The notes beneath the pieces are model-generated. The model did not search any database and had not been told where the DNA came from. It was given only the letters and a program-made list of their open reading frames with translations. Positions 1 through 64,000 of a stretch of 64,000 nucleotides of DNA are shown piece after piece. The position numbers and the translations under genes were made by a program. Within the stretch, counting starts at the first letter, position 1. Each line of letters opens with the position of its first letter. Origin of the DNA: Helianthus annuus (lineage: Eukaryota > Streptophyta > Magnoliopsida > Asterales > Asteraceae); the NCBI RefSeq assembly GCF_002127325.2, contig NC_035433.2, positions 88,839,350 through 88,903,349 on the forward strand, in the 5' to 3' direction.

Positions 1-938
1 TGAATACTTTATAAGAAATCTTTTATGTTTAATTAAAATTTATCAAATTGATATATATGCATTGCGTAAAAACAATTAGATGGGACGAGTTAACACTCAG
101 CTGCTTAGGACCTGAAGCTCTAAAAACATGGATTGCTATAACCGAAAAACAGATCATTAATTTATGTACTGGTTTGGTGTGGGGCCAATGTGGTCTTGAA
201 CATGTCGGTTACCGAAAAAATAGAAAAACATTAGAATGTCATCATTACTTATAAAAGCATCCATATTGTCAATTGCCCCACAATAATTAGGTGTTAGTTA
301 CAAGTTGTAAGGAAATAACCCATCATCTAGAATTTGTAATAACATGTAACTTGGTGTTTAATGTTCTTAATAGTTGGGAGATTAAAGAAAGTTCTTCCGT
401 TTGGGTAAGGAGTAGATCGAATTTAATGGTGAGTTTAAAATTAGAGATATAATCATGTAACTTGTTGTTTGTATAGCTCAACACAACTTTTTTTTTTTTC
501 AAAATCTCACCGTTTCAAAAAAAAAATCTACAATTTGTAATCCAATTAAAAAAAGTCTACAATTACTTGTGAGGTCAAGCACATATTTTACAAATCAAAA
601 CAAGCTCATAAAATAATTTCCAATGAGTTTATAACAAGTTTCCAATCTGAATTTTAGTTGTATTCAAGTGAAAACTCTATGACAAAATCAAAACTAAACC
701 CGATTAATAAACATGCTAGTAAAAACTCTATGACAAAACTAAACCCGATTGATAAACATGCTATCATGTGTTAGATAGTCATGTCTAACTCATTTAATAA
801 ATATGTCGTTTTCGAATTAATATATCAAATAAAATAGTATGGATTCACATTAACCTGTTTAAAAATAGAATAAAAATAATTATTGTATAAGATTAACTCA
901 TATACACTCATGGGCCTCATTTTAACTTTTTTTACAAC
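1..938. other. AT-rich intergenic sequence
   Basis: No coding frame here resembles a known family and no RNA gene was recognised. A roughly 40 bp segment containing aactctatgacaaaa is repeated directly near 670-710 and 725-765. Nothing else can be supported. Confidence 0.6.
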
Positions 939-941
939 TTA

Positions 942-1680
942 GGCCGTGGGGTATGGGGCGTGAGTTTGGGCGTTGGTTGGGGCAAAACGCTTAAGTCACC
1001 ACCCCGGGAGGGCGGGAGTTTTGGCGTGGCCCCTTGGGGCTTGGGTTTCAAGCCGGGCGTGGGGCGGGGCAAAGAGGTGACATGGCGGTTTGTGAATGGC
1101 CCAAAGAAAAGAGCCGTTGGGCTAGCCGTGGCCAACGACTATAATAATAAAAAAAACTTCCATTTTTTCACTATAAAACTCATATTTTTCTTCCATTTTT
1201 TACCACATTCATCAACCACATCTTCTATACATCTTCAAATTCTCCTTCTACAATACGTAGGAGCAAAGAAGCTAGAGATGCCGCTAGAGATGCCCTGAAA
1301 CAAAGACGGGATGATTTGAAAATTCTATCCCAGCCGATTGATCACCTACAGGGTGACGAGTTAGAAATAGTCTTGGCGTTGAGAGAAGAGATAAAAAAAC
1401 AAATATAAAAGTTAGGAATTTTTTTTTTTTTTTGTAATCTTCTTTTTTTGTAATTTTCTTTATTTAAAATTATTAAAAAAAAAAGTAAATTTCTGTTATT
1501 GGGTCTGTCCAGCGGGTCAGCTCAGCCGGTCAGCCCACAAGCCCACCAAACCCACGCTCCCAAACCCCCGCCCACCATACCGTGTGTTGTAGTGGGTTTC
1601 CCATGTCTGCCACCCGGTTCCACATGTCAACCAATGCCCCAACCCAAGCCCAAACTCCCGCCCCATCATACCCCACGGCC
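942..1680 (+). mobile_element. Deleted PIF/Harbinger element upstream of LUH
   Basis: The ends are inverted repeats: ggccgtggggtatgg on the left, and the complement of the right end reads ggccgtggggtatga. A TTA target duplication lies at 939-941 and 1681-1683, the three-base type of PIF/Harbinger. At 739 bp it is far too short to be autonomous. It ends about 100 bp before the presumed promoter and leader of the LUH gene. A shorter relative with similar termini lies at 3644-3996. Confidence 0.8.
1259..1408 (+). pseudogene. C-terminal remnant of a Harbinger ORF1-like protein
   Basis: An open frame of 49 codons followed by TAA lies inside the Harbinger element at 942-1680. It encodes a charged, helical tail rich in Arg, Asp, Glu and Lys (it begins RSKEARDAARDALKQRRDD and ends with a REEIKKQI segment). 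This resembles the C-terminal part of the plant Myb/NAM-associated proteins carried as the second gene of PIF/Harbinger elements. The N-terminal DNA-binding part is missing and no start codon is obvious. The family assignment rests on general composition and location, so it is tentative. Confidence 0.4.
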
Positions 1681-1783
1681 TTAATTAAAAATATAAACAA
1701 CAATTAATTTATTACCACAAGGGTGAAAAATAAATAAGAAACACTAATTAAAATAAAAAAAAAAATCAATTTAATAGGCTTTT

Positions 1784-3169
1784 AAATGATAATGACAGCT
1801 CACACTACGTCATCCCCACCTCATCTTCCACATTCACATCTCCCCCGTCTTTCCTCTTCTATCCCTGGCCCACAGATATTAAATCTCCATTCCATACCTC
1901 ACTCCGAACCTACCGCCACTCTCCTCCAAACCTCTTTCCGAACCTCCTTTCCGCTTTCCGAACCACGCCTCAAGGTTTCGTCTTCCTTGAGCATTTTATT
2001 ATTTTTTATTTATGTCATCATGTGAAACAACTTCTGTTGTTGTTCCAGTTCACTCTGATTCGAACAGCAATATTGAATATTACTCGAGAATTTTCGTTGA
2101 ATTTGTTGCAAATTGAGGCTGAATTGTTGAATTAGATCCTGATCGGTAATTTTTGTTATGATTTATGAATTTTGATTTGTTATACGCGAATTGAACTGTT
2201 GAAGTTAGGTTTTCGAAGGAGAAATTGAAGTTTATTTGAAAATTTTCGTTGAATTTGTTCTGTTTGAAGTTAAATCGTTGTATTAGATCTTGATCAGTAA
2301 GTTTTGTTATGAATTTTGATTCATTATACACGGATTGAACTGTTGAAGTTAGGTTTTCGAAGAAGAAATTGAAGTTCATTCGAGGATTTTCGTTGAAATC
2401 TCTTCGGTTTGAGGCTGAATCGTTGAGTTAGATCCTGATCGGTAAGTTTTGTAATGAATTTTGATTCGTTTCGCACGAATTGAACTGTTTTAGTTAGGTT
2501 TTGCTTCATTTTTGTTCAGATTTTGGAGTTTAGAAGCCGTTTTTGATTCATCACACACGAACTGAACTATTTTTAGCTTTGAATGTTACTATTGTTAATT
2601 CGATTTTGTTGAATTCATCTGATATTAGTTGTTAATCGTGAATTTAGATTTTGAATCGTGCTAGTGGATCTAGAATGTTCGTGTGTTTGAATTTCATTGA
2701 TTATAAATCAGTGATTGAAGTTGAATTTCGTATTGATTGTGTTTGGAACTGTTCAATAAGGTTAGGTTTGCAGAGAATTGATTCGAACGTAGATATTGCT
2801 ATCAGAAGTCCTAATTACGGTTGTTACGGTTAGTGAAGTTTATTGATCGTTTCTAGGTTAGAATTTTACTCATAACTCTTTGTTTTTTTGTTGAATTAAG
2901 TTAATATCGGTTGTTGATTATGAATCAAGGTTTGGAGTTAACGTCGTTGTTCGTTCGGTCATCAATGCTGGAGTTATTGTGATGGACTTTTGGTAAGATA
3001 TAATCGCTTTTTTTTGTTGATTTTGTTATGATTAATTATTAATATTCAAATTTGCAATTCAGAGTTCTAGAATTGATTTTAAGCTGTTTTTATTTTTCTG
3101 ATTTGTAGAAGTGATTGCAGAAAATAGTTGAGATTGACCTTATTTTTGATCGAGAATTCGGAACTAAAC
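1784..3169 (+). promoter_or_regulatory. LUH promoter/leader region with 5' UTR intron(s)
   Basis: The pyrimidine-rich stretch from about 1800 to 2030 looks like a transcribed plant leader. A splice acceptor, atttgtag, ends at 3108, leaving 61 nt of leader before the ATG at 3170. Donor-like sites are gatcg/gtaattt (GT at 2146), gatca/gtaagtt (2297) and gatcg/gtaagtt (2442), with another, ttttg/gtaagat, at 2993. One or more leader introns are therefore likely, but which donor is used cannot be told from DNA. No confident TATA box was assigned. Confidence 0.5.
2099..2515 (+). repeat. Tandem repeat of about 148 bp in the LUH leader
   Basis: Nearly three diverged copies start near 2099, 2250 and 2396. 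Each carries a tagatc(c/t)tgatc(g/a)gtaa block, then an attttgatt block, then gaattgaactgtt or a close variant, then a gttaggtttt block. The third copy breaks off near 2510. Each copy carries a splice-donor-like site, at 2146, 2297 and 2442. Confidence 0.75.
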
Positions 3170-6100
3170 ATGGCGCAGAGTAGCTGGGAAGCTGATAAGA
3201 TGTAAGTAATCTTCATCTGTTTTGTTCTGGTTGTTATTCATTTATGGAGTATTATTTTATACTGTTGTATAAATTTACTTGTGAATTGATGTCTTAATTA
3301 TTTTTCCAAGATGATTTGGATTATCAAAATTAAAATTACGTTTAAGCTAAATTAAAAGTACTCAATTCAACTGCCAAGGGACTGATCCCTGAGGGACATA
3401 ATTTATTGTAGGGAGTATCATTATGTCTGCAGTACGTTGTTTTAATTGCCTTACTCTGTAAGGTGGTGTAGTAGTCTGTACCAGTTTTTAATGTATTCGT
3501 CCTTATTGCTTCCAAATATCTTCTATCATGTCTGATAATCTTTTCTGGGCAGGGTTTTGAGTTCAGTTCTGATCTTGGAAATTTAAACCTAATAATTCCT
3601 GTGCTAAAATTGGCATATATGTTTTGTATTATTATTTATCTTAGACTATGGGGTATGGGGCGTGGGTTGGGTACAAACGCCCAAGTCATCACCCCGGGTG
3701 GGCTTGGGTTTCGGCGTGGCCCCTTGGGCGGGGGTTTCAGCTCGGGCGTTGGGCGGGCCTAGCGGTCTTCCGTGGCCGGCTCTCATTGGCTGGGTTGGCT
3801 AGGCTATAGGTGGCTAGGATTTAGTTTTGTGTGTATTTTTATAATAATAGAAAAAAAAAATTATAATACGTGGCCAACCCACGCAGGCTAGCCACGCCCC
3901 GCCATACCGACCCAACATGCAACTGACCAGCGGTGCCCCTCGAAGTCCACGTGTCAACCCATGCCCCAAACCCCCGCCCCACCATACCCCACGGTCTTAA
4001 AATACTTGAATACAGTTATTAAACTTCAATCCATTTGAAACTCTAAAATGCCAGAGTGAAAATATTTTGTTATTTATTAATTATTTTTTGTGGAGACGGA
4101 GGGTGTACTTGTACGATTGTAATTGCAGCTTGTAGCTATTACTTTGATTGTCGATGACTTGAGTAATTTTTACGGAGATTGACGCTGATCTAGATAGCAT
4201 TCATGTAGACTTTTTTTTCCTTCTTTATCCAAGAACGTCATTTGTTCACCTAAGTGATCAAATGCTGTACTAAAGTTGGAATAGATGGATATTAATTTTT
4301 TGTTCACTTGTGGTTATTCTTTGATGGTTTTATACTTTTATTCTAATCTTGAATTTACCCTTTTTGCTAGGCTGGATGTTTACATCCATGACTATTTGTT
4401 GAAACGGAAGTTGCACGAATCTGCAAAAGCTTTCATGACTGAAGGCAAGGTTGCTACAGATCCTGTAGGTATGTTGTCATGGTTCCATTGATGATTGTTT
4501 TTTTTTTTTCAAATTGATTCCCTGTGTGTGGATCTTGGAATATGAGTCAGTGGTGGATTGCGGCCACCCGAATGCAAATTTTTATTTAATCGATGCACGA
4601 AGAAGGCAATAAGCATTGATTGCAGTTTAGTTAATACTTAGATATCCTGTTTTCGATTAATGTGCAGCTATTGATGCTCCGGGTGGATTTCTGTTTGAAT
4701 GGTGGTCTGTTTTCTGGGACATTTTTATTGCAAGGACTAATGAGAAACATTCTGAGGCTGCTGTAGCTTACATCGAGGTTTTTGATGATGCTTCACCTTA
4801 TATATTTATTTATTTTTAATATTTTTTATGGTCCCTGGTGTTCACTTTTTTGTTATGTTTATCCCCTTTTTTGTGTTTTTCATTTTCTCCGTTTTGAAAC
4901 AAATAACAGACCCAACAAATGAAAGTAAAGGAACACCAGCAACAGCTTCAAATGCAGCAGATGCATCTCATACAACAACGGAATGCTCAACTGCAAAGAA
5001 GGGATCCTAATCATCCTCCAATTGGTGGGCCCGTTAATGCTATAAATACAGACGGAATGATGGGAAAACCATCACCCAGCACACATGGTATGAAAATGTA
5101 TGAAGAACCCATGAAGCCTGCCCATTCTATGGATTCAGAAACATCCCCAGCTCTTCTTGATGCTAGTAGGATGGGCCTTCTTAAATCAGCCACTAATCAT
5201 CAAGGGTACAATCACTTCTCTACTATTAGTTCCCGTTTTATTTTCTCTCATTCAAAAGTTTTTGAATTATCATATTCTTTTGGTATTTGTACTTCATCCA
5301 GACAGTTAGTGCAAGGAACTTCTTCGAATATGTCGACAAGTTTGCAGCAAATTCAAGGGAGGTCTCAGTTGAATGTGGTATATTCGTGCCTTATCTAATT
5401 GTTTGCATGTAGATTTATGTAAAAAAAGTTTTGTTCACGCTTGGTCTCATGAAATTGTGTATAAATTGTAGGAAGTTAAACAAGAAGTTAACATGGGTAA
5501 TACACCGAAATCTTTGGCCACAGATCCTTCATCAATTTATGGGCAGGCCATTTTGCAGTCAAAGTCTGGATTGGGTACTACAGGTAATCTTTCCACATAT
5601 CTCTTCTAGTGAATGAATTAGTTTGAAATCAAGCGCTCTTAAACTAAGCAGTTAATGCGGTAAAAATCGGATACGGTCAAGGACCGATATTTGATATATC
5701 GGTAATTGCGTTGGGATATCAGTAATTTTAATATCATGCTGAATTTATATATTGCAATTTAACACTAACAATTCAGTTTACTCTTCTACCGTTAACAAAT
5801 TAACCTTTTGCAACTTGCAATACACTAACAAGTGTAGCAAGTAGGAACTAATTAAGACTTAAAACACTAACAATTAACACTTAGGAGTTTAGGACTTAAA
5901 ACACTAATAGCAGCAATAAGTAGAAAGACGAATGGTAGAACTAAGAAGAAAGGTACTGATATCGGGAAAATCAATGATATATCGGTCATTATCGACGATA
6001 TGGTACCGATATTCTGACCGATATTTTGCACCGATATCTCAGTAGGAGACTGATAACCTATATATCACCGATATATTGGCGATGTTAACTGCATAGCTCT

Positions 6101-9100
6101 TAAATTTACTAGGAATAGGATTTATTTTTTCTACTGCATAGGGACACATGGCTTGTTAGACAGCTTAAAAATAATGGGACTATCTTCTGTCTTAACTGAT
6201 TTTCATAGCTGTTATTCGATGTTGATTCTGTTGGCAAGTATTACTCTATTGTTTTGCTGAACTTATCTGGAATGAGTAGTATTACTCTATGTGGATGCTT
6301 TAAACAATCTATTCTAAAAGGAAGTTTACTTATTTTTTTTATACTTTTTTTCAGGATTAAACCAAGGTGTAACTGGGCTACCGTTGAAGGGTTGGCCTCT
6401 AACTGTAAGTATTTCATAGTCATTTTCTGCAATATGCTGTATGTTTTTTTCGTATTTGACCTATGACGTTGGAATACAATGCAGGGGATTGACCAACTAC
6501 GCCCGGGTTTAGGTTTGCAAGTACATAAACCAAATATCCAAAACCCCAACCAGTTTTATATGGCATCACAACAACAGGTATTGGCGCAGGCCCAGGCCCA
6601 GGCCCAAGCCCAAGGCACCCTCGGAACTTCACCAAATTATGGATTTGTAGGTGGATTGCCAAGGGGTAATTTAATTATGAAAGATGGTCAAGCCACACGA
6701 AACGAGGGATCTGTAGGTTCCCCTGGGCAAATGACTTCACCCAAGGTTAAAATTCTCTTCTTACCACCCTTTGATTATTCCACAGGCTAGGTTTTTCATG
6801 ACCCGAATTGGGATATATTTTATTTCTAACGGGCCAATGGGTAGAGAATAAAGTTAGCTAAAAATAGATTAGTCCCTCAAGGTTTATTTTTAATGCATAC
6901 AAACTACTATCTGTGTTATTACAAATATTAGATTACTGTTGTAATGATACATCTTTCATTGTATCGATACAAAAAAAAAAATCTTTTTTTCCCAAGAAGT
7001 GATCTAGGTCAACTGATTCGACCCACTCATATGTTACCAGTTACACACCCACCCATTTTTCTGTATCTATTATTAAAGTTCACAACCTCAGATGATCTTC
7101 AAAATTTCAAGATGTCATTTATATTGTCTCAACTATTTCTGAAGCAATAAAGCCTTAATTTTGACCATAAATGTTTCTAACAGATGAAGTTGCCACAGAT
7201 GCAACAGTCTTCTTCACAACAACAAGACCAGCTGCAACAGCAACAACAACTCCAGATGCAACAGCAACAGGTGGTTCTTATTGTTTTTATCTGTTTTTAT
7301 TCTTGCAATGCTTTTGTATCATTTAATTACTGTTTTTATTATCAACTTTGGAGCAGAACAATAGAAAAAGGAAACAACATTCTTCATCTGGGCCAGCTAA
7401 CAGCACTGGTACAGGGAATACAGTGGGCCCATCAGTACCAAGTTCTCCAGCATCAACTCATACACCTGGAGATGGTGTAACCACATCAAGCAGTATGCAG
7501 CATGTGAACATTGTGCAGAAAAGTATGATGATGTATGGTGCAGATGGAACAGGTGGGCTTGCTTCATCAACAAATCAGCTGGTAAGCCCGTTTCATTTTC
7601 TACATAAAGCTTTTGATCTTACTAGATGATTGCAATGACCATAGAATAAAATTTGCACAGGATGACATTGAGCACTTTGGTGATATTGGTGCCCTGGATG
7701 ATAATGTGGAGTCTTTTCTACAGCAAGATGCTGGAGATTATAGCACATTAAAACAGACACTTACAGAGCCCAAAACAGGGTCTTCCAAGGGTATTTAATG
7801 ATAAACATTTCGTTTACAAAAAGAATTATCATTTCTGCCCTCGTAATATCTAAACTCTATCATACAGGTTTTTCTTTCGGGGAAGTTGGGTGTATACGAA
7901 CAAGAAATAAGGTTACATGCTGCCACTTCTCTTCCGATGGGAAGTTGCTAGCTAGTGCGGGCCATGACAAAAAGGTAAGAAACTAAGAATTAGAATTTTG
8001 ACGATTTCAACCCATGGGATGTAAAAATGGGTTGATTTGGTCTTTATTAATGCTAACTGGTCAAATGTGTAATTCTAGAAATTGAAACAAAATGGAAACG
8101 GGTTAAACATACCCCGTTAGATAATCAATTGCTTTGAAGTTGTATCCCCCATTCCCCCTAAATTGTTTTAGTTAAGAAAATTGACCGTTGTAATTTTACA
8201 ATCATATTGTTAGTTATGAATAAATGACCGTCTTCCAGTCAACCGAACTAGGGGTGTGAGTTTCTAACACGACACGAATCTAACATGAAATTCGCTGGTT
8301 TGGGTTTAGTCGAAATGGGTTCGGGTCAGTTTCAGGTTGAACCCGCGAACCCGTTTAGCTAAACGGGTTGGGTTCGTGTCAACCCGATCAGGTTGGCGGG
8401 TCGACCCGTTTAACCCATTTATATTATATTATATTTTTTACATTATGTTGTATGTCATAAATTACATTGGGTGGGTGTTTTATGCCATTATTATAACTTA
8501 AAAAGAGAAATTGATATTATATTTTATAATTAAAATGTCATTGTACTATCTACATTTGTATTTTTTATAGTAAAATTTTAATTTTAATATGTTATTTGCT
8601 AGAAAAAAAAATTTAAAAATAAAAATTTCGGGTTGAACGGGTCGTGTTCAGGTCAACCTACGGATATTCGGGTTGTGTTCGGGTTCATTTGTATGACACG
8701 AATTTCGGGTTCGGGTTGAGACCGCCAACCCACGAACACAACCCGTTTAGCACCCCTAAACCGGACCCAACCCAATCTGTTTTGACATGTCTAAGACCAC
8801 ATGTAGTGGGCGTCGTTTTTTCAAAAATATTGCCCAATTCCGCCCCTTGCCCACCCCCATGGGCGTTTTCGGGCGTGTTTTCGCCTAGATTTTGTTTTGG
8901 CGTGTTTTGAAACACGTTGAAGGGGGGATTTCTTGGCCAATCACATTTGAGCTTCCATTTTTTGGCCAATAAGATTTTTTAAATGTTTATTTTATTTTAT
9001 TTTATTTTATTACAAACATAATGCCCCACAATCCCCACATCCCCACTACACCCCTTTTGTAAAAACGCCCAATAATGCCCCATTGCTGACTGGGCTGCCA

Positions 9101-12100
9101 CATGGCGCAAAACGCCCTAGGGTGGGGCATTATTCACCCCAACGACTACGCATGGTCTAAAATATAACCCTTCTGACCTTTTATGCTACCCACCTGTCTT
9201 GCTAAATATAGTATATGATGATTATACTGCATGCTACCTGTTTTATTGTTTAATTATTTATTCATGGCTTCTGACTTTCTGTAACTTATCATTAATCAAG
9301 CGTGTCAAGGCAGTTAATAACTACTTGTTCTGTTTAGGCTGTTTTGTGGAACATGGATACGCTGCAAACCGAGAACACCCCTGAAGAACACCAATACGTA
9401 ATAACTGATGTTCGCTTTAGACCAAATTCAACTCAATTAGCAACTGCTTCCTTTGATAAGTCTGTACGGATATGGGATGCCGCTAATGTAAGCCTTGTTT
9501 TTTACCTTATTATGCGATGTACACTATTAGAGTATAATGTTTTTATAAATATTTGTTGGGTTCTGAGATGCATTACGTTTTGAATATAATCTTGCAGCCA
9601 AGCTATTGTTTGCATGCACATACGGGCCATACAGCACATGTTATGTCCTTGGATTTTCATCCAAAGAAGAATGATCTTTTCTGCTTCTGTGATAGTAACA
9701 GTGAAATTCGATATTGGAATCTCAGCCCGTTTGTCTGTACTCGCATCTCTAAGGTTGGTCTGAAATTGTATATAGCTGATTAGAACTGGTCAAATGAGTT
9801 GACTGTGTCGCTGCCTAAAAAACAAATTTTGTCCAAAAACTGGGCAATTCAATATTCATAGGATATAAAAAAAATCTTAAGAAATCAAAACATCAACCCC
9901 ACCTCAAATTATAATGTTCATCATTGCATTGATGAGTTCTTTTTCACGTTTGAATGTTTGATGAACTTGGCCGTAAGTAGTGCTGGCAATCACAATCCGT
10001 GCGGCTGTTTATGGGTAGATTTGGGTAAATTTCATCTGCCTTTTGGGTTCCTTTGGGTTAGTCAAACATACATCACGGGTCAAAACGGATATCTAACAAA
10101 ATCTCGGCAAGGAAGCACGGGTCAGAATGGGTCATAGCAGGTGACTGGACGGGTCAAAATGGGTCAAGGCAGGTGTACGACGGGTCGTCACCTTCTTCTA
10201 CCACCGGCTTCTTCTACCGCCTTCGATTCTACACCTACAGCCGATTGTGCACCAAACACCCATGGATTCAATTTTTTTTCTTGAACGAATCATCAACACA
10301 ATTAACATCTTGTTTGTCTTCTAGTTTTTTACCATCGTTATGTGAGATTGCATCTGAGTTTGAAGGATGCTTGAGTAGATAGAGAAACAAAAGGTCTGGA
10401 TGCTTGAGTAGAGAGAGGAACAAAAGGTGTGTTGACTATGGGTATTTTAAATATCTTTTTTTCATCAGTTTTTATTTAAGTATTATATATAATATGCCTC
10501 GTAAGTTGTAACCTGTGGTAGATCACTCATCACCTGCCAATGAGGTAGGTAGTGGTGGAGTGGTTGGGGAAAAATTTGGTGTTCCTTGTGACTCAGGTTC
10601 GACTCCCACTCTCCCCATTATTTTCTGCGGCATCCAGGTGAAGGGCGAATGCGGGTGGCGCCGGTTCGTCTTGGATGAGAGGCGAGGTTTTACCGATTAT
10701 TCCACTGTCGTGCCTTCGGGCGGGTGGAGGTCGGTTTTCCGCGCATCTGGGAGAGCCAAGGGGCTGGCGGCGGTCGAGTAGTCGACCTTGGCCACAACGC
10801 CCGGTGTCACGTTGGTTGGCACGTCGTTCCTTGCCGTTCAAAAAAAACAGATCACTCATCACCGTACCATGTACATATGTTGTTTTTTTTCTAAGTTGTT
10901 TAAATATTTTAAATTAGCCCCACACCCACCACACATTCATATCAATGGTCTCACAGACATTGATTAAATTTCTTTTCTTATCTTTGATAAGTTTGATTAT
11001 GGTCTCACAGACACTGATTAAATTTTTTTTCTTACCTCTGATAAGTTTGAGTATTATATTTTGGTCGTTTGAAGGAGGAAAGATGGATATACTTGTAATA
11101 CATTTCTTTTAAAATAGAAAAACCTTTTTAAACCAACCCGACCCGAAACCCGCCCTGACCCGCAACCCGTTCCGACCCGAACCCGTTTTGACCCGAACCA
11201 AAACAACCTTTTTTAATTGACCCCTTTTGACCCGAACCCGTTTTGACACATGACCCATGACCCGACCCGTTTGCCAGGTCTAGCCGTAAGAAATAGTTTG
11301 AAAGCGAACCACGTTTTTAGAAGAAAAAATTAAGCCATATAATATTATCGCTTTGCATTATATAAAACGTTTACCACCAATTAATTATTTCAAATCTAAA
11401 TTAAAAACTTGTAATTTCATCTTCATCCATTTGAGTTTTACAATGTGTGTGTGTGTACAGAGGAATAGGATGTTATAAAAAGTGATTTTCGCTAAAAGTG
11501 AACTGATGCATAAACTTTTTGAGTGGGAGAAAGAGAGCTTGATGCATGTAATGATTTACAAATTTTTTGGGAGGGTTTGCATCATTTTTAAACGTGCCGT
11601 TATCAGAACTACCAAAAATTTTGCAATGATACAACAATGCAAAAACGTTATATGCAGGTGTTCCATACTTCCATCAATGTATAAAAGAGATACATCTTAT
11701 AACATAGATGCGCATGCAACACAAACCATGGTGCATTAGTGACTTTCACACTTATCAAAAGCACCATCGTTTGTGTTGCATGCGTGTCAACGCTATAAGA
11801 TGTTGCGTCACTTTCATACATTGATGCAACACTTATATATAATGTTTTTGCATTGTTGTATCATTGCATCATTTTTGGTGGTTCCTTAATTCTGATAACC
11901 GCGCGTTTAAAATGATGCAAGCCTCCCCAAAAAGTTTGTGAATCACTACATGTGTCAACCTTTCTTCCTTCCTAACCTGTTTACCATAAGCTTCCTTCCG
12001 CTCAAAAAGTTATGCATCAATTCACTTTTTAGCGAAAATCACTTCTTATCACATCCTATTCCTTTGTACACACACCCATTGTAAAACTCAATTGGATGAA

Positions 12101-13841
12101 CATGAAATAATAAGTTTCGATTTAGATTTGAAATGATTAATTGGTGGTAGACGTTTTATATAATGCAAAGTGATTGTAGTATATGGCTTTAATTTTTCTC
12201 CTAAAAAACGTGCTTCACTTTCAAACTGTTTCTTATCGCTAAGTTCATCAAAAGTTGAAATAAACTCATCAATGAATTGATGGTAGACGGTTTATAAAGT
12301 CAATTCATTTGGCCAGTTCAAGTCGTGGAAACATCAGGCCCAAGTTGGCATTAGGGGTGTTCAAGATGGGATATCCGAAAATTTCGGATAGTGAATATTA
12401 ATATCCGTATCTGAACTTTCGGATGCGGGTATCCGAATTTATAAAGAAAAAAAAAATAAAAAATCTGTTTCGTGCATAGATTAAAACGAATTTGTAAAAA
12501 AAAAAAAAAGGAAAATCAAAAATCTGTTTCGTGCATAGATTAAAACTAAACCTGTATTTTCCAACTTTGAAAACAAAACACATTCATAAATCCGAATACG
12601 TTTAGTTACTGTTTTTAACGATGTTAAACTAAACATAGTACTCATGTAATATATATATTTACTATTTTTTTAGTTTTTGGATAATCCGATTATCCGAACC
12701 TTTTAGAAATCCCCATCCAAAATTTCAGATTATCTGAAATTTCGGATACGGATATTTGGATTCAGATTTTTTTAAACAATCCTAGGTGGCGTGACACCCT
12801 CCTAACCCCGCGTGTGTGGGAGTTGCAGGGTTGTATGTTTTTTAGTTGATTTTTATTCAACCCATTAACAAGGAAATGAGTCAAAATTACCACCTGTATT
12901 ACATCTTTTTTTCATATCTCAACACGATTCTTGTTGGCAAGTGTAGCAACCTGGCAATGCACAAGTGAGGTTCCAGCCAGTAACCGGACATTTACTCGCA
13001 GCAGCATCAGATAAAATCGTCTCCATCTTTGATGTTGAAACCGATAGACAAACACATTCCTTCCAGGTATTAAGTAATACATTTTCCGTCAAACATGGTA
13101 ATTATATAAGTGAGTTTATTTACCGTTTCAACCCTTTACTCATTATCAGGCACATTCAGGAGTCGTTAACTACGTGTGCTGGGACTCGAACGGAGAGTTT
13201 CTGGCAACTGTTAGTGAGGAATCTGTGAAAGTGTGGTCATTAGCTTCTAGAGAGTGCATTCATGAGCTCACTTCAAATGGAAACCAGTTCCATTCATGTG
13301 TTTTCCATCCAAGTTATTCTACTCTTTTGGTTATTGGTGGAACTCGGGTAAGTAATTATTTTCTTTTGTTGCATTTATTATTATTCCCAACACATTCTTC
13401 CATCCACCTTTTCTTTTTTAAATTGATTCCGAGTTTATGAAGTAGGTTCCGAGTTTGCGAAGTAGTGTTCCGAGTTTATGTCAACATGCATGATTTATGT
13501 TTTTCACATGGGTGATTAGGGTTTTGAGTTTCACAATGTGCGTCATTTCCCGGCGTACGCTCGTACGTTAAGGAATATTGTACGTTAACCGGCCTCTCTC
13601 TCTCTCTATATATATATATTTATATATAGAGGCCGGTTATTGTACAATTGGCTTTAACGTACGATCATATGCTGTGAAAATATACATGCGGCTTCACAAA
13701 CCCTGACAGCCAATCCCGCATGTTATAGGCTGCCAGGGTTTAGTGAAGCCGCATGTTATAGGCTGTCAGGGTTTGTGATGCCGCATGTTATATTTTCACA
13801 GCGTACGCTCGTACGTTAAGGTCAATTGTATTTTACACACA

Positions 13842-13872
<31 letters not shown>

Positions 13873-14308
13873 AAAGTAAAAAAAGAGCAAAAAAGTTGGT
13901 GGATTGTCCCTACCTGGTCCATTATGTTTTAAAAAGAGAGAATGTGTTGTTGATGTTGACCCATTATTCAACCCGTCCGACCCAAATTGACCATTTTTAT
14001 GGGTCAAAATAGTCATCTCTCTAAAGTATAAACCACTCAAGTGCGCAGTTCTTTCAGATCCGGTTTCCTTATAAAATCTAATTTTACCTTTTTGGAAGAA
14101 CGGGTAATATTTGACATTCTCAACACTGATGAAACGATTACTTAAGTTCATTTTTTGCTGACAGTCATTGGAGTTGTGGAACATGACCGAGAACAAACGC
14201 ATGACGGTTCAAGCGCACGAAACCATTATAGCTTCTTTAGCACAGTCACCGGTTACTGGAATGGTTGCGTCTGCAAGTCACGACAGTTCTGTTAAATTAT
14301 GGAAATAA
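3170..14308 (+). CDS. LUH: LEUNIG_HOMOLOG-type transcriptional co-repressor (17 coding exons)
   Basis: Exons read from splice sites with reading phase kept throughout: 3170-3201, 4371-4468, 4668-4777, 4910-5205, 5302-5377, 5472-5583, 6355-6404, 6485-6745, 7184-7270, 7357-7581, 7661-7790, 7868-7974, 9338-9487, 9598-9753, 12947-13066, 13150-13347, 14165-14308. They total 2352 nt, or 783 aa, close to Arabidopsis LUH and shorter than LUG. The N-terminus ([11 protein letters not shown]) and residues 1 to about 90 form the LUFS/LisH region ([20 protein letters not shown], then [19 protein letters not shown]). In this family that region binds SEUSS-type adaptors. A Gln-rich middle follows, with a GCC-CAG repeat encoding (AQ)n in exon 8 and a NNRKRK basic motif. 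Seven WD40 repeats fill residues 500-783, with [10 protein letters not shown] and [10 protein letters not shown] as clear repeat ends. The family acts in the nucleus as a Groucho-like co-repressor in flower, seed-mucilage and wall development. No frameshift or stop was seen. LUG is the alternative, but length and N-terminal motifs favour LUH. The exon 5 donor could be 3 nt earlier. Confidence 0.93.
3644..3996 (+). mobile_element. PIF/Harbinger (Tourist-like) MITE in LUH intron 1
   Basis: The 353 bp element begins gactatggggtatggggcg and ends cgccccaccataccccacggtc, an inverted repeat with one small indel. TTA is duplicated at 3641-3643 and 3997-3999. It shares terminal sequence and GC-rich internal blocks with the larger copy at 942-1680. 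It lies in the intron between LUH coding exons 1 and 2. Confidence 0.82.
5644..6095. mobile_element. MULE-type MITE in LUH intron 6
   Basis: A 9 bp direct repeat, gctcttaaa, flanks the element at 5635-5643 and 6096-6104. The ends are short imperfect inverted repeats around gcagttaa / ttaactgc. The interior is rich in gatatatcgg and accgatat motifs and contains no coding sequence. The 9 bp target duplication points to a Mutator-like origin; the weak terminal repeat leaves some doubt. Confidence 0.6.
8249..8758. mobile_element. hAT-like MITE in LUH intron 12
   Basis: The 510 bp element begins taggggtgtgag and its right end, read in reverse, begins taggggtgctaa. The 8 bp flanks are aaccgaac (8241-8248) and aaccggac (8759-8766), a target duplication with one mismatch. 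The interior is made of gggtt(c/g)gggt and cgggtcgacccgtttaa-type motifs. No coding capacity was seen. Confidence 0.7.
8795..9157 (+). mobile_element. Tourist-like (Harbinger) MITE, family copy 1, in LUH intron 12
   Basis: The 363 bp element has inverted ends gaccacatgtagt / gaccatgcgtagt and a TAA target duplication at 8792-8794 and 9158-9160. A second member of the same family lies in opposite orientation at 29325-29683 and shares the internal blocks ggccaatcacatttgagctt, tttattttatttta and ttgctgactgggctgccaca. Two independent copies with matching boundaries make the call firm. Confidence 0.88.
9978..11282. mobile_element. hAT-like element nested in the foldback element
   Basis: The 8 bp duplication gccgtaag sits at 9970-9977 and 11283-11290. 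The ends are tagtgctggcaa on the left and the inverse of ttgccaggtcta on the right. The body is rich in gacccgaacccg and gggtcaaaacgg repeats and has no transposase remnant. Removing it restores the left arm of the surrounding foldback repeat, which dates it as the later insertion. It contains the SINE at 10535-10848. Confidence 0.8.
10535..10848 (+). mobile_element. tRNA-derived SINE nested in the hAT element
   Basis: A perfect 15 bp target duplication, agatcactcatcacc, flanks the element at 10520-10534 and 10849-10863. An RNA polymerase III box A, tggtggagtgg (10553-10563), and box B, ggttcgactcc (10596-10606), both match the consensus fully and lie at tRNA-like spacing. The 3' end is gccgttc followed by a short A tail. 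At 314 bp it is a typical plant SINE length. Conserved boxes and an intact duplication suggest a fairly recent insertion. The three-level nesting (LUH intron, foldback, hAT, SINE) is clear from the duplications. Confidence 0.93.
12352..12784. mobile_element. hAT-like MITE in LUH intron 14
   Basis: It begins taggggtgttcaag and its inverted right end begins taggattgttta. The flanks gttggcat (12344-12351) and ggtggcgt (12785-12792) match at 6 of 8 bases, consistent with an aged target duplication. The interior repeats ttcggata / tatccgaa motifs. It has no coding sequence. Confidence 0.55.
13587..13801. repeat. Two adjacent hairpins with CT/TA runs in LUH intron 16
   Basis: A first hairpin pairs gtacgttaaccggcctct (13580s) with agaggccggttattgtac around a (CT)n(TA)n run. 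A second has arms of about 40 nt at 13672-13711 and 13761-13801 (tgtgaaaatat..catgcgg and its complement) that match at nearly every position. The block cgtacgctcgtacgttaagg appears at 13553 and again at 13803. This is probably a decayed transposon; no target duplication was assigned. Confidence 0.6.
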
Positions 14309-14560
14309 GGTTAAAGGCGCAACATACCCCTATTCGTGTTGGAGTTATGATTATGCCTTGTGTAACAGTCTTTTATGTTTCATCATTGATTTTGAACTGT
14401 TGATAGATTATAGCCGAGTTAGGAGTAATGTCAAGTGTAGCATGTATATCTTTAGCAACTGTTCTCAAATTTGTAATAATTTTACCATTCGGTTTTCCGT
14501 GTTGTTTCACTATTTCTAGAAATTACAAACCCGTTATTCAAGACCCCCGGATTTATACTT
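14309..14560 (+). other. Probable LUH 3' untranslated region
   Basis: This AT-rich sequence follows the TAA at 14306-14308. It holds no coding frame that continues the gene. The polyadenylation point cannot be fixed from the sequence. Confidence 0.4.
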
Positions 14561-17042
14561 GTGTTGGATGTCGTCTTGTTAGCGTGAAACCATGGTTTGA
14601 CCCCCCAGTTCTAAAACTTTGACTAGTTTTCTGCAGCAAGCGAATGGCATCTTTTGTTGCAACTTGCAAGTGTAGCAGGAAATGAAGCTGGTTTGGTTGG
14701 TTTCTTGATATAAAAAAAGTAAAAAAAAAATGAAAATACGAAATTTTGCCTGAAAAAAATGAACGGTTTTTTAGAAGGTATAGAAATAGAAGAGTCAACG
14801 GGTCAAAAACATGAATTTGAAATTATGTAAATCTTAACGGTCCGACGGTTTAAGCATAAAAAATGGTTTTGATATGAAAATATAAAAACCTGTCTTTAAA
14901 ACCACAAATCATGTTAATGAATAGTAATAATTTGTCTTTTGTGTTTTTGTTCACAATAAACTTTAGGGTTTTTCTACCTCTGTAAAAAAAAAGGTTTTTT
15001 TAACTATGTCACAAAAGTTAAACGATATTAGTTTTTTATTAGTTTTTATTTTACGTTTGTTTCCTGAAATTTCAAGCATTTACGTTTTCATATTTACATG
15101 TAGTTTATTTCGTCGGAGACCACCGATCTTGAACTCGGTATCTATCACTTTGACTCATCCTTTTCCAAATAAACTTACATATTAATGATTAGTAGTAAGT
15201 GATAATAAGCTTAGTGAGGTGAGAATGTGTGATGACTATCTTCTTAGTAAGATGTTATAATGGTGATCTCTATTATCTCTAATAACTTAGAGAAAATTTT
15301 AGTGGATGTAAATCATTAGTTAAAGATTGAGTTAGATCCATAGACTCAACAACGAACCTTGGCTTTATATGAACTCGATGCCTATGTTTATTCATTATAA
15401 CAAGGAGAAAATGTCAATATAACTAGTGGGTAAGGTTCGCTACAAAATCCAAAACGTCTAATAAGTGTGAGAAGGCATTGTGTTTTGGGTTTTAGGCAAA
15501 ATGTTTTAGATTCGTTTGACGTTGTATTATATAGAAAAGCACCAAACGTACAAACATTCGTTCAGTAACAATTTTTTGTTGAAAACTAAGCTGTATTCGC
15601 AAATAGAGTCATTTTTTGTATCGTATGCTATATAGAGTGTCGTTACGTACCGGTACTATGATGAATGATACTGATACTGACCAAACATCGGTACTATAAC
15701 CATATTACTGGAATAGGCACTGATATCAATTTTTATGGTTTTCAATCGAAGTAAAACACTGTTTTTATTTTTAGAGTTACACAAATTTATATTTTGAGTT
15801 ACACAAGATAAATTTTGTGTAATAAAACCATTGTGAATAACTTTTTTTTTGTATTGTAAACTATACTGAGTACAAGTGTTGTAACAAACCGAGTTATATT
15901 TAGAACAATATATTTTGTGTTGTAAATTCTACCAATTGTTGGTGTAGTACCGGTAATGAAACGAACAAAATCGATACCCACGGAGCAACGTTAATACTGG
16001 TATTTGTATTATGGAAACCGGTGTTAATATTCGTTTTTATGGTTTTTTATCGATGTAAGATGTATTTTTTTCAAATATAAAATTCCATAAACTTGTGAAT
16101 ATGCCATTGCGAGACACGCTTATTTTTTTTTATGTTTGTATACACATTTTATTTAACACCATACGGACGCAACGTAACGCTCGACCATAACCAACTCGTT
16201 GCTCATGATAGAACATGGTTTTAGCGGGAAAAGACAGGGAAACCATAATTATTAAATTTTTTTTCCTTACTCTCAAAAGTATCAATATTTTGCTTCATAA
16301 GTTTTCAGTACTCGAGTTTGCTCTTGCATGCATCTTATAAAAATCTTTTTATGTTAAATTATGAACATTATTCACGACAAAAGATAAAGTGGACGTTGCT
16401 GTGTTATGATAACAAGTAGTAACGGTCTTGAGTTGATTGAGCATTTTTATGAGCGTAATGATTTATGTTTTTTGAATCTTAGTTTCAAATCTTTCTAATA
16501 TACATATTTATGAATTTGACTATTAAAAAAAGTGCTAACATCCTCATGCTCTTCTACCTTTGTGTCAAGGTAGAAGTGTTGGTAAATTTTTTTTTTTTTT
16601 TTTTTTTGCTCATTTAAAAGAAATTAGAATAAAATAAGAGCACACTACAAAAATCGTACTTGTGGTATATTGAAAATTACGGATTAATTTATTGCATCTC
16701 CTTAAAGGGTTTTTGTTGCATACATAGAGGCCTTAACTAGCATCAAGCTAATATTTCATCGTGTATTTTTAAATGAAAGGATTTTTCGAGTATTAGAAAA
16801 CAAATCAATCAACTTCAACCTAAATCCATCTTTAAAGAAAACCATATAGTGTACCCTTCATCTCTTAATACATTCACTTCATCTTTAGCTTACCGGTAAC
16901 TGTAACCATAACTGAGATGTCTGTCAACAGATAGTCATAACCATCAACGATCGGTTACGTCAATTTTGATTGATCGGTTATAAGTGTTAGAGCGGGTGAG
17001 TTATGTCTCAATGAACAAAATTTGGTTATGAGGGTTTACAAT
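14561..17042. other. Intergenic sequence, no gene recognised
   Basis: No protein family or RNA gene is seen. From about 15640 to 16060 there are scattered ggtactat, accggtac and gtaccggta motifs that resemble the degenerate repeats at 24.7-26.9 kb. The tract tttttatggttttcaatcga-like recurs near 15735 and 16035. A run of 20 or more T lies near 16590. Confidence 0.55.
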
Positions 17043-17162
17043 TAGGGCTGTAAACTAGCCAAACAAAGTCAGCTTGGGCTCGAGCTCGGTATCAAAGTTA
17101 AATGAGCCAACTTGGCTCACCTCGCTTAGTTTAGCGAGCCCCTCCGACTCAGCTTATTTATT
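17043..17162 (+). mobile_element. Truncated end of a hAT-like element
   Basis: The block starts tagggctgtaaactagcc and continues with ctcgagctcgg and gagccaac motifs. It matches the left end of the complete element at 55464-56025 (tagggctgtaaacgagcc). No matching right end or 8 bp duplication was found, so it is a fragment. Confidence 0.5.
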
Positions 17163-17406
17163 ATAACAACCATGGCTAGGGATTCGACCACTATTCATAC
17201 CAGACGCTTTGTTGCTACTCAATAGGCATACATGCATACTCATGATAGGTCCCTGACGACGGGGCCCACTGGTAGCCTAGTGAACCCGTCTTGGGCTTCC
17301 ATCATTTGGACCGTTGCATGGGCCCACACCAGGCTCTTTCTCTTTGGAATGTAACTACAGAAAAGACGGGAAATGAAGGAGGATCCAAAGTTCTACAATA
17401 CAATTA

Positions 17407-17754
17407 ATGCATGACGGAGAAAGAGAGAGAAAGGGTCTCGCCGGAAACAAGTACTTGCAGCTGGCTTCATTAATGAAGTCCATAATCCAGTCGTTGGGAC
17501 TCAGACACGTGTCTGAGTCTCCCGAGATCTCCAAGAAACTGTTAGATGATCAAGGTGATGTGTCTAAGGAGGATAAGCAACCTCCATTACATAAGGAAGG
17601 TGATAAATTCAGCGAAGGTAAGCATTCAATACCGATCCCATTAAATACAAAAGACACTCCATTTATTCCGACAACCTCGGACCTCATCAATCACCCACAT
17701 TCACTTGAGTTCACACCAAGGAGAATATTCCGGCGGTTACACTCGTCGGAATAA
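17407..17754 (+). CDS. Unrecognised 115-codon frame, uncertain
   Basis: The frame runs from ATG to TAA and encodes a hydrophilic protein, rich in Lys, Glu and Pro, with no signal peptide, membrane segment or motif I know. Its GC content is somewhat higher than the surroundings, and the same block continues to about 17940 with proline-rich text in other frames. It could be a short gene, the end of a spliced gene, or part of an old retroelement gag or leader. No partner exons were found. Treat it as a hypothetical frame. Confidence 0.2.
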   Translation: MHDGERERKGLAGNKYLQLASLMKSIIQSLGLRHVSESPEISKKLLDDQGDVSKEDKQPPLHKEGDKFSEGKHSIPIPLNTKDTPFIPTTSDLINHPHSLEFTPRRIFRRLHSSE

Positions 17755-18516
17755 ACTTCTCATTATCTCCGGCAAGTTTACTTACTCTCACGTCGGAGCT
17801 TGGTCACGGATCCCCCCCCCCCGGGTCCCCCATGACGAGGCTAACGGTTTTCTCTCTTGTAGGACAACAAGGCAGGATCCTTACAACGTTGACGAGACCC
17901 TTTGACCATCATCCGGGACTTGAGAACTCGACAGTCCCTAACTTAGGTAGAATCATTACCTTTAAAATCTAAGTGTGCGAAAAATCTTTATATAAATATA
18001 TGTGCAATACATTCACCAGGTGTCAAGATGTGTAACGTTTATGCTTATTTGGACAAAATGTGGGATTAAATTCCCATGTCACAAAAGTGGCTCTAAAACT
18101 CCTAGAGAGTATACTTGGAGTTGGATCTATGCATGTGTGTTGTTTTTTGTGGTTTTTGTGCATTATTTGGAAGTTTAACAACACTTTCTTCAAAAACATT
18201 TTAGTGTTTTCAAATTATGTAATTTGTTTAGTTTAAGTTCCCATAAAGAATTTGTTGAGATTTAATAAATTCATGACTGGAATTATAGTTAATTATGTGT
18301 ATTAACGTGCAAATAGATTGATTTTCAAGATTTTAGTGTATGATTTGTGAAGTGAATATATGGTTTGTAAGCAAATGATTGATTATATTAGTAGGACACG
18401 TCTACGTAGATAAAACACATAATTGTGTCTTTAAAAGTGTTAGAAGTGGTTTTGTATTCCTATAAAGTTGAAATTTTCATATCTTTTGCCATGGTTTAAA
18501 AAAAATATACTATGTA

Positions 18517-18571
18517 TTCATTTATATTTATATTTATATTTATATTTATATTTATATTTATATTTATATTT
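18517..18571. repeat. Hexanucleotide microsatellite (tttata)n
   Basis: About nine units of tttata in tandem, directly before the hAT-type MITE at 18605. Confidence 0.9.
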
Positions 18572-18604
18572 TTGCTAATCGATTTATGTTTCCATGCAAG
18601 GCAC

Positions 18605-18976
18605 CAGGGGCGGACCTTTAGTTATGTGGGGCGTAGCCCGGGCTACGGCTCAAGTTTTTACTAGTAGTGTTAAATTTTTTATTTTTTTCGATTTTTATAC
18701 ATAGGACACCCCTGAACAAGTACGAGGACACCCCTCAAAATTTTTTTTACAAAATAATAAGATGTTGGTAAGCCCAGATAAGTAAATAATAACACATTAG
18801 GTAAGCCCAAATAAGTAAATAATACACATTTGCTAAGCCCAAATAAGTAAATAATAGTCCAAAATTGAATGATTATTGATTTGGGCAATTGGGCGGCATG
18901 TTTTTTTAATATTGTATGATTGCACGATAAAAAAAAATTGGGATACCCCTGAGTTGATGTTCTAGTTCCGCCACTG
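18605..18976. mobile_element. hAT-type MITE with CAGGGGCGGA ends
   Basis: The 372 bp element begins caggggcggacc and ends gttccgccactg. A perfect 8 bp duplication, caaggcac, lies at 18597-18604 and 18977-18984. The internal block taagcccaaataagtaaata is repeated three times with variation near 18770-18860. The ends match those of the larger element at 29880-43840. Confidence 0.9.
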
Positions 18977-18984
18977 CAAGGCAC

Positions 18985-19480
18985 CAACAAAAGATCAATT
19001 AGAAGTGAAACGCCTTAGAGAATCTTAGTTGTTAGTATACATGTATTATTCGGGACCATGTACACACTTTGTACCCCAACGTGTTTGAAAAGTCATATAC
19101 TAAAATACATATTTGGGGACTATTTTTTGGGAAATCAAAGAATTAATTTGAATTTCATTAGAGCATCCCCTATAGCTTGGTTTTGAGGGGTTTTTTTTTC
19201 CATATCATCCGGTTTTTGCCTATTGTAGGTATCCTTTGAAGTTCAAACGATTCAAAATCGGTATGGATTTCAGGTTTACAAAACCGTAACCAGATAGAGA
19301 AAAATCCGGTTTGGATCTTTGATGAGAAAACCCGGTTCGGTTAAAAACCATAGCAGTTTTTTGAAAAGAAAAAAGCGACTTGTACACCTTTGGTTTGAAG
19401 GGTTGTTTAGGCCATCGGTTTTGAGAAGGAATGGAAGAAAATAGATACGAATTGCCTAATTAAACCTAATATGCCTCAAC
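18985..19480. other. Intergenic sequence, no gene recognised
   Basis: The stretch gagcatcccctatagc at 19161 resembles the start of a Harbinger MITE, but no matching right end was found. Nothing else is supported. Confidence 0.4.
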
Positions 19481-19486
19481 TTGAGA

Positions 19487-19503
19487 CCCCGGCAACGGCG
19501 CCA
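19487..19503 (-). promoter_or_regulatory. Primer-binding site for tRNA-Asp (retroelement)
   Basis: The + strand reads ccccggcaacggcgcca, identical to the 3' end of plant tRNA-Asp including CCA, so the - strand carries the complementary primer-binding site. It lies 5 nt from the LTR edge at 19509, as expected for a minus-strand element. The internal coding region that should lie to the left is missing. Confidence 0.85.
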
Positions 19504-19508
19504 AAATT

Positions 19509-22500
19509 TGATCGACGTCGAAGTACCGATCAAAGATAAAAAGATTATATGCTCCTAAGTACCCTAAATTAGTAGTGGCAAATAGGGTGTCGAACCACGA
19601 AGAGCTAGTGGTTGGTGTAAGATCTCAATCGATTGCAAAACATGGTAAAAACTTAAAATTGGATTTGTATTTTGATTTGAGAAACTAGAATTAACTACAA
19701 TTGTAAATTCAATAAAGTAACAATGAGCACAACCAAGTATCAAGTTTGAAAGCACAATTAGTAATTTAAGTTTGTGAATCTGGTTTGGTAGATTATATAG
19801 ACATAATCTTGTGACATCATATGTGAATTGAGTATTGAAAGACCTGTACTTGTGTATCTAAGCTTACAACGATTGAACACCGATGTAATTAGGCTAGCAC
19901 AAAATGATCACCATCAAATATAAACATGTTAACATAACCTTCAATCATATATCTTGACATTCAATGATTAAACACCAATTAACTCAAAATACATGAAGTG
20001 ATTCAAGAAAACAACGTTTAAGAACAATCAACACATGAAATAACACATAAAAACTTAGCAAATGTCATAGATCTCTAACAAACACCATGAATTCATGTCC
20101 AACATAGATAAACAACTCAAATTGAACTAAATGGCATACAAACCCTAACCCTTGGTTGTGATCACAAGGGTTTTAGCCACACATGATCATGCTTGATGAA
20201 GAAATGTTGCGATTTCGGTAGCAATTGGAGCATTCTTGATGTTAGAACACTTTGTGAATGAGTATTCCTTGTCCCTTGATGTCTCCTAGCCTCCAATGGT
20301 GAAGAATGAATGAAAAATCCCGAAAAAACCACTTTATTTTTGTCCAAAACCGAACAAAACCGTTTTGTATCTGCACCCGGAGTATGGAACGCCGGGTTTG
20401 GGAGTATGGGACGCCGGGCAGAAACCCAAACGCCCATGCTTCACTGTCAAACGCTGGTTCAACGTTAAAGTGAACGTCGGGGTGTTCCAAACAAGCCTAG
20501 ATCACTTTCCTTGAGTTCCTTTGATGTGTGTAAAGCTCCATGTGGTAGGTTTATGATCCGGAATCATCACACAATCTTCCACCGCTACCCTACATGTAAA
20601 AATGCATCAAAGTAACAAGTCTCGATACAAATTCGATGCTAAAACATATAAATATTAACCATTTAGGAGTACCAAAAGCATACGGTCACACCCCGATTTC
20701 CACGTGCTTCACCGGTGGGCCCGGTGGGGGATTACCGTGACGTAGTTGGCAACAATATAGTCAAACCACACAATATTTAAATACACAGCGGAAGCATAAA
20801 GATAAATTTATATTTCAACCTCGGATTGTAATATCCAAGTATCACGAGTACTCGAAACAAATCCACATGGGATCAAAATAAAGATATAAATATTGTTCAA
20901 CAGATATGGCATCCCAAGCTTGTGAGACTCTAACGTTGCTTAAGGAGTGGCCAGCCTATTTAGTACAGAACCTGCATTTAATCTTTTTGGGGAAAATACG
21001 TCAGTTTACACTGGTAAATACATTCAACCGACACTTTTGTAAAATGTTTAATAAAATTGATTTGAATGCGCAAGGCACAAACTCTTTATAACTTGGGATA
21101 ATTAATCAATTTAATCTTGTAAAAGAATTACATGTCACTATGCATTCGGTCGCCCGGGTCGTGCCGGGTTTAAGGTTAATAAACACGCCACAAGCATAAA
21201 GCCGTGGCGGGAAAACCAACGGTTATACCTTTATAATTATAGACACATTGTCGGGTGTACGCCTACACCCATGTGTCGAGGTCGTGGCCATTTCGTAAAA
21301 TGATGCCAAGGATATCCGGGACATGGTCATTAAGCTCCCAAAGGCGTAAAACCAACAAAACCAATTTTTAAACGGGTCACATTGATAATACCCAACTACT
21401 AATGAGTTGGGGTCAATTGCCCGACCAAGCGGTAATTTAAATACCGTAACCCAAGCCCGTATAACGGAAAATAAGTTAAAAGTATTTACCTGAGCAAGTA
21501 TTAAACCTCAATCAAACAAATGCAAGTATCTTTTACTGGTCTCCTATTCTGGAACGAAGGTTTATAACAACTTATTAGAATCCTAACGGGTCTTTAATTT
21601 AGCCTTAGCTTAGACCGGTCAGTTTCAAAGGATAACTACGGTTAAATCGCGTGAAAGGCGAAAACCGGGAATGGAATGTGGTTTGGACCCAATCAAGTTT
21701 GAGTACTTGTTTCATATGGATAATATAACCACACTCTGGATTTTGAAGTGAAAACGATAAGGTTTGACCCGTTTCGGCTAGTTTGTGTAAACTAGTTACA
21801 TAAACCGAACCGTGCGCGCAAAAAGGCGTAACGGGTAACCGTAGGAGTCCTACACAGGTTTCCTAAGTTAATATGCTCTAAAGAGGTTGTGGTATCAGTA
21901 GGATACCTTCCATAATGCCCGTAACGAGTTTAAATCAAATATACGCCCCGTAGGGATATTTTGGTCATTTTAAAGATCATAAAAGAGGTTTCTGAGTTCT
22001 ACAGGAAATCTGAGTTTTCCGAACAGTTTATAAAGTCCAAAATACTCTATTTATTACTTAAAATTAGTAGCAACTGGAATCGGGTCAAAATACCATGTAG
22101 AACTCAAGTTATGTCCGAAAAGGGTATATTCGGTATTTACCGAATCGATGCCATAACCGCAGGTTATGTGCAGGTTAAAAATAATTAAAAATCTTTAAAA
22201 ATCTCAAAATATTATTTTACATCAGTGTGTAAAAGGTTTGGTGTCGAAATTTGGGTTTAGATAGGCTTTATGCTAATTGCGCCGTTTAATTACTAAAGTT
22301 TCCGTAATTGCGCTATTTAGCATAACTCCTATTCTAGACCTCGGATTGACGTGAAATTTTAGGGACATGCTTAGAAATCAGTAACTAAGGTTATGGTCCT
22401 TTCACATGTCCAAAATTCTCGTTTTAAAGTGAAAAGGGTGTTATGGTCAACTTTTAAGCTTTTAACGGAAATGTGCTAAAGATTTGGACAAACAATGAAC

Positions 22501-24035
22501 CGGTCACAGAGGGTTATACCATCATGTAACCTGGTCCTAAGAGAGTCCTAAGGCATATCTAAATCATACCATAACGGGTCATAACTGAAGTCAAAGCAAA
22601 AGTCAAAGTTTTGCGACTTTCGGTTCCGAACCGGGTCAAAACAGTAAATGGTGGGATCAAACAAGCTTAGACTAGTTAATATACTTATTATCATGTTATA
22701 TGAGTGTTAAAACAGGTTACACGCTATCTACATTACTGATTATGCATAAAATCGTAATTTAGCATTTTGTTGACTTTTTTCTAAGCAAGTTTGACTCGAC
22801 ATTCGGACTAGTTAGAGTGGGAATCAGAGGGTGCCCTTTTAGGGGTTTAATGCCCACATGATTACCAACATATAACTAACTACCTTTGATTCGACAAATC
22901 ACTGGACCATTTGTGATTTATCGTTAAGTCAATCGTTAATTACGACGGATTGACTTTTAAGCTATAACTATGCAAAAACTAAACCACAAAGGGTTAGGCA
23001 CACTTACAGAAGTTTGGTACACGACCAGAGATGCTAGAAGAGTGTTCTTGAGCTCCAGATGTGATCAAGAAAGCAGGTTTAGGTGTGTTTCTAAAGTGTG
23101 CATAACAAGGCCTTTTATAATGAAATTTGGAGCATGAGATCATTACAACAAGACCTATAATTGATCATGGATAACCAACATCTGTCCCTGAGTGCTAGGG
23201 GACGTTTAGGGGGCGCCCATGCTCTCATAATTGGCTCTAAGGTCGGTTAAAACACTCAACAGTGCTTCTGTCCACGTTTTCTGCATCTGGCGTATTGACG
23301 CGGCCCGCGTTAGAGATACATCAACTCTTACGCAGGTCGCCTGAATCCTAATGTCAGAGCCCGCATCTACACTGCCCGCGTGGCCCGCGTAAGCTCCTTA
23401 GTTTCTTCAACGCGGCCCGCCTGAGGCCTGTTTTTCAAGATTTTCAAATCTTTTGTAATTATTGCCCTGGCCTTTCGGTTGGAAGGGTTAACTTTGCGTT
23501 TTGGGCCTCGTTTATTTGCGAATAAGGGCCTCGGAACTTTTACCCAACTTATTAAGCCTTGGTTAATTTATTATTACCCGAAAAAGTCTTAACTTTCAAA
23601 GTTTGACGCTTTTAACCCTTATTAACGAATTCGATCATAACTTTCTCGTTTTAAATCGGAACTTCGCGAAATTTATATCGCGCATTCTAGTGAGTATAAT
23701 TTACCATTACAAAGCCTCGAGTATGCCCAAAGGTCACTCAGAGGTATAACTTAAACATGTTGACACATTTGGCCCCTATAGTTTGCAATTCCTCACTTTC
23801 TTCCACAATTCGTTCCGTACGATCCATGATTCATTCGTTTGAAGGTACGAGCATCATTTAGGGTTACCGTACAGTATATTTATCTCTCGTTGACATTTTT
23901 AACCCTCGAATTTGCATACTTTCAATGTTTGTCAACTTTAGTCCTTTATTTAGTATTTAACACCGCGTGTAAACCTAAGACACGTGTCAATACATTATTG
24001 GACGCAAAATTTCAAGGTGTTACACATACGCATCA
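19509..24035 (-). mobile_element. 5' LTR of a tRNA-Asp-primed Ty3-type element, split by a solo LTR
   Basis: Read on the + strand the LTR starts tgatcgacgtcg next to the primer-binding site. It ends with catca at 24035 once the inner solo LTR (20684-24024) and its duplicated catac are removed. Its net length is about 1.18 kb, with TG..CA ends. The tRNA-Asp primer is usual for Athila/Tat-type Ty3 elements. The element is truncated just past its primer-binding site, and no gag-pol is present. The outer end is inferred from the TG..CA rule, so it is less certain than the inner one. Confidence 0.6.
20684..24024 (-). mobile_element. Solo LTR of a Tekay-like Ty3 family
   Basis: A 3341 bp LTR begins ggtcacaccccga and ends aaggtgttaca. 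The 5 bp duplication catac sits at 20679-20683 and 24025-24029. Its ends resemble those of the two Tekay-type elements further right (tgtcacacccc ... gtgttaca), except that the first base is G rather than T. No internal sequence or second LTR accompanies it, as expected after LTR-LTR recombination. It interrupts the tRNA-Asp-primed LTR at 19509-24035. Confidence 0.85.
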
Positions 24036-24086
24036 GTGCCACATGATGGGGACCAAAACAAATGAAATTGATTACATTTGCTCTTA

Positions 24087-24425
24087 GGCGAGGGGGTGTG
24101 GTATACCGTCCCTGGCCACATCAGCTCCGTTAGCGCCCTATAGCGCCACCACCCCATCCCCTGCACGCCGGGGGGGGGGGCACCATCGAAGCTCCGCCAG
24201 CCTAGTAACGAGCGCTAAAGGGGGTGTACAGGCGGGGCCATTATTTTCAACCAATCAAATCTTTTGTTTTTTTCTATTTTGTTTAATATGGGGCTTTAAA
24301 TGGACTTTAAACTATTGTATGCAAATTAAATGGAGTGGCTTTAAAGCCCCCTATGTGATATGGCGCTCATATGAATCTAACGTGACACTACAAAACCCTA
24401 GGTGCTTTAAACCACATCCCCAACT
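24087..24425. mobile_element. Possible Tourist-like MITE
   Basis: Imperfect inverted ends (ggcgagggggtgtggt on the left, agttggggatgtggt read from the right) and TTA at 24084-24086 and 24426-24428 suggest a 339 bp Harbinger MITE. The GC-rich interior includes a run of 11 G near 24170. Confidence 0.5.
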
Positions 24426-24689
24426 TTATGTATGACTCCGGTGTCTTATTATATATATGAATTCAAACTCCCCATGAACAGTAAACCAAATACTATTTTC
24501 AAACTTTTTTTAGCTTTTGATTTTAACCATTATACTTTAAATAATATACATTTTTAACCTATTCAGTTTTTATTTCGTTTGATTTTCTTTCGATAACTCG
24601 CGTTTATTATTTTTTTTAAACTGAATACACAACCGTATTTAATAATTTTTATCGATGTTACTGTATAAACTTTGTTAAAAAAAGAGTTT

Positions 24690-26880
24690 TATTCAAGATA
24701 GTACGATGACAGACCGAACTAATACCGGCACCAGTATCGGTACTGTTTGTTGTTATCAGAACCGATATTGATATACGTTTTTTATGATTTTTATCAACGT
24801 CGGCACCGGTATTGTTATTATCGGAACTGGTACCAGTTTCCTTTTAATGGCTTTCAGTGTAAAAACATTTAGTGTGCATATTTTTTACTTTAAATTGAAT
24901 GTCGGTACCATAGTGACACCGTTAAGAACCGAACCGAAACGATACCGACCAAATTTCCGACACCGATAGAACTCTCATTAATAGTAACATATTGTATATT
25001 ATTATATACTCATATGAATAGATAATTCTCATGAATAGTAATTGTAGTATTTGTTTTTTGTAATATTTTATAATTATTGTTTAATCTTTTAGTATTAAAT
25101 AGTAATTAATTTATTATTTTTTGATTTTCAGTTATAAAGAGTAAATAATAATTCTTAGGTATTTGTTTTTTATTTTAGTTGGTAGTATTTTATTTAGCAA
25201 TCAATTCGATATCAGTTTGGTACATTACAGTATCGGTACGGTAAAAACAAACACCGGTACCGAAACTGATGTTGTTCGAATGTATCGATTAGTTCAAATT
25301 GTCACGGTACTGATACCGATATTTATTTATCGTCATAGACAGAGTTGTATAAATAAATTAAAAAATGAAACAAAAAACCATAAAATGAATACAGGTATCG
25401 GTACAGATATTGTTTGATACGATACGCAAGCGACGTGATGTCAGTTTATTGAAAGAAAATTCAGTAAAAACAATTATCGGTGCCGAACCGATGTTCGTTC
25501 GCTTTGGGTTCGGTTCACTATGGTAGCAGCACGATATATGTTATCAAACAAAAAAAACCATAAAAAATAATACATACAGATATCGATGTTGTTCGGTTCG
25601 GTACGGTGTGGTAGCGATACGAACTTAGTTTATCGAAAGCAAAATAAAAAATAAAAATAAATAATGGTACCAAACAACTCAGTCGGTGTCGATTTTGTTT
25701 GGTACGATAGTGTCACGATAGCCGTTTTCAATAAAGTTTATATGATAGTGTTGAACAAATAAGCATAGAACGCAAACCAACTAAACCGATTTCAACTGAA
25801 AATCGTCGGTACCGATATTCTTTTTTATTGTTTTCTGTCGGTATAAAGTTTTTTCTTTTAATTACTATAGCGAGTGGTGATACCGTAACTAACTGAACAA
25901 ATGCTGATTGAATTCCCGCAACGAAGCGTGGGGGAAATATCACTAGTTATGTTTATGTATTAGTGGTGATGATTATCTTAGGTGACTTACATTGTTGTAG
26001 TTATTGTACCCCTTTGATTTGGGCTAGTTTTCCACTGGTCGTGTTTTGACTAATTACCCATTACCCATTACCCATTACCCAATCTATTAAATTTTGAAGT
26101 CAATGAACAGTAAAATAAAATAAAATTTTACCCTATCTATTAAATTTTGAAGTCAATGAACAGTAAAATAAAATAAAATTAAGAAATAGTATCGGGTACC
26201 GGTATCCTTCTTTATCAAATAAGGTGTATTTTCGGTACCGGTTCGGCACCGGTATTCACCGATTTTTACCCTCAAATACTAGTGCTGTACCAGTACCGAC
26301 CGGTAACGAACCGTACCGTACCAGGTATATTCGGTACCGGTACATACTTTTGGAGATTTCGGTAACGGTTGGTACCGAGCTCATCAAATCTTGTAGCAAC
26401 GTAGCAATGCAATTAATTGCACAGTTTAGATTACTTTTCATGCACACAGTAAGTAAACTGTATTTCGTTTGAATGAGGTTTTATATACACAACTTATTTT
26501 GCTTTATTTTTTGTCTTTTTTCTGTAATGAATGAATTGTAGCATGTAAAATTAACTTGGATATTTAGATTATCGATGAGCAAATCGTATCAAATCCTGTA
26601 ATCAAACCGGTATCGTATCGGTACCAAATTTACTATACCAAATCATTTTCGGTACCAATTTGGTACCCACCTTTTGGCGTTTTCAGAATTGTTACTTTCG
26701 ATTCGACACCGGTCTAGCACCATACCTGTATTTATTGATTTTTACCTTCAAATACCATACCGTATTGTACCGAGCATTTTCGGTGCCGGTACCTAATTTC
26801 GATGATTTTCCGGATCGGTACTTTCGGTGCCGTTACAGGTACCGAGCTCATCCATATTTTAACGTGCTATCACCGTAATA
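24690..26880. repeat. Degenerate GGTACC/CGATA-rich dispersed repeats
   Basis: The motifs ggtaccg, accgatat, cggtaccgg and tatcggtac occur dozens of times without a fixed period, for example near 24725, 25250, 25680, 26220-26370 and 26600-26830. No conserved protein frame is present. Two Helitron-like 3' ends lie at 25946 and 27080, so part of this may be Helitron interior. A direct duplication of about 45 bp (tctattaaattttgaagtca...) occurs at 26083 and 26135, next to four copies of cccatta. Confidence 0.55.
25912..25946 (+). mobile_element. Helitron-like 3' terminus
   Basis: A GC-rich pairing stretch (attcccgcaacg..cgtgggggaaat) is followed by a short AT spacer and ends ctag before t. This matches the usual plant Helitron end of a hairpin followed by CTRR. 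The 5' TC end was not located. Confidence 0.5.
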
Positions 26881-27045
26881 ACTAAATTGAAAACTACCGA
26901 ATTTCCAACGTGTAGGACGTGTGGGTCCTATTATTATATATTAGGTTCTTTAAAATCGTTTTTTAGAACGGAGTGACAACGTCATTTTTATTTATGTTTT
27001 GATATTCGATATCTGTTGCTAATACGTGTTTTGCAGACATTGGGT

Positions 27046-27080
27046 CCCCGCCACAACGCGCAGGGGGGAAATCTAACTAG
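27046..27080 (+). mobile_element. Helitron-like 3' terminus
   Basis: The sequence ccccgccacaacgcgcag-gggggaaa is followed by tctaactag and t. It has the same layout as the end at 25946 (hairpin, about 10 nt, CTAG-T), so the two are probably related elements. The 5' end is not identified. Confidence 0.5.
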
Positions 27081-29113
27081 TATATTTTATTATCGTTTCT
27101 AGAAACACGATGGGCTGGTTGGGTAATATTAGAAAAGGACGACTTTCTTCATCTCTAAATATATTTGAAAAAATACTTTTAATTATAAAATTAAATATTT
27201 TATTAATGTAAATAATCTATTGTAATGTTAAGGAATAATTATAATGTTTAATTATTGTAATTTTTTGATTTTTTTAATATTTTTATTTGAGTAGTATTTT
27301 TTAATGTTTTATTTTGTGTAAATTTTTGAATTTAAAATTCGATAGTTAAAATTTCAAATTTCCCTCCAACTAATTTTATTAATAATTATAAAATATGTGC
27401 GCTATATTAACATATAATGCCACAGTTATTAGTATATTTTTCGTTTATTGTAATGATAAACAAACGATTAAATGAGTTAATTAGCCGACGTGTGACAGAT
27501 GTTAGTACTAGTTTTTAGAACCCGCACGTTGTCATATTATCTCGTTAACAACATTAACGTACGCGCAAAAGGAACTCTGATTAAAAATGTCTTTTAACAA
27601 GTGTAGACGATATAAAAACATATGATCTTATAAAAGAATGCTACATAACAACAACTAATATTTTGGATTTATAAATTCTGAGTAAAATGGTTTGAAGTGC
27701 ATGTTAATGTCTTTTCAAGTTCTCATTATAATTTAGCTCATATCAACCAAACCCACGTTCAAGTTCAATTAGACAATTATATTATTCAACTTAATTTATT
27801 ATTTATGTATTTCAATAGTTTCTAGAGACTTCAATTCATACCGTTATTATTTATGGGAGTAGGATCAAATACAAACCACATTTTGCATACAAACTGTAAG
27901 AACCATTTAAAAAGTGTCACGTGGCATTCAACCAATTACAGAGAAATGATAAAATAATATCAATTATATCAAATTCCATATAAAATATGCTAACAAGCAA
28001 TTAAATCTTTATTTGGATCTTCTTGTTGTTTTCAATGTGCTGATTAAGAAAAGTGCTGATATCATTCAAATATGTGCTAAAATCAATTATCTTGATTAAT
28101 TTTCATGTGCTAATATAATTCAAATGTGCTACTTTTATGTATGTATTGTTTTGTTATGTGCTAATTTAACTTTTTTTAAGTGCTAGGATCTGTTCTTACG
28201 GTTTGTAGGATAAATATGGTTTGTACCGGAACCAACCCCTTTATTTATGTATTTCAATAGTTCCTAGAGACTTCAATTCATACTGTCCAGCCTTAAGATG
28301 TATGTACTTAAATTTTCATCATTTGACATGAAAAAAAGTTAAAACCTTATATAAACTAGATGAAACATTTTATAACAACTTTAGACGACAAAAAAATGTG
28401 TATGAAATTATTGATAATAAAAATACGTGAATTTCCAAATTTCTAGAAGAAATATATCACTACATTTTGTATAACTAAATTTCTAGAAGAAATATTTCAC
28501 TACGTTTTGTATAAACTAGATGAAATATTTCACTACATTACTTGGATCAAACAATATCATCCAAAAACACTAAATTTCTAGAAGAACACGTAGAACATAG
28601 ATGTTGCAGCGTCAGTTGAGTTTGTGAAAACAAAGAAGAAGATAACCTAATTAGGTTGTTACTAAATAATGATATAATGAGCATATTTATATTTTCCTTA
28701 AAACAACCCATAACCCTTGCCCACAATCCAAAATTAAAACGGAAGTCCATAACCAAAATATTGATTTCTCATGAGTCATGTGTGAAGATTGCCAAAGGTA
28801 AAAAAAAAAAAAAAACCGAATTAAAAGAATACAAAAGTCATATAATTTAAAAAGCACTAAAAATTTGTTTGCAAACTTTTAGTTTTTAAAAGACATTTTA
28901 TTTGATGTGACACTTTCTCCCCTCATGATATGGAACATTCTTTAAAAATATTTAAAATACAGTTTTTCTTATTCATATTTTATAGATTTATTAAAATAAA
29001 TCATAATTAAATGAAATAAATTTTATCAAACACCATAGTATCACGTAAAACCAAATATATATATCTTTCATCAATGTTTAAAAAATAGTTTAAATTATAT
29101 ATTCGTCAAGTCC
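27081..29113. other. AT-rich intergenic sequence with direct repeats
   Basis: A 44 bp direct repeat, ttatttatgtatttcaatag..., occurs at 27799-27842 and 28241-28284 around about 400 bp that contain caaaccacattttgcat. Two tandem copies of an aatttctagaagaaatat unit of about 43 bp lie at 28437-28537. No gene was recognised. Confidence 0.55.
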
Positions 29114-29116
29114 TAA

Positions 29117-29790
29117 GAGCATTCATAATCCGTCCCCCAAATTCTGTGAGACGGTTTTTTATATTATGAAAAGTGATTGTAGATGGTTGAAAATGGTTTG
29201 TAAGTAGAGGAGGGAGAAAAAATATTACTGTTCATCTGTAAATTTGAGGGGACACTATTCACCCTCTATAATTTTTTATATATTTCGAAAATGATTGTGA
29301 GTGGAGGAAAGAAAAAAAAGGTAAGACCATACGTAGTCGTTGGGGTGAATAATACCCCACCCTAGGACGTTTTGCGTCATGTGGCAGCCCAGTCAGCAAT
29401 GAGGCATTATTAGGCGTTTTTACAAAAGGGGTGTAGTGGGGATGTGTGGATTGTGGGGCATTATGTTTGTAATAAAATAAAATAAAAAAAACATTTAAAA
29501 ATCTTATTGGCCAAAAAATGGAAGCTCAAATGTGATTGGCCAAGAAATTCCCCCACCAACATGATTTATAACACGCCATAACAAAAAAAAAGGTCAAACA
29601 CGGCCATGCGTAGTGGCTGGTGGGCGAGATGGGGCGTGATTGAGCACAAAAAACGTACCTTTGGGTAGCCACTACGGGTGGTCTAATGATAAAAATATAA
29701 AAAATATTATTTAATTGAAAGGGGAAGAGAAAATGTAGTTATTTTTAGTGAAATTATAGGGTAAAAAAGATGAAAGGGATGTGAATGCTC
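29117..29790. mobile_element. Harbinger MITE containing another MITE
   Basis: The ends gagcattcataatcc and gagcattcacatcc (read from the right) are inverted repeats, with TAA at 29114-29116 and 29791-29793. Subtracting the inner MITE at 29325-29683 and its TAA leaves about 312 bp. Confidence 0.75.
29325..29683 (-). mobile_element. Tourist-like (Harbinger) MITE, family copy 2, nested
   Basis: The 359 bp element has ends gaccatacgtagtc / gaccacccgtagtgg and TAA at 29322-29324 and 29684-29686. It is the inverted counterpart of the copy at 8795-9157, sharing most of its interior, but differs near its right end. It is inserted in the MITE at 29117-29790. Confidence 0.85.
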
Positions 29791-30438
29791 TAAGAGACAT
29801 GTTTTTCTAGGCTCGAACAGGGCAACTTAATTATTAGGATCAGCCTTGGATTCACATATATGACTTGCACATATATAAGCAGGGGCGTACCCACCCTAAG
29901 CCAAGGGTGGGCGGGCGCACCCTATGAAAAAAATATTTTTAGTGTTATTTTTCGTCGGAAATCCCGACCGCACCCCTTGGAATTTTTCACCCGCACCCCT
30001 TGAAAACTTTCAACCGCCCCACTTAGAAAAAAATAATTATTAACCACTTATTTAGTTAATTATTTAATCCAATCAAAGCCCAATCTACAATCAATTTTTA
30101 TTAACACAAGCCCAAACCCAACCTAAAGAAATTTGAACTAAATATAATAACCCAAACCCATCCACCCATTCCATTTCCAAATCCCGCCCCCAAAAAACTC
30201 ACAGCGACTTGACGCCACTGCTCACGACCAGGTGTTTTTTTTTACCGGAAAAACCAAAATTCCGGTTGGACCGACCCATATTACGTCAGAATTCCAATAT
30301 AGAACTAGTATGGTTTATTTATTTATTTATTTATTTTGTTTTATGCGATGATTAGAAGAAAATATAGATTTGTAAGGGTTTAATCTTCTTATATTTTTTT
30401 GATTTTTTGTTGTTCTAGACTTGTAGTTAAATGATTTT

Positions 30439-33246
30439 TGTCACACCCCAACCGATGGCGGAATCATCGGGGCGCGGCACTGAGCGAAACAGATTGTTCA
30501 GAAGTTTCCACAACAACTATCATACAATTCAGTTATATAACACGTCCCATACCGTGTCCCAAACAATAACAAGTTATCATAGAAATCAACTAAACAATAT
30601 GGGAACTGTTCCGACAACTCAGATTCTTAATTATTACAGACCGAATTTAAATATTGTTTTAAGACTTCTAGACGGCTAACTGTAGATCTTACTGACTACA
30701 GGTGCCAGTACAAGATCTACAGATAATTATGGCCCTGGAGCAGGTATGTGGACACTGTCCTAAGGTCACAGGCTCCTAGAAGCTTATTATTGCCTCGCTT
30801 CCCTAGCACGCTAGTAGCTTAAACACCTGTCACATACGTTAAAATAAAAGTCAATACATATAATGTAAAGGTGAGTACACAAGTTTGATATAGCATATAA
30901 AGTTCGAAAAGTTTACGCATAACCAAGCACGTACACAAGGGCAAACGATGCATGTAAATTATCAACATGGGACCATCGATACCAATGACTTCGAGTTGAC
31001 TGTCCGCGACAGTTCGCAATACATGATTACCACCGTAATCCATGCAAGTAATTGTCCTTAGCAACCCCCGTGTGAACGGGTGCTGAGTCCAAACTATAGT
31101 ACTACGTTGCTAAAGCAGGCAGATAGCACTCCACGTGTAAACATAATAAACAGCAATCATTTAGACAAGTAATACATGCAAGTAGGTTAGCGTTCAAATA
31201 GTTTGTGTTGTTCGTGAATTTGATAGATTACGTATGTAACACCCAAAAGTGCTGAAAGCAAAAAGGGATCGAGTATACTCACAGTGGTTGGTTGTGGATT
31301 GAGAGGAGCACTGAGAATAGGTTAGCCTGAATAGTTCGATAACAATACAATGAGTAATGCGAAAAAGTGAACAGTGGAAACTGGATCGGATAGGCCATTC
31401 GATCGGACGGCTGTTCGATCGAGTGGGCTGTTCGATTGGGTTAAAGTCTGTTCGAACGTCCCGTTCGATCGGCCGGCTGGCTCGATCGGCTGGTTCCTTC
31501 AAGTGGATTGTTTCTTCCTTTGATGAGAAGGATGTGTTTGTGTATGATGGTTTGAACTTTTGAAGTTCTTGCAGCATTACCTTTCAAGTTGGCCGATCGA
31601 ACAGCTGTTCGATCGGTTAGCCCAACCGATCGGTTATCAGCAAGGACTTGACAATATGTCACTCGACCGGGTAGCATGCTCGATCGGGTGACATTCCAAT
31701 GTTTCGAAAAGGTTAAGTGTTGAAGTATAGTATCTCATGATTCGAGCAGTAATGTTCAATCGAGTGGCGTAGTCGATCGAACAGTACCTCGTCAATACTA
31801 CACTTTTGTGAGTTGGTGGGTCTGAGTGCTAGTCGATCGGTTAGCCTAGTCGATCGGCTGGTGTTGCTCGATCGGTTGGGCTGTTCGATCGAACAGCCTA
31901 GCCGTTCGGCCAGCTCCTCGATTCGGTTAACCTATCACTTAACACTTGGTTATTCCCGTTAATTGTTGATGTTTTAGAGATATTTTGACTACGAGTTGAA
32001 CCACAAAGCTGAAGTCCCTACTTAGTCTACTGACTCGAGCAGGAATCACCCAAGCTCGGCCAGAGGCGGTTTGGAACTTAAGTTTAACGTTTAACCCGAA
32101 ATCGGTATATCTCTCGGTAGAACCCGAATCTTGCACCATGTGTTTGCTTAGAATGGTTTATAAATCGGTTCAAGCTTCGTTTTCACCGGTTTGAGTGTAA
32201 AAGAGTTGAAAGATAGATGAAAACCCATCTTCCAATCCTTTCCCACCGTGAAATGTTAAGATCTTTGGTAGATTTTAGGTTATTTATGTGGAAATCGGTT
32301 AGATCTAAGCTATTCATGGTGGAATGATGTCAAAACTTAGTGTTCTTGAAGAACACCATGATGACATCATCCAAGAACACCTAGATCTTGGTGATTTCGC
32401 GGTTGAAATCCAAGTTTTGAAAGATAGAAAGATGGAGAATCGATTAATGAACAAAAACGTACAAGGATTAGAGCGAAATACTTACCGGTTTGAGAGAAAT
32501 CTGAGAAATGGCGAGAATAGAAGGCTGGTCGGTCAGAGCTTTTCCAAAAGTGGAAAGCTTGACAAGGACAGCCCTATTTATAGGCTTCCAAAAGTGGAAA
32601 GGGTTAGCTGATCGAACAGCATCCCTGATCGAGCAGCTGTCCGATCGAACAGCCTGTTCGATCGGCTAGCCTGTTCGATCAGGTTGCCCTGTTCGATCGG
32701 CTTGCCTGGTTTTTGAGTGTTTCGCGACGATTTTGATATTTCGAGTTCGATAGTTGAGGAGTAGAGTAGGATAGAGTTTCTATTCAAATTACTTTCAGTC
32801 CCAACTACTATATCTAACATACAAGCATCCTTACACCACGATTTGGATTCGATTTCGATTGAGTTTGATTCACCTTCGATTCTTGATTGATTTTGATTGA
32901 TTCACCACACACTTTAACATAAGGTAAGCATGCACAAGTAACACGTAAGGCACACACACACGTATAAAAGCATTAAAATTATCCACACTTGAGTTCGATG
33001 ATTGGTTTGATTAGCTTGATTATTGATTGACTAGCTTTATTGCATTGTTACTTCCTATCATTCACAGTCGGTCGTTGATTCACAGTTCGATTATCGGCCG
33101 ATTAGTTTGATTATACAACACTTACTCCAAATAATATGAAAATCAGAATGAAACTAAAATAAAATTAATCTTTATTGATCTTTAATTCCAATAACAGTCA
33201 ACTCTTGACTTTGACTTTGACTTCTGGGAAAACACGGGGTGTTACA
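30439..33246 (-). repeat. 3' LTR of the Tekay-type element
   Basis: This is the left LTR on the + strand and the 3' LTR in the sense of transcription. It carries tracts of gttcgatcgg / ccgatcgaac motifs around 31380-31925 and 32595-32710, and a TATA-like ctataaatag (minus) at 32574-32583. The ORFs of 60-130 codons within it are not conserved genes. Confidence 0.95.
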
Positions 33247-33260
33247 GTCTCCCCTCCTTT
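33247..33260 (-). promoter_or_regulatory. Polypurine tract of the Tekay-type element
   Basis: On the - strand the sequence aaaggaggggagac directly precedes the 3' LTR, where plus-strand DNA synthesis is primed. The same tract appears at 34954-34967 because of the assembly duplication, and at 60255-60268 in the second element. Confidence 0.85.
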
Positions 33261-33333
33261 AGGGAATTTCGTCCCGAAATTAGGCCGAGAACCGTACATC
33301 GCCGTGTGATTTTACCAATTTGATGCTTCAGAT

Positions 33334-33904
33334 CTATCTGAATAACTGCGGGTACTTGGCCTTCATGTCACTTTCGAGTTCCCAAGTGAACTCCGCGCCT
33401 CGTTTGCCTTCCCATCGTACTTTTACAATAGGAATGCGAGAGCGTCTGAGTTGCTTGGTCTGTCGGTCCATGATTTCGACAGGCTTTTCCACGAAGTGTA
33501 GCGTCTCATTGACCTGAAGATCGTCGAGTGGTATTATTGCGTCGTGGTCGGCTACGCATTTTCGAAGGTTTGAAATATGGAAAGTCGGGTGGACATTGCT
33601 GAGTTCCTCCGGTAATTCGAGTTTGTAGGCAACTTTACCGATCCTTTCCAGAATCTTAAAAGGTCCAACAAATCGAGGCGCAAGTTTCCCTCTTTTGCCG
33701 AATCGGACTACTCCCTTCCAAGGTGATACCTTTAGGAGTACGTAAGTCGCCAACTGCAAATTCGCGGGGCTTGCGTCGTTTATCGCGTACATCTTTTGTC
33801 TGTCCGGGCCTTCACCAAATTTTCCCTATCTGGTGGATCTTGTCAGTCGTTTCTTGCAGAATCTCGGGCCCAGTCAATTGTGAATGACCGACCTCGTGCC
33901 ATAC
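33334..33904 (-). pseudogene. False duplicate of the 3' end of Gag-Pol (contig overlap)
   Basis: This repeats 35041-35613 almost exactly but with single-base length differences, such as cgtaagtcg for cgtagtcg near 33740, a lost g in tatcgcgtac near 33784, tgtccgggcc for tgtcccgggcc, and ttccctatc for ttcccttatc. The frame is therefore broken. It ends at the N run. The differences are homopolymer-type and cluster near the contig end, so this is assembly error rather than a biological pseudogene. Confidence 0.85.
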
Positions 33905-33917
33905 NNNNNNNNNNNNN
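33905..33917. other. Assembly gap of 13 N
   Basis: Thirteen N separate two copies of the same sequence: 32208-33904 and 33918-35613. The gap therefore marks an unmerged overlap, not missing sequence. A fixed 13-N spacer is what Bionano hybrid scaffolding inserts when adjacent contigs overlap. Confidence 0.95.
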
Positions 33918-34953
33918 GAAAGATAGATGAAAACCCATCTTCCAATCCTTTCCACCGTGAAATGTTAAGATTCTTTGGTAGATTTTGGTTATTTATGTGG
34001 AAATCGGTTAGATCTAAGCTATTCATGGTGGAATGATGTCAAAACTTAGTGTCTTGAAGAACACCATGATGACATCATCCAAGAACACCTAGATCTTTGG
34101 TGATTTCGCGGTTGAATCCAAGTTTTGAAAGATAGAAAGATGGAGAATCGATTAATGAACAAAACGTACAAGGATTAGAGCGAAATACTTACCGGTTTGA
34201 GAGAAATCTGAGAAATGGCGAGAATAGAAGGCTGGTCGGTCAGAGCTTTTCCAAAAGTGGAAAGCTTGACAAGGACAGCCCTATTTATAGGCTTCCAAAA
34301 GTGGAAAGGGTTAGCTGATCGAACAGCATCCCTGATCGAGCAGCTGTCCGATCGAACAGCCTGTTCGATCGGCTAGCCTGTTCGATCAGGTTGCCCTGTT
34401 CGATCGGCTTGCCTGGTTTTTGAGTGTTTCGCGACGATTTTGATATTTCGAGTTCGATAGTTGAGGAGTAGAGTAGGATAGAGTTTCTATTCAAATTACT
34501 TTCAGTCCCAACTACTATATCTAACATACAAGCATCCTTACACCACGATTTGGATTCGATTTCGATTGAGTTTGATTCACCTTCGATTCTTGATTGATTT
34601 TGATTGATTCACCACACACTTTAACATAAGGTAAGCATGCACAAGTAACACGTAAGGCACACACACACGTATAAAAGCATTAAAATTATCCACACTTGAG
34701 TTCGATGATTGGTTTGATTAGCTTGATTATTGATTGACTAGCTTTATTGCATTGTTACTTCCTATCATTCACAGTCGGTCGTTGATTCACAGTTCGATTA
34801 TCGGCCGATTAGTTTGATTATACAACACTTACTCCAAATAATATGAAAATCAGAATGAAACTAAAATAAAATTAATCTTTATTGATCTTTAATTCCAATA
34901 ACAGTCAACTCTTGACTTTGACTTTGACTTCTGGGAAAACACGGGGTGTTACA
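33918..34953 (-). repeat. Partial LTR copy created by contig overlap
   Basis: It matches 32208-33246 of the 3' LTR. Single-base losses or gains appear within the first 250 bases (for example ctttccacc for ctttcccacc, gattctttgg for gatctttgg, and aaaacgtac for aaaaacgtac). The rest is essentially identical. It should be removed when the element is reconstructed. Confidence 0.9.
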
Positions 34954-35040
34954 GTCTCCCCTCCTTTAGGGAATTTCGTCCCGAAATTAGGCCGAGAACC
35001 GTACATCGCCGTGTGATTTTACCAATTTGATGCTTCAGAT

Positions 35041-38000
35041 CTATCTGAATAACTGCGGGTACTTGGCCTTCATGTCACTTTCGAGTTCCCAAGTGAACTC
35101 CGCGCCTCGTTTGCCTTCCCATCGTACTTTTACAATAGGAATGCGAGAGCGTCTGAGTTGCTTGGTCTGTCGGTCCATGATTTCGACAGGCTTTTCCACG
35201 AAGTGTAGCGTCTCATTGACCTGAAGATCGTCGAGTGGTATTATTGCGTCGTGGTCGGCTACGCATTTTCGAAGGTTTGAAATATGGAAAGTCGGGTGGA
35301 CATTGCTGAGTTCCTCCGGTAATTCGAGTTTGTAGGCAACTTTACCGATCCTTTCCAGAATCTTAAAAGGTCCAACAAATCGAGGCGCAAGTTTCCCTCT
35401 TTTGCCGAATCGGACTACTCCCTTCCAAGGTGATACCTTTAGGAGTACGTAGTCGCCAACTGCAAATTCGCGGGGCTTGCGTCGTTTATCGGCGTACATC
35501 TTTTGTCTGTCCCGGGCCTTCACCAAATTTTCCCTTATCTGGTGGATCTTGTCAGTCGTTTCTTGCAGAATCTCGGGCCCAGTCAATTGTGAATGACCGA
35601 CCTCGTGCCATACAATAGGCGAGCGACATCTCCTACCATACAAGGCTTCGAAAGGTGCCATTTCGATGCTGGAGTGATAGCTATTATTGTACGAAAATTC
35701 GACCAACGGTAGGTGTTTGCTCCAACTACCACCAAAATCGATAACACACGCACGGAGCATGTCTTCAATAGTACGAATCGTTCTTTCAGTCTGCCCGTCG
35801 GTTTGCGGGTGGAATGCGGTACTCAAATTCAGCGTCGTACCAAGAGCTGCTTGAAAAGTTTCCCACAATCTCGATGTAAACCGAGCATCGCGATCAGAAA
35901 TGATGTCTCGAGGCGTACCATGATTCTTAATGATCTCGTCGGTGTAGATTTGGGCTAGCTTGGCCACCTTATAGTCTTCTCGTATTGGCAGAAAGTGGGC
36001 TGATTTGGTTAGACGGTCGACTATAACCCAAATACTGTCGTGACCTGATGGCGTGGTCGGAAGCTTAGTTATGAAATCCATAGCTATGCTTTCCCACTTC
36101 CATACGGGTATCGGCGGTTGTTCGAGTAAGCCTAAAGGTCTTTGGTGTTCAGCCTTGACTCTTGCACAAGTTAAACAGCTACCAACATATAGAGCAATAT
36201 CCCTTTTCATCCCAGGCCACCAGTACTTGTAGCGAAGGTCCTGGTACATTTTGTCCGCACCGGGATGAATGGAATATCGGGATTTGTGGGCTTCGTTCAT
36301 GATGATCTTTCGCAAATCTGTCCTCCTCGGAACCCAGATTCGGTCCAGATAATAGAATATCTCGTTGGCTTTGCTCACGAGCTGAGTTCCATCGTGATAG
36401 ATTCGTTCTTTCTTCAACGTACGCTCGTTAAAGCAAGCGTGTTGTGCTTCGCGGATGAGAGCTTCGAGGTTATACTGAGCCTGGATGTTTCGAACACCTA
36501 TCACGTAATTCTTTCTGCTGAGGGCGTCTGCAACTACATTCGCCTTGCCTGGGTGATAACGGATCTCACAGTCGTAATCGTTGAGAAGTTCTACCCATCG
36601 GCGTTGACGCATATTGAGTTCTTTCTGGTTAAAGATATGTTGTAGGCTCTTGTGATCGGTGAAGATCGTACACCTTGTACCATACAGGTAGTGTCGCCAA
36701 ATCTTTAAGGCAAAGACAACTGCGCCTAGCTCAAGGTCATGGGTTGTATAGTTCTTCTCGTGGATTTTGAGCTGTCGAGATGCGTAAGCTATAACCTTGT
36801 CTCGTTGCATGAGAACACAGCCAAGTCCAAGGTTTGAAGCATCACAATAGACAACGAAGTCATCACTTCCGTCCGGCAGTGTAAGAACTGGTGCATGGCA
36901 CAGCATGTGTTTGAGGGTTTGGAAAGCAGTCTCCTGCGCGGTTCCCCACACAAAAGGCTTGTCTTTATGAGTAAGGGAGGTAAGCGGTACAGCAATCTTT
37001 GAGAATCCTTCGATGAATCGCCGGTAGTAACCAGCTAATCCGAGAAAAGAGCGAACTTCTGACGGATTCTTTGGCGTAACCCATCCCTTGACTGCCTCAA
37101 TCTTTGCAGGATCAACGTGTATACCCCGACTATTCACAATATGACCCAGAAATTGAACCTCCTCCAACCAGAACTCACACTTGGAGAATTTGGCGTAGAG
37201 TTGGTTTCCCTGAAGCAACTCGAGAACCAATCGCAAATGCTGCGCATGTTCGGCCCTCGATCTGGAATAGATCAGGACATCGTCGATAAATACAATGACG
37301 AAACGGTCTAAGAACGGTTTACACACGCGATTCATCAGATCCATAAAGACCGCGGGTGCGTTGGTCAGACCAAAAGGCATGACAACAAATTCGTAGTGGC
37401 CGTATCGGGTTCGAAAAGCGGTTTTGGGTATGTCTTCCTCTTGAATCCGCAACTGATGGTAGCCTGAACGTAGATCAATCTTGGAGAAACACTGAGCACC
37501 TTGTAATTGGTCAAACAGATCATCGATTCTTGGTAAGGGGTATCGGTTCTTGATGGTCAGCTTGTTCAATTCCCGGTAATCGATGCACATTCGGAACGAC
37601 CCGTCCTTCTTTTTGACGAAAAGGACTGGTGCGCCCCATGGAGAAGTGCTCGGGCGAATGAAGCCTTTTTCAAGTAACTCTTGGAGTTGGTTTGAGAGTT
37701 CTCGCATCTCAGATGGAGCGAGTCGATACGGAGCTTTGGCCACTGGGTTGGCTCCTGGAATAAGGTCGATTCGAAAGTCGATATCACGACTTGGAGGTAA
37801 TCCAGGAAGATCATCAGGGAACACCTGAGGAAATTCTCGGACAACGGGAACATCCTTGACTTCAACTTTCCTTTTCTTGTCCGTCTCTGCTACAACAATG
37901 TTGGCCAAGAAGGCTCGATATTCCTTGCGGAGATATTTGCGAGCTTGAAGACATGACATGAGCTTGAGATCTTTTGCAGTAGTTTCACCATAAACACATA

Positions 38001-39669
38001 GAATATCACCACTAGCTAGCACAAAACGAATCATCTTATCGGAACACACAACTTCAGCACGGTTTTCACGAAGAAAGTCCATGCCTACTATGACATCGAA
38101 ACTTCCGAGCTGCATTGGAATGAGATTAATCGGGAATATATGATTGTTGAGCTCGAGAGTACAATCACGGAGCACAGAATTGACAGCAATGGTTCTTCCG
38201 GTAGCGACTTCTACTTCGAAGGGTGACGAAAGATAAGAGCGCTTACGTCTAAGAAGCTTCTCAAATTCAAATGACACAAAGCTGTTATCGGCTCCAGTAT
38301 CAAACAAACATGATGCATATATACCATTCACGAGGAACGTACCATTGACCACGTTGTTATCAGCTTGAGCCTGGCGTGCGTTGATGTTGAAAGTTCTGGC
38401 GTGAGCGGCTTGTTGTTGAGGCTGCTGCTGTTGTTGCTGGGGTTGTTGGGCTTCTTGTTTCACCACTCTGTTCGGGCACCGGTTTGCGAAGTGGTTAGGG
38501 TCACCACATACAAAGCAGGTCCGAACATTGTTTGCCGGGGCCTGTGCAGCTTGAGGAGCTTGAGGAGCTTGAGGAGCAGGTAGCAGGGCTTGGTTAACAG
38601 CGGCTTGAGCTTGCGTTTGACGAGGACCATAGCGGCAGTTCGCAGTGAAATGCCCGTAAACGTTGCAGTGGGCACAGTAATGGCAGGCCACACCCACCGG
38701 GTGATGATAAGAACATGTAGCACAGAGTGGGTGGGGGCCGGTGTACGCACGCTTAGCCGGCGGCGCATTGATCACTGGCGCAGTGCGCTGTGGTTGTTGC
38801 TGTTGTGGCGGTACTGACTGAAGAGGAGCAGCATTGGTTGCGGCGGCGCAACTCTTGTTCTTCTTTCTTCTTCTCGAGGACTTGGAGGCTTGAGCAGTAG
38901 GGTTGTCGGTTGATGCGGTAGTAACTTGATGCAACGACTTGGATGGTTTATCCCAGACACCAGCCTTAACTCGCTTGTCATTAATCTCGGCAGCGAGTAG
39001 GTAGGTTTCCTCGATTGATGCGGGTTTGGCGGCGAACACAAAATCTGCAACACAATCCGGAAGAGCACGGATGTATTTCTTGATGGTCATCTCGGGAGTC
39101 TTGACCTGGTCTGGACAGATAATGCTCAGTTGTTTGAAACGGGCGGTGAGACCAGCGTTGTCGCCCTCCTTCTGCTTGATGGTCCAGAACTCATCCTCCA
39201 ACTTTTGGCGTTCGTGGGGAGGACAGAACTCGTCCAGCATGATAGCCTTCAGTTCCTCCCACGTCAGCTCGTAGGCAGCGTCGTTCCCGCGCTTATTCCT
39301 TTCGGCTGTCCACCAGTCCAATGCCCGCGACTGGAAGACACCGGTAGCATTGAGAGTTCGAAGATGATCCGGGCATCCGCTTTGACGAAGGGTAACTTCC
39401 ACTGAGTCAAACCAGTGAAATAAGCCTGTAGGGCCCTCTTCACCGGTGAACTCCTTCGGTCCACACGCCTTAAATTGCTTGAAACTGAACGGAGCTTTGC
39501 TGGATTCAGTGAGGGTTCGGGATTCTTCCGACGACTTGCTGGTGTTTTCGTACACCTCGCTGACAGCTTTCGCTACAGACCTTGAGATGAGCTTGGCGAG
39601 ACGTCGGTCTCTCTTTTCCTGACGGGAAAGGTTTTGGCGAGTTCTTGATGATGACGACATGGTCTGCAA
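35041..39669 (-). CDS. Gag-Pol polyprotein of the Tekay-type element (intact)
   Basis: A single open frame of 1542 aa with no stop or frameshift. Gag (about 65-230) is followed by two CCHC zinc knuckles (C332-C335-H340-C345 and C385-C388-H393-C398). The aspartic protease has DTGA at 457-460. Reverse transcriptase spans about 640-840 with D732 and the FIDD box (D796, D797). RNase H has D943, E980, D1005 and D1048. Integrase has an HHCC zinc site (H1128, H1135, C1165, C1168) and catalytic D1198, D1259 and E1295. A GPF motif follows near 1433. The C-terminus (about 1490-1541) ends in a chromodomain-like W/TWE/YP pattern. That tail, which in chromoviruses guides integration to heterochromatin, points to Tekay/Del. 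All key residues are present, so the protein is probably functional. The ATG at 39669 lies about 1 kb after the primer-binding site. Confidence 0.96.
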
Positions 39670-40725
39670 TAGACATCGCCATAGGGCTCAACACAACGAA
39701 TTCGAATCTCGCACGTCTTAGTTTACTAAAGCTTAGAATCACGTCGCATCTCACGTCACGTATCACATGTAAACACATAAGCACATAATCATAGAGGCAC
39801 ATAAGCACAGAAGCAATTTGAGCACATAAGCAATTAAGCAAATAGAGCACTTAATTTCCTAAACACGTACGGAATTTTATCACAGAGGCTGTCAGAAAAC
39901 AGAAACCTATAACCACAAGTCGAGTGTCGTTCGTTTTGCATATCGGATAGCATCACATGGTATCGTCTAACTTAGTCGTATAGCGTAGCATAGCACACTG
40001 GTTTCGTTTAGATCACATCAACAGGGGTTTGAATCGAGATAGGATAGCAACAATAAGTCACGCAGATTGATAACAAATGGAGCAATCAACGAATCTTGAA
40101 ACACGTAACCAGGTAAATCATATAAAATCAACGAAGCAACACTCAAAATCGGAAAATGGATTGTCTGCGGCTACTAGACTTCGACTAACCATGGCAACTT
40201 AACTATTCACAGTTGACTTGTCGTCACTTTCGACTCTAGGGGACATGTTTCTGCCTCGATTCTTGGGCATTATGCATGCGCATTCTAGGCCATACTCGTG
40301 AGTTCAGGTCGTTGGAGTCCGTCAATTGCCTTGGCGGGATAAAATAAAGTTGGAATAACTGCCAAGGTTAGGGTTTCACCCCTAGCTCAGCAATTTCTTC
40401 CTTGTTTTAAGAAAATTTTAGAGGAAAGTTTTCATCGAATTACGGGTTTCAGCCCTAATTTGGTATAATTCTCCCCCGTTTGTTGATAGAAATTCGCACC
40501 AAAATAATCGGCAAAAATTTGTAATTTAGGCAGGAATTCGCGGGTTTCACTCCTAATCCCGTCCAAATTACGAAATTTGGCTCGGAGTTCGGATGTAATG
40601 ATAGAATAGAAGGGAACAACATAAAATAAGCACATAAACTTGGTCTCTTGGTTCCTAACTATAGTCTAGGTCTCTAAGACAGCGATCCGGACTAGATCGT
40701 GTCTAACCTAATTCCCTATAGTTAT
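39670..40725 (-). other. Untranslated leader of the Tekay-type element
   Basis: About 1.06 kb between the primer-binding site and the Gag start. On the + strand it contains repeated cgggtttcac / gggtttcagccc segments and caattaagca / gcacataagc runs. No additional conserved frame was recognised. Confidence 0.7.
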
Positions 40726-40738
40726 GGCTCTGATACCA
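40726..40738 (-). promoter_or_regulatory. Primer-binding site for initiator tRNA-Met
   Basis: On the - strand tggtatcagagcc begins 3 nt after the 5' LTR. This is the complement of the 3' end of plant initiator tRNA-Met and is standard for Ty3/gypsy chromoviruses. Confidence 0.93.
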
Positions 40739-40741
40739 ATC

Positions 40742-43549
40742 TGTCACACCCCAACCGATGGCGGAATCATCGGGGCGCGGCACTGAGCGAAACAGATTGT
40801 TCAGAAGTTTCCACAACAACTATCATACAATTCAGTTATATAACACGTCCCATACCGTGTCCCAAACAATAACAAGTTATCATAGAAATCAACTAAACAA
40901 TATGGGAACTGTTCCGACAACTCAGATTCTTAATTATTACAGACCGAATTTAAATATTGTTTTAAGACTTCTAGACGGCTAACTGTAGATCTTACTGACT
41001 ACAGGTGCCAGTACAAGATCTACAGATAATTATGGCCCTGGAGCAGGTATGTGGACACTGTCCTAAGGTCACAGGCTCCTAGAAGCTTATTATTGCCTCG
41101 CTTCCCTAGCACGCTAGTAGCTTAAACACCTGTCACATACGTTAAAATAAAAGTCAATACATATAATGTAAAGGTGAGTACACAAGTTTGATATAGCATA
41201 TAAAGTTCGAAAAGTTTACGCATAACCAAGCACGTACACAAGGGCAAACGATGCATGTAAATTATCAACATGGGACCATCGATACCAATGACTTCGAGTT
41301 GACTGTCCGCGACAGTTCGCAATACATGATTACCACCGTAATCCATGCAAGTAATTGTCCTTAGCAACCCCCGTGTGAACGGGTGCTGAGTCCAAACTAT
41401 AGTACTACGTTGCTAAAGCAGGCAGATAGCACTCCACGTGTAAACATAATAAACAGCAATCATTTAGACAAGTAATACATGCAAGTAGGTTAGCGTTCAA
41501 ATAGTTTGTGTTGTTCGTGAATTTGATAGATTACGTATGTAACACCCAAAAGTGCTGAAAGCAAAAAGGGATCGAGTATACTCACAGTGGTTGGTTGTGG
41601 ATTGAGAGGAGCACTGAGAATAGGTTAGCCTGAATAGTTCGATAACAATACAATGAGTAATGCGAAAAAGTGAACAGTGGAAACTGGATCGGATAGGCCA
41701 TTCGATCGGACGGCTGTTCGATCGAGTGGGCTGTTCGATTGGGTTAAAGTCTGTTCGAACGTCCCGTTCGATCGGCCGGCTGGCTCGATCGGCTGGTTCC
41801 TTCAAGTGGATTGTTTCTTCCTTTGATGAGAAGGATGTGTTTGTGTATGATGGTTTGAACTTTTGAAGTTCTTGCAGCATTACCTTTCAAGTTGGCCGAT
41901 CGAACAGCTGTTCGATCGGTTAGCCCAACCGATCGGTTATCAGCAAGGACTTGACAATATGTCACTCGATCGGGTAGCATGCTCGATCGGGTGACATTCC
42001 AATGTTTCGAAAAGGTTAAGTGTTGAAGTATAGTATCTCATGATTCGAGCAGTAATGTTCAATCGAGTGGCGTAGTCGATCGAACAGTACCTCGTCAATA
42101 CTACACTTTTGTGAGTTGGTGGGTCTGAGTGCTAGTCGATCGGTTAGCCTAGTCGATCAGCTGGTGTTGCTCGATCGGTTGGGCTGTTCGATCGAACAGC
42201 CTAGCCGTTCGGCCAGCTCCTCGATTCGGTTAACCTATCACTTAACACTTGGTTATTCCCGTTAATTGTTGATGTTTTAGAGATATTTTGACTACGAGTT
42301 GAACCACAAAGCTGAAGTCCCTACTTAGTCTACTGACTCGAGCAGGAATCACCCAAGCTCGGCCAGAGGCGGTTTGGAACTTAAGTTTAACATTTAACCC
42401 GAAATCGGTATATCTCTCGGTAGAACCCGAATCTTGCACCATGTGTTTGCTTAGAATGGTTTATAAATCGGTTCAAGCTTCGTTTTCACCGGTTTGAGTG
42501 TAAAAGAGTTGAAAGATAGATGAAAACCCATCTTCCAATCCTTTCCCACCGTGAAATGTTAAGATCTTTGGTAGATTTTAGGTTATTTATGTGGAAATCG
42601 GTTAGATCTAAGCTATTCATGGTGGAATGATGTCAAAACTTAGTGTTCTTGAAGAACACCATGATGACATCATCCAAGAACACCTAGATCTTGGTGATTT
42701 CGCGGTTGAAATCCAAGTTTTGAAAGATAGAAAGATGGAGAATCGATTAATGAACAAAAACGTACAAGGATTAGAGCGAAATACTTACCGGTTTGAGAGA
42801 AATCTAAGAAATGGCGAGAATAGAAGGCTGGTCGGTCAGAGCTTTTCCAAAAGTGGAAAGCTTGACAAGGACAGCCCTATTTATAGGCTTCCAAAAGTGG
42901 AAAGGGTTAGCTGATCGAACAGCATCCCTGATCGAGCAGCTGTCCGATCGAACAGCCTGTTCGATCGGCTAGCCTGTTCGATCAGGTTGCCCTGTTCGAT
43001 CGGCTTGCCTGGTTTTTGAGTGTTTCGCGACGATTTTGATATTTCGAGTTCGATAGTTGAGGAGTAGAGTAGGATAGAGTTTCTATTCAAATTACTTTCA
43101 GTCCCAACTACTATATCTAACATACAAGCATCCTTACACCACGATTTGGATTCGATTTCGATTGAGTTTGATTCACCTTCGATTCTTGATTGATTTTGAT
43201 TGATTCACCACACACTTTAACATAAGGTAAGCATGCACAAGTAACACGTAAGGCACACACACACGTATAAAAGCATTAAAATTATCCACACTTGAGTTCG
43301 ATGATTGGTTTGATTAGCTTGATTATTGATTGACTAGCTTTATTGCATTGTTACTTCCTATCATTCACAGTCGGTCGTTGATTCACAGTTCGATTATCGG
43401 CCGATTAGTTTGATTATACAACACTTACTCCAAATAATATGAAAATCAGAATGAAACTAAAATAAAATTAATCTTTATTGATCTTTAATTCCAATAACAG
43501 TCAACTCTTGACTTTGACTTTGACTTCTGGGAAAACACGGGGTGTTACA
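40742..43549 (-). repeat. 5' LTR of the Tekay-type element
   Basis: This 2808 bp copy is nearly identical to the left LTR. In the sense direction U3 occupies about 42887-43549, and R plus U5 the remaining roughly 2.1 kb if transcription starts just after the TATA-like box at 42877-42886. This gives the genomic RNA an unusually long leader. Confidence 0.95.
42877..42886 (-). promoter_or_regulatory. Putative TATA box of the Tekay 5' LTR
   Basis: The - strand reads ctataaatag, a close match to a plant TATA box, with transcription expected about 30 nt downstream (near 42845). It is the only strong TATA match noted in the LTR; no other core element was assigned. Confidence 0.55.
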
Positions 43550-43848
43550 ATTTTGTTGTTTTATTTATAGCTTTGTTTGTTTAAATGATTAGTTACAAGT
43601 AATCAACATTTAATATTAGGGCTTGAATGTTTAAAAATATAATTGAAAGTTATGAGCTATGGTTGAACATGATTGTTTATTTGATGTGTTTTTTATGATT
43701 TATAAATTTTGGTTTGATGTTCTTTTGTCTTACATGATCCGACCCGACCCGCTATGAACCGATATTTTTATACAGCTAGGGGCCTAAGTTCTTTGAAAAT
43801 ATTTTGCACCCCCAGGAAAAAATTCCTGGGTCCGCCACTGTATATAAG

Positions 43849-46800
43849 TTATATAAATTAACAAATAATCAAACTAATTTATTCATAATTTCCATAAAAA
43901 ATTAAGAGAGTATAAGTTATATAAATTAACAAATAATCAAACTAATTTATTCATATTTCTTTTATATTTATAGAAAATCAAGAGAGATAAATGTAAGACA
44001 ACTAACATTCCATTTATATCATATTTTTAAGACATGAAAAATAAATGCTTAACATTTATGCGCTCTTACAATATATAGCATACTACAAAGAGGGTTAGTT
44101 TTCGACCCCTATGTGGTATCCCTAATTCTTCGGGACAAGCCAATCCATCCCGCTATTTTGTGTAGGTTACTCATTTCGTCATGCCTTGGACTCATCAGGA
44201 GAGCGGCGCTAGCTCTCGACCAGTGGTATGTTCGTCATAGATACGGCTAGGCACATGCACCTCTTCATTGACACTGACTCCGTCCCCCGATAAAGTCCAG
44301 GACTAACCGGTAGGCGGTAACCCAAGCGTTCAAGCACAGCCCATAGCATTGCAACTTTCAAATATTTGGCCCGTGCATATCTACGTTAATATTAAATACT
44401 TAAATAGAAACTGCTATATCTTTTTATTTATGGTTTCTTTTAGGTGTTAATATTCACACACCTATATATATATATAGATAGATAGAGTGAAAAAGACGTT
44501 GAAGCATCATATGTTTGTATTATTATTGCATAAAATCTTCGCATCAACATGCGAGGAGACATCCTAGTACATAATTGTGAATAGTTTACAGTTTTAGACG
44601 GTTTTACGTTGGTGTTAATAATCGTCTGGTTTCACTCTACCCTTTTTGTCTGTCATGATCTCTATCCTCTAAAAAGTTTATGAATTAATGTGCTTATTAT
44701 TATGTTTTCTCCAAAAGTTATTTGTTATTTTTTATTGTGTTATATGATGGTTTAAAGTGTCCTGTTTAACTATTCATCAGCACGAGTGACCCCTCTCTCT
44801 CTCTCTAATCTAAATATCTAATTAATGTACGCCACTTCATTCATTCATTCAATTTACTCCGTACAACATAAGATATCTTTATAATATTTAATTGAATAGT
44901 TAATTGCTAACTTTATTATATTAAATTACACTGAAACACCTTGTCATCTTTAAAAAAGCAAAATATGACTAAACGATTGTAAAAAAGAAAAAGTTCGTTA
45001 TTTATAGAAAAAGTTACTTTTGGGTGTAAATATTAAAAACCAAGTAAATCTAACATGGAACTCATATTGACAAGTCAGAGTACACATTTTTTTAACGGCA
45101 AAACTTCTTTATAAAAATTAAAAAAACGGGTTAGCAAGTCAGAGTGCAAATGTAACCAAACGTTTTATGTTTAGGCCGGTATGGATGCTTGGGTCTAGTC
45201 CAATTAAATTTTATATGTTTTTCTAAGAAGTATAATTTATGTCATAACTTAATATGATAAGAGTGTCTTATGCTAGAAGTGAACATATAAAAAGATATAA
45301 GCATTATGTTTTATGTTTAAACGTAAATGTTTTATACACAATTTATATTTTTTACAATAAATAAAATAAGATCTCTTGTTTGTTGTTACCTGGGTTGGTC
45401 TCAATATGTATGTTTCTGGTGGATCTTGTGTTTGGGTTGATAACTGATTGTTGCTGTTCGATTATGGCTATTCTTATTTTCATAATTGAAAATAACCGAA
45501 CCAAACCGAATGATTTATACATGACCGAATCTATAGAACCATAGGTTTTTAAGTTAGTGTTTAACTGTGTAATAGTGAAATATAATTGATAATTCTAAAA
45601 GTTTTAATTGTGTATATTTATTGTTTGCACATTAATTTTTCATGACCCACACATTTAAAGCCCAACTTTAAAAACACTGAAAAAAACTGACCAATAACCG
45701 AACCAAAATCGCATTAACCGAACCAAACGGTTATGATTTTTTGATAACCGAAGTGTGCAGTTATGGTTTTAAGCAATAACCGAACCGAATCACATCATAC
45801 CCACCCCCTAGTTCTAGCGCTTTGCTAGGCCGTTTATTTTATAAAATTTTATATTGTCCGTTAAAAAAAATATTATGTCCACTCAGAAACATATAAGTCA
45901 TGTTTAGGTTCGTATATATTTCAAAAGCACTTTTCATGTAAAAGTTCAAGGCTTAACCAATAAATACTACCCATTTAAAGTTTGTGGTACAAGTTCGACT
46001 AAGATTGGTTGCAAAATCTACTTCTTTTCTAGACACGTTCCTTGAACAAATATAATGTTTTGTTGTTAAATACAAAAACATGGAGTAATAAATATTACCA
46101 CACACTTAACAAATATATATTGGTGGTACGTAGTCTTTAATAGACATCTTGTCCCACGGGTCTTTCTAGATTAAATAATGTTTTATCTTATATCTTCTAG
46201 AAATTGAGTTTTATAGTTTAATAAAAAAAAATTCTGTTTTCTGGTATCTCTCGGGCATTATTATGACACGATAACTAGAGAATATTTGTAAGTTAATATT
46301 CACACATCCTTCTTTTCTATCTCTTTCTATACATACATATATATAGAGAGAGAGAGAGATAGAGTGAAAAAGGATGTGAAAATAAGATGTACGAATATGA
46401 GAATAATGAGAGCTCATTTTTACTATTACATTATTTTTACTATTCATATAAAATTGTTAAATTGGTATATAACGAGTTATTTTTATAAATAATTAGGTAA
46501 ATAAAAAGTTAAACATGCTTATAGTAAAAGTAGAACAAATTATAACATCAATAACAAATTCTATATATTACATATTTACATAGTTGAAATGACAATATAC
46601 TTACATTAATTAGAAATAATAATATAATTTCAAGAAATTCTCCTTTGACAAAAAAAAATATAGAGAAAAAAAGTATATAATAAGCTTTGCATCCGTTAAA
46701 AGCATCTACGACCGTAAGAAACACGATCAACCCTATAAAACATTCTCTTTTTGGCCTTCGTTCTCTCTATCAAATCCTTCCACCCATGTGTCCGTATGGA

Positions 46801-47610
46801 TGGACTTATCGTCCTGTGGCGGATACAACTTATTGGGAGGGGTTGCATAGGCCCCGTAAGCCATCAAGGTTAAAATTTAAAAGTTTCGAAAATTTGATAA
46901 GCACCTCCATTGATTTGATTATTGAAATGCTTACAATTTTCAGTTTGTTTAATCAACAAAATTAAATTTCATAAGTTATGACTAGAATTCACAATATACA
47001 ATATTTTTATCAATAGTTGTAATACATAAAACTTTAATAAAGTATTACGGATGAGCATGCAACTAAATATTTTCAAAACACGTAGATAACTAAATACTTT
47101 CAACCCATTGTTTAAATATGTTAAATTATTTTCACATTATTATATCATCACTCTTATATTTACTTGACTTGACCTATTTATGAGATGGCCCATTTTATGC
47201 CCCGCCACAAACTCGTCCTAGAAAACTGTATACGCTTAGCTTCTCTCCTCCACTTTGGTGGTGGCTCACCCATTGACGTCCTGATGAACACTCAACTGAA
47301 AATTTCCTAGAAATGATATGATAGGTTAGAAAGTTACAGAATAAACTTATAATACATGTTACACTATTTTTATTTACAGTTAAAATCATATCAATCATAC
47401 ATGTTAAAAATTATTCCAGAATAGTAAAGTAATGATTAGGGTATCAAACAACCATTGTAATTCTAGTCTCGTGTCCAATCTATGTCTCATAGTTGATTTT
47501 AAAATTGTGTCTCACACTCATCAATTACCCATTACTCATTACATGTCTGGTTCTTAGTTACACTCATATGGATATCCGCTATTCGTGTTTATGGTCTTAT
47601 GTCTTTAAAA
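43849..47610. other. AT-rich intergenic sequence, no gene recognised
   Basis: A 46 bp tract containing ataaattaacaaataatcaa is duplicated near 43847-43893 and 43912-43957. A moderately GC-rich block at 44090-44400 has no recognisable frame. Related hairpin fragments starting ttaatattcacac and ending tagagtgaaaaag occur at 44449-44497 and 46292-46372. No protein family or RNA gene was seen. Confidence 0.55.
45086..45134 (-). mobile_element. Short 5'-truncated retroposon remnant
   Basis: A direct repeat, caagtcagagt(a/g)ca, lies at 45071-45084 and 45135-45148. Between the copies, the - strand ends gccgtt followed by a run of A, the same 3' end as the SINEs at 10535 and 49280. The layout is that of a target duplication around a badly truncated SINE-like insert of about 50 bp. 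Confidence 0.45.
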
Positions 47611-47614
47611 AAAA

Positions 47615-47660
47615 CTAGTATTAAGCACCCCCGCGTTGCGGCGGGGGCGAGCACTAAGGC
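47615..47660 (-). mobile_element. Helitron-like 3' terminus on the - strand
   Basis: Read on the - strand, a GC-rich hairpin (cgcccccgccgcaacgcgggggtg) is followed by cttaatactag and t. It is the same end type as at 25946 and 27080. The element should extend to the right; its 5' end was not found. Confidence 0.5.
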
Positions 47661-48288
47661 CACACTACTGTCAGCGACTACCAACACTGAAGTTGCGGTG
47701 TTAATGCGAAGAAATTAAACTGAAACGTAAAATATAAAATAAAATAACTAAGTTGATCTAGGACTCGCGCGTTATGATGTACCAGCGTCTATTTTTTCCC
47801 GTTTGACAGGTTCATCGTAATCTATATATAATATATATCATTACCACTATACAAACCATAATGCATACATTACAACAACCATTGCATCAATATGTTGGAA
47901 ATTATATTTATACAAGATTTTGGCTAAGTTAATTAAATTACTATAAATAATATTAATTTACAAATAAAACAACACAACTTTGAATGGATCAAACCGATTG
48001 AATATGGTAAGATAATGAAACCATTATTTGATGAGGGTACAACCACTTAAACACAAATGTAAGCTATATATAATATATATTATTACCACTATACAAACCA
48101 TAATGCATACATTACGACAACCATTGCATCAATATGTTGGAAATTATATTTATCATGTTTAAATTAGTTAATACGAAAAATAGTAATAAAAATTGACGTA
48201 AAAGTTTTAAATAAGTACAATTAATATAACCAAGTTTAATATAATCATATTTTTAAGAATTCAAGTCAACATTCGCGAATTATACTGC
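47661..48288. repeat. Non-coding sequence with a direct repeat of about 93 bp
   Basis: The block running from atatataatatatat through accactatacaaaccataa to gttggaaattatatttat occurs at about 47822-47912 and again at about 48066-48154, with three or so differences. It may belong to the interior of the Helitron-like element ending at 47615. No gene was seen. Confidence 0.65.
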
Positions 48289-48291
48289 TAA

Positions 48292-49166
48292 GGGTGGAGG
48301 GTATAATCAAACACCTTAGGGTGTTTGAGTGAAATCCTAGCCAATAATATTATGCCATGTCAACTCCCCATTTCACTCCCCATTTTGCACTCAATCAGAG
48401 GGTATAGTCAAACACCCTAGGGTGTTTGAGTTATATATTTTTTATTTTTCTAAAAATTATTCATAAATAAACAAAACATATTAAAAAATATAAAAACAAA
48501 GGTACTTTTAATTAAAAAAACGCATTACATAATAAAAAACCTAACTTAAAATATAAAAATAAATTAAAAAAAACCTAATTTAAAATATAAAAATAAATTT
48601 TAAAAAAGCTAATTTAAAATATAAAAATAAATTAAAAAAAAACCTAATTTAACTATTCGTCGTCGGAATCCGATAAAATGTGGGGTAAATCTTGTTCTCC
48701 AAGATGCTCCACAAGATCATATTTTAGTCTATAGTGCGTATCTTCATCAATGAGCTCGTTATAAACAGTGTCTTCGAAAACGGGCTCGACTGGAGGATGC
48801 CGAATATGTACCGGTGCAATCGCGTTTCCATCGTCTTTTAGAATCATATTATGCATTGAAAAAATAGGAGTGATGATTTTTTAAAAAAAAAAATAAACTT
48901 GAATGGAGAAGAGTTGTGTATTTTAAATTGATTGGAAATATGGGTATTTATATTAAAAATTGTAACGGTCAAAAATAAATTCAAACGGTCGAATAACGTT
49001 CAAATTATTAAAAAAATGGGTCAAAAATCAGTCACTTCAATCGGTGAACACTCACCGAATCTTGTCTTCTCTCTCCTGCTCACCGATTGCCATTTCAAGG
49101 AGGGTGTAGTCACCGAATCGGTGACTAAGTCACCACACAACTCAAACAGACTTATACCCTCCACCC
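48292..49166 (-). mobile_element. Deleted PIF/Harbinger element with transposase remnant
   Basis: The ends gggtggagggtata are near-identical inverted repeats, with TAA at 48289-48291 and 49167-49169. At 875 bp it is larger than a MITE but too small to be autonomous. It holds the tail of a Harbinger transposase at 48653-48856. It sits about 660 bp upstream of the KRP start codon. Confidence 0.85.
48653..48856 (-). pseudogene. C-terminal fragment of a plant Harbinger transposase
   Basis: The 67 aa frame starts MHNMI and continues through a charged stretch to a H-x(2)-LK-x-DLVEHL-type segment and an acidic tail. In plant Harbinger transposases (the DDE family once called Plant transposon protein), HNMI..ED and a final LK.DL(I/V)EH segment mark the last part of the nuclease domain. 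The catalytic DDE triad is missing. The orientation and frame agree with an internally deleted element, whose right end would have held the lost 5' part of the transposase gene. The annotated start is simply the first Met of the surviving piece. Confidence 0.7.
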
Positions 49167-49279
49167 TAAGCTACGGATATCGAACCCTCACTTAAAATTA
49201 AAAGCTTTGTGAATACATTGTCACTATGCCAAAGGCTCTTATATTATTTAAAGAATTTATTATATGAAATAAAAATTAA

Positions 49280-49623
49280 TCTTCCACTTGTTGCGTAGTG
49301 GCATAGGGAGACTTGGATTGTTTAATGAAGATTCAAGTTCAATTCTTACTTCTGTTACTTTGATAGATTAAACAATGATGGATATAGCCTACCTTCCTTG
49401 CATAGGTGACATGTTCTATCCTGAGCCCACCTACGTTTTCGTCCCAATGCGTGTTACGTTAGAGAGTGTTCAGCTCTTGTGATGACAGTCAGCGGTATGG
49501 TTTCCCGGGGGAACGCCGCCCGGTTAAAAAACATAGCCTGACCGAAGTGGGGCAACGAAGCTCTCTAACATAGAAAGTGTGGTAGCCTAATATAAGAAAG
49601 TCGCCGTTATAAAAAAAAATATA
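49280..49623 (+). mobile_element. tRNA-derived SINE in the KRP upstream region
   Basis: A target duplication, tatatgaaataaaa(a)ttaa, lies at 49261-49279 and 49624-49641 with one single-base indel. Box A, tggcataggga (49299-49309), matches at 10 of 11 positions; box B, agttcaattct (49336-49346), at 8 of 11. The 3' end is gccgttat followed by an A tail, like the SINE at 10535-10848. It is an older copy that ends about 200 bp before the KRP start codon. Confidence 0.8.
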
Positions 49624-49692
49624 TATATGAAATAAAATTAAAATATACTATTTCCCCCTCAAAAACACCATTTATTTATTTATCACAACATT

Positions 49693-49696
<4 letters not shown>

Positions 49697-49725
<29 letters not shown>

Positions 49726-49824
49726 AAACTCACCCTCCCTTCTTTAACAGAATTTCATTTCAAACAATTTACAATTCTATGATACACACAAACAGAGTAT
49801 CATCATCATCATCATCATCAATCA
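49697..49824 (+). promoter_or_regulatory. KRP proximal leader: CT run and ATC repeat
   Basis: A (CT)n run of about 30 nt near 49697-49726 lies about 100 nt before the ATG, a common feature of plant 5' leaders. Seven or so ATC/CAT triplets (49799-49820) sit directly before the start codon. The transcription start and TATA box were not fixed; atatatatga at 49621-49630 is a candidate but lies in the SINE tail and target site. Confidence 0.5.
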
Positions 49825-50283
49825 ATGGGGAAATACATGAGGAAACCTAAATTCACCAGTAACACAATAGCTGTACTCGATGTTTCGCTCGGTGTTCGAA
49901 CGAGAGCCAAAACCCTAGCGTTGCAGAAACTTCAAGCACTGAATTCATCCGCCGCAACGCCACCGTCTCCGGCGACGGTGACGGAACAACATACGGAATC
50001 ATGTTATCTGCAGCTACGCAGCCGTAGGCTGGAGAAGCCTCTGGCTCAACGGTTAACGTGCTGCCGACAACGAAACCCTAACCCTAGTGGTGTGAATTCT
50101 TCTTGTTCCGTCGGGTCGGGTCCGGTGGAGACCCGAGTTAAAGGTGGTGGAGAAAATAATTTGGATTTTGATGGTAGAGAAAGGTATGGTTACTTGCTCT
50201 CTAATAATTTGTAATAAGTGCTCTGTTTTTTTAAATTATATATATTTTTTCTTTTTTGGTTGATTTATGTAGAAATAATAATC

Positions 50284-50380
<97 letters not shown>

Positions 50381-53300
50381 GTTCATTTATTCTTGATTTT
50401 ATTGGTGTTTTGTAAAGTTAGGGTTTTTTTTTATAAAAAAAGGTTTTGGAGGTTTTAGCATGAAAGGTTTTTTTATATAAATGAGTTTTATTTTTTTGAC
50501 TAAGAAGCATCAAGAAAATGATTTTTAAAAAATTAACTTTAAATGGTTTAAAAGGTTTTTGAGGTTTTAGCATGAAAGTGTTTACATAAATGAGTGTTTT
50601 TTTTTTTTTTTTTACTAAGAAGCATCAAGAAAATGATTTTAAAAATTTAAACTTTGAATGGTTTAAGAAAAAGGAAAAAACTCTTTATCAAGAAAATGGT
50701 TTTGAATAAAACATCTATCAAGATTTTTTTTTTTTTTTTTAAATATAACATCTATAAAACAAAGTACATAGACAACAAAATGTTGAATTAAATGATGGGC
50801 CAACAATCAGCAATAATATTAAAAAGAAAAATATCAAATATACTAGTTAAAAACACTTAAATTTCATATCAACTTTTTTATTAAATACAATTTTTTTTCA
50901 CTATATTCTTCTCCTTTTCCTAAAGTCATACATAGGAGAAGGGTATCTATGTCAAAATCTTAAAATAGTATATATAAACTATAATTTTTATTCGGATAAA
51001 TATGATAATATTCGAATATTTAGGGAATATATGAAAGAATCCCTTAAATGAAAATGATTAAAGAAGAAGTTGCAACCAAAATTTTTGGAGTCTTTGAAAT
51101 CTAGTTGTCTTTTAGAGCCTTTAAATTTTACCGGTATTCACTTTATCTGTACATAGAAAATGCTCTTTGAAGACACTTTCATATGTGGTACCACTTTTAA
51201 GTTTTAACCGTGAGTACCCATTATTCAAAAACAGAGGCTCAGATCCCATCAATACCCTGCTAACCAATAAAACTTGTAGTTTACGCCGGAAACCATCCAA
51301 CATTTTTCATGCCATTTCGACGCTCGAAACCAAGTCAACAACGAGCGATTAAATTTGACAATTTTTTGTCTACATAATCGTTTCGTTCATGACAGTTTTT
51401 TAAACAGCTCATCAATACCCTGCTAACCAATGAAACCAGCAGTTTACGCCGGAAACTATCCAACATTTTCCACACCATTTCGACTCTCGATCTCAAGTCA
51501 ACAACGCACGATTAATTTTAAGTTTTAACAATCGTTTGTCTACATAATCGTTTCATTTGTGACGGTTTTTAAACCAACTCATCAATACCCTGCTAACCAA
51601 TGAAACCAGCAGGAGTTTATGCCGGAAACCATCCAACATTTTCCATACCATTTCGACTCTAGATCTCAAGTCAACAACGCCAACGCGCGACTAAATTTAA
51701 CAATCCTTTAGTTACATAACGGTTTCATAAGGCGGATCTAGAAATTCGTTACAGGGGCAACGTTTAAAAAAAAGGTAACGAAATTAAAAAAAAAACGTCA
51801 ATTTTTTCCAAAATTTACACTAATACCAGAGCGTCAAAGGGTAGCAGGGGCTACCCCTATTGTAAAGCTAGGTCCGCCCATGGTTTCATTCATGACAGTT
51901 TTTTTTTAAACATGAACTGGTGATAACATTTGACTAAAGATTCAAACAAACTGTTGAACAAGCATAGTAGCTGAATAGGAAAAATAAGTGTCGGCAGACA
52001 TTAAAAACATTTCCGTATTGTCGGTAGTTTGAAATAATTGGTATGAAAAGGCCGAAAACGACTTCCTTTAAGAGGCCAGGCCTTTTTCTAATTTTGTTTT
52101 GTATAGATGATGATAAGATGTTACATTGCATGAAATAATAACTGGTGTTACTCACTTATCATCTGCCCCACATAATGCCTCTCATTTAATATCAACTGTT
52201 TTCTCTTTCCATATCTGGACTACTTCTTGTTGCCTGCATGTAAGAAATTAAAACTTGTCTTTTTTAAGATACATTGTTGTTATTCGGGTCGTGTTTGCGT
52301 TTTGGTTCGCCAGACTGAACCGCTAACTATGGCCTTGTGGTTTAGTGGCATTGGTGATTAGGTGTAAAAAGTTGATGTTAAAAATAAACTACGGTTTTAG
52401 GAAATGACAAACCAAACCGGTCAGGTGTAGTGGTTTGAGCAAGTTTTTTTTAAGTTATTAGTATTTGTTGAAGTTTTAAAATAATAAAGACGGTTTATGA
52501 AGATAGCACATATTCAAGAGAGTAAACTGCCAAAATGGTCACTGATGTTTGGTCACTTTTGCCACTTTAATCCAAAACTCAAACCTTTTGAATCTGGGTT
52601 TATGTGGTTTTCAATTCTGTTGCCATTTTCATTTAAAAACAAAATCTGGTCAGATTTTTCAGTTAACATCCAGTTTTTTTTTTTTTTTTTTTTTGTCTTT
52701 TTCTCCCTTTTAATGAAGGGCAAAATGGTTAAATTTTCTTAATTTGTTATAAGAAAACGTTAAAAGACCATTTTGCCCTTTATTAAAAGGGAGGAAAAAG
52801 ACAAAAAAGCTGGATGTTAACTGAAAAATCTGACAAGATTTTGATTTTGGATGAAAATGGCAACAAGATTGAAACCACAGGGACCCAGATTCAAAAGGTT
52901 TGAGTTTTGGACTAAAGTGGCAAAGGTGACCAAACCTCAAGGACCATTTTGGCAGTTTACTCTATTCAAGATATGAAAACAATAAACAAACTAATAAAGG
53001 TTACACGGCCGGTTAGATTTTGCACGACATGTTCCAAGTTCCAAACTGTCGGGAGGACCGTTAAACAGTAAAAACCAAACCATACGCATTTCAAACCGGT
53101 TGAACCGGCCGATTTGGTTTGCGTAGTTCGGTTGGTTTCGACGGTTTATGAACACCCCTAGTTGTGATCCTTCTTTCTGGTTTGACTTTGTTGGTCAAAA
53201 TAGCTAAATATGAAATAAAAGCTAAGCAAGGGTAGTTTTGTAATTTTACATACTTGCTTCTCACAATCTGATTATGTATTGCAACAGGAGCACTCGAGAA

Positions 53301-54126
53301 AGCACTCCTTGCAGCTCAATAAAGGACTTTAATGTCATTAGCACACCCAGTAATTCCATCACTAGGAGCATACCTTTGGCGCGCGAGATTGAGGAGTTCT
53401 TTGCTGTTCACGAGCAAGAGCAGCTCAGACGGTTTGCTGACAAGTACATTACTTAAAAACTTAAATCTTCATTTTAATTTCATGTGGCAAAATGTGGGTC
53501 GAGGGGCTGTGTGACGGGTTAAAACGATTAATATTGTATGGGTCAAAACGGGTCAGGATCGATTGACAGTATTAAGTTTTCAGTTTAGAGATATCATGAA
53601 TTGACCCATTCAAATTAAATAAGTTTTTTGACTCGTTAGAGATTAAACAGTCAGAATCAACCTAGTTATATGAAAAAGTTTTTTAAGACAAAATTAATAT
53701 GAGACGCGTGTCGTGTGCACATTTTTTTCCTACCCGTTTGTCTTAATGTTTTATTTTTATTTGACCCAAAAAAAAATATATATATATATATTTTTTTTTG
53801 GGGGGGGGGGGGGATTTTACGCAAAGGACAATTTTTACGAGAACAGTAACAACAAAATAAATCATTCATTTTCTCAATTTAGAAAAAAAAAATAAAATAC
53901 AAGAAACTGGTTGAAATGTAATGTTTATTCGTTTTTTCTAACATTCTAAAAAATATATAAACAAAATCGGTTTATGATGTAGAACCTGCGCGTGTGTGTG
54001 TATACAGTATATATCAATTTGTATTTATGGGCTAGAAATTATTTATTTTGATGCAGGTACAACTTCGACTTTGTTGATGAAAAGCCACTTGAAGGATGTT
54101 ACGAATGGGTAAAAGTAGAATTCTAA
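49825..54126 (+). CDS. KRP: Kip-related cyclin-dependent kinase inhibitor (KRP/ICK), 3 exons
   Basis: Exons 49825-50183, 53288-53443 and 54057-54126 join in phase (donors ag/gtatgg and aa/gtacat; acceptors aacag and tgcag). They give 585 nt, or 194 aa, within the usual KRP range. The N-terminus MGKYMRK, the [12 protein letters not shown] motif (residues 24-35) and [12 protein letters not shown] (61-72) are typical of the plant family. The C-terminus from EIEEFF (153-158) to the [20 protein letters not shown] segment (173-192) is the conserved part that binds CDKA and D-type cyclins. Proteins of this family act mainly in the nucleus, inhibit CDK-cyclin complexes and promote endoreduplication or cell-cycle exit. 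Thr-Pro and Ser-rich stretches (125-145) could be phosphorylated. The first intron (3.1 kb) is filled with repeats and MITEs. The exact KRP number cannot be set from sequence alone. Coding sequence is intact. Confidence 0.93.
50284..50380. repeat. (TAA)n microsatellite in KRP intron 1
   Basis: An unbroken run of about 32 TAA/AAT triplets. The all-isoleucine frame across it is a product of the repeat, not a gene. Confidence 0.97.
51247..51913 (+). repeat. Three tandem copies of about 167 bp in KRP intron 1
   Basis: Copies begin at 51247, 51410 and 51580 with catcaataccctgctaacca and share blocks such as ccatccaacatttt and aagtcaacaacg. The third copy is interrupted by the hAT-like MITE at 51729-51881 and resumes with attcatgacag. 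Confidence 0.85.
51729..51881. mobile_element. Small hAT-like MITE within the tandem array
   Basis: A perfect 8 bp duplication, ggtttcat, lies at 51721-51728 and 51882-51889. The ends aaggcggatctag and, from the right, atgggcggacctag are imperfect inverted repeats. Deleting it restores the third repeat unit. It is 153 bp long and resembles the ggcgga-type hAT ends elsewhere in the window. Confidence 0.75.
52520..52962. mobile_element. MULE-type MITE forming a long hairpin in KRP intron 1
   Basis: The 9 bp duplication tattcaaga lies at 52511-52519 and 52963-52971. The ends gagtaaactgccaaaatgg are identical inverted repeats, and the arms continue to pair over about 200 nt each to a loop near 52740. 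The 9 bp duplication and this terminal sequence are typical of Mutator-derived elements. A transcript of the intron could fold into one long stem. Confidence 0.9.
53770..53815. repeat. Homopolymer/dinucleotide cluster in KRP intron 2
   Basis: An A run, (TA)n, a T run and about 13 G in succession. This is low-complexity sequence prone to sequencing length error. Confidence 0.85.
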
Positions 54127-54299
54127 TAAGCAAGATGGACATATGACATTTGTGAAAGCTTGGAATAAAGGGTGTTGGTGTATTTCCGCTTTTGCCCTTG
54201 GTTCTCAATGTAATGTAAAGTGACAAAACTGACCTATTAGGGTAGACTGGGAAGAACAAAAAGTTATTAGGTTTACTTGTTTCATCTATGTCTAGATTT

Positions 54300-54914
54300 G
54301 CAAGTAATAAATAATTTCAAGATTTTAGATTTCCTTTAAGGCTCATGTGTAATCATCCGGGCCAACGCCGGTCCACAGTGACGGATTCAACCCTGTTTTA
54401 TGGGTTTTATATGAACCCATTTGGTTTGAAAAAAAAAAGGAAAAAGTTATTGAAAATCTTGTGTGATTTGAAAAAATTAGTGAGAATTTATCAAAATGAA
54501 CCTACTGAAAAATGTCATTGTCGGTCCAAACATGGGTCGACCCAAACCAGAGACGGTATTTAACTTACAGGATCATTTAGGCATCTCTAAGACAAGACAA
54601 TCATGTATCTAGCATTGCAACAAACAACTCTCATTAGTTATATCTTGCTTTATTTACCACAAATAATATATTTACTCTCAGGTCAGAGTAGATTGACCAT
54701 ACTAGAAATTAATAATCTATGCTAAAGGATAATTTGGGCGTTCGAAACAAGACAAACATATATTTAGCACTGTAACAAACAACTCTCATTCATTATGAGT
54801 CGCTTTACTCGCTATAGATTTACTCATGTTAGAGTTGATCAACGAGACTAACGGTAATTTATGCTACAGAACGTTTAGAAATCTCGAAAACAAGACAATT
54901 GTATATATTTTTTT
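54300..54914. other. Sequence downstream of KRP, no gene recognised
   Basis: It includes the probable end of the KRP 3' UTR (near 54300-54340) and unannotated AT-rich sequence. Two diverged direct repeats with caacaaacaactctcatt occur at about 54618 and 54773. No conserved frame was seen. Confidence 0.5.
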
Positions 54915-56831
54915 GAGTAAACTGCAATTTTACACTCTGTGGTTAGGGGTGATTGGCACCCTTACCCCCCCTAAGGAAATAATTGCAATTTTACCCCCCA
55001 TTGTTTGCTGTTATGTTGCAACCTTACCTCCCGCCTCAAATTTGTTGACTAATCTGTTGACTATAACTTAAAATGACTATAATGCCCTTTCATATTACCC
55101 CCTGTGTTTTTGTGCACTCTGTGATATTACCCCCTGCCACCACTGCCACCGCCATTCACCACCACAACCACCACTGCCACCTCCAGCCATCACCACAACT
55201 TAATATCCCTTTCATATATAACACCACCACTACTTCCGTTACCGGAAACCTGCAACTCCGGTCATCTTCTCCAACGACTGCCACCACTGCCACCTCCAGC
55301 CACCACCACAACCACACTGCCACCACTTTTATACTTTGTAATCTAAAAGTATAATGATGTTACCTTTATTTGTTTTCTCATAATTGTGAAACATTATCTT
55401 CCAAATCATATTCAGTTAGCTTTGTGAATTTTTGAAAGAGGATGTATCAGCCACTTGCTTGTATAGGGCTGTAAACGAGCCGAGCTAGACCTAGCTCGAG
55501 CTCGGCTCGAACTCGATTCGAGCTGGCTCGGCTCGAGCTCGAATTTCAAATCGAGCTGACATTTGAGGCTCGAGCTCGACTCGATTAGAATTCGAGCTAG
55601 CTCGGCTCGGCTCGATCCAGCTCGAACTAACAAAAAATCGCAAAATTTACAACTTAAAAATGAATTTCTTCATAGACTTAGGGCTATAATTGTCATTTAA
55701 TTTAACCATATGGCTAAATATGCAAGTATAAATAGTTAATTCACTTTGTACATTGTCTTTACCTTCTTTTATAGGGGAAATACTCCTTTAGTTTTTGTTT
55801 TCTAATCGATGTGGGACAAAAAAAATGAAAGATATAAACCTTATCGAGCCAGCTCACGAGCTCTCGAGCCGAGCCAGACCAAGCTCGAGCTCGGCTCGTT
55901 TACAAACCGAGCCGAGCCGAGCTGGCTTGTTAACAACCGAGCCAATTTCGAGCCGAGCTTTCTTCGAGCTTTTTTCGAGCGAGTTTCGAGCAAGCTGCGA
56001 GCCACGAGTTTTTTGAACACCCCTATGCTTGTATTTGTCACAAGCTGTATGCATGTTATAGTGCTGACTTAACATCCCCTTCCCCCTTGGGAGATGTCTG
56101 TGTTCTCTACTTCTCTGTACCCTATAGGTCATTTAATTCTAGTTCTACACAATGAAAGTTTTATAGTGTACTAGCTCGAATACTTTCATCCCCAAATACT
56201 AAAAGAAGAACACCTGGGTTTGCATAGTATAACATTACAAATGTTAAATAAGCTAATAAAGTTTTTTTTGTTGAATAGTCAATTTTGCAAAATTATTACT
56301 ACTATAAAAATGAGCTATAGTGTGTCAGTTATGAAATAATAAAAACTGGTATTCGATCTGAGACGGGCAGGGAAGGCAAATAGCTCATTTGGTGTGGGGG
56401 CGTTTTGTTTATTGGGGTTGAAAAGTGGTATTCTATTTTCAGCCCATTAAGCATTTTGCTCTGTTCTTTAGTTGTATAGGACTATAGATAATGCATTTGT
56501 CATATAACATGGTTGTGCGGACCTTTACCGAAGTTCTTTCGATCTGCAGGAATTGTAGCTGATCCAAATTCTTTTGATCCAAGTAAATGAATGCGAACAG
56601 GGGGAGACTATACAAACACTGGTTTCTCAAGTCCATCTCCTTTTCATCCCCCACCTGCCCCTGTTTGGGGTCCACATGGGTTAGTTCATGCTGCCCCCAA
56701 GCTGATTTTGTACTTGGCTGTGTGGTTGTGGTGGTGGTAGTGTGGTTGTGGTGGTGGCTGGAGGTGACAGTGGTGGCAGTCGTTGGAGAAGATGACCGGA
56801 GTTGCAGGTTTCCGGTGACGGAAGTAGTGGT
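54915..56831. mobile_element. Long inverted-repeat (MULE-like) element, broken by hAT and Tekay insertions
   Basis: The left end is gagtaaactgcaattttac, the same opening as the MULE hairpin at 52520. About 110 bp of the left arm (55222-55330, with ccggaaacctgcaactccgg) reappears as its reverse complement at about 56711-56830 with a few mismatches. This identifies 56711-56831 as the start of the right arm. The remaining right arm should lie past the retrotransposon insertion at 56832, beyond the window. A hAT element occupies 55464-56025. Boundaries on the right are inferred. Confidence 0.6.
55464..56025. mobile_element. hAT-like MITE rich in CGAGCT motifs
   Basis: The 562 bp element has ends tagggctgtaaacgag and, from the right, taggggtgttcaaaaaac. 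A perfect 8 bp duplication, tgcttgta, lies at 55456-55463 and 56026-56033. The sub-terminal regions are arrays of cgagctcgg/ccgagccga motifs that can pair with one another. It is inserted in the larger inverted-repeat element at 54915. Confidence 0.88.
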
Positions 56832-57785
56832 TGTCACACCCCAACCGATGGCGTAATCATCGGGGCGCGGCACTGAGCGAAACAGATTGACCAGAAGTTT
56901 CCACAACAACTATTATTACAAATTCAGTTTAATGATACGTCCCATACCGTATCCCAAATAAATAAACAAGTTATCATAGAAGCAACTAGGCAAATAAATT
57001 CCGTTCCGACAACTCAGATTTAATTATTACAAACCAATTGAATAAAAGTATTGCTTGAAGTCATTAAGACTTATCCGGACAAGATCTACAGATAGCTAAT
57101 GCCATAGACCCCGGGTCGGACAACTCCAACGGCTCCATGACAATTGTTTGTTTGCTTCTAGGGACCCCTAGGTAGACCACGACCTACATCTATTCGTTGG
57201 CCTCTAGAGCTTTATTCTAGCCTCGCTTCCCTAGCAGATAAGCTTCCTAATTACCTGTCACATACGTTAGAATATTGTCAATACATAAAATGTAAAGGTG
57301 AGCACACAAGTTTAGTAATAGCATATAGAGTTCGAATAGTTTACGCATAACCAGGCACGTACGCAGAGGAAAACGATGCATGTTAATTATCGACATGGGA
57401 CCATCGATACCAACGACTGCGGCTTGACCGTCCGAGACGGTTCGCAATACATGATTACCACCGTAATCCATGCAAGTATTTGTCCTTAACAACCCCCGTG
57501 TGAACGGGTGCTGAGTCCAAACAATAGTACTATGTTGCTAAGGCAGGTAGATAGCATTCCACGTGTAAACATAATAAACAACATTCATTTAGTCAAGTAG
57601 CACATGCAAATGGTCAGCGTTCAAATAGTTTGTGTTTGATTGTGATTTTATAGGTAACGTATGTAACACCCAAAAGTGCTAAAAGCAAAAAGGGATCGAG
57701 TATACTCACAGTGATTGATTGTGGATTGAAGGGAGCGCTGAGAGTAAGATTAGCCTGAATAGTTCGATAGCATAACGATAAGTAA
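56832..57785 (-). repeat. Partial Tekay-type LTR, split by a second element
   Basis: It begins tgtcacaccccaaccgatgg and follows the first roughly 915 bp of the LTR at 30439 with many substitutions and small indels. The similarity stops at 57785, where a new LTR start (tgtcacacc) follows at once. The rest of this LTR is expected beyond the right edge. The five bases before it are gtggt, its likely target site in the right arm of the element at 54915. Confidence 0.8.
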
Positions 57786-60254
57786 TGTCACACCCCAACC
57801 GATGGCGGAAACATCGGGATGAGACGAAGTGTGTAGATTGCTCAAAACGTCATAACACTATGTGACAATAATTAATTTAAATTCAAATTTCATTTCAAAA
57901 CTAAATGTCATACATAATTCAAAAGGAAATAACAACTTTGTTTCATAACATAACATAACAAACAAAATGATAGATTAATCTAGGTGTGTATCTAGTCCAC
58001 CCTAAACTTGTTTCATGAATCATCCATACTTCAATAATCAACCTGCAACATGTATTAAAATAGAGTTTCAATGCAAAAGCAAAGAGCGAGTATACAAGTT
58101 TGTTTACATAGCATAATAGAATAAAAACTCATATCCAACATGAACATAATAAAATAGTTTCAACGTGCTAGTTTACGTAGTCCAAGTGATAGCCCAAGTT
58201 TCCCAATGCGTTTAAAGTACCTAACCCAAAGTTTAACGGGAGGTTGTTATGTCTCCTCCTAACAATACCCCAAAGACTAACGGGGAGGTGCATTACTCCT
58301 ATAGCGCTACTATTGTTAAGGCGGAACTACACACAAGAATTAAACGTTCACATTGCACAAAAGTCTCAAGATTCACAAGTTTCATGTTTCATGTTTAAAT
58401 GGATAGAGTAAGTTTCAAATAAGTTTCAAGTGTCGTGTGCGTTTAATATAGAATACATGTTGCACCCAAAGTGTTAAAAGTAGAAATGGGTTCGAGTATA
58501 CTCACGGTTTACAAGTGGTGACTTGAAGTTCCGAGAGCAAGTTTGTAGATGAGTTAGTTTGGAGCACCTTGTCCTTCTACACAAGGAAACGTAGGTGTGT
58601 GAGTTTGGCGTATACGGAAGATTATAGATTCGGAGTTTTTAAAATATAAAGAAAGTAACATAGGTGAAAATAATCATCTTGTACACATAACTCTTGTTCT
58701 TGACACTATTGAAACTCAAAAGAGTTGGTATGATTTCATGGGTTCTAAGATCCATTAGAGTCGTAACAAGGGCATGGTCATAGATGATGTAACGTCCACT
58801 TAACAAATAACTATTAAGTCATCATCAAGTCTTAGTTACTTAGATGTATACGTATAGAATAACTTAGATATTATATAGTTTTACAAGTCTTAAGATTCAA
58901 GCATGAGGTAGGAGATTAATGTCTCCATTTAGGTACCTCTTTGTGTCATAGAATACATACATGAGGTAGGAAGAACAAGCTTCCATTTAGGTACCTCTAT
59001 TGTTCACCACTACACTTGTTGTTATAAACAACAAGGAGGGTCATGAACATACAAGTATCAAAGTATTAACAACAACTAATCTATAGTAAAACATCAAGTA
59101 ATGAGTGGATTCTTATGAAGGATAGCCCAAGCTAATCCAACCATCACACATTCAACAAGTTTCACACTTGAACATTACTTGTGGGTAAAACCCTAATTAA
59201 AACAGAAAGTTTATGAGGTTTTAACCTCTGATTTAGATGTCTCAACCATGTTTTTAAGCTTAACCAACCATAAGAGGGGTTGTAAGCATTAGGACATTGG
59301 TTTGAGATGTGTTTCACACAAGTTAGATGAAGTTTGCATAAGTTTGAAACAAAACAGAAAGTTTTTGGTCAATTTCGGAGCAATTCCAGGTCTGATTTCT
59401 CCAAGGAGAAGTCAAGGAATCAAACTACATGATTAACCAAGCAAGTAGGAAAAAGAATCAAGCAATTTCGTTAAGAAATGAGTAAGTTATACCACTTTTA
59501 GTGTAGGTGTATCAATCTGCCCGAAAATGCAGCTTTGTGCTTGAATTTGGGAGTGTTTTGGTGAAGTTTGAGAGTGGTGAAAGTGTCCAAGTGCTTGGGG
59601 GAGCTTGGGTACTTATAGGGGAGTGATTAGGGTTGATTAGAGGTGATTACAAGAGCCAAAACTCGGTTTAAACTCAAGAATCCCGCCCAAAAACGAAGCT
59701 GGTCGCGACCTTTCAAGAGTCTGCTGAACATGGACCTCACGCGGCCCGCCTGGGATATCCAGGTAAGTTCACGCGGGGCGTGAGCCCTTTGGGGTTTGGA
59801 AACAAGTTTGATTTTTGACATATTTGGCCCCTATAGTTGTTATTTGATGCAATTAAGGTGTTTTAAGGACCATTTTCGCCACAAAAGCATAGATTAGGTT
59901 ATGATTAAGCACGAGGAGTATAAACCAAGTATAATCAAGCGTATAAGTATCAAATCAAGTGTCATTCTCGTTCAAAACACGTTTCATGCATAAGTTTAGT
60001 TTAATTACAAGTTTCGCACATAGTTTCCAAGAATCACGATTAAACATAGATTGATTCACCAAATCGATCATACGAGTATACATAGAATGCGTTTAACATA
60101 GATGTAACAAAATATAAGCTTCATTAATGATCCAAGTCTCGATTTGATAAAGATTACAAGGAAAGAAACGATTACAAGAATACAAAGTTTCCAAAAATAG
60201 AATTACGAATCAAACTTTCTATAAATGGAAAGTACAAAATAGCCGGGCGTTACA
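57786..60254 (-). repeat. 3' LTR of the second Tekay-type element
   Basis: A 2469 bp LTR begins tgtcacaccccaaccgatgg and ends gggcgttaca. It shares only its first 30 or so bases and the polypurine context with the first element, so it is a different family of the same lineage. On the - strand ctataagta at 59610-59618 is a possible TATA box. Confidence 0.88.
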
Positions 60255-60268
60255 GTCTCCCCTCCTTT
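60255..60268 (-). promoter_or_regulatory. Polypurine tract of the second Tekay-type element
   Basis: The - strand sequence aaaggaggggagac abuts the 3' LTR and is identical to that of the first element. Confidence 0.85.
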
Positions 60269-60288
60269 AGGAAATTTCGTCCCGAAAT

Positions 60289-63200
60289 TTAGGAAGACGT
60301 AGGGAAAAGATGAGGATACTTTGACTTCATATCCTTTTTGAGTTCCCATGTAAATTCAGCGCCACGTTTTCCTTCCCATCTAACTTTGACGATAGGAATC
60401 TTGCTGCGCCTTAATAGCTTGACTTCTTGCTCAACGATTTCTACTGGTTTTTCCACAAAATGCATAGTATCGTTGATTTGAAGATCTTCGAGAGGAACTT
60501 GAAGTCCTTCATCAGCGAGACATTTCTTTAGGTTCGAGACGTGGAACGTTGGATGAACGTTGCTGAGCTCTTGGGGTAAGTCGAGTCGATAAGCCACCTT
60601 ACCAATCCTTTCGAGTATCTTGAAAGGACCGACATAACGAGGGGCAAGTTTTCCCTTTTTACCAAAACGAACCACTCCTTTCCAAGGAGATACCTTGAGT
60701 AAGACATGGTCCCCAACGTTGAATTCCATTGGCTTTCGTCCCTTGTCAGCATAGCTCTTTTGACGATTTCGAGCCTTGAGTAGATTGTCACGGATTTGGA
60801 GAATCTTATCCGTTGCTTCTTGAATGATCTCAGGGCCAGAAAAATGCTTATCGCCAATCTCGTGCCAACTTAAAGGAGATCGGCATTTGCGACCATACAA
60901 TGCCTCGAAAGGAGCCATTTGAATACTAGAGTGGTAGCTATTGTTGTACGAGAACTCGATCAAAGGTAAATGCACATCCCAACTACCACCAAAGTCGATG
61001 ACACAAGAACGGAGCATGTCCTCTAGGGTTTGGATAGTACGTTCAGTCTGTCCATCCGTTTGAGGATGAAAGGCTGTACTGAGATTTAAATGAGTACCCA
61101 TAGCGGACTGAAAAGTTTGCCAGAGACGCGAAGTGAATCGACCATCACGATCAGAAATGATGTCGAGAGGAACACCATGATGGCGTATGACTTCATTGGT
61201 ATAGATACGAGCAAGTCGTTCAACCTTGAAATCCTCACGAATGGGAATGAATTGAGCGGACTTGGTCAAACGATCAATGACCACCCAAATACTATCGTAA
61301 CCAGCAGGTGTACGAGGAAGTTTAGTTATGAAGTCCATCGCAATGCTATCCCACTTCCAAACAGGGATTTCAGGTTGTTCGAGTAGACCAGAAGGTCGTT
61401 GATGCTCGGCTTTGACTTTCGAACAGGTAAGACACTTGGAAACGTACACAGCAATGTCTCTCTTCATGCCGGGCCACCAATAGGATGTACGTAGATTATG
61501 ATACATCTTGTCAGCGCCAGGATGAATTGAGTACCTAGATTTGTGTGCTTCGTTCATGATAAGGTCACGAAGGTTGTCGCGGTCTGGAATCCAGACGCGA
61601 TCACAACAATAAAGAAGACCATCAGGTTTTGAAACGAGTTGACTCTCAGATGCTCCACGTATTTCTACGGCCATGGAACCTTCATTGATAGATGAGTATT
61701 GCGCTTCACGAATACGATCGTGAAGATCGCTCGAGATATGAAAACAACGAATGACATCTACATGAGCCTTACGACTAAGTGCATCGGCCACGACATTCGC
61801 TTTACCAGGGTGGTAGCGAATCTCGCAATCGTAGTCGTTAAGTAATTCCACCCAACGTCGCTGTCGCATATTGAGTTCTTTTTGGTCAAAGATGTGTTGC
61901 AGGCTCTTATGGTCAGTGAAAACCACACACTTAGTACCATATAGGTAGTGTCGCCAAATCTTTAACGCAAAAACAACTGCGCCAAGTTCGAGGTCGTGGG
62001 TAGTATAATTTTTCTCATGTATTTTGAGTTGACGAGAAGCGTAAGCGATGACCTTGTCTCGTTGCATGAGGACGCAACCAAGACCACGATTTGAGGCATC
62101 ACAATACACCACGAAATCATTATTCCCGTCAGGGAGGGCGAGGATAGGAGCGTTGCAAAGCAAGTCCTTGAGAGTTTGAAAAGATTCCTCTTGCTCGGGA
62201 CCCCAAGCAAAAGGTTTCTCCTTTTGAGTCAACGAAGTGAGAGGAACGGCGATTTTTGAAAAATTCGAGATGAATCGACGGTAGTAACCCGCCAATCCTA
62301 AGAAAGAACGGATTTCAGAAGGAGATTTAGGCGCGGTCCAATTCTTCACAACTTCGATTTTTGAAGGGTCGACATGGATTCCCTTTTCACTAACAACGTG
62401 TCCAAGGAATTGAACTTCTTTGATCCAAAACTCGCATTTAGAGAACTTAGCATATAAACGTTCACCACGCAAGAGTTCGAGTATAAGACGAAGATGACGC
62501 TCATGATCGGCTCGAGATTTAGAATAAATGAGAATATCGTCAATAAAGACGATCACGAAACGATCCAAGTAAGGTTTACAAACACGATTCATGAGGTCCA
62601 TGAACACAGCGGGTGCGTTGGTTAAGCCAAAAGGCATAACCACGAACTCGTAATGTCCATAGCGAGTACGAAAAGCGGTTTTGGGAACGTCCTCTTCGAG
62701 GACTCGAAGTTGATGATAACCAGAACGAAGATCAATTTTGGAGAAACAGGTAGCGCCTTGGAGTTGATCAAAGAGATCGTCGATACGCGGAAGAGGGTAA
62801 CGATTCTTGACGGTGAGTTTGTTGAGCTCACGATAATCGATACACATGCGAAAAGAGCCATCTTTCTTTTTAACGAAGAGCACGGGAGCACCCCATGGAG
62901 AGGTACTTGGACGAATGAAACCCTTCTCGAGGAGTTCTTGAAGTTGCGAAGATAATTCTTGCATCTCGGAAGGTGCAAGACGACAAGGAGCCTTGGCAAC
63001 AGGAGTTGCGCCAGGTACAAGATCAATACGAAAATCAACGGATCGAGGAGGAGGAGGACCGGGCAAATCTTCAGGGAAGACGTCAGGGAAATCGCGCACC
63101 ACTGAAACATCACTTAGGCTCTTTCCCTTGCCTTTTTCTTCCACAACGTGGGCTAAAAAGGCAAAGTACTGTTTGCGTAAGTACTTGTTTGCTTGTGTGC

Positions 63201-63999
63201 AGGACATCAACTTTAGTCCCCTTGAAGGTCGGTCTCCATAAACGTGTAAAACATCACCAGAGGGAAGAGGTAAGCGAACGAATTTCTCGCGACAAGCGAT
63301 TTCGGCATGATTCTTTTGAAGCCAATCCATGCCTATGATGACGTCGAAACTACCCAGTTGCATGGGTATGAGATCGATAGAGAAAACGTGCTCGTTAAGA
63401 ATAAGACGACAATCGAGGAGAATGGAATCGACTAGGATAGATTTGCCATTGGCGACTTCAACGGGAAACGACTTAGGTAGCTTAGAGCGTGCACATTTTA
63501 ACAATGATTCGAATTCTAAGGACACAAAGCTTTTGTCCGCACCAGTATCAAATAGTATCGAAGCATAAAGATGGTTAACAAGAAATGTACCGTTAACGAC
63601 ATCATTGTCGTTGCGTGCTTGATTTGCGTTTAGGTTGAAGACGCGTCCACGAGGAGGCTGCTGCTGCTCTTGGATCCATTGAGGGCATTGGGGACGAAGA
63701 TGATTAACATCCCCACATTTGAAACATGCCCTAGCGGGTCTTGCGTTTTGAGGAGCAGGTAGGGCTGGCTGAGCTTGCTGAGCTGGCTGAGCTTGCTGAA
63801 CTGGTTGAGCTGGCTGCCCTTGGTGGCAATAGTTGATGGTATGACCATAACGGTTGCAATTTTCACAACGACGACACCTAGCATTAGCGGGATGATGGAA
63901 GTTACAAGTGGTGCACTTGGGGTGAATCCCAGTGTACGGCTTGGGGGCATCAACAGGAGCGATAGGATTTGGGTTAACAGGCGGCACAATCGCGTTACA
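60289..63999 (-). CDS. Gag-Pol polyprotein of the second Tekay-type element (N-terminus outside window)
   Basis: An open frame continues to the window edge with no stop. 1237 codons are visible, and by comparison with the 1542 aa polyprotein at 35041-39669 about the first 305 are missing. The first residues seen are in the linker after Gag. Counting from the codon at 63987: zinc knuckles C41-C44-H49-C54 and C88-C91-H96-C101; protease DTGA at 147-150; then reverse transcriptase with an FIDD box near residue 485, RNase H, integrase with its zinc site and DDE residues, a GPF motif and a chromodomain-like tail ending in YPHLF. All parts are in frame. It is similar to the first polyprotein throughout Pol but differs in the linker, protease flank and tail. 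The codon at 63987 is GTG (valine) inside the frame, not a start. Confidence 0.93.
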
Positions 64000-64000
64000 A

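What the first reader, a model, noticed from the sequence alone, without database searches (positions are those of the whole stretch)
32208..35613. A 13-N gap hides a 1.7 kb false tandem duplication
The sequence left of the gap (32208-33904) and right of it (33918-35613) is the same stretch of LTR end, polypurine tract and Gag-Pol 3' end. Differences are single-base length changes concentrated close to the contig ends, typical of long-read consensus error. A 13-N spacer is the known mark of Bionano hybrid scaffolds with overlapping contigs. Annotation taken at face value would report a third LTR piece and a broken second Pol.
Basis: partly seen in the sequence, partly recalled or inferred. Interest (0 to 1): 0.75.

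Follow-up and report, generated by a model that had tools for sequence, protein, structure and literature searches.

The report
False duplication at an assembly gap
Two overlapping assembly contigs inside one plant retrotransposon were most likely laid end to end with 13 placeholder letters between them, so 1.7 kb is shown twice; this is an ordinary, known kind of assembly error and not a biological duplication.

Summary
Confirmed, and ordinary. The window's only N run is 13 bases (33905-33917). The 1,697 bases left of it and the 1,696 right of it align end to end with no substitutions and 11 single-base indels: seven within about 243 bases of the right contig's start, four within about 161 of the left contig's end, none in the 1.29 kb between. 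Related copies from the same genome, where decided, agree with the left copy at the first seven sites and with the right copy at the last four, so each error sits in the copy near its own contig end. The place is one Ty3/gypsy element (LTRs 30439-33246 and 40742-43549, 4 differences in 2,808; ATTTT beside both outer ends). Two papers state that Bionano hybrid scaffolding writes 13 N between overlapping contigs. One rival stays open: a real tandem array sharing LTRs, with a unit hidden in the gap. Pairs 8.6 kb apart occur twice on another chromosome, also without any difference over 1.7 kb, so lack of divergence does not exclude it. The 13-N convention speaks against it: that array should leave a sized gap of roughly 6.9 kb. 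Raw reads or the optical map would settle it.

The parts
33905..33917 (.). 13-N spacer between two contigs
   Evidence: Only N run in the window; 13 N is described as the Bionano mark for overlapping contigs
32208..33904 (-). End of left contig: first showing of the overlap (LTR part 32208-33246, purine-rich tract, 3' end of gag-pol); four private single-base errors in its last about 161 bases
33918..35613 (-). Start of right contig: second showing of the same stretch (LTR part 33918-34953, then internal part); seven private single-base errors in its first about 243 bases
30439..33246 (-). Complete 3' LTR, on the left contig (2,808 bases)
   Evidence: 99.858% to the other LTR, 4 substitutions, no gaps
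40742..43549 (-). Complete 5' LTR, on the right contig (2,808 bases)
30434..30438 (.). Target-site duplication ATTTT, left
43550..43554 (.). Target-site duplication ATTTT, right
35041..39687 (-). Gag-pol open frame, 1,548 aa stop to stop, unbroken on the right contig
   Evidence: Pfam gag, protease, RT, RNase H and integrase zinc-binding models above cut-off, integrase core below it
33334..33825 (-). Fragment of the same Pol 3' end on the left contig, frame disturbed near the contig end
40726..40738 (-). Primer-binding-site-like stretch next to the 5' LTR (initiator tRNA-Met type, motif recalled)
   Evidence: Read

Best explanation
One LTR retrotransposon was split between two long-read contigs whose ends overlap by about 1.7 kb. 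The assembler did not merge them, probably because thin, poorly corrected read ends left single-base indels (inferred). An optical-map scaffolder then placed both on one map and, finding a negative gap, set them end to end with 13 N. The chromosome sequence therefore carries about 1,709 surplus letters, a false third LTR piece and a false broken Pol piece. Shown: the dovetail, the error pattern, the outer LTR pair with matching flanks. Inferred: the scaffolding step and that nothing is hidden in the gap.
For: No substitutions in 1,702 columns, while the 37 full-length related copies fetched differ from the left copy by 21 to 57 substitutions. All 11 indels are private to the copy near its own contig end: at the 7 sites by the right contig's start 26 to 37 of 38 copies agree with the left copy and none with the right one (the rest undecided or too distant); at the 4 sites by the left contig's end 38 of 38 agree with the right copy. 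The 5' LTR as third witness also matches the left copy at 7 of 7. Outer LTRs pair with each other and have the same 5-base flanks. Among the 41 long places found in the genome no other two lie 1.7 kb apart (which scored only 40 of 6,911 candidates). 13-N convention: passages.
Against: No reads, coverage or optical map seen. That this assembly was scaffolded with Bionano maps was not seen in the rows listed by the searches (20 of 48 papers; 7 of 7; 12 of 637). PMC10234399 itself says that 13-N gaps may stem from heterozygosity, highly repetitive sequence, paralogous regions or assembly errors. End-localised errors are expected at any contig end and do not by themselves tell an overlap from a gap inside an array. 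Two 8.6-kb spaced pairs elsewhere in this assembly also show 0 differences over 1.7 kb.
Confidence: 0.92

Rival explanations
1. A real tandem array LTR-internal-LTR-internal-LTR, made by recombination between LTRs, whose identical units could not be assembled; the gap hides about 6.9 kb or more.
For: Pairs of related copies about 8.6 kb apart exist twice on contig C13, with 0 differences in 1,700 and 1,701 columns. Tandem elements with mutual LTRs are reported in sunflower, one pair being Tekay (PMC11728184, passages). Outer target-site duplication and LTR similarity fit an array too.
Against: By the convention quoted in PMC10234399 a gap of that size should be a sized N run, not 13 N. The CTTAAG site in each LTR (32077, 42380) would make an extra unit plain on a map made with that label; which label was used is not known.
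Confidence: 0.05
2. A real 1.7-kb tandem duplication within the element.
For: The printed sequence, taken at face value.
Against: Copy borders coincide with the contig ends and not with any element border; among the 41 long places (40 of 6,911 candidates scored) no other two lie 1.7 kb apart; all 11 differences are end-localised.
Confidence: 0.02
3. Two haplotypes (heterotype false duplication): the contigs come from the two parental copies.
For: Heterotype duplication is the other class of false duplication described in PMC8081667 (passages).
Against: No substitutions in 1,702 columns; all differences are indels near contig ends. A homozygous region would look like this, but then the copies are the same sequence anyway.
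Confidence: 0.01

Closest known systems
Homotype false duplication at contig boundaries (Vertebrate Genomes Project, PMC8081667)
   Same: Same sequence twice, head to tail, with a gap between; overlapping contig ends dovetail; differences look like sequencing error
   Different: Plant genome, inside a retrotransposon; 1.7 kb, where that paper says about the length of a read; read depth not seen
13-N gap of Bionano hybrid scaffolds (PMC10234399, PMC7902669)
   Same: Exactly 13 N between contigs that share their end sequence
   Different: Use of Bionano maps for this very assembly not confirmed
Ty3/gypsy element, probably a chromovirus of Tekay type (lineage is my guess)
   Same: LTR-gag-pol-LTR order, 5-base target-site duplication; a Chromo model match below its cut-off in the left fragment
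   Different: No extra 5' open frame of about 400 aa such as PMC11728184 reports for sunflower Tekay group 2: the longest frame touching the stretch before gag is 114 aa

Membership tests
Homotype false duplication | Duplicates lie at contig boundaries with a gap between | tested here: met
   Both copies reach the 13-N gap and the alignment runs to both contig ends
Homotype false duplication | No haplotype variants; differences are sequencing errors | tested here: met
   0 substitutions, 11 indels, each private to the copy near its contig end; that they are read errors is inferred, and haplotype k-mers could not be checked
Homotype false duplication | Abnormally low read depth or surplus k-mer copy number | not testable with these tools
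   No reads available
Bionano 13-N overlap join | Gap of exactly 13 N between contigs with shared ends | tested here: met
   against text
Bionano 13-N overlap join | Assembly scaffolded with Bionano Solve | tested here: inconclusive
   Nothing seen in the rows listed; organism and assembly are themselves inferred
Tandem LTR-element array with shared LTRs | A further complete internal region and LTR between the outer LTRs | tested here: inconclusive
   Not present in the printed sequence; a 13-N gap argues against it, but what a gap hides cannot be read
Ty3/gypsy LTR retrotransposon | LTR pair, target-site duplication, gag, PR-RT-RH-INT order | tested here: met
   integrase zinc-binding model above cut-off, integrase core model below it
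Chromovirus / Tekay | Chromodomain at the end of Pol; lineage by tree | tested here: inconclusive
   Chromo 17.9 bits against a cut-off of 25.1 in the left fragment, not listed for the right contig's last piece; no tree was made

The most novel reading that the evidence does not exclude
The gap sits in a genuine, very young tandem array of this element with LTRs shared between units, of which at least one whole unit is missing from the assembly; the 13 N would then come from some other scaffolding step.
Probability: 0.05. Interest if true: 0.25.

Novelty: not a real feature. Interest (0 to 1): 0.08.

Why it matters
It warns users of this assembly: at a 13-N gap the flanking letters may be counted twice, and transposon or gene annotation across it will show false fragments and false tandem copies. 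For this place the cost is about 1.7 kb and one spurious LTR piece. There is no new biology in it.

Tried and rejected
Identity of the two copies as proof of error: rejected as sufficient, since two 8.6-kb spaced pairs on C13 also show 0 differences over 1,700 and 1,701 columns. The one LTR site in the overlap where the outer LTRs differ: the right copy has the left LTR's letter, but all 23 exact-context matches in the 38 fetched relatives have that letter too, so it only speaks against descent from the 5' LTR as it now stands. How this assembly was scaffolded: the listed rows of three searches showed nothing; in PMC6288771 (passages) the one optical-map passage only recommends such maps, and in PMC12844716 (passages) Bionano does not occur.

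Full report
Observation. The window has a single N run, 33905-33917, 13 bases. The 1,697 bases before it (32208-33904) and the 1,696 after it (33918-35613) align from end to end over 1,702 columns with 1,691 identities, no substitution and 11 single-base indels. Seven indels lie 34-243 bases from the first base of the right contig and four lie 78-161 bases from the last base of the left contig; about 1.29 kb between them is identical.

Anatomy. The gap lies in one LTR retrotransposon read on the minus strand. Its LTRs are 30439-33246 (3') and 40742-43549 (5'), 2,808 bases each with four substitutions, all transitions, and no indel. On the plus strand they start TGTCACACCCC and end GGGGTGTTACA, and ATTTT stands directly outside the outer ends (30434-30438, 43550-43554). 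A primer-binding-site-like stretch of the initiator tRNA-Met type (motif recalled) lies by the 5' LTR at 40726-40738, and a purine-rich tract by the 3' LTR. The right contig holds an open gag-pol frame of 1,548 aa, stop to stop, 35041-39687. Searched in three pieces it matches Pfam gag, protease, reverse transcriptase, RNase H and integrase zinc-binding models above their cut-offs and the integrase core model below it; the left contig's fragment matches the Tf2-1 SH3 model and, below its cut-off, the Chromo model, which was not listed for the right contig's last piece. This makes it a Ty3/gypsy element; chromovirus of Tekay type is my guess. The overlap covers the 1,039 bases of the 3' LTR that adjoin the internal region, and 658 bases of internal sequence (left-copy lengths).

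Genome. The window is C1:88839350-88903349 of a genome of 3,010,006,569 bases in 334 contigs. Thirteen contigs with numbers up to C17 appear among the matches, 149.5 to 206.7 Mb long. Size and chromosome-length contigs fit cultivated sunflower, perhaps HanXRQr2.0; this is inferred, and no name was shown. A search with the right copy scored 40 of 6,911 candidates and gave 41 long places, two of which are the pair in question; no other two lie 1.7 kb apart, but two pairs on C13 lie about 8.6 kb apart.

Which copy is wrong where. I took 38 of the 39 other long places and asked at each of the 11 indels which copy each relative resembles. At the seven sites near the right contig's start, 37, 37, 37, 37, 37, 36 and 26 of 38 agree with the left copy and none with the right; the rest were undecided (11, at the seventh site) or too distant (one or two per site). 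At the four sites near the left contig's end, 38 of 38 agree with the right copy. Some neighbouring sites share context, so they are not wholly independent. The 5' LTR in the window agrees with the left copy at all seven sites that it covers. So the indels are private, each next to its own contig end, as consensus errors would be. The 37 full-length relatives differ from the left copy by 21 to 57 substitutions, against none between the two copies (the 38th, L046, is a partial copy that aligned poorly).

Meaning of 13 N. PMC10234399 (passages) says that Bionano Solve writes sized gaps where distance is known, 100 N where it is not, and 13 N where contigs aligned to the same map overlap at the ends, regardless of the size of the overlap; it names heterozygosity, highly repetitive sequence, paralogous regions and assembly errors as possible causes. 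PMC7902669 (passages) says that 13-N gaps are written between contigs that share sequence at their extremes, and counts 4,734 overlaps in a sweet corn assembly, of which 4,316 could be merged. PMC8081667 (passages) names the outcome: homotype false duplication at contig boundaries, tandem sequence with a gap between, caused by sequencing error; PMC9516828 (passages) gives gaps between duplicates and very low read depth as marks.

The rival that deserves care. Arrays in which successive elements share LTRs are reported in sunflower (PMC11728184, passages). The two C13 pairs here show 0 differences over 1,700 and 1,701 columns, so absence of divergence cannot exclude an array, and end-localised errors cannot either, as any contig end may have them. 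What speaks against it is the size of the gap. The left contig runs 1,827 bases past its CTTAAG site at 32077 and the right contig begins 8,462 bases before its own at 42380: one element needs about 8,594 between them, which means an overlap of about 1.7 kb and hence 13 N; one more unit would need about 17.2 kb and hence a gap of about 6.9 kb. This is arithmetic on the sequence; which label was used is not known. I put the overlap at 0.92 and the array at 0.05.

Verdict. The finding is right and the cause ordinary: most likely an assembly artefact of a known kind. Interest is low.

Noticed in passing
L047, L048 (C13:131308473-131328000); L018/L019 and L030/L031: Two places on C13 where related elements repeat at about 8.6-kb spacing with 0 differences in 1.7 kb. 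In the first, where the fetched stretch has no N, one unit is cut short: internal sequence stops after about 1.8 kb and is followed within about 20 bases by another LTR piece. True array or gap-free assembly duplicate is undecided.
   Followed up: partly
56831-57787: Two pieces 86-87% identical to the plus-strand start of the LTR: an older, partial relative.
   Followed up: no
52507-52975: Inverted self-match of about 0.46 kb at 82% identity, a near-palindrome.
   Followed up: no
8890-9158 and 29324-29586: Inverted pair of about 265 bases, 92% identical, perhaps a small dispersed repeat.
   Followed up: no
2059-2502 and 51247-51728: Short overlapping direct repeats at 81% and 83% identity.
   Followed up: no
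30439-33246 and 40742-43549: All four differences between the LTRs are transitions with C or G in the 3' LTR and T or A in the 5' LTR, in CG or CHG context as read by eye, as deamination of methylated cytosine would leave; few differences suggest a young insertion.
   Followed up: partly
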